A stretch of DNA of 64,000 nt from Leucobacter tardus (GTDB lineage Bacteria; Actinomycetota; Actinomycetes; Actinomycetales; Microbacteriaceae): contig NZ_JAGFBF010000001.1 in assembly GCF_017583045.1 (NCBI RefSeq), forward strand, positions 744,001-808,000, given 5' to 3'. Of the stretch, positions 1 to 64,000 are shown one piece after another. A program made the position numbers and the translations under genes. Positions within the stretch are counted from its first letter, which is position 1. Every line of letters starts with the position of its first letter. The notes beneath the pieces were generated by a model. The model ran no database searches. It saw nothing but the letters and a program-made list of their open reading frames with translations, and had not been told where the DNA came from.

Positions 1-1
1 C

Positions 2-1438
2 GTCTCGCTCATTATCATCGTCGGCATCTGCGCGATCGGGGCGCTCGGCATCGCGAGTCGGCGCCGACAGCGGAGCATGTCGAACTGGACCGTCGGCAAA
101 CGCGACCTCCCGAAGTGGACGTCCTGGTTCCTGCAGGCCGGCGAGTCGCTCACCACCTTCAGCTTCCTGGGTCTCGCCGGCATCGCGTTCGGGGGCGGAG
201 TCAGTGCGATCTTCGCCGTCGGCTACCTCACGATGTCGTGGACGTTCCTCTACTTCGTCGCTCCGCGCATCCGCGAGCTCGGTCAGCGTCGGGGCTACCT
301 CACCATGGCCGACTTCTTCGAGGATCGGTTCAGCGCCAGATGGCTCGCGAAGGTCGTCGCCATCGTCGGCGCCTTGGCGCTGATCCCGTATCTGCAGCTG
401 CAGATCACCGGCCTCGGTCTCATCGTCGAACTGGCGACCGGCAGTCCGAGCGCGCGGGGGTTGAGCATGGTCATCGCGAGCGTGCTCGTCGCGGTCTTCG
501 TCGCCTGGTCGGGGATCCGGGGTATCGCTCGCGTCGCCTACCTCAAGGACATCCTGCTCGTCGTGGCGATGGTCGTCATCGTCGCGGGTGTTGCGATCAG
601 CTTCGGCGGTATTCCGCCGATCTTCGCGCAGATCGCCGAGTCGACGCCGTCGCTGCTGACGCTCCACGCCGAGGGGTACGACACGACCTTCTTCGTGACC
701 GCCATGCTGGTGACCGTCATCGGCTCCGGATTCATGACGCTGCCCCACCTGTGGCCCCCGAACCTCGCGGCGAAGAGCGGTGAGGTGCTGCGCAGCAACG
801 CGAAGTGGTTGCCGATCTACCAGCTGGTGCTGTTCATCCCGATTCTCGTCGGCATGGCCGGGGTGCTGGAGCTTCCCGGCGACACGGCGGGCAACGAGGT
901 GCTGCTCACCACAGCGGGAGCGCTGCTGCCCGAGTGGCTGCTCGGTGTCGTCGCCGTCGCCGGCGCGGCCGCGGCCATGGTGCCGGCGGCCGCCATCGTC
1001 ATGGGGATCTCGACGCTCGTCAGTACCAACGTGTTCGGCGGGGTGCGACCGGAACGGCGCATGGCGTTCAACTACGTCGTGATCCTCGCCGCGGTCGGCC
1101 TCGCGCTCGCGTTCGGTCTCGTGCGGTCGGACATCTCCGCTCTGCTGCTCCTGACCTACGGCGGGACCACGCAGTTCGCGCCGGGCGTGTGCGTGGCGCT
1201 GGCGAAGCGCGTGCGCGTCGGTGCGTGGCCGATCGGCCTCGGCATCATCGCCGGAACGCTCACCGTCGCCGTGATCACGTTCGCCGAGATCCCCATCGGA
1301 AGTTGGGATTCGGGGCTCATCGCACTCGCGCCGAACCTCGCGATCGTCGTGATCGGCGAGGCGATCCGGCGCGCGCGCGGCGGCACGGACGTGACGCAGG
1401 TGGATATCGATGACCGCGCGGTGGCGACGGTCCGATGA
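2..1438 (+). CDS. Sodium:solute symporter family permease (5' end missing)
   Basis: This is a membrane permease of the SSS (solute:Na+ symporter) family, probably importing a small organic solute with sodium. The reading frame is open from base 2 of the window, and the residues before the first internal ATG at 77 are hydrophobic (VSLIIIVGIC...) followed by SRRRQRS, so the true start lies upstream and the gene is truncated by the window edge. The visible part has about ten or eleven membrane segments, with the family-typical early stretch WTVGKRDLP followed by a GESLTTFSFLG helix. The end is a short cytoplasmic tail. The substrate cannot be read from the sequence. The gene converges on a Lrp/AsnC regulator that begins on the other strand, which might control it. 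The family call is secure and the substrate is open. Confidence 0.85.
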   Translation, partial: VSLIIIVGICAIGALGIASRRRQRSMSNWTVGKRDLPKWTSWFLQAGESLTTFSFLGLAGIAFGGGVSAIFAVGYLTMSWTFLYFVAPRIRELGQRRGYLTMADFFEDRFSARWLAKVVAIVGALALIPYLQLQITGLGLIVELATGSPSARGLSMVIASVLVAVFVAWSGIRGIARVAYLKDILLVVAMVVIVAGVAISFGGIPPIFAQIAESTPSLLTLHAEGYDTTFFVTAMLVTVIGSGFMTLPHLWPPNLAAKSGEVLRSNAKWLPIYQLVLFIPILVGMAGVLELPGDTAGNEVLLTTAGALLPEWLLGVVAVAGAAAAMVPAAAIVMGISTLVSTNVFGGVRPERRMAFNYVVILAAVGLALAFGLVRSDISALLLLTYGGTTQFAPGVCVALAKRVRVGAWPIGLGIIAGTLTVAVITFAEIPIGSWDSGLIALAPNLAIVVIGEAIRRARGGTDVTQVDIDDRAVATVR

Positions 1439-1506
1439 CCTCGGCGGCACCGATGCTCCGGCCCGGGCACGGCTCCCGGGTCGGCGTCGGTGGTGCGCAC
1501 GCGGCT

Positions 1507-2481
1507 TCAGCGCATCTTCACGCCGCTGCGCTTCAGCGCCGCGAGCACGATCGACGTCTCGGTCTCGGTCGCGTCGGCGGTCCAGTCCGCCCGCATGAGG
1601 AAGTCGGCGAGCGCCGTGTGGTCGACGCACGCGATGTCGACGAACAGCTGCGTGCGGCCCGTGGTGAAGGCGAGGTAGCGCACCTCGGGCACCTGCGCGA
1701 GCGTTCGCGCGACGGCCTCGGTGCGTCCCGGGAGCGTCCGGATGCGCAGCGTGGCCTCGACCGAGTACCCGAGCGCAGCCGGCTCCACGACCGCGCGGAT
1801 GAACAGGCGGCCGCGCTCCTGCAGATGCGCGAGACGTCGGCGCACCGATGCGGTCGAGAGCGCCGTGGCGCGCGCGAGCTCCTCGAAACTCGCGCGGCCG
1901 TCGTCGGCCAGCACTCGCGCGATCTCCAGCTCTTCGCGGCTGAGCGGCTGCAGTTCGGCGGAACCGCCCGGCACGCCGGGGTGGGGGTCGTCGCGCAGCG
2001 ACGCGATCTGCGCCGCCTCCAGGATCGGGGGGAGCCACTCGTGGGTCGCTTTGTAGAGGCGGAGCACGGTCGCGATCTCGATGCTCGCCGCGCCGGGGAG
2101 GCCGGGGATCTCGTCGAGCATCAGGTTCAGCGAGCGTTCCCGTGCGTTGATCTGCTCGAAGACGCAGTCCATCTCGCCGGTGGTGAGGTAGGTGAAGACC
2201 GATCCGGACCGCTCGGCAGCCGCGGCCCCGGTCACGCGATTCATGCCGGTCGCGCAGCGGACGCTGACGATCGAGCTGTCGAGCATGCCGCCCTGAGGCA
2301 GCACCGTCAACGCCGTCACCCGCACCTGTTTCGTGCGCAGCAGTTCCGCGCCGCGTGCCGCGACGGTGCGCTCGGGAACGTCGAGCGCCGTCGCGATGCG
2401 CCGCCACCCGGCTCGACCGTTGACCTGCAGTGCGGCGACGATGTCGCGATCGAGGCGGTCGAGCACCGGAGTGACGTTCAT
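1507..2481 (-). CDS. Lrp/AsnC family transcriptional regulator, two-module type
   Basis: This is a DNA-binding regulator of about 324 residues with two AsnC-type helix-turn-helix modules in tandem. The first is near residues 5-60 (DRLDRDIVAALQVNGRAGW...) and the second near 175-235 (LSREELEIARVLADDGRASF...). An effector-binding RAM-like domain follows, ending in the LFVDIAC and LAALKRSGVK stretches. Single Lrp proteins are about 150 residues, so this length fits the duplicated class common in actinobacteria. I chose the ATG at 2481 because MNVTPVLDRLDRD starts right at the HTH. A GAGAAT box lies 6 nt before it, so the transcript may be leaderless. It faces the symporter gene on the left and diverges from the CoA-transferase on the right. 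Its target and ligand are not visible. Confidence 0.85.
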   Translation of the reverse strand: MNVTPVLDRLDRDIVAALQVNGRAGWRRIATALDVPERTVAARGAELLRTKQVRVTALTVLPQGGMLDSSIVSVRCATGMNRVTGAAAAERSGSVFTYLTTGEMDCVFEQINARERSLNLMLDEIPGLPGAASIEIATVLRLYKATHEWLPPILEAAQIASLRDDPHPGVPGGSAELQPLSREELEIARVLADDGRASFEELARATALSTASVRRRLAHLQERGRLFIRAVVEPAALGYSVEATLRIRTLPGRTEAVARTLAQVPEVRYLAFTTGRTQLFVDIACVDHTALADFLMRADWTADATETETSIVLAALKRSGVKMR

Positions 2482-2633
2482 GGCAGTATTCTCTGCCGAA
2501 ATCTGCACCTTGACAACTGCACGCGACGAGACCGGTCGTCCGAGCATAGGATGGGCGCTGATTCGACCATCTCCGCGGAGCGATCACGCCCGCGGGCCCA
2601 TCTGCGAACCGATGACGAAACGGAGGTGGCATC

Positions 2634-3866
2634 GTGAGCGACGGTGCGACGCATGAGACCGGCCCGCAGGGGACGACTCCCCACGGCGGGGCGCTCGAAG
2701 ATCTGCTCGTGGTGGATCTCAGCCGGGCGCTCGCCGGGCCGCACGCCGGCATGATGCTCGGCGACCTGGGGGCGCGGGTCATCAAGGTCGAGGCACCGGG
2801 CAACGGCGATGAGACCCGCTTGTGGGGGCCGCCGTTCGCGGAGGGGGATGACGGCGAGCGGTACTCGACCTACTTCCTCTCCTGCAACCGCAACAAGGAG
2901 TCGATCGCGCTCGATCTCAAGAGCGATGACGGGCGCGCGGTGCTGCGCGATCTGCTCGCGCGCGCCGACATTCTGATCGAGAACTTCCGCACCGGCGTCA
3001 TGGACCGGCTCGGGTTCGGTACCGCCGCGCTCGCGGAACTCAACCCGCGCCTGATCCAGATGTCCATCACCGGGTTCGGTCATGACGGGCCCGAGGGCGG
3101 CCGCGCCGGATACGACCAGATCGTGCAGGGCGAGGCCGGACTCATGTCGCTGACCGGGTCCGGTCCTGAGGATCCGCAGCGCGTGGGCACCCCGATCGCC
3201 GACCTGCTCGGCGGCATCCACGGTGTGGTCGGGGTGCTCGCCGCTTTGCACGAGCGGGAGCGGACGGGGCGCGGCCGGGTGGTGCGGGCCTCGCTGCTGT
3301 CATCGATCGTGGGGGTGCACGCGTTCCAAGGCACCCGATACACCGTCGCGGGCGAGACACCGCAGCCGCAGGGCAACCACCACCCCTCGATCGCCCCGTA
3401 CGGGCTGTTCCGCTGCCGCGACGGTGCGGTGCAGATCAGCGTCGGCAACGAGCGGTTGTGGCAGGCGTTCTGCGCCGAGTTCGGCCTCGATCCGGCCACT
3501 CCAGGACTGGCATCGAACCCGGAGCGGGTGGCGCACCGGTCGGAGACGATCGCGTTCGTGGAGGGCGCCTTCGCGGCCCACGACGCCGAGGATCTGCTCG
3601 CGAGATTGAGTACGGCGGGGATTCCCTCGGGCAAGGTGCGCACCCTCGAAGAGGTGTACGCCTGGGATCAGGTGCGCTCGCAGGGTCTCGTCGTCGATGT
3701 GGACCACGCGACGCTCGGCACCATCAGCCTGCCCGGGCCGCCGATCCGGTTCTTCGACGTCGACGGCACCGGTGAGACGGAGCGCGCCCGCGAGGCGCAC
3801 CAGGCGCCCCCGACGCTCGATCAGCACGGCGACGCGATCCGCGAGTGGTTGCGGGGCGACGCGTGA
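2634..3866 (+). CDS. CaiB/BaiF (family III) CoA-transferase
   Basis: This is a predicted type III CoA-transferase of 410 residues, moving CoA between an acyl-CoA and a free carboxylic acid. The N-terminal half shows the family pattern LVVDLSRALAGPHAGMMLGDLGARVIKVE, followed by the YFLSCNRNKESIALDLK segment with the DLKS motif. The aspartate of NRNKES...D and the later GYDQIVQGEAGLMSLTG region are typical. The GTG start at 2634 has a strong GGAGGT ribosome site eight bases upstream. The stop overlaps the next gene's GTG (GTGA), so the two are translationally coupled. Pairing with a carboxyltransferase suggests short-chain or branched acyl-CoA metabolism, for example leucine or another organic acid, but the substrate is unresolved. 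Confidence 0.88.
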   Translation: MSDGATHETGPQGTTPHGGALEDLLVVDLSRALAGPHAGMMLGDLGARVIKVEAPGNGDETRLWGPPFAEGDDGERYSTYFLSCNRNKESIALDLKSDDGRAVLRDLLARADILIENFRTGVMDRLGFGTAALAELNPRLIQMSITGFGHDGPEGGRAGYDQIVQGEAGLMSLTGSGPEDPQRVGTPIADLLGGIHGVVGVLAALHERERTGRGRVVRASLLSSIVGVHAFQGTRYTVAGETPQPQGNHHPSIAPYGLFRCRDGAVQISVGNERLWQAFCAEFGLDPATPGLASNPERVAHRSETIAFVEGAFAAHDAEDLLARLSTAGIPSGKVRTLEEVYAWDQVRSQGLVVDVDHATLGTISLPGPPIRFFDVDGTGETERAREAHQAPPTLDQHGDAIREWLRGDA

Positions 3867-5389
3867 GCGGCGCGGCGCCGTCGAGGCCGCGGCGGGTGAA
3901 CGCGCGCGGACTCATCGACATGCTCGTGGATGCGGATTCGTACCGTTCCTGGGATACCGCTCCGATCGAACCCGAACTGGGTGAGGAGTACCGCGCCGAG
4001 CTCGCGGCGGCACGCGAGAAGAGCGGCGTCGACGAGTCGATCATCACGGGGGAGGCGCTGATCGCCGGTCGCCGCGTGGCGCTCATCGCGTGCGAGTTCA
4101 CGTTTCTCGCCGGTTCGGTCGGGTCGGCTGCTGCCGAGCGCTTCGTCGCGGCGATCGAGCGCGCCACGGCCGAGCGCCTGCCGGTGCTCGCCAGCACCGC
4201 GTCGGGCGGAACGCGGATGCAGGAGGGCACGGTCGCGTTCGTCGCGATGGTGAAGATCGCCGCCGCGGTCGCCGCGCACAAGTCGGAGGGGCTGCCGTAC
4301 CTCGTGTACCTGCGGCACCCGTCGACCGGAGGAGCGCTCGCCTCGTTCGGGTCGCTCGGGCAGGTCACGGTCGCCGAGCCCGGCGCGCTCGTCGGGTTCT
4401 TGGGGCCCCGCGTGTACGAAGCGCTCTACGGTGAGTCGTTCCCGGAGGGGGTGCAGCAGGCGGAGAACCTGGCGCGCAACGGCATCATCGACGGGGTGCT
4501 GCCGCCGGAGGAGCTGCAGGGGGTGGTGCGCCGTGTCCTGGACCTGCTCGACCGGCCGACGCACGCCGAGCTGCTCGAACGCGCCGACGATCCGGGAACC
4601 GCTGCGGTCGACCCTGCCGGGTCGGCGGACACGTGGGATTCGATCACCCGGTCGCGCGATCGACGGCGGCCGGGACTCCGCGAGCTGCTGCGCACCGCGG
4701 CGAGCGATGTGGTGCCCCTCAGCGGCACGGGGCAGGGGGAGCGCGATCCGGGACTGAGCCTGTGCCTGGCGCGTTTCGGCGGGATCCCGTGCATCGTCGT
4801 CGGTCAGGATCGGCGCGCGCAGCGCGCCTTCGCCCCGCTCGGACCGGGGGCGCTGCGCGCGGCGCGGCGTGCGATGCACCTGGCCGAGGAGCTGCGACTG
4901 CCGCTCGTGAGCGTGGTCGATACCCCGGGTGCCGCGCTGTCGCGCGCGGCCGAGGAGGGCGGGCTCGCGAGCGAGATCGCGCACTGCCTCGCCGATCTCG
5001 TGAAGCATCAGGGTCCGACGCTGTCGGTGCTGCTCGGAGAGGGAACGGGTGGGGGCGCGCTCGCGCTGCTGCCGGCCGATCGGACGATCGCGGCGCAGCA
5101 CGCGTGGCTCTCCCCGCTGCCGCCGGAGGGTGCGTCGGCGATCGTGCATCGGGATACCGCGCACGCGGCCGAGATCGCGGAGCAGCAGGGGGTGGCCTCG
5201 GGTGCGTTGCGCGCCGCGGGCATCATCGATCGGGTGGTCGTCGAGGAGCCGGATGCCGCGGCGGAGTCTGCGGCGTTCTGCACGCGGATGGGCGATGCGA
5301 TCGCGCAGGAGCTTGCGCGTCTCGTGCTGCAGCGCGCCGACCGTCGTCACGTCGCCCGGTTGGAGCGATTCCGCGCCCTCAGCCGGTGA
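3863..5389 (+). CDS. Acetyl/acyl-CoA carboxylase carboxyltransferase, fused beta-alpha (AccDA type)
   Basis: The protein joins the beta-like and alpha-like halves of the biotin-dependent carboxyltransferase in one chain of about 508 residues. The beta-like half contains ASGGTRMQEGT and the GALASFGSLGQVTVAEPGA segment, which line the acyl-CoA/biotin site. The alpha-like half contains VDTPGA and LLGEGTGGGALALLPADR, typical of AccA. The four-cysteine zinc ribbon of bacterial AccD is absent: there is no Cys pair before the beta core. The GTG at 3863 lies in the GTGA overlap with the CoA-transferase stop, and I prefer it to the in-frame GTG at 3845. No biotin carboxylase or biotin carrier gene lies nearby, so it must pair with subunits encoded elsewhere. 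In Actinobacteria such fused proteins serve acetyl-CoA or longer acyl-CoA carboxylases. Confidence 0.85.
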   Translation: MSGAAPSRPRRVNARGLIDMLVDADSYRSWDTAPIEPELGEEYRAELAAAREKSGVDESIITGEALIAGRRVALIACEFTFLAGSVGSAAAERFVAAIERATAERLPVLASTASGGTRMQEGTVAFVAMVKIAAAVAAHKSEGLPYLVYLRHPSTGGALASFGSLGQVTVAEPGALVGFLGPRVYEALYGESFPEGVQQAENLARNGIIDGVLPPEELQGVVRRVLDLLDRPTHAELLERADDPGTAAVDPAGSADTWDSITRSRDRRRPGLRELLRTAASDVVPLSGTGQGERDPGLSLCLARFGGIPCIVVGQDRRAQRAFAPLGPGALRAARRAMHLAEELRLPLVSVVDTPGAALSRAAEEGGLASEIAHCLADLVKHQGPTLSVLLGEGTGGGALALLPADRTIAAQHAWLSPLPPEGASAIVHRDTAHAAEIAEQQGVASGALRAAGIIDRVVVEEPDAAAESAAFCTRMGDAIAQELARLVLQRADRRHVARLERFRALSR

Positions 5390-5414
5390 TGCGATTCAGC
5401 CGGTGATGCGCTTC
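5381..5414. repeat. 17-bp tandem duplication over the facing stop codons
   Basis: Two copies of a 17-base unit (AGCCGGTGATGCGMTTC) lie head to tail at 5381-5397 and 5398-5414 and differ at one base. The TGA stop of the carboxyltransferase is in the first copy and the stop of the convergent HAD phosphatase begins in the second. The duplication probably arose by slippage and sets the very short 3'-3' junction. Confidence 0.8.
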
Positions 5415-6183
5415 AGCGATCGGGGAGCAGGTCCGCTACCGAGTCCAGGATCACGTCGGGCCGGAACGGATACTTCTCGATCTCCTCACGATCCGAGATG
5501 CCCGTCATCACGAGGTAGGTGCGCAGTCCCGCCTCCATGCCGGCGATGATGTCGGTGTCCATGCGATCGCCGATCATGGCGGTGTTCTCGGAGTGCGCGC
5601 CGATCCGGTTCATCGCCGAGCGGAACATCATCGGGTTCGGCTTGCCGACCACGTACGGCTCGCGTCCCGTCGCCTTCGTGATGAGCGCGTTGATCGCCCC
5701 GGTCGCCGGGAGCGGACCCTCGGCGCTCGGTCCGGTCGCGTCGGGGTTCGTGGAGATGAAGCGCGCCCCGCGGTTGATGAGCCGGATCGCCTTCGTGATC
5801 GCCTCGAACGAGTAGTTGCGGGTCTCGCCCACGACGACGAAATCAGGATTCGACTCGGTCATGACGAACCCGGCCTCGTGCAGCGCCGTCAGGATTCCGG
5901 CCTCGCCCACCACGAATGCGCGACCGCCGGGCATCTGCTGCTTCAGAAAGGCCGCGGTCGCGAGCGCGCTCGTCCAGATGTGATCCTCGGGCACGACGAT
6001 CCCCGACCCGGCGAGCCTCGCGCTCAGGTCGCGAGCCGTGAAGATGGAGTTGTTCGTGAGGACGAGGTAGGGGCGCTCCGTCTCCTGCCAGTGCTGCAGC
6101 AGGTCGGACGCGCCGGGAATCGGATGGTTCTCGTGGACGAGTACGCCGTCCATGTCGGTCAGCCAGCATTCGATGTCGGTCAT
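5413..6183 (-). CDS. HAD-IIA family phosphatase (NagD-like)
   Basis: This is a 256-residue haloacid-dehalogenase-type phosphatase of subfamily IIA (NagD/PGP-like). It carries HAD motif I as DMDGVL near residue 10, motif II as LTNNS near 43, the IIA cap region in the middle, the motif III lysine in VVGKPNPMMF near 180, and motif IV as MIGDRMDTDI near 200. Family members dephosphorylate nucleotide or sugar phosphates, often as housekeeping or damage-repair enzymes. The specific substrate is not readable. The ATG at 6183 is preceded by a GAGAGG-type ribosome site. It is transcribed toward the carboxyltransferase and away from phosphoglucomutase. Confidence 0.9.
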   Translation of the reverse strand: MTDIECWLTDMDGVLVHENHPIPGASDLLQHWQETERPYLVLTNNSIFTARDLSARLAGSGIVVPEDHIWTSALATAAFLKQQMPGGRAFVVGEAGILTALHEAGFVMTESNPDFVVVGETRNYSFEAITKAIRLINRGARFISTNPDATGPSAEGPLPATGAINALITKATGREPYVVGKPNPMMFRSAMNRIGAHSENTAMIGDRMDTDIIAGMEAGLRTYLVMTGISDREEIEKYPFRPDVILDSVADLLPDR

Positions 6184-6298
6184 GCCACCGCCTCTCTCGT
6201 AGCCGTACGCCCCACACTAGTCCGGCATCATGAACCCGGCGTTGCGAATGTGTTTCCGCCCGCTCCTGAGGCCCGGTGCATCCGCGGCACCCCCGTGA

Positions 6299-6304
6299 CA
6301 CACT
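6299..6304 (+). promoter_or_regulatory. Possible -10 box of pgm
   Basis: CACACT ends exactly 6 nt before the ATG of pgm, the same spacing as the TANNNT boxes found before many genes here. The first base departs from consensus, so this is weaker support for a leaderless start. Confidence 0.35.
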
Positions 6305-6310
6305 GGAACC

Positions 6311-7963
6311 ATGCACGAGCGCGCCGGCCGTCTGGCCACCTCCGAGGACCTCATCGACGTCGACGCATTGATCGCCGCCTACACGGAGACGGTGCCCGAT
6401 CCGGCGGATCCCGCGCAGCGGGTGGTGTTCGGCACGTCGGGTCACCGTGGTTCGGCGCTCGCGGGGTCGTTCAACGAGGCACACATCGTCGCGATCAGCG
6501 CGGCGATCGCCGAGTACCGGGCCGCCCAGGGCATCACGGGTCCGCTCTTCATCGGTGCGGATCCGCACCCGCTCTCGGGGCCGGCCGAGCTCACCGCGCG
6601 CGAGGTGCTGTCCGCCGCGGGGGTGCGCGTACTCGCGCGGTCGGGCAGCGGAGACGAGATCTACGTGCCGACGCCGGCGGTCAGTCACGCGATCCTGACC
6701 CACAACCGTGATCGGGCGGGCGACGACCCGAATCGCGCGGACGGCATCGTCGTGACCCCGAGCCACAACCCCCCGCAGGACGGCGGCTTCAAGTACAACC
6801 CACCGCACGGCGGACCCGCCGGTTCGGAGGCGACGACGTGGATCGCCGACCGTGCGAACGAGCTCCTCGCCTCCGGGGTGGCCGAGATCCCCCGCGCCTC
6901 CGAGGACGGCATGGGCGGGGAAGCGGTCGGTCGCTACGACTTCCTCGGCAACTATGTCGACGACCTCGAGAACGTCATCGACATCGCGGCGATTCGGGAT
7001 GCCGGTATTCGCATCGGCGCCCACCCGCTCGGCGGTGCGAGCACGGCGTACTGGGCGGCGATCCGGGATCGCTACGCGCTGGAGATCACGGTGCTCGGCC
7101 CGGGCATCGACCCGCAGTGGGCGTTCATGCATCTCGACTGGGACGGGAAGATCCGGATGGATCCCTCCTCGGCCTCCGTCATGGCGACGGTCGAGGCGTA
7201 CCGCGACGAGTTCCCGCTGGTCACCGGCAACGATGCGGACGCGGATCGCCATGGCATCGTCACCGTTGACGGTGGGCTCATGAACCCGAACCACTTCCTC
7301 GCTGTCGCGATCGACTACCTCCTCACCCACCGGCCCGACTGGCCGGTCTCCGCGGGCATCGGCAAGACGGTCGTTTCCTCGGGCATGATCGACCGCGTCG
7401 TCGCCGCGCACGAGCGGACACTGCTCGAGGTGCCCGTCGGATTCAAGTGGTTCGTGCCGGGTCTCTCGGATGGGTCCGTCGCCTTCGGCGGCGAGGAGAG
7501 CGCCGGCGCATCTTTCCAGCGGTTCGACGGCACCGCGTGGAGCACGGACAAGGACGGCATCCTGCTCTGCCTGCTCGCCGCAGAGATCCAGGCCGTCACG
7601 GGCCAGTCGCCATCTGAGCGGTATCGCGAGCTCGTCGCGCGCTTCGGCGATCCGGCGTACGCCCGCGTCGACGGACCGGCGACCGCGGAGCAGAAGGCGC
7701 GCCTCGCGGCACTCGCACCCGAGGATGTCACCGACACCGAACTCGCGGGCGATCCCATCACCGCGGTGCGCACCGAAGCCCCCGGTAACGGGGCCGCGAT
7801 CGGCGGTCTGCAGGTGCGGACCGAGCACGCGTGGTTCGCGGCGCGACCGTCGGGCACCGAGGACGTCATGAAGATCTACGCCGAGTCGTTCCGCGGTGCC
7901 GAGCACCTCGCCGAGGTGCAGCTCGCCGCCCGCGCCCTCGTGGACCGCGCGCTCAGCGAATAA
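6311..7963 (+). CDS. pgm: Phosphoglucomutase (alpha-D-glucose phosphate-specific)
   Basis: The enzyme interconverts glucose 1-phosphate and glucose 6-phosphate, linking glycolysis to glycogen, trehalose and cell-envelope sugar nucleotides. At 550 residues it has the full length of the family. The active-site phosphoserine loop appears as TPSHNPP near residue 150, the metal-binding loop as DADADRHG near 310, the sugar-binding loop as GGEESAGAS near 390, and the phosphate-binding loop as RPSGTED near 515. The N-terminal FGTSGHRGS segment is also conserved. The ATG at 6311 follows a CACACT box by 6 nt with no clear ribosome site, so translation may start at the first base of the message. It is divergent from the HAD phosphatase and precedes pheA by 28 nt. 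Confidence 0.95.
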
Positions 7964-7979
7964 GTGCCGCGCGCGGCGG

Positions 7980-7985
7980 TACGCT
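7980..7985 (+). promoter_or_regulatory. -10 box of a likely leaderless pheA transcript
   Basis: TACGCT lies 6 nt before the pheA ATG at 7992 and no ribosome site is seen, which puts the expected transcription start at or next to the start codon. Confidence 0.55.
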
Positions 7986-7991
7986 GGATCC

Positions 7992-8963
7992 ATGCCAGAG
8001 ACCGCCGCCCGCCTCCGCCGATACTCCTACCTCGGTCCGGCGGGCACGTTTACCGAAGCGGCACTGAAGCAGGTGCCCGAGGCGGCGGGGATGGACTGGG
8101 CGCCCGTCGCGAACATCGGCGAGGCGCTCGACGACGTCACCTCGGGGGTGAGCGACGCCGCGATGATCGCGATCGAGAACTCGATCGACGGCGGCGTCAC
8201 GGTCGCGCAGGACGCGCTGGCCACCGTTCCCGGGCTCCGCATCGTCGGCGAGTACCTCGTGCCGGTGAACTTCGTGCTGGTCGTGCGGCCGGGTGTGCGG
8301 CTCGCAGACATCCGCGTGATCGCGGCGCACCCCGTCGCCTACGGGCAGTGCCGCGCCTGGCTCGATGACCAGGTACCCCGGCACCAGCACCTGCCGTCGA
8401 CCTCGAACGTGCAGGCGGTCGTCGATCTGCTCGCGTCGGATCCGGATTCCGCGGCATCGGTCGACGCCGCGATCGCACCCCCGGGCATCGAGGACCACTA
8501 CCCGGTCGAGGTGCTCGCGTCGCACCTGGCCGACAACCCCGACGCCGAAACGCGCTTCGTGCTCGTCAGCCGCACAGCCGCAGTCGGGGAACCCACCGGT
8601 GCCGACAAGACGAGCGTCGTCGCCGAACTGCCGAACGATCGCGCGGGCGCGCTGCTCGAGCTGCTCGAGCAGTTCGCGACGCGCGGCGTGAACCTCACCC
8701 TGCTCGCCTCGCGCCCGATCGGCGATCGCATGGGGCGCTACCGCTTCGTCATCGATGCCGAGGGGCACGTGAAAGAGGAGCGCGTCGCCGACGCCCTGCT
8801 CGGCGTGAAGCGCTTCAGCCCGCGCCTCGTCTTCCTCGGGTCGTACCCGCGTGCCGACCGTGTCGCTGCCACCACCCAGAAGGTCTACGGCGACGACGTC
8901 TTCCGGGATGCCAGGGACTGGCTGCGCGGCGTGCTCGACGGCAGCCCCGACGCGGAGGATTGA
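7992..8963 (+). CDS. pheA: Prephenate dehydratase
   Basis: This enzyme converts prephenate to phenylpyruvate, the committed step of phenylalanine synthesis. The 323-residue protein begins with the family signature YLGPAGTFTEAAL and contains IAIENSIDGGV, the catalytic-domain ENS motif. A C-terminal ACT domain follows (about residues 205-290), with LLELLEQFATRGVNLTLLASRP, the GALLELL/ESRP-type allosteric phenylalanine site. It lacks a chorismate mutase domain, so it is the monofunctional form usual in actinobacteria. The ATG at 7992 fits the conserved start, and the longer frame from 7896 overlaps pgm and is rejected. A TACGCT box 6 nt upstream suggests a leaderless message. It converges on the lipid kinase gene. 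Confidence 0.95.
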   Translation: MPETAARLRRYSYLGPAGTFTEAALKQVPEAAGMDWAPVANIGEALDDVTSGVSDAAMIAIENSIDGGVTVAQDALATVPGLRIVGEYLVPVNFVLVVRPGVRLADIRVIAAHPVAYGQCRAWLDDQVPRHQHLPSTSNVQAVVDLLASDPDSAASVDAAIAPPGIEDHYPVEVLASHLADNPDAETRFVLVSRTAAVGEPTGADKTSVVAELPNDRAGALLELLEQFATRGVNLTLLASRPIGDRMGRYRFVIDAEGHVKEERVADALLGVKRFSPRLVFLGSYPRADRVAATTQKVYGDDVFRDARDWLRGVLDGSPDAED

Positions 8964-9020
8964 GCCCGGTCACCCCGCGCCGAGTCGCGCGTCCGACGAT
9001 GACTCGCGAACGAGGAACGG

Positions 9021-10004
9021 TTACCCGACGGGCATGCGCACGATGAGCGAACCGGGATCGACGCCGCCGGTGATGGCCACGGCGACCCCGAGGTCGTCGC
9101 CGTCGAGCTGCACCGGCTCCGGCCGGTCGACGGAGAGGGCGAACCGCTTCGCCTGCACGTAGGTGACGTTGCGGGTGTCGCGAGCGAGGTCGATCATGCG
9201 GCGACCCGCGCGCGTCCGGCGCAGCACGCCGTTCTCCCACCCGAGCCGGTTCCAGATGCGCAGCCACGAGAACGCACCGAGCGGCCGCAGCGCGACGAGG
9301 TCGAGCCGCCCGTCATCCACCTGCGCGTCCGGGATCAGCAGCACGCCGCCGGGCATGAGCCCGCAGTTGCCGATCATCACGGTGTAGACCGACATCGATC
9401 GCGACGGTGAGCCGTCGATGGAGGAGTGCACGCGCAGCGGTCCGTCGCGCATCATGGTCCGGATCCCCGCGTCCACATACGCCAACCACCCCAGGCGGCG
9501 CTTCAGCGTCGCACGGGTCGCGCTGATCGCACGCGCATCGAGGCCCATCCCGGCGAGCACGAGAAACGCGTGCCGATCCACCGTCTCATCAGGGCGCACG
9601 ATCGAGACGACCCCGAGATCGATCGCACGATTCGTTCCGTGAAAACCCGCGCGCGCGACGGCCTCGGGATCCGCGAGCGGAATGCAGAGATTCCGTGCGA
9701 GGATATTGCCCGTCCCCAGCGGGACCACCGCGAGCGGCACACCGGAACCGCGCAGCGCCTGCGCGACCGCCCGCACCGTGCCGTCGCCACCCGCGGCGAA
9801 GACCACACTCGCTCCGTCCGCCAGCGCGCGATTCGTCGCTGCCACCCCGCCATCGACGGCATCGGTCTCGTACCAGCGCGTCGGCGACCAACCGGCGAGC
9901 TGTTCGGCCCGCGCGACCGCACGCCTGACCGCGATCAGTCCCGGCTTTCCCGGGTGGAAGACGACGGCCGCGCTCGGCAGCACCCGCGACGCTGACTCAG
10001 GCAT
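9021..10004 (-). CDS. Diacylglycerol/sphingosine-type lipid kinase family protein
   Basis: This is a 327-residue kinase of the DAGK catalytic family (YegS/DgkB/LCB5-like), which phosphorylates lipid hydroxyls using ATP. The nucleotide-binding GGDGT motif is present as FAAGGDGTVR near residue 75, followed by PLGTGNILARN, the second conserved loop. The C-terminal half has the beta-sandwich region with GGVLLIPDAQVDDGRLDLV. The frame stays open far upstream, but the start is placed at ATG 10004 because the family begins with this VFHPGKPG strand. A TACCCT box lies 6 nt before it. The gene is divergent from serS, an arrangement I recall as common in this bacterial group. It likely recycles membrane diacylglycerol or modifies another lipid. 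Confidence 0.88.
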   Translation of the reverse strand: MPESASRVLPSAAVVFHPGKPGLIAVRRAVARAEQLAGWSPTRWYETDAVDGGVAATNRALADGASVVFAAGGDGTVRAVAQALRGSGVPLAVVPLGTGNILARNLCIPLADPEAVARAGFHGTNRAIDLGVVSIVRPDETVDRHAFLVLAGMGLDARAISATRATLKRRLGWLAYVDAGIRTMMRDGPLRVHSSIDGSPSRSMSVYTVMIGNCGLMPGGVLLIPDAQVDDGRLDLVALRPLGAFSWLRIWNRLGWENGVLRRTRAGRRMIDLARDTRNVTYVQAKRFALSVDRPEPVQLDGDDLGVAVAITGGVDPGSLIVRMPVG

Positions 10005-10010
10005 ACCCAC

Positions 10011-10016
10011 AGGGTA
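10011..10016 (-). promoter_or_regulatory. -10 box of a likely leaderless lipid kinase transcript
   Basis: Read on the minus strand, TACCCT ends 6 nt before the ATG at 10004. It sits back to back with the serS box in a 39-nt divergent promoter region. Confidence 0.5.
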
Positions 10017-10031
10017 GCCGTCGGGGCTGAC

Positions 10032-10037
10032 TAGACT
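10032..10037 (+). promoter_or_regulatory. -10 box of a likely leaderless serS transcript
   Basis: TAGACT lies 6 nt before the GTG start of serS at 10044, with no separate ribosome site in between. Confidence 0.55.
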
Positions 10038-10043
10038 GGAGCG

Positions 10044-11330
10044 GTGATCGATCCAGCTCTGCTCCGCACCGAACCCGAGACCGTCAAGCGCTCGCAGCGA
10101 GCACGAGGCAGCGACGAATCCGCTGTCGATCGCGCGCTCGCCGCAGACGAGGCCCGCCGCACGGCACTCGCCGAGTTCGAGACCCTCCGTGCCGAGCAGA
10201 AGCAGTTCGGCCTCCAGGTCAAGGGTGCCGCGAAAGACGAGAAGGCGGCGCTCATCGAACAGGCGCAGCAGCTCGCCGCACGGGTGAAAGACGCGGAGGC
10301 CCGCGCCAAGGAAGCCGACCGCACGTTCACCGAGCTCGCGATGACGATCGAGAATCTCGTCATCGACGGGGTCCCTGCCGGTGGCGAGGAGAACTTCGTC
10401 ACGCTGCGTGAAGTGGGCGAGATCCCCGCATTCGACTTCGCCGCGCGCGACCACCTCGAACTCGGCGAGATGCTCGGAGCGATCGACATGGAGCGCGGGG
10501 CGAAGGTCTCCGGCGCCCGCTTCTACTTCCTCCGCGGCGTCGGTGCGCGCCTCGAAATCGCGCTCATGAGCCTCGCCCTCGATCGGGCGCTCGCCGCAGG
10601 GTTCACCCCCCTCATCACGCCGACACTCGTGAAGCCCGAGATCATGCGCGGCACCGGGTTCCTCGGCGAGCACGCCGACGAGGTCTACCACCTCGACGAT
10701 GACGACCTCTACCTCACGGGCACCAGCGAGGTCGCCCTCGCCGGCTACCACGCCGACGAGATCCTCGATCTCTCCCACGGTCCCCTCCGGTACGCCGGCT
10801 GGTCGACGTGCTACCGACGCGAAGCCGGATCCCACGGTAAGGACACCCGCGGCATTCTGCGCGTGCACCAGTTCAACAAGCTCGAGATGTTCGTCTACAC
10901 GGACCCGGCGGACGCGGAAGCCGAGCACGAGCGCATGGTCGCCTGGCAGGAGGGCATGCTGCAGTCGCTCGGCCTGGCCTACCGGGTCATCGACGTCGCC
11001 GCGGGCGACCTCGGCTCGAGTGCGGCGCGCAAGTTCGACATCGAGGCCTGGGTGCCGACGCAGGGCACCTACCGCGAACTCACCTCGACGAGCAACTGCA
11101 CCGGCTACCAGGCGCGACGCCTGTCGACGCGATACCGCGGCGAGACCGGCAAGACCGCGCCGGTCGCAACGCTGAACGGCACCTTGGCCACGACGCGGTG
11201 GATCGTCGCGATCCTCGAGACGCACCAGCGTGCCGACGGCTCGGTGACGGTGCCCGAGGTGCTGCGGCCCTACCTCGGCGGACTCGAGGTCTTCGAGCCG
11301 ATCACCTCCGGCCCCGCCGCGCGGGCATAA
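10044..11330 (+). CDS. serS: Serine--tRNA ligase
   Basis: This class II aminoacyl-tRNA synthetase charges tRNA-Ser with serine in the cytoplasm. The 428-residue protein starts with [15 protein letters not shown], has the long antiparallel coiled-coil arm (about residues 30-105) that grips the long variable arm of tRNA-Ser, and then the catalytic core. Motif 2 is seen around [21 protein letters not shown] and motif 3 near the C terminus in [16 protein letters not shown]. The GTG start at 10044 matches the conserved N terminus and has a TAGACT box 6 nt upstream. It is followed after 2 nt by a HAD phosphatase, forming a probable operon. Both tRNA-Ser genes found in this window lie within 3 kb downstream. 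Confidence 0.97.
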
Positions 11331-11332
11331 CC

Positions 11333-12187
11333 GTGCAGCGCGTTCGCGGAGCCGACCGGCACATCATCGCGCTCGACCTCGACGGGACGGTGCTCGATCA
11401 CGATCCCGAATCGCGCGCGGGTCTCATCGCTCCCGATCTCGCCGCAGCCGTTCAGGCTCTCCACCGTGCCGGTCACGAGGTGGTCATCTCGACCGGTCGG
11501 TCGGTGGACGCGACGCTGCCGATCGTCGAGGAGCTGCGCATCCGACCCGAGTGGGTGATCTGCTGCAACGGTGCGGTCACCCTGCAGCGCGATCCGCTCG
11601 CCGAGCGCTCGTATCGCCGCGAGTACATCGAGGCGTTCGATCCGACCGAGGTGCTGCAGCGAATTCGCACTCACCTCGTCACGGCGGCGTTCGCGCTCGA
11701 ACGCCCCGACGGCAGCTTCCTCTACACCGAAGAGATCGAATCCGGCACCCTGCCCGCCCGTCAGAAGCGGGTCGCCTTCGAGGATCTGCTCGGCGTGCAG
11801 ACGACCCGCGTCGTCGTGGTCTCGCCCGATCATCACCTGCAAGACTTCCTCGACGTCGTCCAGTCGATGGGACTCGACAACGTCGCCTACTCGGTTGGCT
11901 TCACGTCGTGGCTCGATATCGCGCCGTTCGGCGTCAACAAGGCGAGCGCGCTCGAGGTCGTCGCCGCCAGAGTCGACATCGATCGCAGTCGCGTCTTTGC
12001 CGCCGGCGACGGCCACAACGACATCGACATGCTCAAGTGGGCCGCGAAGCACGGCGATGCCGTGGCCATGGGGCAGGCCGACGCGACGGTGCAGGCGGTC
12101 GCGTCTCGAGTGACGGGTACCGTGTCCGAGGGCGGTCTGCTGTCGGCGCTCGTCGCGCGTTTTCCCGAGCTGGAAGCGATCCGCTAG
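11333..12187 (+). CDS. Cof-type HAD-IIB family phosphatase
   Basis: This is a 284-residue sugar- or cofactor-phosphate phosphatase of the HAD-IIB (Cof) group. Motif I is ALDLDGTVLD near residue 13, motif II is VISTGRS near 50, the cap domain spans about 80-190, and motifs III/IV appear as NKASALEVVAAR and AAGDGHNDIDML near 200-235, followed by VAMGQADATVQAVA. These are all key residues for an active phosphatase. The GTG at 11333 lies 2 nt after the serS stop. The longer frame from 11198 overlaps serS and is not credible. Coupling with serS has no clear metabolic meaning, and the substrate is unknown. Confidence 0.9.
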   Translation: MQRVRGADRHIIALDLDGTVLDHDPESRAGLIAPDLAAAVQALHRAGHEVVISTGRSVDATLPIVEELRIRPEWVICCNGAVTLQRDPLAERSYRREYIEAFDPTEVLQRIRTHLVTAAFALERPDGSFLYTEEIESGTLPARQKRVAFEDLLGVQTTRVVVVSPDHHLQDFLDVVQSMGLDNVAYSVGFTSWLDIAPFGVNKASALEVVAARVDIDRSRVFAAGDGHNDIDMLKWAAKHGDAVAMGQADATVQAVASRVTGTVSEGGLLSALVARFPELEAIR

Positions 12188-12197
12188 GCTGGTCCGC

Positions 12198-12288
12198 GGT
12201 GGGTTGTCCGAGCGGCCGAAGGAGCTTGTCTTGAAAACAAGTGGGCGGTAATCCCGTCCCGCGGGTTCGAATCCCGCACTCACCGCCA
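12198..12288 (+). tRNA. tRNA-Ser(TGA)
   Basis: The sequence folds as a class II tRNA. The acceptor stem GGTGGGT (12198-12204) pairs with ACTCACC (12278-12284), the discriminator base is G (12285) and CCA is encoded (12286-12288). The anticodon stem-loop CTTGT-CTTGAAA-ACAAG carries TGA, reading UCA-family serine codons. The long variable arm expected for tRNA-Ser (GTGGGCGGTAATCCCGTCCC region) and the GGTTCGAAT T-loop are present. Confidence 0.95.
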
Positions 12289-12468
12289 GATTTTTCTCAC
12301 TCGACGAGGCGCGCGAACGATGCTCGGTGCCGAGCTTCGAACGGTGCCGTTCACGGCCTTCCAAGACCTTCTCCAGCACTTTCCGGTAGATTCGTGAAGA
12401 TATGAGCGGGCGCACGCCCCTGCTGCGGGTGTCCGACCCGCGGTCGCACGAAGTATTAAAGGGGCGGA

Positions 12469-13743
12469 ATGACCGACCAGGAGATTGAGCAGAACACGCA
12501 GCGGGTGACCAGCCGCCACGGCAGGCTGCGCCGCTCCAGCGCGTGGCGCAACGTCGCCCGCGTACTCGTGACCACCGCGCTGGTCGGCGTACTCAGCGGC
12601 GTCTCGGTCGCGGCGTACGCCGTGTGGGGACTCGTGCGCGACGTCGACACCGTCGATCTCGGCACCGAGAGCGCCGAAGCGATCGGTGCGGGCCAGCAGT
12701 CCATCGACGGTGCGTTCACGATCCTGCTCGTCGGCTCCGATTCGCGCGCCGGCCAGTCCATCGACGACGGCGAAGAGGGTGAGCTCAACGATGTGACGCT
12801 CGTCCTGAACGTCTCCGAGGACCACCAGAACGCGACCGTCATGAGTTTCCCCCGTGACTTGATGGTGCCGTTCCCCTCATGCCCCGGCCCGAAGGGCGAA
12901 GAGGGCTACTACCCGGCGATGAGCGAGCAGCAGTTCAACAGCTCGCTCCAGTACGGCGGTCTGCCCTGCACGGCGCAGGTCGTCGAAAGTCTCACCGGCC
13001 TCGATATCGACTACGCGGGCCTCGTCACATTCGACGGCGTCATCGGTGTCTCGAAGGCGATCGGCGGCGTCGACGTCTGCCTCGCCCAGCCCATCGTCGA
13101 CCCGAAGTCGGATCTCGACCTTCCCGCCGGTGACGTGTCGCTCGTCGGCACCGAGGCGCTGCAGTTCCTGCGCACGCGCGCCGGCGTGGGTGACGGCGGC
13201 GACGTGAGCCGCATCAGCAACCAGCAGATCTTCATGTCTGCGCTCATCCGACAGCTGAAGAGCGCAGAGACCCTCGCCGACCCGGTGAAGGTGTACGGCC
13301 TCGCGAAGGCCGGCGTCGAGAACATGACGCTCTCGAGCAACATGGCATCCGTGCAGTTCATGCAGGCGCTCGCCGGCACGGTGAAGGACATCGACCTCGA
13401 CCGCATCAACTTCGTGCAGTACCCGACAACGGAGCACCCGTACCAGGAAGGGCGTCTGCTGCCCGACCGCGACTCGGCGCAGATCGTGCTCGACCTCATC
13501 GAGAGCGGGCAGCCGTTCGAAGTGACGGGGCGCGGCCAGGCCGTCGAAGAAGAGGCGAGTGACGACCCCGTCGCCGAGAACGCCGAGACGGAGGCGCCGG
13601 CCGAGACCGAGGCGCCTGCAGACGGAACGGAGACGCCGGCCCCCACCGAGGAGGCGAACGACGAGCCTGTGCAGCTGCCCGACAACATCACGGGTCAGGG
13701 CGCCGCTGCCGAGACCTGCTCGGCCGGACGGACCGTGTACTGA
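12469..13743 (+). CDS. LytR-CpsA-Psr (LCP) family cell-wall ligase
   Basis: LCP proteins transfer lipid-linked glycopolymers onto peptidoglycan (arabinogalactan or teichoic-acid-like polymers) outside the membrane. The 424-residue protein has a cytoplasmic basic N terminus, one membrane anchor near residues 33-55, and the LCP catalytic domain from about 80 to 265. That domain contains LLVGSDSRAG, the MSFPRDLMVPFP segment with the arginine-aspartate pair, and FLRTRAGVGDGGDVSRISNQQ with the conserved arginines. A proline-, threonine- and acid-rich tail (about residues 355-405) leads to a short end containing one cysteine. The ATG at 12469 follows AAAGGGG. It stands alone between two tRNA-Ser genes, and the acceptor polymer is not known. 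Confidence 0.93.
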   Translation: MTDQEIEQNTQRVTSRHGRLRRSSAWRNVARVLVTTALVGVLSGVSVAAYAVWGLVRDVDTVDLGTESAEAIGAGQQSIDGAFTILLVGSDSRAGQSIDDGEEGELNDVTLVLNVSEDHQNATVMSFPRDLMVPFPSCPGPKGEEGYYPAMSEQQFNSSLQYGGLPCTAQVVESLTGLDIDYAGLVTFDGVIGVSKAIGGVDVCLAQPIVDPKSDLDLPAGDVSLVGTEALQFLRTRAGVGDGGDVSRISNQQIFMSALIRQLKSAETLADPVKVYGLAKAGVENMTLSSNMASVQFMQALAGTVKDIDLDRINFVQYPTTEHPYQEGRLLPDRDSAQIVLDLIESGQPFEVTGRGQAVEEEASDDPVAENAETEAPAETEAPADGTETPAPTEEANDEPVQLPDNITGQGAAAETCSAGRTVY

Positions 13744-13805
13744 TCCGTCTGAGGTGAGCGCAGGGTCGGTGCTGGATTGGTGCTGGGTTGGCCTGCACGG
13801 CTCGT

Positions 13806-13853
13806 GCCGAGCCGGACCTGCGCCGAGCCGAACCTACGCCGAGCCGAACCTAC
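13806..13853. repeat. 16-bp tandem repeat, three copies
   Basis: The unit GCCGAGCCGAACCTAC occurs at 13822-13837 and 13838-13853, with a slightly diverged first copy at 13806-13821 and a partial fourth (GCCGAGA). The 16-nt period is not a multiple of three, which argues against coding. Confidence 0.85.
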
Positions 13854-14047
13854 GCCGAGAGCGCGCTCTAACTGGCTTCCGGGGCGCTGATACCAGGTCA
13901 TGCGCAATCTCGATGAGCGGCGCCCCGAGCGACAGCGTGAGCGGGGCCTGGGCGGAGTCGTGGCGGGGGACGTGCGTCGACGCCGGGTGGCCGAGGTCGC
14001 ACGGACTCGCGGCATCCACCGGCCCTGCCTCGATCTGCCCGAACGCT

Positions 14048-14108
14048 GCCGAAATTGCAGTTGTGCTGGCTTCGTGCGCAGTGAAGCCAGCACAACTGCA
14101 ATCTCGAC
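14048..14108. repeat. 61-bp palindromic repeat, copy A
   Basis: A 26-nt left arm (14048-14073) and a 26-nt right arm (14083-14108) pair at 24 of 26 positions around a 9-nt loop. The ends read GCCGAAATTGC...GCAATCTCGAC. Copies of the same 61-bp length and matching ends occur at 39172 and 39330, so this looks like a dispersed element and not a simple terminator. Confidence 0.8.
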
Positions 14109-14275
14109 GGGGCGCGGGGCAACGGGGGCAACGGGGGCGACGGCGGGGCGACGGGGCGCGGGGCGTCGCGCGGCGGGGCGACGGAGCGCGGCGCGGCGGG
14201 GCGGCGTGCGAACGCGGCGGGTGCTGAGAGCGCCCGATTTCGACAGGCGGGGCCTTGTCCCCTAGGATGGTTCAC

Positions 14276-14365
14276 GGAGATATGCCGGAGCGGCCGAACG
14301 GACTTCACTGCTAATGAAGGGTCGGGGTTACTCGACCGGGGGTTCAAATCCCCCTATCTCCGCCA
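14276..14365 (+). tRNA. tRNA-Ser(GCT)
   Basis: This is a class II tRNA: the acceptor stem GGAGATA (14276-14282) pairs with TATCTCC (14355-14361), the discriminator is G and CCA is encoded at 14363-14365. The anticodon stem-loop CTTCA-CTGCTAA-TGAAG carries GCT, reading AGC/AGU serine codons. The variable arm (GGGTCGGGGTTACTCGACC) and T-arm (GGGGGTTCAAATCCCCC) are clear. Confidence 0.95.
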
Positions 14366-14367
14366 CA

Positions 14368-14418
14368 GGTCCTGAGTAGCGATCACGTTCACGAACGTGG
14401 CGCCGCTCAGGACCTTTT
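14368..14418 (+). terminator. Rho-independent terminator after tRNA-Ser(GCT)
   Basis: The 9-bp stem GGTCCTGAG/CTCAGGACC (14368-14376 with 14406-14414) encloses a second small hairpin, CACGTTC-AC-GAACGTG, and is followed by TTTT. It begins 2 nt after the encoded CCA end. Confidence 0.85.
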
Positions 14419-14450
14419 GTCTGCTGAAGCGACGAGGGGGCCGCGAGCGT

Positions 14451-15323
14451 TCACGAGATCGTCGTGCGCATCTCGAGCTCGATCCCTCCGGTGACGGACT
14501 GGGTTGACAGGCTGACGGTCACGCTTCCGAGCTCGGAGAGGCTCGATACGTGAGTGCCGCCGCACGGAATCGAGGCGCCAGAATCGGGAAGCTCGCACAC
14601 CCACCTGCGGCGCGCGGTGATGGCCTCGTCGTCGCGATCAATGCGGACCGTGGCTGCCGACGCCACCCAGTCGGCGAGCTGAGCGTTGGCGAGCTGCTCG
14701 ATGGGCGCGAGGTCGTCGAACGCCGACGTGTCGAAGCCCTTCTTCCGCAGCGACTTGCCGACACGGTAGGTGTCCACCGAACCGTCGGGGTGGATGCGGG
14801 ACGTCTGGATCGCGAGCGCGTCGAACGCGGGTGCGCCGAGCGCGTCGAGCGGGACTGTCTTGGTCCAAGCGTCGGTGAGAGCGGCGTCCAGTGCGAGCGA
14901 GGCGAGGTGGCACGCGGTGTGCCCGGCCGACAGCGCCCGCCGGTATTCGGTGTCCACCTCGACGCGCACCTCGGTGCCGACCGCCGGACCCTCCTCGGCG
15001 ATCACATGGACGACCGTGAACGTCCAGTCTGCCGTGCCCGTCCGTACCGGCACGTCCGAGCCGACGTACAGCGCACCGTCGTGAACGGCTCCGATGACCG
15101 CATCGACGACCGCTGCCTCGGTGCCGTCGAAGTGCAGGGTGCCGCGGTCCGCCGGCTGATCGGGCCACGCCGTGTCGACGGGGTGGAAGGCGGTCTGATC
15201 GAGGATCACGCCGGTCCGTCCATCCGCGAGCCCGGCCACGTGCACGACGCGTCCGATCGATGAGGTCGCGCCGTCGGGGTAGGAGATGCGGGTGTCAGTG
15301 CGGGGCAGAGATGCGGCGTGCAT
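14451..15323 (-). CDS. AlaX-like alanyl-tRNA editing hydrolase
   Basis: This 290-residue protein resembles the editing domain of alanyl-tRNA synthetase, which hydrolyses mischarged Ser-tRNA-Ala or Gly-tRNA-Ala. The two zinc-binding signatures are present: HxxxH as HTACH near residue 135 and CxxxH as CGGTH near 265, both needed for activity. The N-terminal part (about residues 20-100) resembles the beta-barrel that precedes the editing core in AlaX-M proteins. I chose the ATG at 15323 because upstream in-frame sequence is arginine-rich and overlaps the neighbouring aminotransferase. It ends 32 nt from the tRNA-Ser(GCT) terminator, on the opposite strand. Confidence 0.8.
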   Translation of the reverse strand: MHAASLPRTDTRISYPDGATSSIGRVVHVAGLADGRTGVILDQTAFHPVDTAWPDQPADRGTLHFDGTEAAVVDAVIGAVHDGALYVGSDVPVRTGTADWTFTVVHVIAEEGPAVGTEVRVEVDTEYRRALSAGHTACHLASLALDAALTDAWTKTVPLDALGAPAFDALAIQTSRIHPDGSVDTYRVGKSLRKKGFDTSAFDDLAPIEQLANAQLADWVASAATVRIDRDDEAITARRRWVCELPDSGASIPCGGTHVSSLSELGSVTVSLSTQSVTGGIELEMRTTIS

Positions 15324-15430
15324 GCGAGGTTCCGTTCGGCGGAGTGAGTGCGGGGCAGGGAAGAGGTGGAGCAGCGGGGCGGGGGCGATCCGAGTAAGAC
15401 GCGAGCGAGAGGCGAGTGCGAGCCGGTCCG

Positions 15431-16648
15431 CTACTCGGCGGCGAACGCGCGGAGCCGGTCGATGGCGGTGTCGAGCACAGAGCGATCCTTCACGAACGTG
15501 AAGCGCACCCATGAGGCGACCGACCGTGCCGCTTCGGAACCCGGCGCGCAGAATGCTGAGAGCGGCACGCACGCGACGCCTGCCAGCTCGGGCAGCGCGC
15601 GGGCGAAGGCGTCGCCATCGGGCGTCGCGTCGGTGAGGAACGGTTTGGCGTCCGCGCATACGAAGTAGGTGCCTTCCGTCTGCGATGTGGGGAATCCCGC
15701 CGTGTGCAGACCTGCGACGAGCACGTCGCGGCGTTCGGCGAGCGAATCGCGCAGCTCGCGAATGTCGGCGTCGCCGTCGCTCAGTGCGCGGGCGATCGCC
15801 GGCTGCAACGGGGCTCCTCCGGAGTAGGTCAGGAACTGCTTGACGGTGAGCACGTGCGAGATGAGGTCGGCCGGTCCGGTGGCCCAGCCGATCTTCCAGC
15901 CGGTGAGCGAGAACGTCTTCCCGGCTGACGAGATGGAGATCGTCCGCTCGGCCATGCCCGGCAGCGTGGCGAGTGGCGTGTGCACGGCGCCGTCGAACGT
16001 GAGGTGCTCGTAGACCTCGTCGGTGACGACGATCGCGTCAGATGCCTGTGCGGCGTCGGCGATCATGCGGAGTTCATCGGGGCGAAGCACCGTGCCGGTC
16101 GGGTTGTGCGGCGAGTTGATGAGCAGGATCCGGGTCCGAGCACTCATTGCGGCCCGCAGGTCGGCCTCGACCAGGCGGAACCCGTCCGCGGTTGCCCGGA
16201 GCGGAACGGTCCGATGCTCGGCTCCGGACATGGCGATCGCCGCGGCGTAGGAGTCGTAGAACGGTTCCAGCGTGACGACTTCGTCGCCCGGACCGACGAA
16301 CGCGAGCAGCGTCGCGGTGAGGGCTTCGGTGGCGCCCGCCGACACCATCACTTCGCTCTCGGGATCGACCGTGATGCCGTAGTGGCGGAGCTGGTGCGCG
16401 GCGATCGCCGAGCGGAGTTCCGGGATCCCGCGGCCCGGCGGGTACTGGTTCGCGCCGTCGAGTATCGCGGCACGCGCGATTTCGCGCACCCACAGCGGAC
16501 CGTCGGTGTCGGGGAACCCCTGCCCGAGGTTCGCGGCTCCTGCGGCGGTCGCGAGGGCCGTCATCTCGGCGAAGATCGTCGGCCTGGTGTTGCCGTCGGG
16601 CGCGACCAGTCCGGCTGCGGTGGCGACGGTGCTCCATCGTGCTGTCAC
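15431..16648 (-). CDS. PLP-dependent class I/II aminotransferase (DapC/KAT-like)
   Basis: This is a 405-residue fold-type I aminotransferase. The PLP-binding lysine lies in SSAGKTFSLTGWKIG near residue 245, preceded by the conserved NSPHNPTG segment near 178 and VVTDEVYEHL near 208. The closing arginine is in the SWVRFTF stretch near 385, which binds the substrate carboxylate. The sequence resembles the kynurenine/methionine aminotransferase group, which in actinobacteria includes N-succinyldiaminopimelate aminotransferase (DapC) of lysine synthesis. No lysine-pathway neighbour confirms that role. The GTG start at 16648 follows a TAGACT box by 6 nt. The gene diverges from the PGPGW membrane protein. 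Confidence 0.85.
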   Translation of the reverse strand: MTARWSTVATAAGLVAPDGNTRPTIFAEMTALATAAGAANLGQGFPDTDGPLWVREIARAAILDGANQYPPGRGIPELRSAIAAHQLRHYGITVDPESEVMVSAGATEALTATLLAFVGPGDEVVTLEPFYDSYAAAIAMSGAEHRTVPLRATADGFRLVEADLRAAMSARTRILLINSPHNPTGTVLRPDELRMIADAAQASDAIVVTDEVYEHLTFDGAVHTPLATLPGMAERTISISSAGKTFSLTGWKIGWATGPADLISHVLTVKQFLTYSGGAPLQPAIARALSDGDADIRELRDSLAERRDVLVAGLHTAGFPTSQTEGTYFVCADAKPFLTDATPDGDAFARALPELAGVACVPLSAFCAPGSEAARSVASWVRFTFVKDRSVLDTAIDRLRAFAAE

Positions 16649-16654
16649 CGTTCC

Positions 16655-16660
16655 AGTCTA
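16655..16660 (-). promoter_or_regulatory. -10 box of a likely leaderless aminotransferase transcript
   Basis: On the minus strand TAGACT lies 6 nt before the GTG at 16648. The opposite strand carries a similar box for the divergent gene 35 nt away. Confidence 0.55.
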
Positions 16661-16695
16661 TGCACAAGCCCAGCTCCGCCCCGGGAACTCTCCAG

Positions 16696-16701
16696 TACGC
16701 T
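16696..16701 (+). promoter_or_regulatory. -10 box of a likely leaderless PGPGW-protein transcript
   Basis: TACGCT ends 6 nt before the ATG at 16708, and there is no purine-rich ribosome site between them. Confidence 0.55.
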
Positions 16702-16707
16702 TGCGCT

Positions 16708-17085
16708 ATGAGCGACGGGGGAGACGACTGGGAGCGGGCACACCGCATTGGTCGCCCGATCGGCCGGTTCATGGAGCGCTGGCGCACGGTGATTCGCAAG
16801 CGGCCCTGGCTCAACATCGTCTACAAGACCCTCATCACGATCATCGGCGTCGCCGTCGTGATCATCGGGGTGATCTTGATCCCGCTGCCCGGTCCCGGGT
16901 GGCTCATCGTGTTCATCGGTATGACGATCCTCGGGTCCGAGTATCACTGGGCGCGGCGCTTCACGAGTTGGTTGCGCATGATGCTCGCGAGGTTCTGGTA
17001 CTGGTGGCGCGCGTGGCGTCGTCGCCGTCGCACGCGCAAGGTGGCGAAGCAGCGCGCGAAGCGCATCGCCCGCGAGGGTCTTTGA
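16708..17085 (+). CDS. PGPGW-domain membrane protein (TIGR02611-like)
   Basis: This is a 125-residue actinobacterial membrane protein of unknown function. It has two membrane segments (about residues 45-70 and 72-90) joined by the signature PLPGPGWLIVFIG, followed by SEYHWARRF, a match to the PGPGW/TIGR02611 family. The C-terminal 40 residues are very basic (WRRRRRTRKVAKQRAKR) and probably face the cytoplasm or nucleic acid. The ATG at 16708 is chosen because the frame upstream overlaps the divergent aminotransferase. It ends before a long hairpin shared with the convergent gene. No function is proposed. Confidence 0.85.
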   Translation: MSDGGDDWERAHRIGRPIGRFMERWRTVIRKRPWLNIVYKTLITIIGVAVVIIGVILIPLPGPGWLIVFIGMTILGSEYHWARRFTSWLRMMLARFWYWWRAWRRRRRTRKVAKQRAKRIAREGL

Positions 17086-17112
17086 GGGTCGCGGGTCGGT
17101 GCTTACGCATGA

Positions 17113-17153
17113 CAACGGGCGCGTGCTTCCGAGATGGAGGCACGCGCCCGTTG
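17113..17153. terminator. Long hairpin between convergent genes
   Basis: A perfect 14-bp stem CAACGGGCGCGTGC / GCACGCGCCCGTTG (17113-17126 and 17140-17153) with a 13-nt loop lies between the PGPGW gene and the DUF4870 gene. It lacks a clear U-tract on either strand, a common form of actinobacterial bidirectional terminator. Confidence 0.7.
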
Positions 17154-17166
17154 GGGTTCGACCCGG

Positions 17167-18012
17167 TTACTTCACCAGGGGGATGTTGAAGATGAACGGG
17201 TCGGGATCACCGTTCCGGTAGGCCTCGGAGGCCTTCGTCGCCGCGATGATGTGGCAGACGAACAGGAAGATCGAGAACAGCCACCCCACGACCGCGACCA
17301 GGACGCCGAGATACGGGATGAGCGCCAGGATCCACGTGGCGACCCCCACGCCGATGCGCAGCAGCGAGAAGTTCAGGTTCGCGGTCTGCAGCGCGTAGAG
17401 GCGCGGATTCTGCTTGTCACGGTCGACGATGTAGAAGATCAGCGCCGGGATCCAGCTGAAGAACACGGAGAGCCAGTAGTTCAGCACGATGTTGCTCTGC
17501 GCCGGATCTGAGGCGTAGGGCTGCTGGTACTGCCCCGGCTGTCCGGGCTGACCGGGCTGACCGGGAGGCGCGTAGCCGGGGTTCGGCGGGGCGTACCCGT
17601 TCTGCGGCGCGTATCCGTTCGGCGGGGCGTATCCGTTCGGCGGGGCGTACCCGTTCTGCGGCGCACCGTACCCGGGCTGCGCGTACCCTTGCTGCGGGTA
17701 CTCGTTCGGGTTCTGCTGACCCGGCCCGGGCGGCGCGTATCCGTTCTGCGGATGCCCGGCTTCCTGCTGCGGATGCCCGGGTCCCGGCTGCCCTGGGGCG
17801 GGTGGAGCCTGTGCGCCCGGGGGCGGCGGCTGGTATGCGCCGGGGGGTGGTGGGGCGTATGCGGGCGGTTCGGTGCCGCCCGGTCCGGCGGTGCCGAAGT
17901 CGGTCGCATCCGGTGCCGCGGGGTCTTCCGGACCGGGGGCTCCCGGCTCGGCGTTCCGCTGCGGATCTTCCGGATCGGTGTTCGGGGCTCCCTCAGGGGG
18001 CAGTGTCGACAT
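17167..18012 (-). CDS. DUF4870-type membrane protein with Pro/Gly-rich repeat N terminus
   Basis: The protein has 281 residues in two parts. Residues 1-165 are a low-complexity, proline-, glycine- and glutamine-rich region that includes several NGYAPP/QNGYAPP repeats, probably cytoplasmic and disordered. Residues about 170-281 form three or four membrane segments of the DUF4870/Tic20-like kind (YWLSVFFSWIPALIFYIVDRD...), ending with FIFNIPLVK. The ATG at 18012 has an excellent GGAGGAGG ribosome site. Similar architectures occur widely in actinobacteria and no biochemical role is established. The repeats are in frame and so part of the protein, not a CRISPR array. Confidence 0.85.
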   Translation of the reverse strand: MSTLPPEGAPNTDPEDPQRNAEPGAPGPEDPAAPDATDFGTAGPGGTEPPAYAPPPPGAYQPPPPGAQAPPAPGQPGPGHPQQEAGHPQNGYAPPGPGQQNPNEYPQQGYAQPGYGAPQNGYAPPNGYAPPNGYAPQNGYAPPNPGYAPPGQPGQPGQPGQYQQPYASDPAQSNIVLNYWLSVFFSWIPALIFYIVDRDKQNPRLYALQTANLNFSLLRIGVGVATWILALIPYLGVLVAVVGWLFSIFLFVCHIIAATKASEAYRNGDPDPFIFNIPLVK

Positions 18013-18079
18013 GATGCCTCCTCCAATCAGCTGCAAGCCAGATTACCGCAGCCGCCCTCCGGCTGCTCGGCAGGGACGA

Positions 18080-18793
18080 TCAGAAGATGTCGGGGCTCGG
18101 CGAGTTCGAGTGCAGGATCGCGACATCGGCGTGGCGGTCGAACCGGTAGCCGACGCCCCGCACCGTGCGAACGATGTCCTGGTAATGGGCGAGCTTCACG
18201 CGCAGGCGACGTACGTGGACATCGATGGTGCGTTCGCTCGGCACCTCTTCCTCGGGCGCATCCGACCACAGCGTCTCGATGATCTCCTCGCGGCTGACCG
18301 TGCGTCCCTCGCGCAGCACGAAGTACTGCAGCAGCTCGAACTCGCGGAAGGTGAGCGCCGCCGACACGTTGTCGAGCAGGACGCGCTTCCGCGTGAGATC
18401 GATCACGACGCCGCTGGCGGCGCGGTCCTGCTCGGAGACGGTCTCCTGCTTCTGGCGCGCGTGGGCCGCGGGCTCCCCGAGCGCGAGACGCACCACGTCG
18501 ATGTCGCGTCCGCCCGCGCCTTCCGGTGCGAGGGCGACGGCGGCGTAGGTGTCGGCAGCGGGTGCGAGCTGACCGACGAGATCCTTGATCTGAGCGACGA
18601 TCTCGCCGAAGCGCGGGTGAGCTGCGTCGAGCCGGTCCTCCGACAGCCCGACGTACAACGCGAACCCCCTGACCTCCGTGCCTTCGGGCACCCGGCGAAC
18701 GGGTGCGTTGTGCTGAGGGAGCTTCGCGGTCAGGTCGGGGCGGGCCGATGCGAGATCGGTTGCGGGCTTCGTGGCGGTGGTGATGGTGGTCAT
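18080..18793 (-). CDS. Winged-helix (OmpR/PhoB-type) DNA-binding protein without receiver domain
   Basis: The C-terminal 100 residues (about 135-230) are a typical trans_reg_C winged helix, with LTFREFELLQYFVLREGRTVSREEI, the ERTIDVHVRRLRVKL recognition region and TVRGVGYRFD. The N-terminal 130 residues do not show the acidic pocket, the phospho-acceptor aspartate or the lysine of a receiver, so this is not a classical response regulator. That part contains an EVRGFALYVGLSEDRL segment of unknown fold. I take the ATG at 18793 (GAGG 12 nt upstream); a GTG at 18811 is possible. Upstream lies a 327-bp non-coding stretch that may hold its promoter. Targets are unknown. Confidence 0.8.
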   Translation of the reverse strand: MTTITTATKPATDLASARPDLTAKLPQHNAPVRRVPEGTEVRGFALYVGLSEDRLDAAHPRFGEIVAQIKDLVGQLAPAADTYAAVALAPEGAGGRDIDVVRLALGEPAAHARQKQETVSEQDRAASGVVIDLTRKRVLLDNVSAALTFREFELLQYFVLREGRTVSREEIIETLWSDAPEEEVPSERTIDVHVRRLRVKLAHYQDIVRTVRGVGYRFDRHADVAILHSNSPSPDIF

Positions 18794-19120
18794 GATGGTG
18801 CGTGTCCTCACGTGCGTGGCTCGCGGGTCAGGGCCGGGGCGAGCGGTGCGGGTGTGCGGCTGAGCCGCAGAGAATGAGGCCGACGCTGCTCAGAGCGAGC
18901 AGGCGGGCCGGGAGCTCTCGCTCTGAGCGAGGGCGGGCGCACAGGGCGCGGCGTACCAGATTCTCGTCAGGCGCACATTCGACAGCGCATGACACCACGA
19001 CGGCACATCATGCCGTGATTCCCAAAGTTCACCTCGAGGGCGGACTGGGGTCTCGTGGTGTCAGTCATAAGCATGAGTTAATAGTAAAAGTGGCGGAGTG
19101 TCAAGTCTCCGCCACGCGAC
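18794..19120. other. Intergenic region with AT-rich patch and hairpin
   Basis: No gene is seen in these 327 bases. From about 19066 to 19091 there is an unusually AT-rich patch for this genome (CATAAGCATGAGTTAATAGTAAAAG), which could hold the promoter of the winged-helix gene on the minus strand. Next to it, GTGGCGGAG/CTCCGCCAC (about 19092-19117) forms a 9-bp hairpin placed just past the upp stop and probably ends upp transcription. Confidence 0.5.
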
Positions 19121-19753
19121 TCACGCGGTGCCGTAGAGGCGATCGCCGGCATCGCCCAGGCCGGGAACGATGTACGCGTTCTCATCGAGCCCCTCGTCGA
19201 GCGCGCCGAGCACCAGCGTCACGTCGCGATCGCCCGCGGCCTCGCGGATCACCTCGACGCCCTCGGGGGTGCCGAGTACGCAGATGGCGGTGACATCATC
19301 GGCCCCGCGGTCGAAGAGGAACTTGATGGCCGCCGCGAGGGAACCCCCGGTCGCGAGCATCGGGTCGAGCACGAAGCACTGGCGGCCGGCGAGCGAATCC
19401 GGCAGACGCTCCGCGTACGTCGTGGGCTGCAGGGTCTCTTCGTCGCGGACCATGCCCAAGAAACCGACCTCGGCCGTCGGCACGAGCTTCACCATGCCCT
19501 CGAGCATGCCGAGACCCGCGCGCAGGATCGGCACGATGAGGGGCAGGGGCTCCGACAGCTTGACGCCGGTCGTCGGGGCGACGGGCGTCTCGATCTGGTG
19601 CGGTTCGACCCGTACCTCGCGTGTCGCTTCGTAGGCGAGCAGCGTCATGAGCTCTTCGATGAGCAGACGGAACGTCGGCTGCGGGGTCGCCGCGTTGCGC
19701 AGAACCGTAAGCTTGTGGGTGATCAGTGGGTGGTCGGCAACGAAGACACGCAT
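19121..19753 (-). CDS. upp: Uracil phosphoribosyltransferase
   Basis: This enzyme makes UMP from uracil and PRPP in pyrimidine salvage. The 210-residue protein is full length. The PRPP-binding loop is seen as [17 protein letters not shown] near residue 130, and the uracil-binding C terminus as [16 protein letters not shown]. The conserved [14 protein letters not shown] segment lies near 78. The frame remains open far upstream, but ATG 19753 matches the family start ([15 protein letters not shown]). A TAGAAT box lies 7 nt upstream. It is divergent from tadA. Confidence 0.97.
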
Positions 19754-19760
19754 ACTCACG

Positions 19761-19766
19761 ATTCTA
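19761..19766 (-). promoter_or_regulatory. -10 box of a likely leaderless upp transcript
   Basis: Minus-strand TAGAAT lies 7 nt before the upp ATG with no ribosome site in between. Confidence 0.55.
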
Positions 19767-19789
19767 GTTCGGCTGAGAGGGGACCGCGC

Positions 19790-20287
19790 ATGATCGGCGA
19801 AACGGGCCCGTCGCCGAGCGCGAGCGACCGTGCGGCGATGGACGCCGCGTTGGCCCAGGCCGCGAGCGCTGCGGCGGCCGGAGAGATCCCGGTCGGAGCC
19901 GTCGTGGTGGGACCGACGGGTGAGATCCTCGCTGCGGCTCGGAACGCCCGCGAGAGCGATCCCGACCCCATGGGGCACGCGGAGATCCTGGCGATCCGCA
20001 CCGCATCTCGCGTGCTCGGAGACCGGATCCTCGAGGGCTGTACCTTGGTGGTCACGCTCGAGCCGTGCGCGATGTGTGCCGGTACGATCCTCGCCGCCCG
20101 ACTGTCGCGCGTCGTCTTCGGCGCGTGGGACGACAAGGCCGGCGCAGCCGGAAGCGTCTACGACCTGCTGCGCGACGGACGCTTGCCGCACCCCGTTCCC
20201 GAGGTGGTGGCCGGCGTCAGCGCAGACGCGTGCGCCGAACTGCTGCGCGAATTCTTCGCCGCGCGTCGGCGCGATGCTCAGTCGTAG
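19790..20287 (+). CDS. tadA: tRNA adenosine(34) deaminase
   Basis: TadA converts adenosine to inosine at the wobble position of tRNA-Arg(ACG). The 165-residue protein carries the zinc-dependent deaminase motifs: HAE as MGHAEILA near residue 63 (zinc ligand and catalytic glutamate) and PCxxC as [11 protein letters not shown] near 95. The [10 protein letters not shown] segment near residue 31 is also typical. The ATG at 19790 follows GAGAGG. Its last 10 bases overlap the 3' end of the convergent cation efflux gene. Confidence 0.93.
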
Positions 20288-21240
20288 GAGAGCGTGACGA
20301 TCGAACTCGTCGTCGGTTGTTTCGCGTCGGGATCGAAGTAGATGTCGGGTTCGAGGTAGATGTAGGTCGCCGCAGGCACAGCCTCGCGGATGCGCCGCTC
20401 GGCGAGATTCACGATGACCGAGACCTCGTGCATGGTGCACTGCGGTGAGAGACTGATCTTCGCCCCGATCATGAACTCGTCGGGGCCGACATACAGCGTC
20501 TTCATGTGGATGATGCGATCGATGTCGCTGCCCTCGAGGATCGCGGCCTCGACCCGGGTGACGTCCTCGTCGCTCGCCCCCTCGCCGACGAGCAGGCTCT
20601 TGACCTCGACACCGACGAGGCAGGCGATGGCGATGAGCAGCATGCCGATGGCGACCGTAGCGATGCCGTCGAAGAGTCCGTTGCCCGTGAGCACTGTGAG
20701 GCCGACGCCGAAGAAGGCGAAGACGAGGCCGACGAGCGCGCCGAGGTCTTCGAGCAGTACGACGGGAAGCTCGGGGGCTTTCGAGCGGCGGATGAACTCG
20801 AACCAGCTCGAATCACCCTTGTGCGGTCGGCTCTCGCGGACGGCGGTGCGCAACGACAGCGACTCGAGCACGATCGCGACGACGAGCACGCCGAGCGGAA
20901 GCCACCACACCTCGAGGGGATGCGGCTCTCGGATCTTCGCGATGCCCTCGTACACGGAGAACACGCCGCCGATCGTGAAGAGCACGATGGCAACGACGAA
21001 TGCGTACACGTAGCGCACCCGGCCGTGGCCGAACGGGTGCTCCCGGTCCGGTGCCTGCTGCGCGCGCTTCCCGCCGATGAGCAGGAGCACCTGATTCCCC
21101 GAATCCGCGAGCGAGTGGACGCCCTCCGCGAGCATCGCCGCCGAGCCCGAGAAGGCCCACGCGATGAACTTGGTGATCGCGATACCGATATTGGCGAGGA
21201 GCGCGGCGACGACGGCCTTGCTCCCTCCGCTCGCACTCAT
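20278..21240 (-). CDS. Cation diffusion facilitator (CDF) family transporter
   Basis: This 320-residue exporter of divalent metals (zinc, cobalt, manganese or iron) acts by proton antiport at the cytoplasmic membrane. It has about six membrane segments and the CDF metal-site signature HSLADSGNQ near residue 42. The segment [23 protein letters not shown] follows, which resembles the SLC30A9/FieF-related branch. The cytoplasmic C-terminal domain (about 215-310) has the alpha-beta fold with [16 protein letters not shown]. The ATG at 21240 is preceded by GGAGG at ideal distance, better than the in-frame ATG at 21255. The metal is not certain. Confidence 0.9.
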
Positions 21241-21360
21241 GCCGAGATCCTCCATGAAATCGTCAGCCTGTCCCGCTGGCCGGTGTGTGATTGATCCCAT
21301 CCTAGATCGCGATGGATGGCCGAAGGGGTAAGGAAACCTCCAAACCTTAGGATGGACGGT

Positions 21361-22209
21361 ATGGCAACGAAACCAGCAGCACCTCGAATTGCAATGGTGG
21401 GCGTCGGCTCCATGAGCGGCGCAATTCTCTCGGGCCTTCTCGTCAGCGAGGGGTCGAGCGACGGTCCGATCGCGGTGACCACGCGGTCTCGGGCGAGTCT
21501 TGAGCAGTTCTCCGGCGACGATCGAGTCGTCGCGTACGCGCAGGAGGACGATTCCGAGGCCAATCGCCGCGCCGTCGCGAATGCCGATGTGGTCGTGCTC
21601 GGGGTGAAGCCCTGGATGGTGCACGATGTGCTCGGAGAGCTCTCATCGGCGCTGAACCCCGGCACCATCGTCGTGAGCGTCGCGGCGGGGGTGCTCACGG
21701 AAGGGATGCAGGAGCTCGTGCCCGACGGCGTCATCGTCAGCCGAGCCATGCCGAACACCCCCTCCCATCTCGGGCGCGGCGTGACCGGCGTCTACGGCGG
21801 ACCCGCGGCGAGCGAGGCCGACGTCGAGCGGGTGCGCAGCATTTTCGCCACGGTCGGCGATGTCATCGTGGTCGAACGGGAATCGCAGATCGACGATGTC
21901 GCCGCGGTGTCGGGGTCGGGTCCGGCGTACGTGTATCTCTTCGCCGAGGCGATGACCGGTGCGGCTGAGCGCCTCGGATTCACCGCGGACGAGGCGCGGC
22001 GCCTGGTGCAGGGCACCATCTCCGGGGCCGCCGAGCTCATGCGGCAGAGCGACGACGATCCCACCGAGCTGCGACGGCGGGTCACCAGCCCGAAGGGCAC
22101 CACGGAGCAGGCGATCCTGGTCCTGGAACAGGGCGGCTGGGACGAGCTGTTCGACCGGGCGCTCGCGGCGAATGTGCGGCGTTCGCAGGAGATCGCGGCG
22201 GGGGAGTAG
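21361..22209 (+). CDS. proC: Pyrroline-5-carboxylate reductase
   Basis: This enzyme reduces pyrroline-5-carboxylate to proline with NAD(P)H. The 282-residue protein has an N-terminal Rossmann fold with MVGVGSMSGAIL near residue 10. It continues with VVLGVKPWMV, the ISRAMPNTPSHLGRGVTG segment, and the C-terminal signature VSGSGPAYVYLFAEAM followed by RRRVTSPKGTTEQAI. These are all diagnostic of ProC. The ATG at 21361 is preferred over 21352 because the conserved N terminus starts right after it. It converges on trkA with only 3 nt between stops. Confidence 0.95.
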   Translation: MATKPAAPRIAMVGVGSMSGAILSGLLVSEGSSDGPIAVTTRSRASLEQFSGDDRVVAYAQEDDSEANRRAVANADVVVLGVKPWMVHDVLGELSSALNPGTIVVSVAAGVLTEGMQELVPDGVIVSRAMPNTPSHLGRGVTGVYGGPAASEADVERVRSIFATVGDVIVVERESQIDDVAAVSGSGPAYVYLFAEAMTGAAERLGFTADEARRLVQGTISGAAELMRQSDDDPTELRRRVTSPKGTTEQAILVLEQGGWDELFDRALAANVRRSQEIAAGE

Positions 22210-22212
22210 ACC

Positions 22213-22878
22213 TCAGCCGATCGTGGCGAACCGCTCGACGTTCTCGGCGGTCCCCGAGACGATGATGGTGTCGTGCGGTGAGACCACCGTGTCCTGCGTG
22301 GCGTGCGTGAACGGCTCGCCCGGCGACTTCACGCCCACGACCGTGACGTGGTAGCGGGTGCGGACCCCGCTCTCCGAGAGCTTCATGCCGCGCACCGATC
22401 GGGGCGGGTGCATCTTCGCGATGACGTAGTTGTTGTCGAACTGGATGAAGTCGAGCATCGCGCCCGAGAGCAGGTGCGCGACGCGCTCACCCGCCTCGCG
22501 CTCGGGGTAGATCACGTGGTGCACGCCGATCCGCTCCAGGATCTTGCCGTGCGAGCTCGAGATCGCTTTCGCCCAAATCTGGGGGATCCCGAGATCCACG
22601 AGGTTCGCCGCGATGAGCACGCTCGACTCGATCGATGCACCCGTGGCGACCACGGCGACCTGGAACTGGCTCGCACCGATCTGCTCGAGCGCCTCCATGG
22701 AGCGCGCGTCCGCCTGCACCGCGTGGGTGACACGATCGGCCCACTTCTGCACGAGCATCTGGTCGATCTCGATGACGAGCACCTCGCGATCCTGCCGGTC
22801 GAGCTGACCGGCCGTCGCGGCGCCGAAGCGTCCGAGTCCGATGACGAGCACGGGGGCGTCGCTGCGAATGTTAACCAA
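22213..22878 (-). CDS. Potassium uptake regulatory subunit, TrkA/KtrA family
   Basis: This is the cytoplasmic nucleotide-binding gating subunit of a Trk/Ktr potassium channel. The 221-residue protein has one RCK module: an N-terminal Rossmann domain starting VLVIGLGRFGAATA near residue 10, and a C-terminal TrkA_C domain (about 140-215). The start is a TTG at 22878, inside an 8-nt overlap with the stop of the membrane subunit, with AAAGG upstream. Everything before it in frame is noise. It is co-transcribed with, and translationally coupled to, the channel gene. Confidence 0.88.
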   Translation of the reverse strand: MVNIRSDAPVLVIGLGRFGAATAGQLDRQDREVLVIEIDQMLVQKWADRVTHAVQADARSMEALEQIGASQFQVAVVATGASIESSVLIAANLVDLGIPQIWAKAISSSHGKILERIGVHHVIYPEREAGERVAHLLSGAMLDFIQFDNNYVIAKMHPPRSVRGMKLSESGVRTRYHVTVVGVKSPGEPFTHATQDTVVSPHDTIIVSGTAENVERFATIG

Positions 22879-24310
22879 CGATCGGCCTTTCTTCGGGGAG
22901 TCGGAACATGCGGGAACGACTGGTCGACGCGACCGCTGCGGCCAGCGTAACGGTCCCGACGCGTCCGGCCCACATGGTGGCGGCGAGCACGTATTTGCCC
23001 GCGTCGGGCAGTTCGGCCGACAGCCCGGTGGTGAGGCCGCAGGTGCCGAAGGCGGAGATGACTTCGAATAGGACGACATCGAGGGATTCGCCGGTGATCT
23101 GCAGCAGGATCACGCTGGCGGTGACCACGATGCTGATGCCCCAGATGAGGATTGAGATCGAGACGCGCAGCACATCGATCGGGATCCGGCGGCCGAACGC
23201 CTGCATGTCCTGAAACCCGCGTGCTTCGGCGTACGCCGCGAGGAAGAGGACGGCGAGCGTCGTCACCTTGATGCCACCGGCGGTGGAGGCGGAACCTCCG
23301 CCGATGAACATCAGCACGTCCATAACGAGCAGCGTGGATCCCTGCAGTTCGCTCGTATCGAGGATCCCGAGGCCGCCCGAGCGGGTCATGACCGACGTGT
23401 ATCCGGCGTTCATGAGGCTCTGACCCGGCCCCTGGGTGCCGAGTGTGCCGTGGTTGTTCCACTCGAGTCCGGCGATTGCGATCCACCCGACGATGACCAG
23501 AATGAGCGTGGTCGCGAGCGTGAGTTTCGCGTGCAGGCCGAGACGCTTGTGCGTGCGCCACCCGCGTCCGACGACGAACTTGTAGAGGGCGAAGATCACC
23601 GGGAAACCGATGGCGCCGAGGAAGACGCCTCCCGCGAGGATCGTCAAGGTGTACGGGTCGTTGATGAACGGCTCGAGACCGGTCTCGAGCGGCACGAAGC
23701 CGGTATTGGTGAATGCCGAAGCGGCGAGGTAGAAGCCGTCCGTGAGGGCCTGCCAGAACCCGTACCCCTCGGCGATGAGGCGCGGAGTGAGCAGTGCCGT
23801 GAGTCCCACCTCGATGACGATGAGGCTGAGAGCGACAGCGCGGAGCAGACTCGCGACTTCGCCGAGGCCGACCGCCTGGCTCTCGCTCGCCTCTCGTCCG
23901 GTGCGGAGCGGGTTCGAATCGGTTGCGGCGAGGAGACGCTGGCGCAGCCCGAGACGCCGGGTGACCGTGAGGCCGAGGAGGCTGGCGAGCGTGAGCACGC
24001 CGATGCCGCCGATCTGGAATCCCGCGAGAATCACGAGGTCGCCGAACTGGGACCAGTGGGTGCCCATGTCGACGGTGGAGAGACCGGTCACGCAGATCGC
24101 CGAGACCGCCGTGAAGAGCGCGTCCGAGAGGGGCGTCATCGATCCGGACCGCGAGGAGACGGGCAGAGTCAGCAGCGCAGTCCAGACCAGGATCAGCGCA
24201 GTGAAGACGAGGAGAGCGGTTCGCGCGGGTGACGACTGCACCGCACCCCGAAACCATCCCCGATGGTGGCCCGAGAAACCGGTCCTGCGCGCGGCGCGAA
24301 CAGTCCTCAC
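22871..24310 (-). CDS. TrkH/KtrB family potassium channel subunit
   Basis: This is the membrane subunit of a potassium uptake system, with four repeated M1-P-M2 units and about ten membrane segments. Pore-loop glycines are visible in AICVTGLST, AFTNTGFV, FIGGGSASTAGGIKV and FGTCGLTTG, the four TVGYG-like filter segments of this family. The protein ends RLPEERPIVG and overlaps the TrkA-type start. I favour the GTG at 24310 because GGAAGG lies 7 nt upstream, but an ATG at 24352 in the same frame (giving 493 residues) cannot be excluded. With the RCK subunit it forms a complete two-gene Ktr/Trk system. Confidence 0.9.
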   Translation of the reverse strand: MRTVRAARRTGFSGHHRGWFRGAVQSSPARTALLVFTALILVWTALLTLPVSSRSGSMTPLSDALFTAVSAICVTGLSTVDMGTHWSQFGDLVILAGFQIGGIGVLTLASLLGLTVTRRLGLRQRLLAATDSNPLRTGREASESQAVGLGEVASLLRAVALSLIVIEVGLTALLTPRLIAEGYGFWQALTDGFYLAASAFTNTGFVPLETGLEPFINDPYTLTILAGGVFLGAIGFPVIFALYKFVVGRGWRTHKRLGLHAKLTLATTLILVIVGWIAIAGLEWNNHGTLGTQGPGQSLMNAGYTSVMTRSGGLGILDTSELQGSTLLVMDVLMFIGGGSASTAGGIKVTTLAVLFLAAYAEARGFQDMQAFGRRIPIDVLRVSISILIWGISIVVTASVILLQITGESLDVVLFEVISAFGTCGLTTGLSAELPDAGKYVLAATMWAGRVGTVTLAAAVASTSRSRMFRLPEERPIVG

Positions 24311-24422
24311 CTCTCCACCTTCCGGGTTTCTCAGGCATTCGCCTCGGAGCATGTGCAGACCGTCCGGCCTGCGATCGCGACCATCCTACGCCTCAGGACT
24401 AGGGGGATCACCCGAACATCGC

Positions 24423-24428
24423 TACCCT
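24423..24428 (+). promoter_or_regulatory. -10 box of a likely leaderless ArsR-type gene
   Basis: TACCCT lies 7 nt before the ATG at 24436, in the divergent region facing the potassium channel operon. Confidence 0.5.
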
Positions 24429-24435
24429 GGCATAC

Positions 24436-24897
24436 ATGCCTGATATTTTTGGGGTCATCGCCGACGCGAACCGACGAGACATCCTGCAGGTGCTGTTGCA
24501 GCGTCACGAGCGCGGAGACGAAGCCAGCGTCTCCGAGATCGTCACCGAGCTGGAGATCAGCCAGCCGACGGTCTCCAAGCACCTGAAGGTGCTGCGCGAC
24601 GCCGAACTCGTCACGGTGCGCGAAGAGGGGCAGCACCGTTACTACTCGCTCGATCCCGAGCCGCTCGAGATGATCGAAGACTTCGTCATCCCGTTCCTCT
24701 CCGTCGGTTTCGAAACCGAGGTGACGGTGGAGTACCGCGACGAGCACGGCAACATGCTGCCCGACCCCGACGCCACGGGGGACGACGAGGTGCTGCCGGA
24801 GGAGGCGGCTGCGGCCGCCGGTCGCATCGGTCGAGCCGCCGCGATCGCCGAGCATCGGGTCAAAGAACTCGTCGCGAGGTTCCGACTCCGCGGGTAG
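24436..24897 (+). CDS. ArsR-type winged-helix transcriptional regulator
   Basis: This 153-residue regulator has an N-terminal ArsR HTH (about residues 5-85) with IADANRRDILQVLLQ, ISQPTVSKHLKVLRDAELV and REEGQHRYYSL, a textbook match. It has no cysteine metal site, so it probably does not sense a soft metal. The C-terminal 60 residues are acidic and then alanine-rich, without a recognised domain. A homologous architecture is common next to the bS22 gene in actinobacteria as far as I recall. The ATG at 24436 follows a TACCCT box by 7 nt. Targets are unknown. Confidence 0.85.
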   Translation: MPDIFGVIADANRRDILQVLLQRHERGDEASVSEIVTELEISQPTVSKHLKVLRDAELVTVREEGQHRYYSLDPEPLEMIEDFVIPFLSVGFETEVTVEYRDEHGNMLPDPDATGDDEVLPEEAAAAAGRIGRAAAIAEHRVKELVARFRLRG

Positions 24898-24982
24898 CGT
24901 TTCGCGTTGCGTGCAGACCCGCGGTAATATAGGGGATCTGTGGGGCACGACGCGTGTACCCGGGAGACTTTGTGAGGTGAGT

Positions 24983-25081
24983 GTGGGTTCAGTAATCAAG
25001 AAGCGCCGCAAGCGGATGTCGAAGAAAAAGCACCGCAAGCTGCTGCGTCGGACGCGTCACCAGCGTCGCAATAAGAAGTAG
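24983..25081 (+). CDS. Small ribosomal protein bS22 (AURKAIP1/COX24 domain)
   Basis: This 32-residue, extremely basic protein (18 Lys/Arg) reads MGSVIKKRRKRMSKKKHRKL and continues to a RRNKK end. It closely resembles the actinobacterial bS22 protein first seen in mycobacterial ribosome structures, which shares the AURKAIP1/COX24 domain with a mitochondrial ribosomal protein. It sits on the small subunit. The GTG at 24983 has GAGGTGA 5 nt upstream. A TAATAT at 24925-24930 may be the -10 box. A hairpin terminator follows 21 nt after the stop, so it is a single-gene unit. Confidence 0.9.
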   Translation: MGSVIKKRRKRMSKKKHRKLLRRTRHQRRNKK

Positions 25082-25102
25082 TCGCTGCTGCGCAGTGTCC
25101 GG

Positions 25103-25130
25103 AAACGCCGATCTCCTGAGGTCGGCGTTT
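25103..25130 (+). terminator. Hairpin terminator after bS22
   Basis: A 9-bp stem AAACGCCGA/TCGGCGTTT (25103-25111 and 25122-25130) with a 10-nt loop lies 21 nt past the bS22 stop. The stem itself ends in TTT, which gives a short U-tract. Confidence 0.7.
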
Positions 25131-25149
25131 CGTCGTTCGCGGGCAGGGA

Positions 25150-25155
25150 TAGACT
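25150..25155 (+). promoter_or_regulatory. -10 box of a likely leaderless glutaredoxin-like gene
   Basis: TAGACT lies 6 nt before the GTG at 25162. Confidence 0.55.
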
Positions 25156-25161
25156 GAGCCG

Positions 25162-25467
25162 GTGACCGTGCACGTGACCCTGATCGGCAAGCCCGACTGT
25201 CATCTGTGCGACGACGCGCGCGCGGCCGTCTCGCGCGTCGTGGCGCACGTCGGGCGCGCCGATCGATCGGGCGGCCCGATCGAGGTCGAGGTTCGCGAAT
25301 TGAACATCCTCGAGGACGCATCGCTGGCGCGCCGGTACTCGGAGAAGATCCCGGTCGTGCGCGTGGGTGAGAAGCAGCATGCCATCTGGACGGTGGACGA
25401 GACGAAGCTCGCCGCCGCCATCGAGAAGGCCGCGTCACGCCGCGGCCTGTTGAGGAGGACACCGTGA
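25162..25467 (+). CDS. Glutaredoxin-like thiol-disulfide protein (DUF836 type)
   Basis: This is a 101-residue thioredoxin-fold protein with a CHLC redox motif near residues 13-16 (KPDCHLCDDA). A cis-proline follows in EKIPVVRVGEKQ near residue 70. It resembles the DUF836 glutaredoxin-like group found in actinobacteria and probably takes part in cytoplasmic thiol chemistry. The GTG start at 25162 follows a TAGACT box by 6 nt. Its stop overlaps the next gene's GTG by 4 nt, so the pair is coupled. The partner thiol is unknown. Confidence 0.87.
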   Translation: MTVHVTLIGKPDCHLCDDARAAVSRVVAHVGRADRSGGPIEVEVRELNILEDASLARRYSEKIPVVRVGEKQHAIWTVDETKLAAAIEKAASRRGLLRRTP

Positions 25468-25766
25468 CCCTGCGCCATATCGTGAGCTGGAAGATGAGCG
25501 GAGCCGACCGAGCGGAACGCGATGCGCAGGCCGCCGACGTGATCGCCGCGCTCCTGCCTCTCCGCGAGACCGTGCCGAGTCTTCGTGCGCTCAGCGTGCA
25601 TCGCAACGAGCTGTTCGACGGGGACAACTTCGACGTGACGCTCATCGCCGATTTCGATGACGCGGAGGGTCTCGCCGCGTACGCGAGCCACCCCGATCAC
25701 GTCGAGGCCGGCGCCGTCATCAAGGCGAACGCCAGCGGCAGGGTCGCCACCGACTTCACGCTGTAA
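25464..25766 (+). CDS. Dabb (stress-responsive alpha/beta barrel) family protein
   Basis: This is a 100-residue ferredoxin-like-fold protein beginning TLRHIVSWKM, the usual opening of Dabb proteins, with YASHPDHVEAG near residue 75 and a DFTL end. Members dimerise to form a small barrel. Some are stress proteins and a few are cyclases, but most have no known role. Its GTG overlaps the stop of the glutaredoxin-like gene (GTGA), so the two are probably made together. It converges on the cupin regulator. Confidence 0.87.
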   Translation: MTLRHIVSWKMSGADRAERDAQAADVIAALLPLRETVPSLRALSVHRNELFDGDNFDVTLIADFDDAEGLAAYASHPDHVEAGAVIKANASGRVATDFTL

Positions 25767-25772
25767 CGCGCG

Positions 25773-26357
25773 TCACGACGCTCCGCCACTCGCCTCGTCG
25801 AGGTCTGCCGTGAGCGAGTGCAGGTGCATGCGCTCCCCGACGATGTTGAAGAGGCTGATGACCTCGGCGGGGCCTGGTCCCGCTGCGCGGATGAGGTGCG
25901 GTCGACGGGTGTCGAACTCGCCGGCCTCCCCTGCGGAGAAGAGGTGCTCTTGCCCGTCCAGCGTGAGGCGTATGATCCCCGAGAGCACGTAGAACCATTC
26001 ATGGCCCTCGTGCGTCCGCGGCGAAATCGTGGGCGCGGCGGGGGAGTAGGTGATCTTGAATGCGCGCACATCGGACTCTTCGCGAGTGAGTGGTGCGACC
26101 GTCATGCCGTTCTGCTGCACGGTCGCGCGCCGTACCCTGGGGTCGCGGTCGCGCGGTGCGAGCAGCGTGTCGATCGTGATGCCGAGCTGACGCGTCAGCG
26201 GCAGCAGGAGTTCCAGGCTCGCCTGCCGTTTGCCCGACTCGAGCCGTGAGAGTGTGCTCGGCGACATGTCGGCGAGATCCGCCAGGTGGTCGAGGGTCCA
26301 CCCGCGATCCTGTCTGGCAGACCGGAGGCGGGGGCCCAGCTGGTCGAGTTCATCCAT
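25773..26357 (-). CDS. XRE-family regulator with C-terminal cupin domain
   Basis: This is a 194-residue one-component regulator. The HTH (about residues 8-65) contains LGPRLRSARQDRGWTLDHLAD and MSPSTLSRLESGKRQASLELL. The cupin barrel (about 110-185) contains THEGHEWFYVLSGIIRL and AGEAGEFDTRRPHLIRAAG. Such regulators bind a small metabolite in the cupin and act on adjacent genes. It is divergent from the flavoprotein-methyltransferase fusion across 77 bp, which makes that gene the likely target. A weak TGGGAT box is 6 nt before the ATG at 26357. Confidence 0.88.
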   Translation of the reverse strand: MDELDQLGPRLRSARQDRGWTLDHLADLADMSPSTLSRLESGKRQASLELLLPLTRQLGITIDTLLAPRDRDPRVRRATVQQNGMTVAPLTREESDVRAFKITYSPAAPTISPRTHEGHEWFYVLSGIIRLTLDGQEHLFSAGEAGEFDTRRPHLIRAAGPGPAEVISLFNIVGERMHLHSLTADLDEASGGAS

Positions 26358-26422
26358 GAGATGATCCCAGCATGATCTTGCTGAATGCGCAAGGTCGATT
26401 GCGCATGTAGCATGGCAACGCG

Positions 26423-26428
26423 GATGCT
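26423..26428 (+). promoter_or_regulatory. Possible -10 box of the fusion gene
   Basis: GATGCT lies 6 nt before the ATG at 26435. The spacing fits a leaderless message, although the first base departs from TANNNT. Confidence 0.35.
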
Positions 26429-26434
26429 GGTGGT

Positions 26435-28159
26435 ATGACACACACAGCAGAACCTGTATGGGACGCGATCGTGATCGGCGGAGGGGCAGCCGGATTGAGT
26501 GCGGCGCAGGCGCTCGGCCGGTCGCTGCGACGCACCCTGGTGATCGACGGGGGCAGCCCCCGCAACCGCTTCGCGGCGCACCTGCACAATGCCGTCGGGA
26601 TCGACGGCACCCCGCCGCTCGAACTCGTCGCGCGCGGACGCGCCGAGGCCGAAGCGTACGGCGTGGAGTTCGCCAGGGGACACGTGGTCTCGGTACGTGA
26701 CGCGGAGCAGCGTCCCGCCGCAGCGCCGCGACTGGTCGTCGAGGTTCGGGGCGCATCCGCCGACGACGAGGGCGCGGTCGAGGTGCACGTGACACGAGCC
26801 GTGGTGGTCGCGACCGGCATCACCGATGAGCTCCCGACGGTTCCCGGCCTCGCCGAACGTTGGGGACGAACCGTACTTCACTGCCCGTACTGCCACGGCT
26901 GGGAGGTGCGCGGACGACGCATCGCGGTGCTCGCGACCTCGCCGCTCTCGATGCACCACGCCAAGCTGCTGCGGCAGTGGACCGACGATCTGCTCGTGTG
27001 CTCCGCCGACCTCGGGCCGCTCGATGACGCCACGGCGGCGGCGCTCGCGGCTCGCAACGTGCGGCTCGATCCGAGTCGCGTTCTCGAGGTGAGCGGCCAT
27101 GCCGACTCGACGGGCGACGCGGACGATCTCGACGCCCCGATGCGGCTGCGGACCGAGGGCGGCCACGAGCACGCCGTGGACGCCGTCTTCACCATGGGAG
27201 CCGCCGTGCCACACGATGCCTTCCTGGAGGGGCTCAACCTCGATCGCGCGGACACACCGGTGGGCAGCTTCATCGCGGTCGACGCCATGGGTGCGACCAG
27301 TCACCCGCGCATCTGGGCGGCCGGAAACGTGACCAACCCCATGGCGTCCGTGCCGATCGTCGCGGGAGCCGGAACGATGGCGGGTGCCGCCGTCAACGCG
27401 ATCCTGGTCGAGGAGGACTTCGCCCGAGCGGTCGCGGATCGCCCCGCCGCCGCGTCGCGCACGGATACGCCCGCCCACGCCCATACGCCCGCGAACTCGG
27501 TTCGCGAGCCCCGTGCGGGCGAATCGCCCGCCGACTTCTGGGAGCGTCGGTATGCGGACGCGCCCGCCATCTGGTCGGGCCGTGTCAATGCCTCGCTCGC
27601 CCAGGTGGTCCAGAACTTCACCCCCGGGCGATCCCTCGATCTCGGCTGCGGTGAAGGCGGCGACGTGATCTGGCTCGCCGAGAACGGGTGGGGGGCGACG
27701 GGCATCGACCTGTCATCGACCGCGGTCGAGCGGGCGAAGAAGACCGCCGAGGATCGCGTGCCCGGCCGCGCAGGGTTCGTGGCCGCAGACTTGGGGGCGT
27801 GGGCCGCCGATCCGTCGACAATCGATGGCAGCGAGGCGCCGTTCGATTTGGTGACCGCGAGCTTCCTCCAGTCACCCGTCGAGTTTCCGCGGGGCGAGGT
27901 GCTGCGCGCGGCGGCGTCACGCGTCGGCGTCGACGGTCATCTGGTGCTCATCGCCCACGCGGCGGCACCGGCGTGGTCCGAGGGACGGCACGGTCCTGGG
28001 GACTTCCCGAGCCCCGAGGGGGAACTCGCGACGCTCGACCTCGACCCGAACCGGTGGCGCGTCATCACCGCGGAGGTGCGCACGCGCGAAGCGGTCGGCC
28101 CCGATGGCCAGGCGTCGACGCTCGATGACACAGTGGTCGTCGCGCAGCGCGTCGCCTGA
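26435..28159 (+). CDS. Fusion: thioredoxin-reductase-like flavoprotein plus class I SAM methyltransferase
   Basis: The 574-residue protein joins two enzymes. Residues 1-330 are a FAD/NAD(P)H disulfide-reductase fold with DAIVIGGGAAGLSAAQ, an ATGITDELP segment, the redox pair CPYC at 150-153 (followed by HGWE), and the second FAD signature WAAGNVTNP. After a linker rich in alanine and proline (about 335-352), residues 355-574 form a class I methyltransferase. Its SAM loop is SLDLGCGEGGD near 402 and acidic loop TGIDLS near 420, closest in look to the TehB-like group. The order and linker show a true fusion with no stop or frameshift. A cupin regulator is divergent. I recall bifunctional proteins of this layout in actinobacteria, but not a proven substrate. 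Detoxification of an electrophile or metalloid is a guess. Confidence 0.88.
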   Translation: MTHTAEPVWDAIVIGGGAAGLSAAQALGRSLRRTLVIDGGSPRNRFAAHLHNAVGIDGTPPLELVARGRAEAEAYGVEFARGHVVSVRDAEQRPAAAPRLVVEVRGASADDEGAVEVHVTRAVVVATGITDELPTVPGLAERWGRTVLHCPYCHGWEVRGRRIAVLATSPLSMHHAKLLRQWTDDLLVCSADLGPLDDATAAALAARNVRLDPSRVLEVSGHADSTGDADDLDAPMRLRTEGGHEHAVDAVFTMGAAVPHDAFLEGLNLDRADTPVGSFIAVDAMGATSHPRIWAAGNVTNPMASVPIVAGAGTMAGAAVNAILVEEDFARAVADRPAAASRTDTPAHAHTPANSVREPRAGESPADFWERRYADAPAIWSGRVNASLAQVVQNFTPGRSLDLGCGEGGDVIWLAENGWGATGIDLSSTAVERAKKTAEDRVPGRAGFVAADLGAWAADPSTIDGSEAPFDLVTASFLQSPVEFPRGEVLRAAASRVGVDGHLVLIAHAAAPAWSEGRHGPGDFPSPEGELATLDLDPNRWRVITAEVRTREAVGPDGQASTLDDTVVVAQRVA

Positions 28160-28243
28160 CCACCGAGGCCCGGAGCCCGTTCATGGTGCGCAGACCGGGG
28201 ACCCGCGCGAGCTCGCGCGATTCCCCGTTCACGTCCACTCCGC

Positions 28244-30211
28244 TCAATACTGGATGCACGCACTCTCCGGCTGCGACGACGTCGCAGTCGAGCAGCCCGG
28301 CCCGACGGACGCGCGACCCAAATACAGGCGCACGCCCGCGGGACCGAGTCCATCGAGCACGCCGATCCTGAGTGCAGCGACCTCGTACTGCCCCTCCGGG
28401 GGCGCGCCAGGCTGGCCGGGACGCCAGTCGGGCGGAGGGGGACCACCGGAGGCTGGAGCGTTCTGCGCATTCACCGTCAGGGAGAGGATGTTCGAGAGGA
28501 ACAAGCCCGAGTACAGGCGCGAGACCGTCGAGATGATAGGTTCCGTGAGCGCAGTGACCGTCGGTGAAACAGTTTTCACGGCTCCGAGAGCGGTATCGAC
28601 CGCGGTACCCACTACGCTTCCGAGTCCGGTGACGAGCACGCGGACGAGACCCGCGATCACCGTTCCCACCACACCGTTGATGAGCCCGTCGAGTACGGGT
28701 CCGAGTATGGGGATGTCTTTCAGTCCAGGCAGCACAACGAATTTGGCTTGAGTGACGCCAGCGTTCCGCGAGGGGTCGAGCAGCGTGCCGAGCGTACAAC
28801 CGGTCGGAGCGGAGCCCGCCGGCGTGCAACCGACGATCGCCTCGATGTGGCCGATGCGTGTCGTTGATCCGAGAGCACGGAGCGTGAGATTGACCGTGAC
28901 GTTCGCCGAGACCACGGTGTCTTTCACGCTCTGGACCAAAGCGGTGGCAACCTTGTCGACCCACTCCGCGAGTATCTCCGTCAGACGTTCGGTCAGCACT
29001 TGCAGTGCAACGGGGTCGTCGAACGGGTTGAAGTTTGGTGGAAGACCGTTCAGGCCGTCCGAATACTCGTCTGGGTATGCCGCAGCGAGGAGTGCGTCAG
29101 TGCTGATGCGTACTGTACCGTCGCTCAGATGAACGGCGATGACACCGCCGCTGTCCGTCAACGTCTCAGTGAGCAGGGACTGAATCGCTGAGAGATTCGC
29201 GGTCGCGGTGAGCTGGACGTTGATCGTTCCGAGTCCGAGCCCATCCGTGAGTTGGCCGAGTGACCTGACAACGCCCTGTTGGATGGCGGAGAGAAGACTC
29301 TGTTGGCTTGCCAGACCATTCACCGTGCACTCGAGCGTCTTCACGGTGCTCCGGTTGGCGCTGGCGCAGGTCTCACCCGGGGCCCCTCCCACCGCGGAGA
29401 CAAGCGCACCGACCGCGGGTGATCGGAAGGTCAGGTCGGCCGACGCGGTGAGGTAGCGACGTTCGAGCCCGTCGACGATGTCATCCGCGGCGGCTGCGGC
29501 CATCGCTCGCGCCTCGGGTGCGCCCGAGTCGCCCCATGCCGAGGCGCATCCGTCGAGCTGAGCTTCGGCCGCGACCGCGCCGACCTCGAGCTCGAGGTCG
29601 GAGACGCCGCTCAACGTGTTGCCGAGACCGATGTTGCCGAGCGCCGGCGAGTTCAGCAGGTCGGACAGCTTCAGCGTTGCGAGGTCGGGGTACGCCCCGG
29701 TCTGCTCGTCCGCGAGGTCGATGCCCCCGGAGTCGGTCACATACCCGCCGGCACCGTGGGCCAGCCCGTCGTCGCGCGCCTGGCCGAACTGGCCGACAAC
29801 GCCTGTACTGTTGTTCGTCGGCAGCTCGACGAGTCCGGTGAGGGGCACCTGGATCGCGGAGAGCGCGTTCACGCTGAGCGGGTCGGCGTATGCGGATTCG
29901 AGTCCGCTCACCGGTCGCCCAGCGCTCGCGCGATCGCGTGAGCCGTTGTTGGTCACGGTGACGCCTTCCGCTTCCGCGACGCTGTCGAGGTCGATCCCGA
30001 GCATCGAGCCGCTCAGGGCTCGGCCCTCGGCCCGGGTCGCGAACGCACCATCCGGATCTTCGCAGCCCACGGTGCCGATGGCCGCGCCGTGCGTCCACTC
30101 GGTGTCGTTCCACGTCGCCTCCGAGGTGACGCTCGTCTGCGCGAGGAGTGCCACCGAGACCAGCATGGCGGCGGCGGTCCCGCCGGCGAGGCGTCTCCGA
30201 GCGAGGTTCAC
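28244..30211 (-). CDS. Choice-of-anchor G family surface protein
   Basis: This is a 655-residue exported protein. The N terminus LARRRLAGGTAAAMLVSVALL is a signal segment and is followed by the motif ATWNDTEW, the same type of cleavage region as in the SipW-dependent protein at the head of this operon. The body shows the choice-of-anchor G pattern, with TNNGSRDRASAG, a GLESAYADPLSV segment and long helical coiled regions. It has four to six scattered cysteines and a Pro/Gly-rich patch near residue 610. It has no C-terminal membrane anchor. The GTG at 30211 overlaps the previous stop (GTGA) with GGAGGA upstream. It is probably a structural partner in a surface fibre or layer. Confidence 0.8.
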   Translation of the reverse strand: MNLARRRLAGGTAAAMLVSVALLAQTSVTSEATWNDTEWTHGAAIGTVGCEDPDGAFATRAEGRALSGSMLGIDLDSVAEAEGVTVTNNGSRDRASAGRPVSGLESAYADPLSVNALSAIQVPLTGLVELPTNNSTGVVGQFGQARDDGLAHGAGGYVTDSGGIDLADEQTGAYPDLATLKLSDLLNSPALGNIGLGNTLSGVSDLELEVGAVAAEAQLDGCASAWGDSGAPEARAMAAAAADDIVDGLERRYLTASADLTFRSPAVGALVSAVGGAPGETCASANRSTVKTLECTVNGLASQQSLLSAIQQGVVRSLGQLTDGLGLGTINVQLTATANLSAIQSLLTETLTDSGGVIAVHLSDGTVRISTDALLAAAYPDEYSDGLNGLPPNFNPFDDPVALQVLTERLTEILAEWVDKVATALVQSVKDTVVSANVTVNLTLRALGSTTRIGHIEAIVGCTPAGSAPTGCTLGTLLDPSRNAGVTQAKFVVLPGLKDIPILGPVLDGLINGVVGTVIAGLVRVLVTGLGSVVGTAVDTALGAVKTVSPTVTALTEPIISTVSRLYSGLFLSNILSLTVNAQNAPASGGPPPPDWRPGQPGAPPEGQYEVAALRIGVLDGLGPAGVRLYLGRASVGPGCSTATSSQPESACIQY

Positions 30212-30990
30212 GAGGATCCTCCGGCGACACGTTCGGGGGCACGGCGCTTCAGTAGCGCGAGCGCGCCGAGACCGCAGAGTCCGGCAGCGAGCAGGAGCAG
30301 CGGAAGGAGATCGTCGCCGGTCATGGCGAGGGGTCCGCGAGGGCCGGGATCGCCGGGCGGTGTTCCGGGTTCGGGTGGCCTCGCGGGGGTGTCCCCGGCA
30401 GCGTGCAACCCGAGTCCGACGACTGCCTGCGCTCCGTCGTCGACTGCGGCGCCGCGAGGGAGGGAGAGGGTGATGAGCAGATGCCTGGGGTGATTCCGAT
30501 CGAGATCGAGGAGCGAGTGGAGCGTGCCCCCGTCCATCGTCGAGATCGCGGCAAGCGGCGTCGGAGGCAGCTCGGTTCGGGAGCCCGCCGTGCAGCGCGG
30601 CTCTCCGGGCTGATCGGTTGCGAACGCCCGCTCGCACGATACGACCGCCGCGGTGAGGCCCGCAGTGTCGACGAGGGATCCGGTCGAGCGGAGTTCGAGG
30701 TCGAGCGTGCCGCGGTCGGCGTCGGCGAGCGAAGCCTCGACGAGCCACTGCATGGACTCGCCCGGCGCCAGCGTCGTCCAGAGCGGCATGGAGGAATCCG
30801 CCCGCAGCTGGAGCATGCCCGGGGCCCCGGTCTCGGTGAGTTCGGCGTAGATCGCGGACGCCCGGGTCACCGAGAGCAGCGCCCCGCTCACCAGCACCGC
30901 GACACTGAGCGTCGCGAGCACGGCGCGCACGATGGTGCGCCGGGGTCGCCGGAGGGGGCGAGGCGCGATGGTCGTGCGAGAGAGGGTCAT
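30208..30990 (-). CDS. Exported surface protein with LAxTG sortase motif
   Basis: The 260-residue protein has a basic N terminus and one hydrophobic export helix (about residues 22-44). It has an extracellular body of no recognised domain with one cysteine pair (SCERAF...RCTAG). The C-terminal sorting signal is LAMTG near residue 225, followed by a hydrophobic helix LLPLLLLAAGLCGLG and a positive KRRAPER tail. LAxTG is the motif of class E sortases of high-GC actinobacteria, so the protein is probably linked to the cell wall. No sortase gene is in the window. The ATG at 30990 sits 1 nt after the signal peptidase stop. It may anchor the surface fibre made by the neighbouring genes. Confidence 0.75.
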   Translation of the reverse strand: MTLSRTTIAPRPLRRPRRTIVRAVLATLSVAVLVSGALLSVTRASAIYAELTETGAPGMLQLRADSSMPLWTTLAPGESMQWLVEASLADADRGTLDLELRSTGSLVDTAGLTAAVVSCERAFATDQPGEPRCTAGSRTELPPTPLAAISTMDGGTLHSLLDLDRNHPRHLLITLSLPRGAAVDDGAQAVVGLGLHAAGDTPARPPEPGTPPGDPGPRGPLAMTGDDLLPLLLLAAGLCGLGALALLKRRAPERVAGGSS

Positions 30991-30991
30991 G

Positions 30992-31642
30992 TCAGCTTTT
31001 CGTGAGGTGCGATTGGAGGGGCGGCTCGGCGGTTGATTCGTGCGTTGCCGCGTCCGTGACCGGCGATCCCGAGCCGGCGCGTCTCGGCCAGAACGCCCAG
31101 GTGACGAGCGTGCCGACGCCGAGGACCAGGATCCCCATGCCGAGCGGAGTCTGCACCAGCATGAGTGCGGTGCCGAGGCGAGGCACGGAGAACACGACGG
31201 TGCGCACATCGTTCGCGACGTACGGCATGGTGTCAGCCGTATCGTTGTCGTCCCCTTGCAGCACCAGCTCTCGTGCGGCAGGGTCGACGGGCTCACCCGG
31301 CTGCGTCGGATCCGGTGGTGCACCGTCGGGAGCCGCCGCACGCATGTCGGCCGAGTTCGGTTCGCGCGGCGATGCTTCGCGAACATCGACGACGCGATGC
31401 GTGACGGGCATGTCCGCCGTCACGCGCTGCACCGTCACGACATCGCCGCGCTCGACTGCCGCGGCGGCGGTCGGCAGGGTCACGGCCAGCGACCCCTGCG
31501 GCATGGATGGGCTCATCGACCCGGTGCGGAACGTGATGAGGGTGGCGTTCGCGACCTGCGCGTACGCGAACCAGGAGACCAGACCGACCGCCGTCACCAC
31601 GAGCACCGTGGTGACGGCGGTGCCGAGCACCTTCCTGACCAT
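30992..31642 (-). CDS. Signal peptidase I, S26B (SipW-like) type
   Basis: The 216-residue membrane peptidase cleaves signal peptides outside the cytoplasm. It has a membrane segment at about residues 8-30, then FRTGSMSPSMPQGS with the nucleophile Ser42, and VTHRVVDV with His82 in place of the lysine found in ordinary bacterial enzymes. This is the archaeal/ER-like Ser-His form seen in SipW. A GDDND motif near 130 and a second membrane segment near 165-185 complete it. Its place between an alternate-signal-peptide protein and an LAxTG protein marks it as the dedicated peptidase of this operon. Confidence 0.88.
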   Translation of the reverse strand: MVRKVLGTAVTTVLVVTAVGLVSWFAYAQVANATLITFRTGSMSPSMPQGSLAVTLPTAAAAVERGDVVTVQRVTADMPVTHRVVDVREASPREPNSADMRAAAPDGAPPDPTQPGEPVDPAARELVLQGDDNDTADTMPYVANDVRTVVFSVPRLGTALMLVQTPLGMGILVLGVGTLVTWAFWPRRAGSGSPVTDAATHESTAEPPLQSHLTKS

Positions 31643-31672
31643 GCGAGCGGACCCGAACCGGGTGAGGGAGCG

Positions 31673-32383
31673 TTAGTCGGAAACCGACTCTGCGCGGAAC
31701 TCCCAGGCCGGCGCGATGGTGCGTCCCTGGAGCTCGTCACTCGATCCCGTCGGAAGCGTCAGTGCGAAGCAGTAGTGCTGGGTCGATCCCGCGTCGGCGG
31801 ACAGGTTCTGCGGTCCCGTCGCCGCGGTACCGAGCGCGGCGGTATCGAGCACCTGCGACCAATCCGATCCCCCGATGCCCGCAGCCGTGCAGGCCGGTGG
31901 GGTGGAGTCCGCGGCACCCGACTGGGTGTACACCGACGTCTGGATCGCGTTCCAGAGGCCTTGCCCCGCATCGGTCACGGTGATCCCGGTAGCGGCCACG
32001 GCGCCCTGCAGTGCGACCGCGGCACCGTCCGAGTCTGCCTCAGTACGCAGGGACACGGGCGCGTAGATCGTGTCGCCCGGGGTGAGGGAGAGGGATCCCG
32101 GGCTGAAGGTCAGCTCTCCGCCCGGATTGGTCTCGGCGTCCACCCAGTTCGCCGCGTCGTTCGAGAAGGGTGATGTGGTGTTCTGGTTCACCTCGAACGT
32201 GCTCGTGCCGACATTCGGATCCCCGTCGGCGCCACCCCAGACCCACTCTGAGTCGTTCCACGACGCGAGCGTGTACGCGGCGCCGAGTCCGACGACGAGG
32301 GCTCCGGCAGAGATCGCCGCGATCTTCCGGTTTCTCCGGTTCCGACTCTCTGCGACGGATGACTGCTGGCTCTGATTCGACAT
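31673..32383 (-). CDS. SipW-dependent-type signal peptide protein (TasA/camelysin-like)
   Basis: This is a 236-residue exported protein. Residues 15-45 are the alternate signal region, NRRNRKIAAISAGALVVGLG followed by AAYTLASWNDSEW, typical of substrates of SipW-type peptidases. The rest is a beta-rich domain like those of TasA/camelysin proteins (SLRTEADSDGAAVALQGAVAA, a central cysteine pair at PACTAAG and HYCFALTLP) and ends WEFRAESVSD. The ATG at 32383 follows AGGGGAG. As the first gene of the operon it is probably the major subunit. The related Bacillus TasA forms biofilm fibres, and here the role is inferred by similarity. Confidence 0.82.
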   Translation of the reverse strand: MSNQSQQSSVAESRNRRNRKIAAISAGALVVGLGAAYTLASWNDSEWVWGGADGDPNVGTSTFEVNQNTTSPFSNDAANWVDAETNPGGELTFSPGSLSLTPGDTIYAPVSLRTEADSDGAAVALQGAVAATGITVTDAGQGLWNAIQTSVYTQSGAADSTPPACTAAGIGGSDWSQVLDTAALGTAATGPQNLSADAGSTQHYCFALTLPTGSSDELQGRTIAPAWEFRAESVSD

Positions 32384-32762
32384 ATTGCGTTACTCCCCTG
32401 GACGCCCGGAAGACGAGAAACGGCGTGTGTGCCGCAGCGTCCCTGTGACGCTGATGTCTCCGAGTGTGAGGGCCGGTGCTCCCCATAACCACCGGCCCTG
32501 CAGCGGGAGAGTAACACTGGTGTTTTCGCAGCCGCAAATGTCTCTCAGCCGCATGATTCCGGGCCTCAGGAGGGTGTTCGCCGGGTCTCAGTGCGGTGCC
32601 GGAAGGGTCTCAGTAGTCGCGAATCCGATGCGTGCGCATCATCGGTCTGCAGAGACGCGAGCGGGGGGGGCCCCGACCCATAGAGAGGGGGGGCGCGGCG
32701 GGCGGGGGCGCGGGGAAACACACGGGGGTGCGCGCGCCCGCTCGCGGGAGCGCCGATAATCG
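32384..32762. other. Intergenic region upstream of the surface operon
   Basis: I see no gene in these 379 bases. A 10-bp inverted repeat AGGGCCGGTG/CACCGGCCCT with an 11-nt loop lies at 32469-32499, about 86 nt before the operon start and likely in the leader or promoter zone. From 32663 to about 32715 several runs of G (8 and 7 bases among them) occur close to the aspS stop and could form a quadruplex on the plus strand or a difficult sequencing region. The small open frame here is a product of base composition. Confidence 0.5.
32469..32499. repeat. 10-bp inverted repeat upstream of the surface operon
   Basis: AGGGCCGGTG (32469-32478) and CACCGGCCCT (32490-32499) pair perfectly over an 11-nt loop. 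The position upstream of the operon suggests a control element (attenuator or operator) for the minus-strand genes, but this is inference. Confidence 0.45.
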
Positions 32763-34106
32763 TTACGGCGTGAGACGGTTCGGTCCGCGGAAGAGGAACG
32801 TGGTCTCACGAATCGAGGACTGCCCGAGCATCAGCATCAGCACGCGGTTGAGGCCCATGCCGAAGCCGCCATGCGGGGGCATGCCGTAGCGGAAGAAGTC
32901 GAGGTAGAAGTTCAACTCCTTCGGGTCCATACCCTTCTCGCGAGCCTGCGCCTCGAGGACGTCGATGCGGTGCTCGCGCTGGGCTCCGGTCGAGATCTCG
33001 GTGCCGTTGTAGATGAGGTCGTAGCTGCGGGTCAGCTGCGCATCGTCGTCGTGACGCATGTGGTAGAACGGGCGGATCGACGCGTCGTAGTCGGTGAGGA
33101 ACACGAAGTCGCTGCCGTACTTCTGCTGCACGTGCGCGGCGATGCGGCGCTCGCCCTCCGGGTCCATGTCGGCGTCGGCGCGGGGTACCTCGTACCCCTC
33201 GGCCTTCACGATCTCTTTCGCCTCGGCGAGCGGGATCCGCGGGAACGGTCGCGAGGGGACGTTCACCTCGACGCCGAAGAGCTTCTGGATCGCTTCGCCG
33301 TGCTTCTCCTTGACCGCGGTGAGTCCAGCGACGATGAGTTCCTCGTGCAGCTCCATCACGTCGACGTGGGAGTCGATCCAGCTGAGTTCGGAGTCGATCG
33401 ACGTGAACTCGGTCGCGTGGCGCGAGGTGAATGACGGGTCGGCCCGGAACGCCGGCCCGACCTCGAAGATGCCGCCGAAGCCGGCCGCCTGCGCCATCTG
33501 CTTGAAGAACTGCGGGCTCTGCGCGAGGTAGGCCTGTCCGTCGAAGTAGTCGACCTCGAACAGCTCCGCACGCGACTCGGAGGCCGACGCCATGAGCTTC
33601 GGGGTCTGCACCTCGATGAAGTCGCGCTCCACCCACACCTGACGGAGTGCGTTCAAGAAGGTCGTCTGCACCCGGAACACCAGGTTCTGCTCAGGACGCC
33701 GGAGGTCGAGGAAGCGCCAGTCCAAACGGTGCTCGCTGCCCGAGTCCTTTGCGATCGGGGTGTCGGGCAGGGCGCGGCTGACGACTTCGAGCTGCTCGAT
33801 CTGGATCTCCACCCCACCGAGCTTCACCCGCTCGTTGTGCTGCAGCTCACCGCTCACCGTGACGAAGCTGCCGTGCGACAACTCGGAGATGGTGGTGGTC
33901 CGCTCGAGGAGGATGTCGGAGCGCGGGTTCTCAGGATCGGCTTCGCGCAGCACGCCGCCGTTCACGAGCTGCACCGCACCGGTCTCGTCACGCAGGACGA
34001 CGAACTGCACGTACCGCTGGTCGCGCACCTTCTCGACCCACCCGGACACGCTGACGGAGCCGTCCTCACGGGCGGCCAGATCCTTGATCATCACTCGCTC
34101 AGTCAT
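32763..34106 (-). CDS. aspS: Aspartate--tRNA(Asp/Asn) ligase, short archaeal-type
   Basis: This is a class II synthetase of 447 residues. The anticodon-binding OB domain occupies residues 1-110 (VSVSGWVEKVRDQRYVQFVVLRD) and the catalytic core the rest. Motif 2 is seen near residue 215 as FEVGPAFRADPSFTSRHATEF, and motif 3 near 415 as GGFGMGLNRVLMLML. It lacks the large GAD insertion of the usual bacterial AspRS (about 590 residues), so it belongs to the archaeal-type short form, often non-discriminating and used with Asp-tRNA-Asn amidation. Whether it is discriminating cannot be told by eye. A TAGACT box lies 6 nt before the ATG at 34106. Confidence 0.93.
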   Translation of the reverse strand: MTERVMIKDLAAREDGSVSVSGWVEKVRDQRYVQFVVLRDETGAVQLVNGGVLREADPENPRSDILLERTTTISELSHGSFVTVSGELQHNERVKLGGVEIQIEQLEVVSRALPDTPIAKDSGSEHRLDWRFLDLRRPEQNLVFRVQTTFLNALRQVWVERDFIEVQTPKLMASASESRAELFEVDYFDGQAYLAQSPQFFKQMAQAAGFGGIFEVGPAFRADPSFTSRHATEFTSIDSELSWIDSHVDVMELHEELIVAGLTAVKEKHGEAIQKLFGVEVNVPSRPFPRIPLAEAKEIVKAEGYEVPRADADMDPEGERRIAAHVQQKYGSDFVFLTDYDASIRPFYHMRHDDDAQLTRSYDLIYNGTEISTGAQREHRIDVLEAQAREKGMDPKELNFYLDFFRYGMPPHGGFGMGLNRVLMLMLGQSSIRETTFLFRGPNRLTP

Positions 34107-34112
34107 CGTTTC

Positions 34113-34118
34113 AGTCTA
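34113..34118 (-). promoter_or_regulatory. -10 box of a likely leaderless aspS transcript
   Basis: Minus-strand TAGACT (overlapping TATAGA) lies 6 nt before the aspS ATG, with no purine-rich ribosome site between. Confidence 0.55.
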
Positions 34119-34276
34119 TATCTGCGCGGTGGCGTGGCCGGTCGGCAGGCACACAGCGCTCGAGTCGCATCTTGACAGGGGAGTGATGTCGGATGTCACG
34201 GTGCGACACGGTCGGCCGAACCTTCGACGAGGACCGTATCGTGGTCTCGACGGACCACCTCGAAAGGCGACGCACT

Positions 34277-35299
34277 ATGACGGCACCGAAGCATCTCGGG
34301 TTCATTCATCTCGGACCGATGTCTCGGGATCATCCGCGACGCGGTCTCGACGAGACGATCGAGCTGTTCCGCTTCGCCGAGGAACTCGGGCTCGACAGCG
34401 GCTGGCTGCGCACCCGGCACCTGCAGTACGGCCTGCCGTCACCCGCCGTGCTCTTCGGGGCACTCGCCCGCAGCACGGAACGCATCGGGTTGGGCACCGC
34501 CGTGATCCCGGTCGGGCACGAGAATCCGTTCCGCCTGGCCGAAGATCTCGCCACCGCCGATGTGCTCTCCGGCGGGCGCGTGAGTCCGGGCGTGAGCGTG
34601 CACCCGCCGGCCTACGACGCAGCGGTGAACGACATCGTGCATGACACCGGATGGCGCGAGGAGGACTACGGGTACGGGCGCATCGAGCGCCTGCGCAGCC
34701 TGCTGGCCGGGGATCGCGTGCGCGGGGTCCCGCCGTACGCCGGGATCGGCGGCGATCTCGACTCGGAACGGGTTGAGCCGCACAGCCCGGGCCTCTCCGA
34801 CCGCATCTGGTACGGCGGCGGCTCACTGCGCTCGGCGGAGTGGGCGGGAAGCGCCGGACTCAACTGGCTGGTGAGCAACATCAGCTCGACCGCCGACGGG
34901 AACACCGACTTCTCCGAGGTGCAGCGCGCCCAGATCGCGGCGTTCCGCGCGGCATCGGCCGAGACGCTCGACGGCGGAGCGCGACGAGTAGCCGTGGCGC
35001 GGGTGATCGTGCCCACCGACGGCGCCTCTGCCGATCAGGTCGCCCGCTACCGCGCCTACGCCGATGGACGCGCGGACCGCGTGGGGCGCATCCACGGACA
35101 CAACACGATCGTCGCCCCCGATGTCGTCGGCTCGCTCGATGACATCGTCGCGTTCATCGAGGCGGACCCCGCCTTCCAAGCCGCGGACGACTACCTGTTC
35201 GAGCTGCCGTTCGAGTTCGCACTCGCCGACTGGCGGCAGATCCTCGACCAGTTGGCGACGCGCATCGGCCCGGCACTCGGCTGGCAGCCGGTCGCCTGA
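34277..35299 (+). CDS. LLM-class flavin-dependent oxidoreductase
   Basis: This is a 340-residue luciferase-like monooxygenase-family protein with a TIM-barrel fold that uses reduced FMN or F420. The N-terminal FIHLGPMSRDHPRRGLDETIELFRF, the ALARSTERIGLGTAVIPVGHENPFRLAEDLAT stretch and the SGGRVSPGVSVHPP strand are characteristic. Internal IWYGGGSLRSAEWAG and the C-terminal DDIVAFIEAD helix complete the fold. The ATG at 34277 has GAAAGG 9 nt upstream, and the longer frame from 34193 has no support. The substrate is unknown. A TTGACA occurs about 100 nt upstream without a convincing -10 partner. Confidence 0.87.
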   Translation: MTAPKHLGFIHLGPMSRDHPRRGLDETIELFRFAEELGLDSGWLRTRHLQYGLPSPAVLFGALARSTERIGLGTAVIPVGHENPFRLAEDLATADVLSGGRVSPGVSVHPPAYDAAVNDIVHDTGWREEDYGYGRIERLRSLLAGDRVRGVPPYAGIGGDLDSERVEPHSPGLSDRIWYGGGSLRSAEWAGSAGLNWLVSNISSTADGNTDFSEVQRAQIAAFRAASAETLDGGARRVAVARVIVPTDGASADQVARYRAYADGRADRVGRIHGHNTIVAPDVVGSLDDIVAFIEADPAFQAADDYLFELPFEFALADWRQILDQLATRIGPALGWQPVA

Positions 35300-35329
35300 G
35301 TGCCAAGGGGTTTCCCCAGAACGCGCCCG

Positions 35330-35335
35330 TAGACT
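35330..35335 (+). promoter_or_regulatory. -10 box of the cytochrome c biogenesis operon
   Basis: TAGACT lies 6 nt before the GTG start of the histidine phosphatase gene, the first gene of the operon that continues into TlpA, CcdA and ResB. Confidence 0.55.
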
Positions 35336-35341
35336 GGAGGC

Positions 35342-35986
35342 GTGAGCGACAAACTCCTGCATTTGGTGCGCCACGGCGAGGTCTACAATCCCGACCGTGT
35401 GCTCTACGGGCGTCTTCCCGGGTTCGGCCTGTCCGAACGCGGACACGAGATGGCCGAAGCGGCCGCACGTGAGATCGCGGCCAGCGACCGGGATGTGACG
35501 AAGCTCATCGCCTCGCCCCTGCAGCGCGCCCAGCAGTCCGCGCGACCGATCGCGAGCGTTATCGGCCTCGAGATCGCCACCGACCCGCGCATCATCGAAC
35601 CCACCAACTTCTTCGAGGGCAAGCCGAACTCGGGTGACGACTCCGCGTTCAAGCAGCCCCGATACTGGCACCGTCTCTGGAACCCGTTGCGCCCCAGCTG
35701 GGGCGAGCCGTACCGCAGCATCGCGTCGCGCGTGCGCGAGGCGATGGATGACGCTTGGGATGCGACCCGGGAGGGCGACATCGTGATGGTGAGCCATCAG
35801 TCGCCCATCTGGATCGCCCACCTCGACATCGCGAGCCGACCGCTCGCCCACAACCCGTCTAAGCGGCGCTGCGACCTGTCGAGCATCACGACGTTCGAAC
35901 GGCGCGGCGGGCGCTGGTTCGAGGTCGATTACCGCAGTCCCGCATCCGGGTTGCTGGAAGACTCGATCGACGTAGGAGCCGTGTGA
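35342..35986 (+). CDS. Histidine phosphatase family protein
   Basis: This is a 214-residue phosphoglycerate-mutase-like phosphatase. The catalytic RHG motif is HLVRHGEVYN near residue 8, the second arginine is in ASPLQRAQQSA near 57, the catalytic acid region is in the middle, and the second histidine is in VMVSHQSPIW near 150. It opens an operon: its stop overlaps the start of the TlpA-like lipoprotein by 4 nt (GTGA). The same association with cytochrome c genes is common in actinobacteria. The link is unexplained, and the substrate could be a phosphosugar or cofactor. Confidence 0.88.
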   Translation: MSDKLLHLVRHGEVYNPDRVLYGRLPGFGLSERGHEMAEAAAREIAASDRDVTKLIASPLQRAQQSARPIASVIGLEIATDPRIIEPTNFFEGKPNSGDDSAFKQPRYWHRLWNPLRPSWGEPYRSIASRVREAMDDAWDATREGDIVMVSHQSPIWIAHLDIASRPLAHNPSKRRCDLSSITTFERRGGRWFEVDYRSPASGLLEDSIDVGAV

Positions 35987-36588
35987 AGTACCGCAAGATC
36001 GCGACCGCCGGGGTCGCACTCGTCGCCGCCATCACTATCGCCGGGTGCAGCGGCGGCAACGACGATCTCTCACAGCAGTGGGACGAAGCGAGTGACAAGG
36101 GTTACGTGTCCGGTGACGGCTCCACACTCAGCATCGCGCCCGACGAGCGCACCGAGCCCGTCGAGTTCGACGGCGACACCGAGTTCGGCGGCACCCTGAG
36201 TTCCGCAGACACCATCGGCAGCGTCACCGTCGTGAACTTCTGGTACGCGGGCTGCGCTCCGTGCCGCGCCGAAGCCCCCGACCTCGTCGAGTCCTACGAG
36301 GAGTTCAGCCCGGAGGGCGTGCAGTTCGTCGGTGTGAACACCCGCGACCAGCAGGCCCAGGCCGAGCAGTTCGCCGAGCAGTTCGGCATCGAGTACCCGT
36401 CGATCCTCGATGCGGCAGGCGGGCGTGCCGTGCAGCAGGCGTTCGCCGGCCAGGTTCCGCTGAACGCCGTCCCCACGACGCTGGTGCTCGACACCGAGGG
36501 CCGCGTCGCGCACCGCGTACTCGGTCAGCTCGCAGACGCGTCGCAACTGCGGACGCTCATCACCGAGACGCTCGACGAGTCTGCGTAG
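35983..36588 (+). CDS. TlpA/ResA-like thiol-disulfide lipoprotein
   Basis: This membrane-anchored extracytoplasmic thioredoxin keeps apocytochrome c thiols reduced. The 201-residue protein has a lipoprotein signal (IAGC, Cys22) and the thioredoxin-like domain with WYAGCAPCRAEAPDL near residue 85 (CxxC = CAPC). A VNTRDQQAQAEQFAEQFGI stretch and the cis-proline in NAVPTTLVLD follow. The GTG start overlaps the previous gene. It is followed after 6 nt by CcdA, which supplies electrons across the membrane. This fits ResA/CcsX of system II. Confidence 0.92.
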   Translation: MKYRKIATAGVALVAAITIAGCSGGNDDLSQQWDEASDKGYVSGDGSTLSIAPDERTEPVEFDGDTEFGGTLSSADTIGSVTVVNFWYAGCAPCRAEAPDLVESYEEFSPEGVQFVGVNTRDQQAQAEQFAEQFGIEYPSILDAAGGRAVQQAFAGQVPLNAVPTTLVLDTEGRVAHRVLGQLADASQLRTLITETLDESA

Positions 36589-36594
36589 ACACGC

Positions 36595-37398
36595 GTGGGC
36601 CTCCAAGATCTCGTCGCCGACGGGCAGTTGCTCGTCGCTTCGGTGATCGCGCTCGCCGCAGGACTCCTCTCCTTCCTCTCCCCGTGCGTGCTGCCGCTCG
36701 TGCCCGGATACCTCGCCTACGTCTCGGCGACCGCGACCCCGGTGCCGGCTTCGGCGCCCGCTGCCACGACTCCGGATGCGGGCGGGAACGCCACGGCGAC
36801 CGTGGTGCGACCCGCCGGCACGAAATGGCGCACCGTCGCCGGTGTGCTGCTCTTCGTCGCCGGATTCTCCGCCGTCTTCATCTCGATGATCACCCTCGCC
36901 GGCACCGTCGCCGTCTGGTTGCTCCGCTGGGAGGAGCTCATCACGCGAGTCGTCGGCATCGTCGTGATCGTGATGGGACTCGTGTTCATCGGACTCTTCA
37001 GCGGTATGCAGCGCAGCGCGAAGCTGCGTCTGAAGCCCCGGCTCGGACTCGCCGGGGCGCCCCTGCTCGGCATCGTGTTCGGTATCGGGTGGACCCCCTG
37101 CATGGGGCCCGTCCTCGCCGTCATCATGGGGCTCGGCCTGCAGTCGGAGTCGGCGGGGCGGGCCGCGATCCTCGGCGTCATGTACTGCATCGGGCTCGGC
37201 CTCCCGTTCGTGCTCGCCGGGTTCGGGTTCGGCTGGATGACCCAGGCCACAGGATTCATGAAACGGCACATCCGCGCGATCAACGTGACGGGCGGCGTGC
37301 TGCTCATACTGATCGGAGCGCTCATGGCCACCGGTCTCTGGACGAAGATGATGTATGCGATGCAGGCGGTGATTGACGGTTTTGTCCCGGCCCTCTGA
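36595..37398 (+). CDS. ccdA: CcdA/DsbD-type membrane thiol-reductant transporter
   Basis: CcdA passes reducing equivalents from cytoplasmic thioredoxin to extracytoplasmic thiol proteins. The 267-residue protein has six or seven membrane segments and the first redox cysteine in [19 protein letters not shown] near residue 30. The second lies in [12 protein letters not shown] near 165, both with the flanking prolines typical of the family. An insert of about 30 residues rich in Ala, Pro and Thr lies between the first two helices. The GTG start is at 36595 and the end overlaps resB by 26 nt. It works with the TlpA-like lipoprotein upstream. Confidence 0.92.
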
Positions 37399-39046
37399 TT
37401 ACGACGACGGATCGGGCGCTCCGGCCCCGGCCGAAGCGCGCGGAGCCGACCTCGGCTGGCGCGGCTGGATGCGCTGGTTCTGGCGGCAGCTGACGAGCAT
37501 GCGGGTGGCGCTCATCCTGCTGCTGCTGCTCGCAGTCGCCGCGATCCCCGGGTCGCTCTTCCCGCAGCGCGCGGCCGACCCCAACGGTGTGCTGCAGTAC
37601 GAGCAGGATCACCCCGACCTCTTCCCGATCCTCGACGCCTTCCCGATCCAGGCGTTCGGCGTCTACAGCTCGGTCTGGTTCTCGGCCATCTACCTGCTGC
37701 TGTTCATCTCGCTCATCGGCTGCGTGATCCCCCGCATCATGCACCACTGGAAAGCCTGGCGCGGTCAGCCGCCGAAGACCCCGGCGCGCCTGCAGCGCAT
37801 GGTCGGCTTCCAGGAGACCCGCATCTCGAACCCGAGTGCCGGGCCCGAGGAGCGTGAAGCCTTCGCGGAGGGCGCCGTCGCCGAGGCCGAACGGATCCTG
37901 AAGCAGCAGCGCTACCGGACGTCCGTGCAGCGCGTCACCCGGCGCGGCGTGACCGAGGTCTCGGTGTCGGCCGAGCGAGGCTACCTGCGCGAGACCGGCA
38001 ACCTGATCTTCCACATCTCGCTGCTCGGCGTGCTCATCGCCGTCGGCATCGGCACCGCCATCACCTTCAACGGGCAGAAAGTGCTCGTCGAAGGCGAAAC
38101 CATGGTGAACCAGCTGATCGACTACGACACCGTGAACTCGGGCCGATCCTTCGACGACTCGACCCTCGAACCGTTCGCGCTCAAACTCGACTCCTTCGAC
38201 GTCTCGTACATGACCCCCGAGGACGGCAACCTCAACGCCATCGGACAGGTCAAAGACTTCGACGCCTCGATGACGCTGATCGAAACCGACGGATCCACGT
38301 CGGAGCAGACGATCAAGGTCAACCAGCCGCTCCGCACCCACGGATCGCCGATCTACCTCATCGCCAACGGCTACGCCCCCACCATCACGGTGCGCAACGC
38401 CGACGATGAGATCGTGTACAGCGAGTCGATGCCGTTCATTCCGCAGGAGGACAACACCATGACCTCCCTCGGCGTCGTCAAAGTGCCGCACGGCATCACG
38501 ACCGCCGACGGCTCCGACACCCAGCTCGGACTGCGCGGATTCTTCTACCCCACACAGACCGAACTCGAGAGCGGTGCATACACCTCGAGCTACCCCGACC
38601 TCGAGAACCCGGTGCTCACGCTCGACGCATTCGTCGGGGACCTCGGTCTCGACGACGGCCTGCCGCAGTCGGTCTACACGCTCGAAACGGGCGAGATGGA
38701 GCAGCTCACCGGCCGCGCCGTCGAACGCGAGTCGCTCGAGCTCGCACCCGGGGACACCCTCGAACTGCCCGACGGCATGGGCACCGTGTCCTTTGACGCG
38801 GTCCCGCGATACGCCTCGTTCGACGTCATGCGGAACCCCACCCAGATCTGGGTCTTGATCTTCGCGCTCAGCTCGCTCGGCGGACTCATGTGGTCGCTCT
38901 TCGTACCCCGACGTCGCATGTGGGTGAAAGCGGTGCAGACCGAGGACGGCATCGCCCTCCAGTACGCCGCCCTCGCCCGCGGCGACGACCCCGTGCTCGA
39001 GCGCGCCGTCAACGACCTCCGCGACCGGCACCGCGACCGCCTCTAG
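37373..39046 (+). CDS. resB: Cytochrome c biogenesis protein ResB (Ccs1)
   Basis: ResB forms the haem-handling complex with CcsB in system II cytochrome c maturation. The 557-residue protein has membrane segments near residues 43-62, 100-120, 218-240 and 482-505, with a large extracytoplasmic domain between the last two. Family signatures include [19 protein letters not shown], an [18 protein letters not shown] helix, and the conserved [19 protein letters not shown] with the haem-relevant histidine. The start is a TTG at 37373, 26 nt inside ccdA, so the two are coupled. Its usual partner ccsB does not follow directly here but comes after a 457-bp repeat-rich gap. Confidence 0.92.
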
Positions 39047-39171
39047 GGGCGGTGCGCTCGGCGGGGCGGGGTTCCGCCCGGGCCCGCGCCGCGTCCGTGC
39101 GGCCTCGTGGCGCCCTTGCCCGCGCCGCGTCCCACCCGCTCGGCCTGCCACCAGCTCGGCCTGCCACCCAT

Positions 39172-39232
39172 GTCGAAATTGCGCAAAATCACCCTTCGAG
39201 GCGGGTGAGAGACGCATAAGTGCAATCTCGAC
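39172..39232. repeat. 61-bp palindromic repeat, copy B
   Basis: The ends are GTCGAAATTGC and GCAATCTCGAC, matching copy A at 14048, and the length is again 61 bp. The arms pair imperfectly, and the centre has a short TCACCC/GGGTGA hairpin. Confidence 0.75.
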
Positions 39233-39329
39233 GGGTCGAAGGGCGGGTGCGCCGGGTGCGGCGGGCGCGCCCGGTGCGCTGGGGTCGGCCGGGCCGGCAC
39301 GTGACGCTCGCCCGCGGCCCCCGATCCGC

Positions 39330-39390
39330 GTCGAGATCGCAGAAACGCTTGTTTCGGGGCAGGTGAAAGGCGACTTCGCGCAACCTCGAC
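39330..39390. repeat. 61-bp palindromic repeat, copy C
   Basis: The ends are GTCGAGATCGC and GCAACCTCGAC, with a length of 61 bp. Its right half aligns with that of copy B at about 24 of 33 positions, including the GGYRGGTGARAG core. Confidence 0.7.
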
Positions 39391-39503
39391 AAGAGCGGGG
39401 CGAGAGCGGCGCGACACCGGCCCCAGTGCGCCCACCCGGACGAGCGTTTGGCGCCGCCGGATTCCCAGCGACTTTCGTCTCAGAGCAGTTAGGCTGAGTA
39501 ACC

Positions 39504-40535
39504 GTGGTGCTCGAGGAATATTCAACGCTGTCGCTCTATTCGGCGATGCTCGTCTACGCGATCGCGTTCGTGTTCTACGTCGTCGATCTTGCGAACCGCA
39601 GCGGTGACGTTGCGGCTGTCGCGACGCCCGCGCCGCGTGTCGGATCCGCGGAAACCGCGGAAACGACTCCGTCCGCCGCGGTGAGTGGAACGGCCGGAAG
39701 CACCGACGTGCTGACGCGCCCCGCGACGAAAACCGCGGCAGCCCAGGGCGGATCGGGGGATCGCGCCCGGTCGCGCACCCTGCGGATCGGGTTCTCGCTC
39801 ACGGTGCTCGGGTTTCTGCTGCACTTCGCCGCCACGGTGATGCGCGGCATCGGCGCCGAGCGCGTGCCGTGGGCCAACATGTACGAGTTCGCGCTGACGG
39901 CGACGCTCGCGATCATCCTGATCTTCCTGGTGGTGCAGTTCTTCGTCGATCTTCGCTTCCTCGGTGCGCTCGTCACGGGAATGACCGTGTTGTTCCTCGC
40001 GGTCACGAAGGTCAACTACTACGTCGAGATCGTGCCGCTCATGCCGGCGCTCGACTCGTACTGGCTGGTCATCCACATTCTCGTCGCGGTGCTCGCGATC
40101 GCGTTCTTGACGCTCTCGTTCGGTCTTTCGATCCTGCAGCTGCTGCAGACGCGTCGCGAGGGCCTCGTGACGGCAACCGACAACGGACCGTACAGCGGCA
40201 TGCGGTGGATGACGACGATGCCGAATGCCGTGCGGCTCGAAGATCTCTCGTACCGGATGGCGATCATCGGCTTCGTCTTCTGGACATTCACGCTCATCGC
40301 CGGAGCCATCTGGGCCGAGGCCGCGTGGAGCCGCTACTGGGGTTGGGACGTCAAGGAGGTCTGGACCTTCGTGATCTGGGTCCTCTATGCCGGCTTCATC
40401 CACGCGCGTGCGACGCGCGGATGGCGCGGGACCCGGTCCGCGTGGCTGTCGATCATCGCGTATTCCGCGATCATCTTCAACTACACCGTCGTGAACGTCT
40501 TCTTCAAGGGACTCCACGCGTATTCAGGGCTCTGA
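39504..40535 (+). CDS. ccsB: Cytochrome c biogenesis protein CcsB (CcsA/ResC family)
   Basis: This is the membrane partner of ResB, delivering and attaching haem to apocytochromes outside the cell. The 343-residue protein has about eight membrane segments. The tryptophan-rich WWD signature appears near residue 278 as RYWGWDVKEVWTFVIW. Conserved histidines for haem are in LLHFAATVMRG and VIHILVAVL, and a C-terminal one is in AGFIHARATRGWRG. Residues 30-90 are an alanine/threonine-rich insert after the first helix. The GTG start at 39504 has a TAGGCT box 8 nt upstream. A VanZ-like gene follows after 4 nt. Confidence 0.92.
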   Translation: MVLEEYSTLSLYSAMLVYAIAFVFYVVDLANRSGDVAAVATPAPRVGSAETAETTPSAAVSGTAGSTDVLTRPATKTAAAQGGSGDRARSRTLRIGFSLTVLGFLLHFAATVMRGIGAERVPWANMYEFALTATLAIILIFLVVQFFVDLRFLGALVTGMTVLFLAVTKVNYYVEIVPLMPALDSYWLVIHILVAVLAIAFLTLSFGLSILQLLQTRREGLVTATDNGPYSGMRWMTTMPNAVRLEDLSYRMAIIGFVFWTFTLIAGAIWAEAAWSRYWGWDVKEVWTFVIWVLYAGFIHARATRGWRGTRSAWLSIIAYSAIIFNYTVVNVFFKGLHAYSGL

Positions 40536-40539
40536 GTCG

Positions 40540-41055
40540 GTGACGGATTCGCGGACCATCGAGGGCGACCGGACCTTGCCGGCCGCAGCGGGAGCAGTGC
40601 ACCGCGAGTCCCTCGAGCCGGAACGCCATGTGACCCAGCGTGTGCGCCAGCGGAGCGCACAGCGCATCGCGCTCGCCGGACTCGCAGTGTTCAGCGCGAT
40701 CATCCTCGCAATCACTCTCTGGCCGCACCCGGTGGATCAGGGGAGAGAGGGCACGGTTGAGCGTGTGCTCGGAGCCTTGCACGCGGTGGGCGTGCCCGCC
40801 TGGTTCGGGTACGGAGAGCTGGAGTTCTCCGCGAACATCATCATGTTCGTGCCGCTCGGGTTCTTCGTGATGCTGGCGTTGCCGCGCCGCTTGCGGTGGC
40901 TCGCATTCATCGTGCCTCCGCTCGCGTCGGGCGCGGTCGAGGTTACGCAGCTCATATTCCTCGAGCACCGCTTCGCGACTCTCCTCGATGTCTTAGCGAA
41001 CTCGATCGGCGGCTGGCTCGGTGCGGGTGCCGCCTCCTGGGTTGTTCGAAAATAA
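40540..41055 (+). CDS. VanZ family membrane protein
   Basis: This is a 171-residue membrane protein with three or four helices. The family motif is FSANIIMFVPLGFFVMLALP near residue 104, followed by VTQLIFLEHRFATLLDVLANSIGGWLG near 145. In enterococci VanZ-related proteins reduce teicoplanin binding, but most members have no defined role and many sit near envelope polysaccharide genes. The start lies 4 nt after ccsB. The gene may read through from ccsB, and the following exopolysaccharide transferase fits an envelope role. Confidence 0.85.
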   Translation: MTDSRTIEGDRTLPAAAGAVHRESLEPERHVTQRVRQRSAQRIALAGLAVFSAIILAITLWPHPVDQGREGTVERVLGALHAVGVPAWFGYGELEFSANIIMFVPLGFFVMLALPRRLRWLAFIVPPLASGAVEVTQLIFLEHRFATLLDVLANSIGGWLGAGAASWVVRK

Positions 41056-41208
41056 GCGCGCGCAACGTGCTCGCACAGATTTCGGGTCGGATTCGCTTCG
41101 AGCAACCTGATCGTTCGCTTAGACTTTAGTGCAGCCCCGCGAGCGGGGAACGGGAACTGAAGTGGCAGTTCGCGCCGGTGGGAACTCGCGAGGGGGTGTG
41201 GGAGACGC

Positions 41209-42647
41209 ATGGTCGTCAGCACGCCCGCCTGGGAGCGCAGGTACGCCTGGAAGCTGCTGCTCTCAGACTCGGTGATTGTGGTGTTCAGCGTCTTCGGCGC
41301 CCAGTATGTGCGCTTCGGTCTGATGCCGACGGAGCTCGAGATACCGCTCTTCGGCCAGGCTGACCTCGAGGTCGCGTATTCCCTCGTCTCACTGTCGCTC
41401 GCCGCAGCGTGGCTGCTCGCGCTCGGCATCGGGGACTCACGGGATTCGAAGATCATCGGACTCGGGCCGGTTGAATACAAACGAGTCATCAATCTCACGT
41501 TGATGACCTTCGGCGTCTACGCGATCCTCGCGTTCGCAGTTCAAGCGAGGATCGGCCGTGGGTACCTGTTCCTCGCACTCCCGCTCGGCCTGTTCCTCCT
41601 GCTGGTGACGCGCTGGATGTGGCGAAAGCGACTCCACCGTCAGCGCCGCAGGCACCGGAACATCTATCGCACGCTGATCGTCGGCGAGCGGGTGAAGAGC
41701 GCGCATGTGGCGCGCGAGATTTCGAAGAACCGCTATTCAGGGTTCGGGATCCTCGGCGCGGTGACGGAGCACGGAGTCGACGGTCAGCTGCTCCCTGGAG
41801 TCCCGGTCGTCGCAAGTTATGACCGGTTGCTCGAATCGGTGGATTCTCTCAACATCAACACGCTCATCATGACGAGTGCTGATGCGATCGATCCCGTCCG
41901 CATGCGTGAGATCGGCTGGGAGCTCGAGGCGAGAAAGATCGACCTCATCGTGACCGCATCTCTGACCGACATCGCCGGTCCGCGCATTCACATGCGACCG
42001 GTCTCGGGGCTGCCGTTCATTCACGTGGAGTACCCGGAGTTCGTGGGTCGGAAGCAGTTCGCGAAGCGCATGTTCGATCTCGTCGGTGCGTCCTTACTCC
42101 TCGTGCTCCTCAGTCCGATCTTCGCGGCGGTCGCTGTCGCGGTGCGCGTGGACAGCCGGGGCCCCGTCATCTTCAGGCAGGAGCGGGTGGGTCTCGGGTC
42201 GCGGCCGTTCTCCATGCTCAAGTTCCGCTCGATGGCGATGGAAGCGGAGGACCAGCTTCCGGGTCTGCTCGATCGCCCCGACAGCGGGAACGTGCTGTTC
42301 AAACTCACGCAGGATCCGCGAGTCACCCAGGTGGGACGATTCCTGCGTCGGCATTCGCTGGACGAGCTCCCGCAACTGGTCAATGTGGTGCGCGGCGAGA
42401 TGTCGCTGGTCGGGCCTCGTCCGCCCATCGCGCGCGAGGTGGATCAGTATGAGCGCTGGGTGCATCGTCGACTGCTGGTCAACCCGGAATCACGGGTCTG
42501 TGGCAGGTGAGCGGTCGCAGCGATCTCTCGTGGGAGGACAGCGTGCGACTCGACCTCTACTACGTGGAGAATTGGTCCATGGTCGGGGATCTGCTGATCC
42601 TGATGCGCACGGCCAAGACGGTCGTGAAGCCGGTTGGCGCGTACTGA
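41209..42647 (+). pseudogene. Exopolysaccharide polyprenyl-glycosylphosphotransferase, frameshifted near the C terminus
   Basis: The family (WbaP/WcaJ-like) moves a sugar phosphate onto undecaprenyl phosphate, starting exopolysaccharide synthesis. The N terminus has four or five membrane helices, then a Rossmann-like linker, and the catalytic bacterial sugar transferase domain begins at RMFDLVGASLLLVLLSPIFA. It contains RQERVGLGSRPFSMLKFRSM and RFLRRHSLDELPQLVNVV. The original frame stops at 42510 after NPESRVCGR. From 42486 the neighbouring frame continues the expected ending exactly: [30 protein letters not shown] and [14 protein letters not shown], up to a TGA at 42645. One missing G in the CCCGGAATC region (42483-42491) explains it. 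The repaired protein would have 479 residues, the usual length. It is either a real pseudogene or a base-calling error. Confidence 0.85.
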
Positions 42648-42700
42648 GACCGGATCGATTTCGGTGCCGCGGCACGGGCACGTCCCCAGCCGCTCAACGC

Positions 42701-42706
42701 TAGGCT
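42701..42706 (+). promoter_or_regulatory. -10 box of a likely leaderless HNH nuclease gene
   Basis: TAGGCT lies 7 nt before the ATG at 42714. Confidence 0.5.
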
Positions 42707-42713
42707 CGACTCT

Positions 42714-43478
42714 ATGCGTCGAAAAGCGGTGGGAGGTTGGCTCGGGGGTGCGGTTGCGGCTGCCGTGCTCGTCGGACTGGCCGTCGAGGCGTTCGATGAC
42801 GGCGGCTTCGATGAGCTTTTCGTTGGGGGTGCCCGGGGCGGGGTCGCTGGTCCGCCGGCCGCCGGCGCGCAGTACGAGCGGGTGTCGGCGCTGGACGCCG
42901 AGGCCACGCTCGCGACTTTGGAGGTGAAGGGGCGGTCGCCGAAGACGGGGTACGACCGGACTGGACAGTTCGGCACGGCGTGGATCGACGCGGATCGCAA
43001 CGGGTGCGACACTCGGAACGACGTGCTGCAGCGCGACCTCGTCGCGTTCACCCTTGAGGGGGAGTGCAGGGTCATGACCGGCACGCTCGACGACTGGTAC
43101 ACGGGTGATCGGATCGACTTCGTCCGCGGTGAGCAGACCTCGCAAGCAGTGCAGATCGATCACATCGTCGCTCTCTCCGATGCGTGGCAGAAAGGTGCGC
43201 AGCAGCTTTCGGCGGACGAGCGCGTGTACCTCGCGAACGAGCCGCTGAACCTCATCGCCGTCGACGGCCCGACGAACTCGGCGAAAGGCGACGGTGATGC
43301 GGCGACGTGGCTGCCGCCCGAGAAGGGGTTCCGCTGCGAGTACGTCGCACGTCAGATCTCGGTGAAGGCCGCCTACGAGCTGTGGGTGACTCCGGCCGAG
43401 CGCGATGCGATGCGCGGTGTCCTCGAGGCGTGCCCCGAACAGCCGGCGTATGAGGCGGAGTTCGGCGTCGCTCGGTGA
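42714..43478 (+). CDS. Secreted HNH-family nuclease (DUF1524/GmrSD-like C-terminal domain)
   Basis: This 254-residue protein has a hydrophobic export segment (about residues 7-25), so it is probably secreted or membrane-tethered. The nuclease-like domain (about 55-240) contains QIDHIVALSDAWQKGAQQL, with the general-base histidine. NEPLNLIAVDGPTNSAKGDGDAATWLPP follows, with the downstream asparagine and acidic residue. It has a conserved cysteine pair (NGCDTRNDV...GECRVMTG) and a late one. These features match the widespread secreted HNH family of actinobacteria with DUF1524. It may degrade DNA for nutrients. A TAGGCT box precedes the ATG by 7 nt. Confidence 0.87.
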   Translation: MRRKAVGGWLGGAVAAAVLVGLAVEAFDDGGFDELFVGGARGGVAGPPAAGAQYERVSALDAEATLATLEVKGRSPKTGYDRTGQFGTAWIDADRNGCDTRNDVLQRDLVAFTLEGECRVMTGTLDDWYTGDRIDFVRGEQTSQAVQIDHIVALSDAWQKGAQQLSADERVYLANEPLNLIAVDGPTNSAKGDGDAATWLPPEKGFRCEYVARQISVKAAYELWVTPAERDAMRGVLEACPEQPAYEAEFGVAR

Positions 43479-43528
43479 CTCGGCGTTCTGCGGTGCACGG
43501 GGCAGCGCAGTGAGCGGCCATTCTGACC

Positions 43529-44269
43529 TCACACGAGGGCGATGAACATCTCGCGCCGCAGGGCGTCGACGTGCGCGCGGGTCACGGCGACCGCGGCTTC
43601 GGCATCGTGCACGCGGAATGCGGCGACGAGGGCGCGATGCTCATCGCGCCCGTGCTCCAGCTGGTCCATCGGATAGGGCACGAAGTAGCGCAGCAGCGCC
43701 TCGTAGGAGGTGAGGTAGGCGGGGAGCTCGGGGAGGCCGCTGATCTCGCCGACCAGGTGATGGAAGCGGCTATCGGGCACGTGGTGCTCGTGCCAGTCGG
43801 CGGCGTGCTGCGACTGTTCGATCAGGCGGTCGAGTTCGTCGCACTGCGCTGCGGTCGCGACACGGGCGGCCTCGTGCACGATGGCGCTCTCCATGAGGCT
43901 GCGCTGGTCGATGAGGCGGCGCACTGCATCGGCGTCGGCACGGTAGGCGGTGACTGATGAGTCGTGCAGCCGCGGGGGGTGCTCGGCGACGAACGTGCCG
44001 CCGCCTCGGCCGGGCACGCGCACGAGTACGCCGTCCTCGACGAGGCTCTCGAGCGCCCGACGCGCAGTGATCGGACTGACCTCGAGGCCCGACGCGATGA
44101 GTTCAGTGCGCGGCAGGCGGACGCCGGGGGCGAGCAGGCCGTGCTCGATCGAGAGGAGCACGCGCGCCCGTACGGTTTCGACGGCGGAGAGACGCGTGAG
44201 CGCGGCAGATCCCGGCGCGTCGAGCAGCGCGAGTTCGGGCGCGGCGTGCTCGGCATCCTTCTGCGGCAT
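43529..44269 (-). CDS. GntR/FCD family transcriptional regulator
   Basis: This is a 246-residue repressor-type regulator. The GntR winged helix (about residues 25-100) has LTRLSAVETVRARVLLSIEHGL and VSPITARRALESLVEDGVLVRVPGRGGGTFV. The helical FCD ligand-binding domain (about 105-245) has HEAARVATAAQCDEL and DSRFHHLVGEISG, with metal-binding Asp/His residues. It is divergent from the nitrilase-family amidase and permease. The region between them contains three TGATCA copies and a larger palindrome, a good candidate operator. I infer that it controls both itself and the amidase-permease pair in response to a carboxylate or amide. Confidence 0.9.
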   Translation of the reverse strand: MPQKDAEHAAPELALLDAPGSAALTRLSAVETVRARVLLSIEHGLLAPGVRLPRTELIASGLEVSPITARRALESLVEDGVLVRVPGRGGGTFVAEHPPRLHDSSVTAYRADADAVRRLIDQRSLMESAIVHEAARVATAAQCDELDRLIEQSQHAADWHEHHVPDSRFHHLVGEISGLPELPAYLTSYEALLRYFVPYPMDQLEHGRDEHRALVAAFRVHDAEAAVAVTRAHVDALRREMFIALV

Positions 44270-44284
44270 GAGTTGAGTCTATCG

Positions 44285-44337
44285 AGTGATCCACTTATAG
44301 TGATCACGTTGATCATGTTCATATTGATCACTTCATA
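44285..44337. promoter_or_regulatory. TGATCA-rich operator/promoter between GntR regulator and amidase
   Basis: TGATCA occurs at 44301-44306, 44310-44315 and 44325-44330, with a related TGATCC near 44287. The outer pair forms AGTGATCA (44299-44306) / TGATCACT (44325-44332), an inverted repeat. Minus-strand TATAAG (44294-44299) could be the -10 of the regulator, and TTGATC (44309-44314) with TTCATA about 18 nt on could serve the amidase. The region is AT-rich compared with its surroundings. Confidence 0.6.
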
Positions 44338-44367
44338 GAGGTGGGCATCGCAGAACGAGGAGGTTCC

Positions 44368-45249
44368 ATGGGACAGCTGATCGTCGGAGCAGCGCAGCGC
44401 GCGCCGTTGGCGTGCGAGGATCCACTCGAACCGTTCGCCTCGGACGTTCGGGCGACGCTCGCCGCGCACCCGGAGATCGAGGTGCTGGTCTATCCCGAGC
44501 TGCATCTTTCCGGTACCGAGCACCTCGCCGAAGCGGATCGTGCGGTGGCGCTCGAAGCTGCGGCCGTGCCGTTGCAATCGGTGTTCGTCGAAACGCTCGG
44601 CGATATCGCTCGGCAGCACGGCATCTGGCTGTGCCCGGGGAGCATCGGTGAGATCACGCCAGACGGAGCCTTCGCCAACACCCAGCTGCTCTTCGCCCCT
44701 GACGGAACACTCCGCGCCGCATATCGAAAGATGTTCCCGTGGCGACCGTTCGAACCGCACCGTCCGGGCACCGAGTTCGTCGTGCAACCGATGGACGGTC
44801 GCGACAGTGTGCTTGGTCTGTCGATCTGTTACGACGCCTGGTTCCCTGAGCACAGCAGGCAGCTCGCCTGGCTGGGGGCGGACACGATCCTGAACATCGT
44901 CAAGACGACCAGTCCCGATCGAGAACAGGAGCTGGTGCTGGCGCGGGCGAACGCCATCGTGAACCAGAACGTCGTGGTGAGCGTCAATTGCGCCGGCCCG
45001 ATCGGACGCGGCAGGAGCATCGTCGTCGGACCTGAGGGATTCGTCATGGCCGAGGCCGGCCTCGGCGCAGAGACGCTCATCGCCACGGTGGACTCGGATC
45101 GCATCGCCGCCATTCGCGCCGCGGGCACGATGGGCACCAACCGCGTATGGTCCCAGTTCCAGCCGGGAGATGCCGAGATCCCGCTCCCCGCCTATGCCGG
45201 CCGCATCGATCCGACGAACTGGGCGCCCCGAAACCCGCGAACCCCCTGA
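44368..45249 (+). CDS. Nitrilase-superfamily amidase (carbon-nitrogen hydrolase)
   Basis: This is a 293-residue hydrolase that cleaves amide C-N bonds. The catalytic triad is readable: Glu44 in LVYPELHLSG, Lys121 in AYRKMFPWRPF and Cys154 in LSICYDAWFPE. A second conserved stretch, ARANAIVNQNVVVSVNCAGP, follows. The ATG at 44368 has a perfect GAGGAGG upstream, which rules out the longer start at 44341. It is co-directional with an APC amino-acid/amine permease 38 nt downstream and faces its GntR regulator. The pair probably imports and deamidates a small nitrogen compound. The substrate is not known. Confidence 0.88.
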   Translation: MGQLIVGAAQRAPLACEDPLEPFASDVRATLAAHPEIEVLVYPELHLSGTEHLAEADRAVALEAAAVPLQSVFVETLGDIARQHGIWLCPGSIGEITPDGAFANTQLLFAPDGTLRAAYRKMFPWRPFEPHRPGTEFVVQPMDGRDSVLGLSICYDAWFPEHSRQLAWLGADTILNIVKTTSPDREQELVLARANAIVNQNVVVSVNCAGPIGRGRSIVVGPEGFVMAEAGLGAETLIATVDSDRIAAIRAAGTMGTNRVWSQFQPGDAEIPLPAYAGRIDPTNWAPRNPRTP

Positions 45250-45287
45250 GTTCCCCTGAACCGACCCACCTGACAGAGGAGTCAACC

Positions 45288-46634
45288 GTGTCATCACCCC
45301 ATCCCTTCCCGACACTCGTCCGAACCCTGAGGCTGCCGTCGCTGGTGCTCTTCGGGCTCGCGTACCTCACCCCGCTCATCGTGCTCGGCATCTTCGGGGT
45401 CATCGCCGGGGAGACCGGAGGCGCGAGCGCATCGGCGTACCTCATCGCGCTCCTGGCAATGCTCTTCACCGCCAACAGCTACGGCCGGATGGCGAAAGCC
45501 TTCCCGGTCGCCGGATCGGCCTATACCTACGTCCGGCGCACGATCGACGGCCGTGTCGGCTTCCTGGTCGGCTGGGCCATCATGCTCGACTACCTCTTTC
45601 TGCCGATGGTGATCTGGCTCATCGGCGGCTCGTACCTGCAGGCGCAGTTCCCCGGTATCCCGATGCCGGTCTGGATCCTGGGGTTCATCCTCATCACGAG
45701 CATCCTCAACATCATCGGCATCAAGGTCGCCGATCGGGCGAATCTTGTCCTCATGACCTTCCAGATCCTCGTGATCGCGATCTTCGTCGCGCTCTCCGTG
45801 GCAGATGTGTTGCGCGGTCAGGGTGCAACGGGCCTCGTGAGCGCGGCCCCGTTCCTCGGGACCGATGCCGGGTTCGCGGGCGTCGCGGGTGGCGCCGCCA
45901 TCGCCGCGTATTCGTTCCTCGGATTCGACGCCGTGACCACGCTCACGGAAGAGACGATCGAACCCAGGCGTACCGTGCCGAAGGCGATCCTGCTCGTTGC
46001 GCTCATCGGCGGCGGCATCTTCGTACTCGTGTCGTACGTCACTCAGCTGGTCCACCCGGGTGGGGTGTTCGCGAACGGTGACGCCGCGGCTGCGGAGATC
46101 GCGCTCCGGATCGGGGGCAATGTGTTCGGTGCCGTGTTCCTCGCTGCGCTGGTGATCGCGCAGTTCACCTCGGGACTCGCGGCGCAGGCCGCGGGCAGCC
46201 GTCTGCTCTATGCGATGGGACGCGACGGCGTGCTCCCGCGACGGGTCTTCGGTGTCGTGAGCGCGCGCTTACACACCCCGGTGTTCAGTGTCCTCGCGAT
46301 CGCGGTCGTCGGTCTGATCGCGATGTTCATGGATGTCGCGACATCGACGTCGTTCATCAACTTCGGCGCGTTCGTGGCCTTCATCATGGTGAACCTGTCA
46401 GTGGTCGTGTACTGGGTCCGCGAGCGGCGGGCGAGCGAACGCCTGAATCCCCTGCTCTACGTCGTCGCACCGGTCATCGGGATGCTGGTGATCGCGGTGC
46501 TGCTGTCGCAGCTCGACAGTCATGCCATCACCCTCGGCGCGATCTGGCTCGGTGTCGGGGTGGTGGTGCTCGGGTTCGTGACCCGCGGATTCCGCAGACA
46601 GCCGCCCGAGCTCGGGGTGGACAACGTCGATTAG
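45288..46634 (+). CDS. APC-family amino acid/amine permease
   Basis: This is a 448-residue transporter with twelve membrane segments of the amino acid-polyamine-organocation superfamily. The first helix region reads LPSLVLFGLAYLTPLIVLGIF with the unwound GLAY/TP segment typical of APC. AFPVAGSAYTYVRRTI and AYSFLGFDAVTTLTEETIEP (the sixth-helix signature) follow, then SRLLYAMGRDGVLPRRVFG. The GTG at 45288 has GAGGAG upstream. The end overlaps the stop of the convergent GntR gene by 4 nt. It resembles putrescine or amino-acid importers and probably supplies the substrate of the amidase upstream. Confidence 0.9.
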   Translation: MSSPHPFPTLVRTLRLPSLVLFGLAYLTPLIVLGIFGVIAGETGGASASAYLIALLAMLFTANSYGRMAKAFPVAGSAYTYVRRTIDGRVGFLVGWAIMLDYLFLPMVIWLIGGSYLQAQFPGIPMPVWILGFILITSILNIIGIKVADRANLVLMTFQILVIAIFVALSVADVLRGQGATGLVSAAPFLGTDAGFAGVAGGAAIAAYSFLGFDAVTTLTEETIEPRRTVPKAILLVALIGGGIFVLVSYVTQLVHPGGVFANGDAAAAEIALRIGGNVFGAVFLAALVIAQFTSGLAAQAAGSRLLYAMGRDGVLPRRVFGVVSARLHTPVFSVLAIAVVGLIAMFMDVATSTSFINFGAFVAFIMVNLSVVVYWVRERRASERLNPLLYVVAPVIGMLVIAVLLSQLDSHAITLGAIWLGVGVVVLGFVTRGFRRQPPELGVDNVD

Positions 46635-47365
46635 AGCGAGTCGGTGAGGAACCCTCGCAGGAGCGCCTCGGAGCCGGCGATGTGTTCGTTCATCGCGGCG
46701 GCGGCTTCGTCGGAGCGGCCGGAGAGGATGGCGGCGACGATGCGCTCGTGCTGCTGGTTCGAGTGCTCGATGTTGGGTGCGAGGACGGGGATGCTGTCGA
46801 GCAGCGCGTTCAGGCGGGTGCGCGCGTTCGCGGCGACGGGCACCAGTGAGGGCGCCCCCGAGACTTCGGCGATGGTGAGGTGGAGCCGCGAGTCGAGACG
46901 CCGATAATCGGCGAGGCTGGCAGAGCCGCAGTCCTCGAGCGCGGTGGCGAGCGAGGCGCGGGCCGCAGCGGGGAGCTCGCGATCCGCCGCTTCGCGCGCG
47001 GCCCCGACCTCGACGATGCGGCGGAGGATCGTGACGTCGTCGACCTCGGCGTCGTCGACGGGTGCGCCCGCTCCGGCGCCGGAGGAGCGGTCGGAGACCG
47101 GCAGTTCGTCCTGCACGAATGTGCCGCCGTACCGACCGCGGCGCGACACCACGTATCCGGCTTCGGCGAGGGTTGAGATCGCGTCCCGCAGCGTGTCGCG
47201 GCTCACGCCGAGCATGGTCGAGAGGTCGCGCTCCGATGGCAACCGGTCGCCCGGCATGATGAGGCCGAGCCGCACGGACTGCAGCAGTCGCTGCACCGTC
47301 TCCTCGTAGGCGTTCGCGGGCCGCACGGCGTGCGCGAGCAGTTCGATCCCCTCACGTGTGGGCAT
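46631..47365 (-). CDS. FadR-type GntR/FCD transcriptional regulator
   Basis: This 244-residue regulator has an N-terminal winged helix (about 20-90) with LQSVRLGLIMPGDRLPSERDL and VSRDTLRDAISTLAEAGYV. The FCD domain (about 105-240) contains RRLDSRLHLTIAEVSGA and a final HSNQQHERIVAAILSGRSDEAAAAM helix. The ATG at 47365 is preceded by GAGGAGG. It is the last gene of the minus-strand operon of the gamma-glutamyl-type enzymes, and its product probably governs that operon. An acidic, Gly/Ala-rich linker separates the two domains. Confidence 0.9.
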   Translation of the reverse strand: MPTREGIELLAHAVRPANAYEETVQRLLQSVRLGLIMPGDRLPSERDLSTMLGVSRDTLRDAISTLAEAGYVVSRRGRYGGTFVQDELPVSDRSSGAGAGAPVDDAEVDDVTILRRIVEVGAAREAADRELPAAARASLATALEDCGSASLADYRRLDSRLHLTIAEVSGAPSLVPVAANARTRLNALLDSIPVLAPNIEHSNQQHERIVAAILSGRSDEAAAAMNEHIAGSEALLRGFLTDSL

Positions 47366-47402
47366 GTGTCCTCCTCGCGGTGTCGTGCGGCCCGTCTCCG
47401 CT

Positions 47403-48209
47403 CTACAGGGTATCCGGGTCGAGAGGCGTGACGTACGCCGAGCTCAGGCCGCCGTCGACCAGGAATGTGGTCGCGTTGACGAACGATGCGTCATCGCTCG
47501 CGAGGAAGGCGACGGCCGACGCGAGTTCCTCCGGCTGGGCGAAGCGACCCGTCGGCACGTGCACGAGTCGGCGCTGCGCCTGCTCGGGATCCTTCGCGAA
47601 CAGCTCCTGCAGCAGCGGTGTGTTCACCGGGCCGGGGCAGAGGGCGTTGACCCGGATGCCCTGCTTGGCGAACTGCACGCCGAGCTCGCGGCTCATGGCG
47701 AGCACGCCGCCCTTCGACGCGGTGTACGAGATCTGCGAGGTCGCGGCACCCATGACGGCGACGAACGAGGCCGTGTTGATGATGGATCCGCGGCCCTGCC
47801 GCGTCATGTGCCGCAGCGCCGCGCGCGAGCACAGGTACACGCTCTTGAGGTTGACGTCCTGCACCTTCTCCCACGCGGGCAGTTCGGTGGTCTCGATGGA
47901 GTCGTCGTCTGGCGGGGAGATGCCGGCGTTGTTGAAGGCGATGTCGACGGAACCGTATTCGGCTGCCGCGGTGTCGAAGAGGTGGTTCACCTGTGCCTCG
48001 TCGGTGACGTTGACCTGGACGAACAGGCCGTCCACTGCGGCGGCTGCGGCTTCGCCGCTGGCGGCATCCATGTCGCCGATCACGATGCGGGCGCCCTCGG
48101 CGCGCATGCGCTTCGCGGTGGCGAGGCCGATGCCGCTGGCGCCACCGGTGATGACGGCGACGCGGCCGGCAAGGCGTTGGGTGAGGTCGATGGGGGGAAG
48201 GTCGCTCAT
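47403..48209 (-). CDS. Short-chain dehydrogenase/reductase in the gamma-glutamylation operon
   Basis: This is a 268-residue SDR of the classical type. The coenzyme motif TGGASGIG is near residue 22, the NNAGIS motif near 92, and the catalytic Ser-Tyr-Lys triad is in NTASFVAVMGAATSQISYTASKGG (YxxxK near 160). Acidic GDMD after the second strand favours NAD+. In this operon there is no amine oxidase (PuuB type). The SDR could instead oxidise a hydroxyl, for example that of a gamma-glutamyl amino alcohol, before the aldehyde dehydrogenase acts; this is inference. Its ATG at 48209 has GAGGA upstream. The gene lies 42 nt after the aldehyde dehydrogenase. Confidence 0.88.
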   Translation of the reverse strand: MSDLPPIDLTQRLAGRVAVITGGASGIGLATAKRMRAEGARIVIGDMDAASGEAAAAAVDGLFVQVNVTDEAQVNHLFDTAAAEYGSVDIAFNNAGISPPDDDSIETTELPAWEKVQDVNLKSVYLCSRAALRHMTRQGRGSIINTASFVAVMGAATSQISYTASKGGVLAMSRELGVQFAKQGIRVNALCPGPVNTPLLQELFAKDPEQAQRRLVHVPTGRFAQPEELASAVAFLASDDASFVNATTFLVDGGLSSAYVTPLDPDTL

Positions 48210-48251
48210 GGGGTGTCCTCGGTCTGAGTGTGGTGGAGAGGGGATGAGGGC

Positions 48252-49607
48252 TCAGTCGTCGCTGAAGAAGACGTTTTTCAGCTCGGTGAACCTGAAGGGG
48301 GCGTCGGGGCCGAGTTCGCGGCCGATACCCGACTGCTTGAAGCCGCCGAACGGGGTCGAGTAGCGCACCGATGCATGCGAGTTGACCGACAGGTTGCCGC
48401 CCTCGACACCGCGCGCAACGCGGATGCCGCGACCGATGTCGCGGGTCCAGATCGATCCGCTGAGCCCGTACGGCGAGTCGTTGGCGATGCGCACGGCGTC
48501 GGCCTCGTCCTCGAAGGGGATCACGCTGACGACCGGTCCGAAGACCTCTTCGCGGGCGATCGGGGCGCTCGGGTCAGGCGTGACCACGGTCGGCGGGAAC
48601 CAGAAGCCCGGCCCGTCGGGAGTCGACCCCTGGAAGGCGATCGGCACGTCGTCGGTGAGGAACGCGGCGACGCTGTCGCGGTGGCTCGCGGTGACGAGCG
48701 GACCGACCTCGGTCGCCTCGTTCGTCGGGTCGCCGACCACCACGTTCTGCACGGCGGTCTCGAAGCGCTCCATGAACCGGTCGTAGACCGAGCGCTGCAC
48801 CAGCAGGCGGCTGCGGGCGCAGCAGTCCTGGCCGGCATTGTCGAAGACCGAGTACGGGGCGGTCGCTGCGGCCTTTTCGATATCGGCGTCTGCGAACACG
48901 ATGTTCGCGCTCTTGCCGCCGAGCTCGAGCGTCACGTCCTTGACCTGAGCCGCGCAGCCGGCCATGACTCCCGACCCGACCGCCGTGGACCCGGTGAAGA
49001 CGACCTTGCCGACGCCCGGGTGGGTGACGAAGCGCTCGCCGACGACGGACCCGCGCCCGGTGATGACCTGGAAGAGTCCTTCGGGCAGGCCGGCCTCGAG
49101 CGCCAGCTCTCCGAGACGGAGGCTCGTGAGCGGCGTCCACTCGGCCGGCTTCAGCACGACCGCGTTGCCCGCGGCCAGCGCGGGCGCGAAGCCCCACGAT
49201 GCGATCGGCATCGGGAAGTTCCACGGCGTGATCACGCCGACGACGCCGATCGGCTCGTGGAACGTGACGTTCATGCCCCCGGAGACGGGGATCTGCTGAC
49301 CGATGAGGCGCTCGGGTGCGCCCGAGTAGTACTCGATGACGTCGCGCGCGATGCCGGCTTCACCGCGGGACGACGAGATGGGATGCCCCGAGTTCCGGGT
49401 CTCCAGCTGTGCGAGGTGCTCGAGGTCGCCGTCAACGGAGGCAGCGAATCGGCGCAGCAGTCGAGCGCGATCGGCCGGCGCGAACCCGGCCCACTCGCGC
49501 TGCGCGATCTCGGCGCGGGCGATCGCGGCATCGGTCTCGGCCTCGTCGGCACGAGCGATCTCGATGACGGGCGTCTCGTCTGCGGGGTTGATGACGGTGT
49601 AGCTCAT
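48252..49607 (-). CDS. NAD(P)-dependent aldehyde dehydrogenase
   Basis: This is a 451-residue ALDH. The catalytic cysteine lies in FDNAGQDCCARSRLLVQ near residue 252 and the general-base glutamate in DVTLELGGKSAN near 220. The GSTAVGSGV loop contacts NAD, and the first-domain signature is ITPWNFPMPIASWGFAPALAAGNAVVLKPAEWTP. The EEVFGPVVSV segment near 350 is also diagnostic. The ATG at 49607 overlaps the hydrolase stop as ATGA, with AAGGAG upstream. In the PuuC role it would oxidise a gamma-glutamyl aldehyde to the acid. It has two adjacent cysteines at the active site. The substrate is inferred from context. Confidence 0.9.
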   Translation of the reverse strand: MSYTVINPADETPVIEIARADEAETDAAIARAEIAQREWAGFAPADRARLLRRFAASVDGDLEHLAQLETRNSGHPISSSRGEAGIARDVIEYYSGAPERLIGQQIPVSGGMNVTFHEPIGVVGVITPWNFPMPIASWGFAPALAAGNAVVLKPAEWTPLTSLRLGELALEAGLPEGLFQVITGRGSVVGERFVTHPGVGKVVFTGSTAVGSGVMAGCAAQVKDVTLELGGKSANIVFADADIEKAAATAPYSVFDNAGQDCCARSRLLVQRSVYDRFMERFETAVQNVVVGDPTNEATEVGPLVTASHRDSVAAFLTDDVPIAFQGSTPDGPGFWFPPTVVTPDPSAPIAREEVFGPVVSVIPFEDEADAVRIANDSPYGLSGSIWTRDIGRGIRVARGVEGGNLSVNSHASVRYSTPFGGFKQSGIGRELGPDAPFRFTELKNVFFSDD

Positions 49608-50431
49608 GCGGGCTCCTTCGTGCTCGTGGCGGAGGGCGAACGGTCGGTGGGTGCGGCGGCCGGGGATCCGGCCGAGGCGCCGTCGCGCGCGGCGCGGTAC
49701 TCGCGTGCGGCCGAGACGACGCCGGCGAAGAGGCGGCGATCCTCGGCGTACTCCTCCGGGTGCCACTGAACGGCGACACCGAACGGGACGGAGGGGAGCT
49801 CGACCGACTCGATGATCCCATCGGGGGTCCGGCTGGTGACGACGAGGTCGTCCGCGACGGTGCCGATGGCCTGGTGGTGGTAGAGAGGTGCGCTGGCGCG
49901 ACGGTCGTCGCCGAGCATCGCGGCGATGATCGTGTCGGGCTCGACCTCGATCTCGGAGGCGCCGAAGACGGCGGCGCCCGGCTGATACCGGGTGTCGCCG
50001 ACGATGTCGGGGAGGTGCTGGATCAGGTCGCCCCCGAGCGCCACGTTCAGGATCTGGGCACCGCGGCAGATGCCGAGGAACGGCAGTTCGAGCGCGATCG
50101 CGGCGTCGAGCAGCAGCGTCTCCCAGGCGTCGCGATCCGTGCGCGGGGCGCCGGTCATCGGGTGCGGATCCTGCCCGTACAGGGCGGGGTCGACATCTGC
50201 GCCGCCCGAGACGATGAGGCCGTCGAGCGCGCTGAGCACGTGCGTCGCGACGTCGGGAGTCGCCGGTTGAGGCGGCAGTAGGATCGCGACGCCGCCGACA
50301 TCGGTGACCGCGTCCATGTACACCTTCGGCAGGAACGAGGCGCGCACGTCCCACACCCCCGTCTGCGCCTGCTCGAGGTAGGTGGTGATGCCGATGAGCG
50401 GTGGCCGCTCGCTCGCACTAGAGACGCTCAA
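49604..50431 (-). CDS. Gamma-glutamyl-gamma-aminobutyrate hydrolase family protein (PuuD-like)
   Basis: This is a class I glutamine amidotransferase-like hydrolase of 275 residues. The nucleophile is the cysteine of PFLGICRGAQILNVALGG near residue 116, and the base is the histidine in VQWHPEEYAEDRRLF near 230. ISGGADVDP-like GLIVSGGADVDPALYG marks the family. In polyamine degradation PuuD removes the glutamyl group from gamma-glutamyl products. I place the start at a TTG (50431) because GGAGAGGA lies about 9 nt upstream. It overlaps the ligase stop by 14 nt and the aldehyde dehydrogenase start by 4 nt, so all three are coupled. Confidence 0.88.
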   Translation of the reverse strand: MSVSSASERPPLIGITTYLEQAQTGVWDVRASFLPKVYMDAVTDVGGVAILLPPQPATPDVATHVLSALDGLIVSGGADVDPALYGQDPHPMTGAPRTDRDAWETLLLDAAIALELPFLGICRGAQILNVALGGDLIQHLPDIVGDTRYQPGAAVFGASEIEVEPDTIIAAMLGDDRRASAPLYHHQAIGTVADDLVVTSRTPDGIIESVELPSVPFGVAVQWHPEEYAEDRRLFAGVVSAAREYRAARDGASAGSPAAAPTDRSPSATSTKEPA

Positions 50432-51788
50432 AGCCGCGGATCCTCTCCCAGTCGGTGATCGCCGCATCGAAGGCCGCCACTTCGATGCGCGCGGCGTGCA
50501 CGTAGTGATCGACCACTTCGTCGCCGAAGATCTCGCGGGCGATCGCGGACCGATCGAAGAGGTCGGCGGCCTCGCGCAGCGTCGTCGGCACCCGGTCGAC
50601 ATCGCTCGTGTAGGCGTTGCCGGTGAGCGCGTCCTCGAGCTCGAGCTCGTGCTCGATGCCGTAGAGGCCGGCAGCGAGCAGTCCCGACACGGCCAGGTAC
50701 TGGTTCACATCCGCGCCCGGCACGCGGTTCTCGACGCGCATCCCGTGGCCGCGGCCGACGACGCGCAGTGCGCAGCTGCGGTTGTCGAAGCCCCACGCGA
50801 CAGCGGTCGGGGCAAAGCTGCCGTCGACGAACCGCTTGTAGGAGTTGATGTTCGGCGCGTACAGCAGGGTGAACTCGCGCATGAGCTTCAGCTGCCCCGC
50901 GATGAAGTGCCGGAACATGGGGCTCATGCCGTCGGGGTCGTCATCATCGGCGAACACCGGAGCGCCGTGGAAGTCGCGCAGGCTCGCATGGATGTGGCAG
51001 CTCGACCCTTCGCGCTCGTTGAACTTGGCCATGAACGTGATCGACTTGCCGTGGGCGTCGGCGATCTCCTTCGACCCGCTCTTGTAGATCGAGTGATTGT
51101 CGCAGGTGTTGATGGCGTGCGCGTAGCGGAACGCGATCTCCTGCTGCCCGAAGTTGCACTCGCCCTTGACGCCCTCGTTGTACATGCCGGCGCCGTCCAT
51201 CGAGTTGCGGATGTCGCGAAGAAGGGGCTCCATTCGGGTCGACGCGTGGAGCGCGTAATCGATGTTGTAATCGCTCGCCGGGGTGAGGTCGTGGTACCGC
51301 TGCTTCCATGCCGACCGGTAGTCGTCGTCGAACACGATGAACTCGAGTTCCGTGGCGACGACGGGGGAGAGCCCCAGTTCGGCGAGGCGGTTCACCTGGT
51401 CGCGGAGGATCTGTCGCGGGGCGACGGGGATCGGCGTGTGGTCGGTGGCGCGCACGAGGTCGGCCATCACGAGGGCGGTACCCGGGATCCAGGGGGTGCG
51501 GCGGAGCGTGCCGAGGTCAGGGATCATCGCCATATCGCCGTACCCGCTCTCCCAGCTGGTGAGCGCGTACCCGTCGACGGTGTTCAGATCGACATCGACG
51601 GCGAGCAGATAGTTGCAGCACTCCGCGTGGCCCTCCATGACCTCCTCCAGGAAGAGGCGTGCCGAGACGCGTTTGCCCACGAGGCGGCCCTGCATGTCGG
51701 TGAACGCCACGATGACGGTGTCGATGTCACCGGCGCTCGCCGCGGCCCGCAGCTCGTCGGGTGTCAGGTTGCCGCTCTCAGGAATCAT
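50418..51788 (-). CDS. Glutamine synthetase family gamma-glutamyl-amine ligase (GlnA4/PuuA-like)
   Basis: The 456-residue protein has the glutamine synthetase fold: a beta-grasp N-terminal domain (FTDMQGRLVGKRVS), then the catalytic domain. Metal-binding ELEF is near residue 150, followed by an EGVKGECNFGQQEIAFRYAHA segment. The ATP site reads SITFMAKFNEREGSSCHIHAS, and NRSCALRVVGRGHGMRVENRVPGADVNQYLA contains the glutamate-binding arginines. GS-like proteins of this branch ligate glutamate to an amine and do not serve ammonia assimilation. In Streptomyces coelicolor GlnA3 acts on polyamines and GlnA4 on ethanolamine. The absence of an amine oxidase and the presence of an SDR favour an amino alcohol such as ethanolamine. 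The ATG at 51788 has GAGGAG upstream. Confidence 0.88.
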   Translation of the reverse strand: MIPESGNLTPDELRAAASAGDIDTVIVAFTDMQGRLVGKRVSARLFLEEVMEGHAECCNYLLAVDVDLNTVDGYALTSWESGYGDMAMIPDLGTLRRTPWIPGTALVMADLVRATDHTPIPVAPRQILRDQVNRLAELGLSPVVATELEFIVFDDDYRSAWKQRYHDLTPASDYNIDYALHASTRMEPLLRDIRNSMDGAGMYNEGVKGECNFGQQEIAFRYAHAINTCDNHSIYKSGSKEIADAHGKSITFMAKFNEREGSSCHIHASLRDFHGAPVFADDDDPDGMSPMFRHFIAGQLKLMREFTLLYAPNINSYKRFVDGSFAPTAVAWGFDNRSCALRVVGRGHGMRVENRVPGADVNQYLAVSGLLAAGLYGIEHELELEDALTGNAYTSDVDRVPTTLREAADLFDRSAIAREIFGDEVVDHYVHAARIEVAAFDAAITDWERIRGFERL

Positions 51789-51963
51789 CTGCTCTGGTCT
51801 CCTCGCTCGCCTTCGAGATCGTGGTCGACGTAATGGACGACCACTCGGCCATTAAAGCACAGAGTTCCGATGTGACGGAAGGTGCTCGGGCGAAGTGCGG
51901 ATGCGAGACCGTGCGGGGCGCACGGTCCGGTCACGATTCTGAGAGGCGGTATCGGCGCGGGGT

Positions 51964-51969
51964 TATACT
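51964..51969 (+). promoter_or_regulatory. -10 box of a likely leaderless LuxR-type sensor gene
   Basis: TATACT, the closest to consensus of all boxes in the window, lies 6 nt before the ATG at 51976. The gene is divergent from the gamma-glutamyl ligase operon, and the two promoters share 187 bp. Confidence 0.6.
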
Positions 51970-51975
51970 TCCGCC

Positions 51976-53715
51976 ATGGAGGAGCAGTTCCTCGTCGAGG
52001 TTGATGCGCTGGGTGCCGTTGTCTCCATTGAGTCAGGAGACATCGCGCGGGTTCCGAGTGCCCTCATGGCCGTCGGGGGCAAGATCGTCGACTCCGGGGC
52101 GTTCGGCGCGAAGTTCATCTGGCACCCCGACGGGCGCACCGGCCGCTGCATCGTGCAGGTCACGCGGGCGAACCCGTTCGTGGACCGCGGCGCGACGGCG
52201 TACGTGCAGGGTGAATGGGTGGATAACCTTCCTTTCGGTCTCACGGATCGTGAGCTCGACGTGCTCACCCTGCTGGTCCTCGGCATCTCCAGCGCGCACA
52301 TCGCGCAGAAGCTCTTCCTCGCCACGCGCACGGTGACGACGCACATCGACCGCGTGATGCGCAAACTGGGTGCGCAGAGCCGGACGGCCGCTGCGACGAT
52401 CGCGATGGACGAGGGACTGGTGCGGGTGCCCTTCCCTCATCTGCTGGACGATTCGACCGAGCTGCTCCGCATCGGCCGGATCCTGAGCGACACGCAGGCA
52501 CCGCCGGCGGCATCCACTCGTGTGACGCGCAAACCGCTCGTCATCGGAGCCGCGATCCCGGTGACCGGATCGAATGCCGCCGACGGCGCCGAGATGGTGC
52601 GCGCGAGCCAGCTCGCCATCGACGAGGTCAACGCCAGGGGCGGTGTGGACGGTCGGCGCGTGGCCCTGGACGTCGTCGACGTCGACATCATGGAACCGGA
52701 GAGCGTCTCCCGGTCGGTCAGCGCGTTGATCGAACGGGGCGTGGACGTGCTCACCTCCGGGTACCTGGCCCATCAGGAGCGCGCGCACGAGCTCGTCGCG
52801 GACAGCGGCATCACCTACCTGCACGCGGCGACGCTCGACGTCATGGCCAGACGGGTGAGCGAGGATCCGGATCGGTACGGCAACATCTTCCAGGTCTGCG
52901 CGAACGATTCGAACTATGCCCCTCGCTTCGTCGAGATGATGAGCCAGCTCCGCGATCGGCGGCAGTGGGCGCCCGCATCTCGTCAGCTCGTGGTGCTGCA
53001 GTCGGGGTGGACGACGACCGACCTCGGTCTCGCCGCGGCGGCATCCGACGCGGAACGCGACGGGTGGGAACTCGTCACGATCCGTCTGCCGGACGGCGAC
53101 GCGAGCCGATGGGCGCAGATCGTGCAGCAGGTGACCGCGATGGAACCGGCGGCCGTCATGATCGGCAACTACCTCGTCGACGACACGCTCGCATTCCTCG
53201 AGAGCTTCCTGTCGAGTCCGAGTCGCACGCTCGTGTACGCGCTCTACTCTCCGAGCGTGCCGGAATTCCGGGAGCGCATCGGGGCCCGCGGGGACGGGAT
53301 CCTCTGGGCGACGGTGACCGGCACCTACTCCGATCCGCGGGCCCGTGCATTCGCGAAACGGTACCGCGCCCGCTTCGGCGTCAACCCCGGGCGATCGCAC
53401 GCGGGCATCGCCTACGACCGCGTGCACCTCATCACGCAGGCGTGGGCGTTCGCCGAGAACCCCCGAGACCCGCGCCGTGTCTCGCAGACCCTGCGAGACA
53501 CCGTGTACCGCGGAGTGAACGGCGTGTACTACTTCGGTGACGCGTCCCAGACGACGCTGACCTTCCCGGGTCGCACCGCCGACCCGTCGCTCGGGCAGGC
53601 GCACCTGGTGTTCCAGATCCAGCAGGGCAAGCAGCGCATCATCGATCCGGCCCCCTACGCGGACGCGGCGTTCACCCTGCCGCCGTGGATGACGCCCGTC
53701 GTCGAGCGTCGATAG
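51976..53715 (+). CDS. One-component regulator: LuxR-type HTH fused to an AmiC-like periplasmic-binding domain
   Basis: The 579-residue protein has three parts. Residues 1-80 form a small beta-rich domain I cannot name. Residues 86-150 are a LuxR/FixJ-type HTH: LTDRELDVLTLLVLGISSAHIAQKLFLATRTVTTHIDRVMRKLG. After a linker, residues 185-560 form a type I periplasmic-binding fold of the branched-chain amino acid/amide group. Marks include PLVIGAAIPVTGSNAADGAEMVRASQLAIDEVNARGGVDGR, the VLTSGYLAHQERA segment and GRSHAGIAYDRVHLITQAW. It has no signal peptide or membrane helix, so the binding domain acts in the cytoplasm, as AmiC does in the Pseudomonas amidase system. It stands at the head of the acylase island and is divergent from the gamma-glutamyl operon, and probably switches one or both on when its ligand is bound. 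Confidence 0.85.
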   Translation: MEEQFLVEVDALGAVVSIESGDIARVPSALMAVGGKIVDSGAFGAKFIWHPDGRTGRCIVQVTRANPFVDRGATAYVQGEWVDNLPFGLTDRELDVLTLLVLGISSAHIAQKLFLATRTVTTHIDRVMRKLGAQSRTAAATIAMDEGLVRVPFPHLLDDSTELLRIGRILSDTQAPPAASTRVTRKPLVIGAAIPVTGSNAADGAEMVRASQLAIDEVNARGGVDGRRVALDVVDVDIMEPESVSRSVSALIERGVDVLTSGYLAHQERAHELVADSGITYLHAATLDVMARRVSEDPDRYGNIFQVCANDSNYAPRFVEMMSQLRDRRQWAPASRQLVVLQSGWTTTDLGLAAAASDAERDGWELVTIRLPDGDASRWAQIVQQVTAMEPAAVMIGNYLVDDTLAFLESFLSSPSRTLVYALYSPSVPEFRERIGARGDGILWATVTGTYSDPRARAFAKRYRARFGVNPGRSHAGIAYDRVHLITQAWAFAENPRDPRRVSQTLRDTVYRGVNGVYYFGDASQTTLTFPGRTADPSLGQAHLVFQIQQGKQRIIDPAPYADAAFTLPPWMTPVVERR

Positions 53716-53832
53716 CGCCCGGAATCTCGCCGCTGCACGAATACGTAGTTTTGACGATCCCCCGCGAGGGGCTCCGTTCCTAGCATGATCCCGAGTCCCC
53801 TCAACAGGGCGGGGGCACCGAACGGAGCGGAC

Positions 53833-54549
53833 ATGAACAGACTGCACGGGAAAGTCGCGATCGTCACCGGGGCGTCACGCGGGATCGGGGGCGCGATCGC
53901 CACCGCACTGGCGGCCGAGGGCGCCACGGTCGTCGGATGCGACATCCACGCGTTCACCTCTGAAGCGCTCGCCGAATGCCGTCAGCTCGACGTGACGGAC
54001 GAGGCGGGGTGGATGGACCTCGTGAACGCCGTCTCCGAAACCCACGGCGCCCCGCGGATCCTCGTGAACAACGCGGGAGTGACGTCGCCCGAGAGCATCA
54101 CCGAGACCTCGCTCGAACTCTGGGAGAGCATCACCGGTGTCGACCAGACGGGCGTGTTCCTGGGCATGCGCGCGGTGATCCCCGAGATGCGGGCCGCGGG
54201 CGGAGGATCGATCATCAACATCTCCTCGATCTGCGGGGCGGTCGCGGTGCCCGGTATCGCCGCGTACCACGCCGCGAAAGGCGCGGTGCGCACGCTGACG
54301 AAGAACGCGGCGGTGACCTACGCACCCGATGGCATCCGGGCGAACGCGATCCTGCCCGGTTGGATCGCCACCCCGATGACGGCGGGGCAGAGCGACGCGG
54401 TGAACGACGTCTTCTTGAACGCGACACCGCTCGCACGACCCGGAACACCGGAGGACATCGCCGGAGCGGTCGTATTCCTCGCCTCGGACGAGGCGGACTT
54501 CATCACCGGCGTCGACCTGCCCGTCGACGGCGGCTACCTGGCACGCTGA
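53833..54549 (+). CDS. Short-chain dehydrogenase/reductase, first of two in the island
   Basis: This is a 238-residue classical SDR. The TGASRGIGG coenzyme loop is near residue 13, NNAGVT near 80, and the triad is Ser in INISSICG with Tyr-Lys in AAYHAAKGAVRTLTKNAAV. It ends with the usual DLPVDGGYLA. The GCDIHA after the second strand suggests NAD+. The ATG at 53833 follows GGAGCGG; the in-frame start at 53785 lies in a GC hairpin and is less likely. It is 14 nt before a second SDR of the same size with about half identical residues, so the pair looks duplicated. The two may act on successive hydroxyls or different substrates. Confidence 0.87.
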   Translation: MNRLHGKVAIVTGASRGIGGAIATALAAEGATVVGCDIHAFTSEALAECRQLDVTDEAGWMDLVNAVSETHGAPRILVNNAGVTSPESITETSLELWESITGVDQTGVFLGMRAVIPEMRAAGGGSIINISSICGAVAVPGIAAYHAAKGAVRTLTKNAAVTYAPDGIRANAILPGWIATPMTAGQSDAVNDVFLNATPLARPGTPEDIAGAVVFLASDEADFITGVDLPVDGGYLAR

Positions 54550-54562
54550 TCGGAGGCCGACC

Positions 54563-55285
54563 GTGAAGAAACTCGAAGGCAAGGTCGCGCTCGTGACCGG
54601 TGCGGCGATGGGGATCGGGGCCGAGACGGCGAGAGTGTTCGCCGACGCGGGGGCCTGGGTCATCGCCTGCGACGTCGCTCCGTTCGATCAGCCGGGCTCC
54701 CTGTACATCGATCAGCGGCGTCTCGACGTCAGCGATGAGGCGTCGTGGGCCGAGGTCGTCTCGTCGGTGCTCGGCACGTACGGTCGCATCGACATCCTCT
54801 TGAACGCTGCCGGCGTGATCGGTTACGACGCCATCGATGCCCTCTCCCTCGCGGAGTGGAACCGCATCGTCACGGTGGATCAGACAGGCGTCTTTCTCGG
54901 CATGCGCGAGGTGCTGCCCGGCATGTGCGAGCGGGGAAGCGGATCGATCATCAACCTCTCCTCCGACTGGGGCGTCGTCGGCGGCGTGGGCGTCGCCGCC
55001 TACAACGCGGCCAAGGGTGCGGTGCGCTCGATGTCGCAGAACGCGGCGGTCACCTACGCGAAGCAGGGCGTGCGCGTGAATGCGGTGGTGCCCGGCTGGA
55101 TCCGGACCCCGCTCACCGACCGGCAGCCGGCGGACGCGAACGAGCGCGTCGTCGGGTCGACCCCCGTCGGCCACGGCGGGGAGCCCCGCGATATCGCTCT
55201 CGGGTGCCTGTACCTCGCATCGGACGACGCCCGATTCGTCACGGGGAGCGACCTCGTGATCGACGGCGGTTTTCTCGCGGTCTGA
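54563..55285 (+). CDS. Short-chain dehydrogenase/reductase, second of two in the island
   Basis: This is a 240-residue SDR with the coenzyme loop TGAAMGIGAE near residue 12, LNAAGVIG near 80, and SSDWG with YNAAK near 150. The VDQTGVFLGMR stretch is shared word for word with the gene before it, which supports duplication. The GTG at 54563 follows the first SDR by 13 nt, with GGAGG-like GATCGGAGGC upstream. The N of NNAG is replaced by L, a mild departure from the usual motif. It is probably an NAD-dependent alcohol dehydrogenase on the same pathway. Confidence 0.87.
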   Translation: MKKLEGKVALVTGAAMGIGAETARVFADAGAWVIACDVAPFDQPGSLYIDQRRLDVSDEASWAEVVSSVLGTYGRIDILLNAAGVIGYDAIDALSLAEWNRIVTVDQTGVFLGMREVLPGMCERGSGSIINLSSDWGVVGGVGVAAYNAAKGAVRSMSQNAAVTYAKQGVRVNAVVPGWIRTPLTDRQPADANERVVGSTPVGHGGEPRDIALGCLYLASDDARFVTGSDLVIDGGFLAV

Positions 55286-55318
55286 ACCGCACGACCACAC
55301 CACAGCAAAGGAGACACA

Positions 55319-56158
55319 ATGAGTTTGCAGCTTCCCGAAGGCAAGACGCTCGCGGTGAGCATCGGGGCCGACTTCGACGCCCACAGCGTCTGGATGGGGA
55401 CGTTCGGGCAGACGAGCCCCAGCGTGCTGTCGCGCGGCGAGTTCGGTGCCGAGGTCGGCGTTCCGCGACTGCTCGACCTCTTCGATCGGTACGCCGTGCG
55501 CGCGACCTGGTGCACGCCGGCGCACACCATGATGACGTTCACGGAGCGCTTCGAGAGCGTGCTCGACGCCGGGCACGAGATCGCGGCTCACGGCTGCTGG
55601 CACGAGCCGGTGCCGACGCTCGACGCCGACGAAGAGCGTCGGCTCATGGAGCGGACGCTCGAGAGCCACGAGAAGTTCGTCGGCAAGCGGCCGCGCGGCT
55701 ACCGTTCGCCGGCATGGGACTTCACCGACAGCACCCTGGGTCTGCTCGAGGAGTTCGGCTTCGAGTGGGATTCGTCGCTCATGGGTCGCGATTTCGAGCC
55801 GTACCACCCGCGTCCCGTCCAGATCGGCTGGGAGGAGGGCAGCACGTTCGGCGAGCCGAGCCCGATCCTCGAGTTCCCCGTCTCCTGGTATCTCGACGAC
55901 TTCCCGGTCGGCGAGTACATTCCCGGCTCAAACCCGGGACTCGGTTCGAGCGATGTCATGTTCCAGCGTTTCAAGGAGCACTTCGATTACGCCTACAAGC
56001 ACGTTCCGGGCGGAGTGCTGTCGATCACGGTCCACCCGCAGACGATCGGCCGGGCGCACCACATGATCGGGTTCGAGAAGCTCATCGATTACATGGCGTC
56101 GTTCCCCGGCACGTGGTTCGCGCCGCTCAGCGATATCTACGACACCTGGACCGAGTAG
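55319..56158 (+). CDS. Polysaccharide deacetylase/PuuE-fold hydrolase
   Basis: This is a 279-residue hydrolase of carbohydrate esterase family 4 fold without a signal peptide. Metal-site motifs are visible: the aspartate pair in IGADFDAHS near residue 17, HxxxH as AAHGCWHEP near 92, and the RSPAWDFTDSTLGLLEEFGF stretch with the catalytic-side arginine and tryptophan near 125. A final ITVHPQTIGRAHHM gives the late histidine. This order resembles cyclic imide hydrolase, HpPgdA and allantoinase-type (PuuE) members, which cut C-N bonds of small molecules inside cells. In this amide-rich island that reading fits better than chitin or peptidoglycan deacetylation. The ATG at 55319 has AAAGGAG upstream. 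Confidence 0.82.
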   Translation: MSLQLPEGKTLAVSIGADFDAHSVWMGTFGQTSPSVLSRGEFGAEVGVPRLLDLFDRYAVRATWCTPAHTMMTFTERFESVLDAGHEIAAHGCWHEPVPTLDADEERRLMERTLESHEKFVGKRPRGYRSPAWDFTDSTLGLLEEFGFEWDSSLMGRDFEPYHPRPVQIGWEEGSTFGEPSPILEFPVSWYLDDFPVGEYIPGSNPGLGSSDVMFQRFKEHFDYAYKHVPGGVLSITVHPQTIGRAHHMIGFEKLIDYMASFPGTWFAPLSDIYDTWTE

Positions 56159-56197
56159 CGGTCCGCGCCACCCCTCTTGAATACGAAGGAGTATTTC

Positions 56198-57244
56198 ATG
56201 AACACCCGATCCCGATCAGCGCTGCTCGCGCTCCTGGCAGCGGGGGCGCTGCTGCTCACCTCCTGCTCGAGTCCGAGCCAGGAAGCCGCCGAGAGCACCG
56301 AATCCGAAGCCTCGGGAGCGCAGCCCGAGACGACCATCGCGTCCGTCGATGAGCTGAAGGTCGCCTACTTCTCGGCGGGCAGCAGCAACCAGTATCTGCA
56401 GGCCGCCATCGATGAGGCGAAGACGTACGCGGACGAGCAGGGTTTCGACCTCGACGTGTTCGACGGCGAGTTCGACGCGCAGGTGCAGTTCGACCAGATG
56501 CAGACGGCATTGACGAGCGGCAAGTACAACGCGTTCGCCGTCGAGCCGAACGACGGCAACCTCGTGTGCAACCTGCTGACGCAGGATGCCCCCGCCGCCG
56601 GCGTGATGGTCGCCGTGTTCAACCTGCCGATCTGCGGCAGGGCCGAGAACCTCGGCGAGGAGACGTGGGAGCCCGGCACGGTGAACTACGTCGGCGGGCA
56701 GACCGCTGACGTGTATCAGCAGTGGGTGGAGCAGGTGAAGCAGGACTACCCGGACGGAGCGAAGATCGCACTGCTCTCGGGCCCCGACTTGAACGCCAAC
56801 AGCATCGTCTTCTTCGAGGCCGCGAAGGCATTCGGCGATGGGCCCTGGGAGATCGTGGCGCAGCAGAGCACCGACTACACCACGGCGCAGGCGTTCCAGG
56901 CCGCGCAGACCTTCATGCAGGCGAACCCCGATCTCGACATCGTGATGTCGAACTTCTCCGGGATGACCCGCGGAGTCGTGCAGGCCACAGCCGGATCCGA
57001 CGTCGCGGTGTACGACTTCGGCGGGGACGAGTGGGCGCTCGAGAACGTGAAGGCCGGCGAACTCGCCTCGAGCATCATCATGCTGCCGCGGCAGGAGACG
57101 AAGTACGCGCTGCAGGGGTTCGTCGATCTCGTGAACGGCGAGGAGACGCCGAAGTTCGTGAACCTCACCGAGCTCGACATGCTGCCGGGCGGCACACCGT
57201 TCGTGACGCCGGACAACGTCGACGAGTTCACCGCGGAGTACTGA
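56198..57244 (+). CDS. CUT2-type ABC transporter substrate-binding lipoprotein
   Basis: This is a 348-residue extracytoplasmic binding protein with a lipoprotein signal (LLLTSCSS, acylated cysteine near 27). It has a ribose-binding-protein-like type I fold: DELKVAYFSAGSSNQYLQAAIDEAKTYADEQGFDL opens the first lobe. NYVGGQTADVYQQWVEQVKQ and AVYDFGGDEWALENVKAG follow. The start is the ATG at 56198 with GAAGGAG ahead; the TTG at 56177 is rejected. It is the first gene of a complete ATPase-permease importer. The CUT2 class takes up sugars, autoinducers and related polar molecules, so the ligand here is open. Confidence 0.9.
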   Translation: MNTRSRSALLALLAAGALLLTSCSSPSQEAAESTESEASGAQPETTIASVDELKVAYFSAGSSNQYLQAAIDEAKTYADEQGFDLDVFDGEFDAQVQFDQMQTALTSGKYNAFAVEPNDGNLVCNLLTQDAPAAGVMVAVFNLPICGRAENLGEETWEPGTVNYVGGQTADVYQQWVEQVKQDYPDGAKIALLSGPDLNANSIVFFEAAKAFGDGPWEIVAQQSTDYTTAQAFQAAQTFMQANPDLDIVMSNFSGMTRGVVQATAGSDVAVYDFGGDEWALENVKAGELASSIIMLPRQETKYALQGFVDLVNGEETPKFVNLTELDMLPGGTPFVTPDNVDEFTAEY

Positions 57245-57307
57245 GCCTGACGCAGCCGAGGGGTCGCGATCCGCGGCCCCTCGGATCCACGACGACGTAA
57301 GGGACGA

Positions 57308-58819
57308 ATGATGAGCAGTGAGACGCACGAGGCGATCGTGTGCCAGGCGGTCTCGAAGAAGTACTCGGGCAAGTACGCAGTGCACCGGGCGGACCTGCAC
57401 GTGCGGGCCGGCACCATCCACGCTCTGGTGGGCGAGAACGGAGCGGGCAAGTCGACGCTCCTCGGCATGATCTCCGGTCGGGTCGCGCACGACGAGGGCA
57501 CCATCTCGGTCTTCGGCGACGACCTGCGCGCCGCGGGTCCGCGGGACACGCGGGATCACGGGCTCATGGTCGTGTACCAGGAGCTCACGATGATCCCGGC
57601 GCTGACCACGGTGCAGAACGTGTTCCTCGGTCAGTCGAAGTCGAAGCTCGGGGTGCAGTCGGATCGCGAGATGCGGGAGCGCTACCTCGAGCTCTGCGCG
57701 GAGTTCGGTGTGCGGATCGATCCCGATGTGCCGGTGCGTCAATTGTCGATCTCGCAGCAGCAGATCGTCGAGATCATGCGCGGGGTGCAGGCGAACGGCC
57801 GGATCCTCATGCTCGACGAGCCCTCAGCGGCGCTGGCCGAATCGGAGCGCGAGGTGCTGTACCGCATCCTGCACCAGCTGCGGGAGAACGGAACGACGAT
57901 CGTGTTCGTCAGCCACAACCTCAATGAGGTCCTGGCGCTCAGCGATCACGTCACGGTACTGCGCGACGGTGAGATCGTCGCGAGCGGCGCTCGCGCGGAG
58001 TGGGACAAGGCGTCCATCGTGCGGGCGATGGTCGGCAAGGATGCCGCGATCGTCCGCCGCGATGCGCGCCACGAACTGGGATCGACGGCCATCGAGATCA
58101 GCGATGTGCAGCTGAAGGGCGCGCTGCACGACATCACCCTCACCGCCAGGGAGGGGGAGATCGTCGGCCTGTGGGGGCTGGTCGGCTCGGGGCGGACGAC
58201 GTTCTTCCGTTCGCTCTTCGGCATGATCCCGCGCTCCAGCGGCCGGATCACGATCGGCGGACGCCGCGTACGCTGGCCCAGGTCGGCCCGGCACGCCATC
58301 CGCGCCGGGATCGCGATGGTGCCCGAGAGCCGCAGAGCGGCGCTCGTCATGGGCATGGACAGCGCCGCGAACTACTGGCTCGGCCGCCGGCCACCGGTGC
58401 CGTTCCTCGTGTTCCCGCGACGCGAGAAATCGGCGGTGGCCGAGTACGGCGAGTTCTTCGGCTTCAGCGCGAAACGCATGGCGGACCCGGTCGGCACGCT
58501 CTCCGGCGGCAACCAGCAGAAGGTGCTCCTCGCGAAGTGGGCCGGCCGCCGGCCCCAGCTCCTCCTCGTCGACGAACCCACTCGGGGGATCGACGTGGGG
58601 GCGAAGGTCGAGGTGCTCGAGTCGCTCACGCGACTCGCGTCGGAGGGGACGACGGTCATCGTCACCTCCTCCGAGCTCGAGGAGGTGCTCGCGGTCTGCG
58701 ACCGCCTCCTGGTGTTCGCGCACGGCCGGATCGTGCACGAGTTCGACACCGCGACGAGCGAATACTCGGTCGAGCAGATCGTCAAGTACGGATTCGAAGA
58801 AAGCGAAGCAGCAGCATGA
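57308..58819 (+). CDS. CUT2-type ABC transporter ATPase (double cassette)
   Basis: This is a 503-residue ATPase with two nucleotide-binding domains in one chain, as in RbsA/XylG. The first cassette has Walker A GENGAGKSTLLG near 42, a Q-loop VVYQELTM, the signature VRQLSISQQQIVEI and Walker B ILMLDEPSAAL. The second has a degenerate Walker A GLVGSGRTTFFRSLFG (Gly-Arg-Thr, the usual weak form), then signature LSGGNQQKVLLAKW and Walker B LLLVDEPTRGIDVGAKVEV. The ATG at 57308 has GGGA upstream. Its last codons overlap the permease start (ATGA). Confidence 0.93.
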   Translation: MMSSETHEAIVCQAVSKKYSGKYAVHRADLHVRAGTIHALVGENGAGKSTLLGMISGRVAHDEGTISVFGDDLRAAGPRDTRDHGLMVVYQELTMIPALTTVQNVFLGQSKSKLGVQSDREMRERYLELCAEFGVRIDPDVPVRQLSISQQQIVEIMRGVQANGRILMLDEPSAALAESEREVLYRILHQLRENGTTIVFVSHNLNEVLALSDHVTVLRDGEIVASGARAEWDKASIVRAMVGKDAAIVRRDARHELGSTAIEISDVQLKGALHDITLTAREGEIVGLWGLVGSGRTTFFRSLFGMIPRSSGRITIGGRRVRWPRSARHAIRAGIAMVPESRRAALVMGMDSAANYWLGRRPPVPFLVFPRREKSAVAEYGEFFGFSAKRMADPVGTLSGGNQQKVLLAKWAGRRPQLLLVDEPTRGIDVGAKVEVLESLTRLASEGTTVIVTSSELEEVLAVCDRLLVFAHGRIVHEFDTATSEYSVEQIVKYGFEESEAAA

Positions 58820-59835
58820 ATGACCAGCGCACGGCGTCTGTTCCGGCCACCGGAGCCACGCCGAAAGTATCGGACGGCTCGGCGGGCGGAAATCGCTCGA
58901 TCGGCTCCTTCGCGGCGAAGTACGGCATGCTCGGCGCACTCGTCGCCCTCATCGTCGTGGCCACCATCATCTATCCCGGCTTCCTGAACCCCGCCAATAT
59001 CGGGAACATCCTCACGCAGAACGCCGCGGTCGGGCTGATCGCGATCGGCATGACCTTCGTCATCATCAGCGGCGGGTTCGACCTCTCGGTCGGCGCGACG
59101 TACGCGCTGGGCGCCACGCTGTTCGCCGGCCTCACGCTGCAGACGGGATCCGTGTTCATCGCCGGCATCGGCGCGCTCGCCGCGGGCCTGATCGCGGGCG
59201 CGATCAACGGGTTCATCGTCGCCAGGCTGGGGGTGAACCCGTTCGTCGCGACGCTCGGCACGTCGTCGGTGTTCAGCGGTGTCGCGTACATCTACTCGAA
59301 CTCGTCGCCGTTCATCGTCAACGGCAATCCGGCGTTCCAGGACCTCGCGCTGACGCGGATCGCCGGGGTGTTCCTGCCCATCTGGGTGCTGATCGTGGCC
59401 TTCATCCTCGCCGCGCTGCTCCTCGCGAAGACCACCTACGGCCGCAACGTGTACGCGGTCGGCGGCAACTACGAGGCGGCGTGGCTCTCCGGGCTGCGCG
59501 TGCGCGGGCTGAACGGAAGCGTCTACCTGATGACCGGGGTGCTCGCGGCACTCGCCGGCATGATGGACGCCTCGCGTCTCGGCGTCGGTCAGGCGGACGT
59601 CGGCGCGGCGATGGCGCTGGATGCGATCGCGATCGTGGTCGTCGGCGGCACGTCGTTGCGCGGGGGCGAGGGAGCGATCTGGCGGTCCGCCGTCGGCCTC
59701 CTCATCCTTGCGACGCTGACGAACGTCTTCTACAGTCTGAACGTCTCCCAGCACTGGCAGCTCATCGCGAAGGGTGTCATCGTGGTGACCGCGGTGGCCG
59801 TCGACGCGGTCATCCGCTCACGGAAGCGAGGATGA
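58816..59835 (+). CDS. CUT2-type ABC transporter permease
   Basis: This is a 339-residue membrane permease of the RbsC/XylH family with eight to ten membrane segments. Typical stretches are NIGNILTQNAAVGLIAIGMTFVIISGGFDLSVGATYALG, GFIVARLGVNPFVATLGTSSVFSGVAY and TTYGRNVYAVGGNYEAAWLSGLRV (the EAA-type coupling loop), with GGEGAIWRSAVGLLILATLTN near the end. The ATG at 58816 overlaps the ATPase stop by 4 nt, and its stop overlaps the acylase start (ATGA). One permease presumably forms a homodimer. Confidence 0.93.
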   Translation: MNDQRTASVPATGATPKVSDGSAGGNRSIGSFAAKYGMLGALVALIVVATIIYPGFLNPANIGNILTQNAAVGLIAIGMTFVIISGGFDLSVGATYALGATLFAGLTLQTGSVFIAGIGALAAGLIAGAINGFIVARLGVNPFVATLGTSSVFSGVAYIYSNSSPFIVNGNPAFQDLALTRIAGVFLPIWVLIVAFILAALLLAKTTYGRNVYAVGGNYEAAWLSGLRVRGLNGSVYLMTGVLAALAGMMDASRLGVGQADVGAAMALDAIAIVVVGGTSLRGGEGAIWRSAVGLLILATLTNVFYSLNVSQHWQLIAKGVIVVTAVAVDAVIRSRKRG

Positions 59836-62195
59836 TCATGACCCGAGCGCAGGACACGTCGGATATCGCGTTCACGGTTGCCGGGCTGCGGGCGTCCGTG
59901 GAGATCCGCATCGACCACTGGGGCATCCCGCACATCGTCGCGGAGGACCGGGCGGATGTCTTCGTCGCACAGGGGTTCAACGCCGCGCGGGATCGCCTCT
60001 TCCAGATCGATCTCTGGCGACGACGCGGGCACGGCAGGCTCGCGGAGGTGTGGGGTGCGGCAGCGGTCGAGCAGGATCGCGCCAACCGCCTCATGCTGTA
60101 CCGCGGCGAGATGGAGGCGGAGTGGGCCGCGTACGGACCCGGTGCGCGCGCGGCCATCGAGGCGTTCGTCGTCGGCATCAACGCCTATGTCGCGTGGGCC
60201 AGAGACGACACGGATCGTCTGCCGCCCGAGTTCGCGGTTCACGACTACCTGCCCGATTTCTGGAAGGCCGAGGATGTGGTCCGATTCCGGACCCACGGGC
60301 TCTTCTACAACGTGGAGCAGGAGATCGCCCGCGCGCAGACGCTGGTCGCCGGCGGGGAGGTGGCCGATGAGCTCCGCCAGAAGCGGGAGCCCGCGCACCC
60401 GAGACAGGTGCCGGAGGGCGTCGACCTGACCGAGTTCACCGAGGAGATGCTGCGCACGTACCGGCTGGCGTTCGCTCCTGCCGCCTTCGCCGAGGCTGCG
60501 GCCCCGGAGTCCGCGGTCGAGGGCGTGAGCGGCAGCAACAACTGGGTGGTCGACGGATCGCGCACCAGCACGGGCCGCCCGATCCTGGCCAATGACCCCC
60601 ACCGTGCGATCACGCTGCCGTCGCTGCGCTACCTCGCGCACCTCCGCGCGCCGGGACTCAACGTCGTCGGTGCGGGTGAGCCCGGACTGCCGGGCATCTC
60701 GATCGGTCACAACGAGACGCTCGCCTTCGGCCTCACCATCTGGCCGGCCGACGTGGAGGACCTGTACGTGTACCGGTGCGACGACACCGGCGCGGGCGAC
60801 TACGTCGGCCCCGACGGGCCCGCGCGCTTCGCAACGGTCGAGGAGACGATCGGCGTGCGCGGCGCCGAGGATGCGACGGTGACCCTCGCGTTCACCGTGC
60901 ACGGGCCGGTGATCCACGTCGATCACGATCGTGGCATCGTGATCGCGCTGCGCGCCGCGTGGCTGGAGCCGGGCATGGCGCCGTACGTCGCCAGCCTCGG
61001 CTACGGCGACGCCCCCGACGGCGAGAGCTTCATCGCCGCACTCGAGCACTGGGGGGCTCCCGCCGTGAACCAGGTGTTCGCCACGGTGGACGGCGACTGG
61101 GGGTGGCAGGTCGCCGCGAAGGTGCCGCGACGCGACGGGTGGGACGGGAGTCTCCCGGTGCCGGGCACGGGCGCGTACGAGTGGCGCGGTCTCGTGGGCG
61201 CGCCGGAGCTGCCCGGAGAGCGGCGGCCCGAGCGCGGCTGGATCGCGACGGCGAACGAGTGCAACCTGCCCGAGGACTGGATCGATCGCGGGATCACGGC
61301 GACCCACGACTGGTATTCGGACGCCCGGGCACTGCGGTTGCGGGAATGGCTCGAGACGGACGACCGGGTGAGCGTCGCCACGTCGGACCGGATGCAGAAC
61401 GACTTCCTCAGCGTCCACGCGCGCGCCGTTCTCGCGAACCTCGCAGCGGTGCGCGTCGAGGACCCGCGTGTCGACGCTGAGCTGACGCGACTGCGCGACT
61501 GGAGCGGGGTCGAGAGTGTCGACTCCCGCGAGGCGCTCGTGTTCGAGATCTGGGTGCGCAGGCATCTCAGGCCCGCCACGATGCGGGAGCGGCTCGCCGC
61601 CGAAGGGGTGCCTGCAGAGCGGATCGACGCGGTACTGCCGCTCGTGCTCAAGGACGAGTCGTTCGGGGGCGACCTGCGCGGCGACCTCAGCGTGACCGCG
61701 TGGCTGGGAGCGCACGTCGATGGCGCGCGTGTCGCCGCGATCGTGGAGCGCACCCTGTGCGCTGCGCTCGATGAGCTGGAGCAGATGCTCGGGGCTGAGA
61801 CCGAGGCGTCGCCCTGGTCCTGGGGGCGTCTGCACCACGCGTCCGTCACCCATCCCGCTCTGGCGGTGACATCGACGTTGCCAGCGGAGTGGGTGCGTCA
61901 GGGGCCGATCCCGCGCGGCGGGAGCGGTGACACGGTGGGCAACGCGGGGTACGACGCCGCGTTCCGGCAGTCGATCGGGTCGACGTTCCGCATGGTGCTC
62001 GATGTCGGAGACTGGGACCGGAGCGTGGCCATGAACAGTCCGGGTCAGAGCGGCGACCCGCGGTCGGAGCACTACGGCGATCTCTTCGCCGGGTGGGCGG
62101 AGGGCGAGAGCTTCCCGCTGCTGTTCTCGGACGAGGCGATCGCCCAGCACACCGCGCAGGTGATCCGGCTGCACCCGGACGAGGAGGTCGTATAG
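59832..62195 (+). CDS. Penicillin-acylase-family Ntn hydrolase, probably cytoplasmic
   Basis: This is a 787-residue member of the penicillin amidase/acyl-homoserine-lactone acylase family, which cleaves amide bonds after self-processing into two chains. The N-terminal part contains VEIRIDHWGIPHIVAEDRADVFVAQGFNAARDRLFQ. The autocatalytic site is GVSGSNNWVVDGSRT near residue 230-245, where Ser (in GSNNWVV) is the nucleophile that becomes exposed. IWPADVEDLYVYR and the VHGPVIHVDHD segment follow. It has no signal peptide, unlike the periplasmic enzymes, so its substrate must be imported, probably by the ABC system just upstream (its start overlaps the permease stop). Which start (ATG 59832 or 59838) is used is open. 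Candidate substrates are N-acyl amines, N-acylethanolamines, AHLs or beta-lactams. Confidence 0.88.
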   Translation: MIMTRAQDTSDIAFTVAGLRASVEIRIDHWGIPHIVAEDRADVFVAQGFNAARDRLFQIDLWRRRGHGRLAEVWGAAAVEQDRANRLMLYRGEMEAEWAAYGPGARAAIEAFVVGINAYVAWARDDTDRLPPEFAVHDYLPDFWKAEDVVRFRTHGLFYNVEQEIARAQTLVAGGEVADELRQKREPAHPRQVPEGVDLTEFTEEMLRTYRLAFAPAAFAEAAAPESAVEGVSGSNNWVVDGSRTSTGRPILANDPHRAITLPSLRYLAHLRAPGLNVVGAGEPGLPGISIGHNETLAFGLTIWPADVEDLYVYRCDDTGAGDYVGPDGPARFATVEETIGVRGAEDATVTLAFTVHGPVIHVDHDRGIVIALRAAWLEPGMAPYVASLGYGDAPDGESFIAALEHWGAPAVNQVFATVDGDWGWQVAAKVPRRDGWDGSLPVPGTGAYEWRGLVGAPELPGERRPERGWIATANECNLPEDWIDRGITATHDWYSDARALRLREWLETDDRVSVATSDRMQNDFLSVHARAVLANLAAVRVEDPRVDAELTRLRDWSGVESVDSREALVFEIWVRRHLRPATMRERLAAEGVPAERIDAVLPLVLKDESFGGDLRGDLSVTAWLGAHVDGARVAAIVERTLCAALDELEQMLGAETEASPWSWGRLHHASVTHPALAVTSTLPAEWVRQGPIPRGGSGDTVGNAGYDAAFRQSIGSTFRMVLDVGDWDRSVAMNSPGQSGDPRSEHYGDLFAGWAEGESFPLLFSDEAIAQHTAQVIRLHPDEEVV

Positions 62196-62205
62196 TGCGC
62201 TTCTT

Positions 62206-62219
62206 TGGTCGAATGACCA
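62206..62219. promoter_or_regulatory. TGGTC-GAAT-GACCA operator-like palindrome
   Basis: TGGTC and GACCA form a perfect 5-bp inverted repeat with a 4-nt centre, the TGGT...ACCA shape typical of GntR/FadR-type operators. It lies 11 nt after the acylase stop and about 200 nt before the permease. A GntR regulator (such as that of the gamma-glutamyl operon) could act here. Confidence 0.45.
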
Positions 62220-62304
62220 TCCTTTCGTGTGCGTAGCCCCCCGCCATTGAGGGGCCTCAGAAGCGAGAATCACGTTTCGCGCGTGTGAAATCAACAAGAA
62301 AAGG

Positions 62305-62335
62305 TTGCGCAAACCTACCTTTGCAGGGTTATAGT
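62305..62335 (+). promoter_or_regulatory. Promoter of the ethanolamine-permease-like gene
   Basis: TTGCGC (62305-62310) and TATAGT (62330-62335) are separated by 19 nt, and TTATAG one base earlier gives 18. The inverted repeat AGGTT-GCGCA-AACCT (62302-62316) covers the -35 region and could be an operator. The transcript would have a leader of about 75 nt. Confidence 0.5.
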
Positions 62336-62417
62336 CACCTCGTGCGGCTTGCACCCGTGAACCGCACGCGAGGACCTCGGCCCTCGGTTTCACGACGATG
62401 TGGAAGGTTCACTGCAC

Positions 62418-64000
62418 ATGGCCAAGGACACCCTCCGCGTGAGCGGGGTCACGTACACCACCGCCGACAGCGGTTACTTCGAGAAGCGGACGCTCAAACG
62501 CGCCGCGGGCATCTGGGGCCTTTGGGGCCTCGCCGTCGGTGCCGTGATCTCCGGAAACTTCTCCGGCTGGAACTTCGGGATCGACGCGGCCGGCTTCGGC
62601 GGCATGCTCATCGCCTTCGCCGTACTCGTGGTCATGTACTACGGCCTCATCTTCTCCATCGGCGAGATGGCGTCGGCCATGCCGCACACGGGTGGCGCAT
62701 ACTCGTTCGGCCGAGCGGCACTCGGCCCGTGGGGCGGGTTCGTCACGGGCCTCGCGGAATCGATCGAGTACGTGGCGACGACCGCCGTCATCGTGTATTT
62801 CTCCGCGTCCTACGCCGACAGCATCACGAGCGAGCTGCTCGGATTCTCGCTCCCGGCGTGGGCGTGGTGGCTGATCCTCTACGCCCTCTTCGTAGCCCTG
62901 AACACCGCCGGAGCGAACGTGTCGTTCAAGTTCGCGATCATCGTCTCGATCATCTCGATCGCCATCATCCTGTTCTTCTCGGCGATGGCGCTCTTCAGCG
63001 GTCAGTTCGTCTGGAACTCGCTGTTCGACATCGCCCCGGATGCGGGGCAGACCGCCTTCCTGCCGCACGGCGTCATGCCGATCCTGTTCGCCCTGCCGTT
63101 CGCCATGTGGTTCTTCCTCGGGATCGAAGAGCTGCCACTCGCGGCGGAAGAATCGCACAACCCCGTCCGCGACATCCCGCGCGCCGGGCTCTGGGCCAGG
63201 GGCACCCTCATCATCACCGGTCTGCTCGTCCTCTTCCTGAACACCGGCGTCATCGGCGCCGAAGCCATGGGCGTCTCTGAAGAGCCCCTGCTCGACGGCT
63301 TCCGCGCCATCGTCGGCGACCAGGTCGCCGCCGTGCTCGCGCTCTTCGCGCTCATCGGACTCTTCGCGTCGCTGCAGGGCATCATGTTCGCCTACGGCCG
63401 CAACATGTACTCGCTCTCACGCGCCGGGTACTACCCGCGGTTCCTCTCGTTGACGGGCAAGCGCTCGACCCCGTGGGTCGCGCTCGCCGCCGGAGCCCTC
63501 ATCGGGTTCGCCGCGCTCGTCGTCGTCGACTTCGCCGGCGGCGCGGACGGGGTGGCAGGCGCCATCGTGCTGAACATCGCCGTCTGGGGCGCCGTGCTCG
63601 CCTACTTCATGCAGATGGTGTCGTTCATCGTGCTGCGTCGCAAGTTCCCGAACGCGAAGCGCCCCTACCGCAGCCCGTGGGGGCTCTTCGGAGCGTACGC
63701 GGCCGCGGCGATCGCGGCGGTGACGTTCGTCGGCTTCCTGCTGAACGAAACCTTCCAGCCCGCCATCATCGCGATCATCATCGTCTACGTGATCGGCCTG
63801 CTCATCTTCGGTCTGTACGGGCGACACCGGCTCATCCTCTCCCCGGAAGAGGAGTACGCGGTCTCGGGTGGTCTGCACGGCGATCCGCAGCGCGAAGGAT
63901 ACGGCGGCGACGTCGAGGAGCAGATCCTCGCCCTCGACGGCGTGGACGGACCGCAGACCCCCGCCGGCGGGCCGGGCGCCGCGACCGCGCCGCCGGAGAC
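62418..64000 (+). CDS. APC-family permease, ethanolamine-permease-like (3' end outside window)
   Basis: The frame is open from the ATG at 62418 to the window end with no stop (527 codons seen), so the gene is cut at the right edge. The N-terminal region YFEKRTLKRAAGIWGLWGLA, then VGAVISGNFSGWNFGIDAAG, resembles the ethanolamine permease (Eat) branch of the APC superfamily. It continues with FSIGEMASAMPHTGGAYSFGRAALGPWGGFVTGLAESIEYV, again like Eat. Twelve membrane segments can be made out, and a hydrophilic acidic tail follows near residue 480. Its place after the acylase island and near a GlnA4-like ligase operon supports amino-alcohol uptake, but transport specificity cannot be proven by eye. 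Confidence 0.8.
   Translation, partial: MAKDTLRVSGVTYTTADSGYFEKRTLKRAAGIWGLWGLAVGAVISGNFSGWNFGIDAAGFGGMLIAFAVLVVMYYGLIFSIGEMASAMPHTGGAYSFGRAALGPWGGFVTGLAESIEYVATTAVIVYFSASYADSITSELLGFSLPAWAWWLILYALFVALNTAGANVSFKFAIIVSIISIAIILFFSAMALFSGQFVWNSLFDIAPDAGQTAFLPHGVMPILFALPFAMWFFLGIEELPLAAEESHNPVRDIPRAGLWARGTLIITGLLVLFLNTGVIGAEAMGVSEEPLLDGFRAIVGDQVAAVLALFALIGLFASLQGIMFAYGRNMYSLSRAGYYPRFLSLTGKRSTPWVALAAGALIGFAALVVVDFAGGADGVAGAIVLNIAVWGAVLAYFMQMVSFIVLRRKFPNAKRPYRSPWGLFGAYAAAAIAAVTFVGFLLNETFQPAIIAIIIVYVIGLLIFGLYGRHRLILSPEEEYAVSGGLHGDPQREGYGGDVEEQILALDGVDGPQTPAGGPGAATAPPE

Follow-up and report, generated by a model that had tools for sequence, protein, structure and literature searches.

In the nicotinate catabolism of Aspergillus nidulans, as given in the excerpted text of PMC9304392, an NAD-dependent dehydrogenase (HxnW) leads to a cyclic imide, an imidase related to HP0310 (HxnM) opens it and an amidase (HxnN) finishes the half-amide; HP0310 is the closest structure to HxnM. 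The D-succinylase of Cupriavidus sp. P4-10-C (7eby) is an S45 enzyme that acts on D-amino acid derivatives. Ethanolamine pathways are represented by the Streptomyces glnA4 cluster for gamma-glutamylethanolamide, with an SDR, an aldehyde dehydrogenase, a GS-like ligase, a permease and a glutamine amidotransferase-type hydrolase, and by the short eut operons of actinobacteria (eutBC and eat), which have a transporter for free ethanolamine (both from the excerpted text of PMC6529630). Here we analysed a window, that is the whole stretch of 64,000 nt, of Leucobacter tardus (contig NZ_JAGFBF010000001.1), in which an island of eight genes at 51976-62195 lies between a GS-like and an ethanolamine-permease-like gene.

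Gene order and insertion site of the island

Open reading frames and Pfam matches bear out the initial annotation of a fusion regulator, two duplicated SDRs, a CE4-fold hydrolase, a complete CUT2 importer and a PF01804 acylase in tight packing:

51866..62298, no strand: inserted island, absent from the empty site of Leucobacter genome G011
51976..53715, + strand: REG, regulator with Pfam GerE (residues 89-143) and Peripla_BP_6 (residues 188-522)
53742..53747, no strand: TACGTA palindrome between REG and SDR1, a candidate operator
53785..54549, + strand: SDR1, short-chain dehydrogenase (Pfam)
54563..55285, + strand: SDR2, SDR1 paralogue (Pfam)
55319..56158, + strand: PDA, CE4/NodB-fold hydrolase of the HP0310/cyclic-imidase group (Pfam Polysacc_deac_1)
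56177..57244, + strand: SBP, lipoprotein-like, RbsB-like (CUT2) binding protein (Pfam Peripla_BP_4)
57308..58819, + strand: ATP, CUT2-type double ATPase with two ABC_tran stretches
58816..59835, + strand: PERM, CUT2-type permease (BPD_transp_2)
59832..62195, + strand: ACY, signal-less, D-succinylase-like S45/Ntn acylase (Pfam Penicil_amidase, PF01804)

From REG to ACY the intergenic gaps are 69, 13, 33, 18, 63, -4 and -4 bp, and the ACY start codon (ATG at 59832) overlaps the PERM stop codon (TGA at 59833-59835), as had been noted before. REG combines a LuxR-type HTH with a LivJ/urea-binding-like type I periplasmic-binding-protein sensor and has a further N-terminal part. It matches PDB entry 3h5l (E 2.6e-56), which is also the best PDB match of its structure model (pLDDT 70). 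TACGTA is present as a single copy in the window (1.11 expected), and loci L015 and L001 carry one copy each, also in the REG-SDR1 gap. The inverted repeats upstream of REG differ among the three islands.

Window positions 46635-51865 align with 13815-8591 of an island-free Leucobacter locus (L103), and 62299-63979 with 8558-6878 of the same locus. Since 32 bp stand in this close relative where the window has about 10.4 kb, the island is an insertion. The same eight genes were found in identical order in Leucobacter ruminantium and Nakamurella leprariae, which makes three genomes together with the window, so that the order reflects more than chance; the initial annotation, which had staked its reading on relatives with the same gene order, is upheld here. 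The island may be a catabolic cassette gained horizontally; its base composition, which resembles that of the flanks, counts against this. Rfam gave no match in window positions 40000-64000. In the fetched loci, genes were called by a codon-usage script that misses some of them, for example around ACY in L028, and Pfam searches covered chosen neighbour genes.

The initial annotation, sound on gene order and on the coupling of importer and acylase, had missed the locus on both sides of the island:

47403..48209, - strand: flank SDR
48252..49607, - strand: aldehyde dehydrogenase
49604..50431, - strand: gamma-glutamyl hydrolase, peptidase C26 type
50418..51788, - strand: GS-like ligase (Pfam), predicted gamma-glutamylethanolamide synthetase because its neighbours match the Streptomyces glnA4 cluster
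62400..63998, + strand: APC permease, ethanolamine permease type (TIGR00908), running to the window edge; ATG 62418 is the likelier start

These genes comprise the full set of the glnA4 cluster as excerpted in PMC6529630, and the permease adjoins GS in island-free Leucobacter. We found gcvP in 11 of the 12 loci without the island that were fetched, and tandem glycine riboswitches precede it in both gcvP loci tested. The genes on either side of the island form a predicted ethanolamine-to-glycine locus that carries the insertion. A polyamine function of the flank, our first idea from the GS and C26 genes, was dropped for the glnA4 match, the gcv neighbours and the eutBC genes described below. 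In L. ruminantium, the island stands between an ethanolamine-permease-like gene and glycine-cleavage genes. The Nakamurella island lies directly before eutBC, the sole eutBC of the genome (EutB is single-copy), and thus runs into genes of the short eut operon type (PMC6529630, excerpt). Predicted ethanolamine genes therefore adjoin the island in 3/3 genomes and in three arrangements. A further importer and amide-hydrolase cassette is located at the ethanolamine locus of another Leucobacter (G047); together with the window and L. ruminantium this suggests that the locus is a landing site for varied cassettes of this kind.

Importer and enzymes

SBP has a lipoprotein-like N-terminus by inspection (LLLTSC; the ATG at 56198 is the likelier start) and matches a ribose-binding protein in PDB (E 2.1e-13). 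With the double ATPase and the BPD_transp_2 permease it forms a complete CUT2 importer. None of the listed transporter models of named sugar systems reached its cut-off (for the ATPase, among the best 25 of 189 families); the best sugar-transporter scores among the matches listed were 420 of 689 bits for AraG, 217 of 378 for AraH and 37 of 337 for RbsB. This agrees with the initial annotation, which would have been refuted by ABC genes grouping with a known sugar locus. SDR1 and SDR2 are paralogues with 51% identity, and an Asp at the end of beta-2 in SDR1 presumably indicates NAD as cofactor.

PDA is closest in PDB to HP0310 (3qbu, E 1.6e-51), followed by 3rxz, named a polysaccharide deacetylase (3.7e-34), PuuE (1.2e-14) and PdaA (4e-4), which places its CE4 fold nearer to HP0310 than to true polysaccharide deacetylases. 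Residues D18, D20, H91 and H95 are invariant in 14/14 aligned sequences, and the latter three are the equivalents of the HP0310 metal ligands Asp14, His86 and His90. By this likeness, PDA is a predicted cyclic imide hydrolase. ACY is encoded in the neighbourhood of PDA in 5 of 22 PDA loci, in four different settings (in one of them, L028, PDA identity is just 33%). A CN-hydrolase adjoins PDA in five other loci and gamma-glutamyltranspeptidase in one, as well as in L130. The 22 loci are a biased sample, as three were taken from the ACY scan, and ACY is present in two of the other 19.

ACY covers profile positions 1-674 of 675 of PF01804 (E 1.8e-188). Inspection of its N-terminus, MIMTRAQDTSDIAFTVAGL, revealed no signal peptide of the kind expected of periplasmic acylases, and the first strand of the model starts at residue 11, in line with the initial annotation; signal-like N-termini do occur in relatives from Saccharopolyspora and Phenylobacterium. 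By sequence, the D-succinylase 7eby is closest in PDB (E 2.4e-164), and the structure prediction that had been proposed earlier gave the same entry (TM 0.89 with 41% identity in the structural match). In bit scores, D-succinylase (552) is followed by a glutaryl-7-ACA acylase (152) and a penicillin G acylase (127). The nearest enzymes, D-succinylase and then glutaryl/cephalosporin acylases, are those of dicarboxylic half-amides. S235, H257, R258, Y267 and N475 are invariant in 13/13 aligned sequences, as is G234 of the Gly-Ser processing site. Ser235 is the predicted beta-chain nucleophile, and the catalytic Asn N475 is the residue that we take to be equivalent to beta-241.

Importer genes also lie near signal-less ACY relatives in Frigidibacter (Dpp-type), Mesorhizobium (CUT2) and another Microbacteriaceae genome (Opp-type), and in Acidisoma a family 5 binding protein stands alone nearby. 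The coupling of an importer to a cytoplasmic acylase is supported in the island, and the pairing is not unique to this gene set. In Actinomycetospora, ACY has REG nearby and precedes GS-like and glutamate-synthase-like genes of the N-methylglutamate type, another amine-using set.

Proposed pathway and alternatives

Our best reading, which we hold tentatively and at just under even confidence, comprises import, SDR oxidation, imide opening, half-amide cleavage and ethanolamine release. REG would respond to a small ligand of the amide or imide type by turning on the SDR1 promoter, and SBP-ATP-PERM would take up a small compound intact, possibly an N-(2-hydroxyethyl) cyclic imide, hydroxylactam or half-amide. 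SDR1 and SDR2 may oxidise it stepwise, for example from hydroxylactam to cyclic imide like HxnW of Aspergillus. Ring opening by PDA would yield a dicarboxylic half-amide, from which cytoplasmic ACY would release a dicarboxylate and, as the free primary amine, ethanolamine. This amine could enter the host's own pathway, by gamma-glutamylation to glycine in Leucobacter and by ethanolamine ammonia-lyase in Nakamurella. Ethanolamine is moderately supported as the released amine because the island stands beside its predicted genes in three ways. The imide and half-amide steps are favoured by the nearest relatives of PDA and ACY and by the pairing of PDA homologues elsewhere with ACY, CN-hydrolase or gamma-glutamyltranspeptidase, and the Actinomycetospora genes favour release of a small amine. 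Several observations were counted against this reading. HP0310 was inactive on the compounds tried, allantoin among them, and the PDA family also includes PuuE allantoinase and proteins with no assigned substrate. None of the three partner enzymes is beside PDA in 11/22 loci; neither PDA nor REG was matched in 38/42 ACY loci (some on short contigs), and the surroundings of a close ACY relative in Modestobacter gave no match to PDA, REG or ethanolamine genes. The flank permease scores 323 bits against TIGR00908, below the cut-off of 381.75, flank GS matches polyamine-ligase models below cut-off, and SDR1 is just above the cut-off of the "glucose 1-dehydrogenase" subfamily (216.3 vs 215 bits).

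The ethanolamine neighbours would also suit a salvage of polar N-acylethanolamines that involves no cyclic imide. ACY, whose family PF01804 has N-acyl amides as substrates, would then free ethanolamine directly, and the acyl part or a side group would be left to the SDRs and PDA. We consider such a salvage unlikely, as it leaves unexplained why, among the proteins shared by the window and Nakamurella, PDA is the best conserved (86%) and why CN-hydrolases stand beside its homologues, while the CUT2 importer disfavours fatty acyl chains. Somewhat less probable is release of a different small amine (polyamine, methylamine or several), with the adjoining GS-like operon as a general gamma-glutamylamine pathway: the GS has a weak match to the gamma-glutamylputrescine synthetase model (192 bits, cut-off 650) and the Actinomycetospora arrangement fits, but EutBC in Nakamurella points to ethanolamine, an SDR was present and an amine oxidase absent among the four flank genes scanned, and the glycine-cleavage neighbours fit a glycine product.

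We regard it as improbable that the island serves a sugar, polyol or ureide pathway, with PDA as a deacetylase or ureidase for the sugar-like or ureide compound and ACY taking off an acyl cap. The CUT2 importer with its RbsB-like SBP, the likeness of PDA to PuuE (TIGR03212, 70 of 425 bits) and the 1.3 bits by which SDR1 clears its subfamily cut-off speak for it; however, the island holds no kinase, isomerase or aldolase by Pfam, polysaccharides have no access to the HP0310 active site, and a sugar locus was rejected on the transporter scores despite SDR1. Breakdown of AHL or beta-lactams, as quorum quenching or resistance, has membership of ACY in PF01804 in its favour and is very improbable and rejected, given 44 of 950 bits for the PvdQ model, the far closer D-succinylase in score and structure, the cytoplasmic location and the ethanolamine neighbours. 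Of the candidate substrates in the initial annotation, independent lines of evidence now support both the ethanolamine part and the cyclic imide, and AHL and beta-lactam fell away. D-succinylase itself cleaves N-succinyl-D-amino acids.

Comparison with described systems

Conceivable, if doubtful, is a mobile cassette for amine release that pairs a CE4-fold imidase with a cytoplasmic S45 acylase instead of the usual imidase and half-amidase. Such a cassette would be dedicated to N-hydroxyethyl imides or hydroxylactams, would have been plugged repeatedly into the ethanolamine pathway of its host, and would assign a physiological role to the D-succinylase branch of acylases. The pathway proposed above would bring together HP0310-type CE4 hydrolases, D-succinylase-type acylases and LuxR-PBP fusion regulators, three groups with poor assignments so far, and predicts a new way into ethanolamine metabolism that starts from N-hydroxyethyl imides or half-amides. 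We know of no report of HxnN amide hydrolase as an S45 acylase. In open-licence PMC literature (titles and abstract starts), neither an N-hydroxyethyl imide pathway, which counts against the proposed reading, nor the present system was found, so that the earlier view of an undescribed gene set stands to this extent, though importers near signal-less relatives occur elsewhere.

The order of steps proposed here is that of the Hxn system, which differs in being fungal, in releasing ammonia from an unsubstituted imide and, in the excerpted text of PMC9304392, in having no importer cassette or ethanolamine route. D-succinylase 7eby shares its S45 Ntn fold with ACY over the full length; its match begins at residue 39 of the PDB sequence, hence its N-terminus is longer. 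The legend of Fig. 2 in PMC6529630 lists no importer, imidase or acylase for the glnA4 cluster, and the short eut operons appear in the excerpt without an amide-releasing cassette. What is new here is that the island adjoins predicted ethanolamine genes in all three genomes, differently each time.

Gene order and distribution of the island

In the window, the island consists of eight genes, all on the plus strand, with 4-base overlaps at ATP/PERM and PERM/ACY and without internal stops in any of them. ORF and Pfam analysis bore out the gene positions of the initial annotation, and its core idea of an importer combined with an internal acylase is right. In G+C and GC3, the island genes resemble the flank genes; no compositional sign of foreign origin is therefore given. 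A second PF01804 protein of the window genome (locus L043, G000 C5:753498-755906, 756 bits) is encoded outside the island. The window also carries two tRNA-Ser genes that differ in anticodon (tga, gct), at 12198-12288 and 14276-14365.

The scan of genome contigs for ACY yielded 42 loci; it requires one of six exact peptide patterns, and distant members are therefore missed. The gene order, which the initial annotation had proposed to search for in other actinobacteria, was found as the complete set with the same order and strand in two of these 42 loci, in Leucobacter ruminantium (L015) and Nakamurella leprariae (L001).

Island genes in order, with protein identity to the window (L. ruminantium / N. 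leprariae)
REG, LuxR/periplasmic-binding-protein fusion regulator: 57% / 54%
SDR1, short-chain dehydrogenase: 70% / 68%
SDR2, paralog of SDR1: 70% / 73%
PDA, CE4-fold HP0310-like hydrolase: 84% / 86%
SBP, CUT2 importer: 82% / 73%
ATP, CUT2 importer: 71% / 68%
PERM, CUT2 importer: 86% / 80%
ACY, D-succinylase-like PF01804 acylase: 65% / 57%

Overall, the distribution of the island is rare and patchy. With the window genome counted in, ACY was detected at E<=1e-60 in 15 of 199 genomes, among which only the window genome and Leucobacter genome G031 exceed 60% identity; neighbourhoods were inspected in these two, G112 and G070, the remaining 11 being 31-37% identical. PDA was found at E<=1e-60 in 10/394 class and 6/398 family genomes and at E<=1e-80 in 2/396 order genomes (window genome included each time), as well as in 2/17 Nakamurella-family genomes (E<=1e-60). 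Separate acquisition by the two Leucobacter is hinted at, because the window PDA and SDR2 have slightly higher identity to the Nakamurella proteins than to those of L. ruminantium, and the flank GS (a GS-like ligase) is 88% identical between both Leucobacter. These sequence comparisons do not amount to proof, since for the other six proteins (REG, SDR1, SBP, ATP, PERM and ACY) the higher identity is that between the two Leucobacter.

Landing site and neighbouring predicted ethanolamine genes

In Leucobacter genome G011, GS and the ethanolamine-permease-type gene APC are 92% and 96-98% identical to the window, and the regions matching window 46635-51865 and 62299-63979 are direct neighbours, separated by 32 bp; this locus (L103) is an empty site for the ~10.4 kb island. 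The L. ruminantium island of ~10.6 kb lies between APC and a riboswitch-gcvP stretch, where locus L104 has 190 bp.

The flank GS was present at E<=1e-150 in 27 of 54 genus genomes, including the window genome and G031, and 12 loci were fetched from the other 25 for comparison of the landing site. Eight of the 12 show the order SDR0-ALDH-GGH-GS, divergent APC, then gcvP-gcvT-gcvH, while L105 and L106 carry the same genes in another arrangement. APC and gcvP are each present in 11 of the 12 (absent from L111 and L103, respectively), and glyA and sdaA also follow the gcv genes in several island-free loci. Two tandem glycine riboswitches precede gcvP in both gcvP loci tested (L015 and L104). In the window genome, a search for gcv genes within ~14 kb past APC (L133) gave no match. 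In another Leucobacter (L111 of G047, 10403-17483), where APC is absent, this landing site holds a different cassette, enclosed by GS and gcvP; it comprises genes for an FAD monooxygenase, a CUT2 SBP, Amidohydro_3, an ATPase, a permease and a cupin.

According to an excerpt of PMC6529630, the Streptomyces glnA4 cluster contains an SDR, an ALDH, GlnA4, a regulator, a putative ethanolamine transporter and a glutamine amidotransferase, the same gene set as in the Leucobacter flank. The route proposed there leads from ethanolamine via gamma-glutamylethanolamide and gamma-glutamylglycine to glycine and glutamate; glycine as a product of the flank pathway would agree with the adjoining glycine-cleavage genes.

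The island itself is located between GS and APC in the window and between APC and the gcv genes in L. ruminantium. In Nakamurella, EutB (E 1.8e-201; the only EutB found in this genome) and then EutC (4.9e-78) follow 26 bp after ACY. EutBC and the gamma-glutamyl route are two distinct ways of using ethanolamine. Because the island adjoins differing ethanolamine-use pathways in three genomes, its placement points to ethanolamine production as the plainest common cause, with n=3 and with both Leucobacter cases possibly going back to one insertion and a local rearrangement. A SAM-IV riboswitch (L001 609-719, minus strand) lies upstream of the Nakamurella island.

REG combines a LuxR HTH with a LivJ/urea-binding-type sensor (model pLDDT only 70). 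A TACGTA palindrome, at most a candidate operator, lies in the REG-SDR1 gap of all three islands and is not repeated elsewhere in the window (1.11 copies expected), nor in L015 or L001. No copy was found in the REG-bearing loci L003, L080 and L081, and the one copy in L071 is distant from its REG.

The acylase and the imidase-type hydrolase

The best PDB match of ACY is D-succinylase (552 bits, residues 14-782), followed by glutaryl-7-ACA acylase (152 bits) and penicillin G acylase (127 bits). Its AlphaFold model (pLDDT 83.6) superimposes on 7eby with TM 0.89, rmsd 2.9 and 41% identity, and all 13 aligned sequences share S235, H257, R258, Y267 and N475. A 43-row tree, from which three partial rows had been dropped, places ACY in an actinobacterial clade of eight (100/99; window, L015, L001, L002, L003, L075, L126, L076), where PDA (5/8), REG (4/8) and an ABC importer (5/8) are found near ACY. 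By inspection, no N-terminal signal was evident in the seven rows judged (all but L126). Signal-bearing relatives from Saccharopolyspora and Phenylobacterium are placed elsewhere in the tree, and neither PDA nor REG was found in their loci.

In Actinomycetospora (L003 6993-17902), REG is divergent from genes for a luciferase-like monooxygenase, ACY, GS-like, GATase, GXGXG, glutamate-synthase-like and DAO proteins, a set resembling the N-methylglutamate pathway. In L075 (G112, 94-11185), a CUT2 importer flanked by two PDA genes lies beside ACY, together with amidohydrolase, class III aminotransferase and GS-like genes.

The nearest solved structure to PDA is HP0310 (3qbu), for which an excerpt of PMC3084791 gives no known activity; its metal ligands Asp14, His86 and His90 are retained. 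We compared 22 distinct PDA-bearing loci (L015/L074 counted once, window left out). ACY occurs in the neighbourhood in five (L001, L015, L028, L075, L126; the L028 PDA is only 33% identical), three of the 22 having come via the ACY scan, so that among the other 19 ACY occurs in two. A CN-hydrolase directly adjoins PDA in five (L071, L072, L073, L080, L081) and a gamma-glutamyltranspeptidase in one (L077), as it does in L130. ACY and an adjoining CN-hydrolase never occurred together in any of these 22 loci. Eleven have none of the three next to PDA, some of them with other hydrolases such as Amidohydro_1 (L082) or M20 (L125). The pattern fits an imide-then-half-amide logic in which the second enzymes would be interchangeable, and half of the PDA loci are silent on it. 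In L077 (G213, 4815-11690) and L130 (G1174, 6135-15066), the gamma-glutamyltranspeptidase and PDA are accompanied by SDR(s) and ABC genes including a Peripla_BP_6-type binding protein (Pfam run for L077 only), the same formula as the island with another Ntn hydrolase.

Comparison with known systems

Taken as a whole, the new evidence speaks for ethanolamine release; for the mechanism, the imide route is the best on offer, with moderate confidence. The enzyme families are already known, and their combination and the setting among ethanolamine genes were not found in the open-licence PMC literature searched. In its order of chemistry, the island is like HxnW-HxnM-HxnN of Aspergillus as described in an excerpt of PMC9304392, with dehydrogenases, an imidase-type hydrolase and an amide hydrolase.
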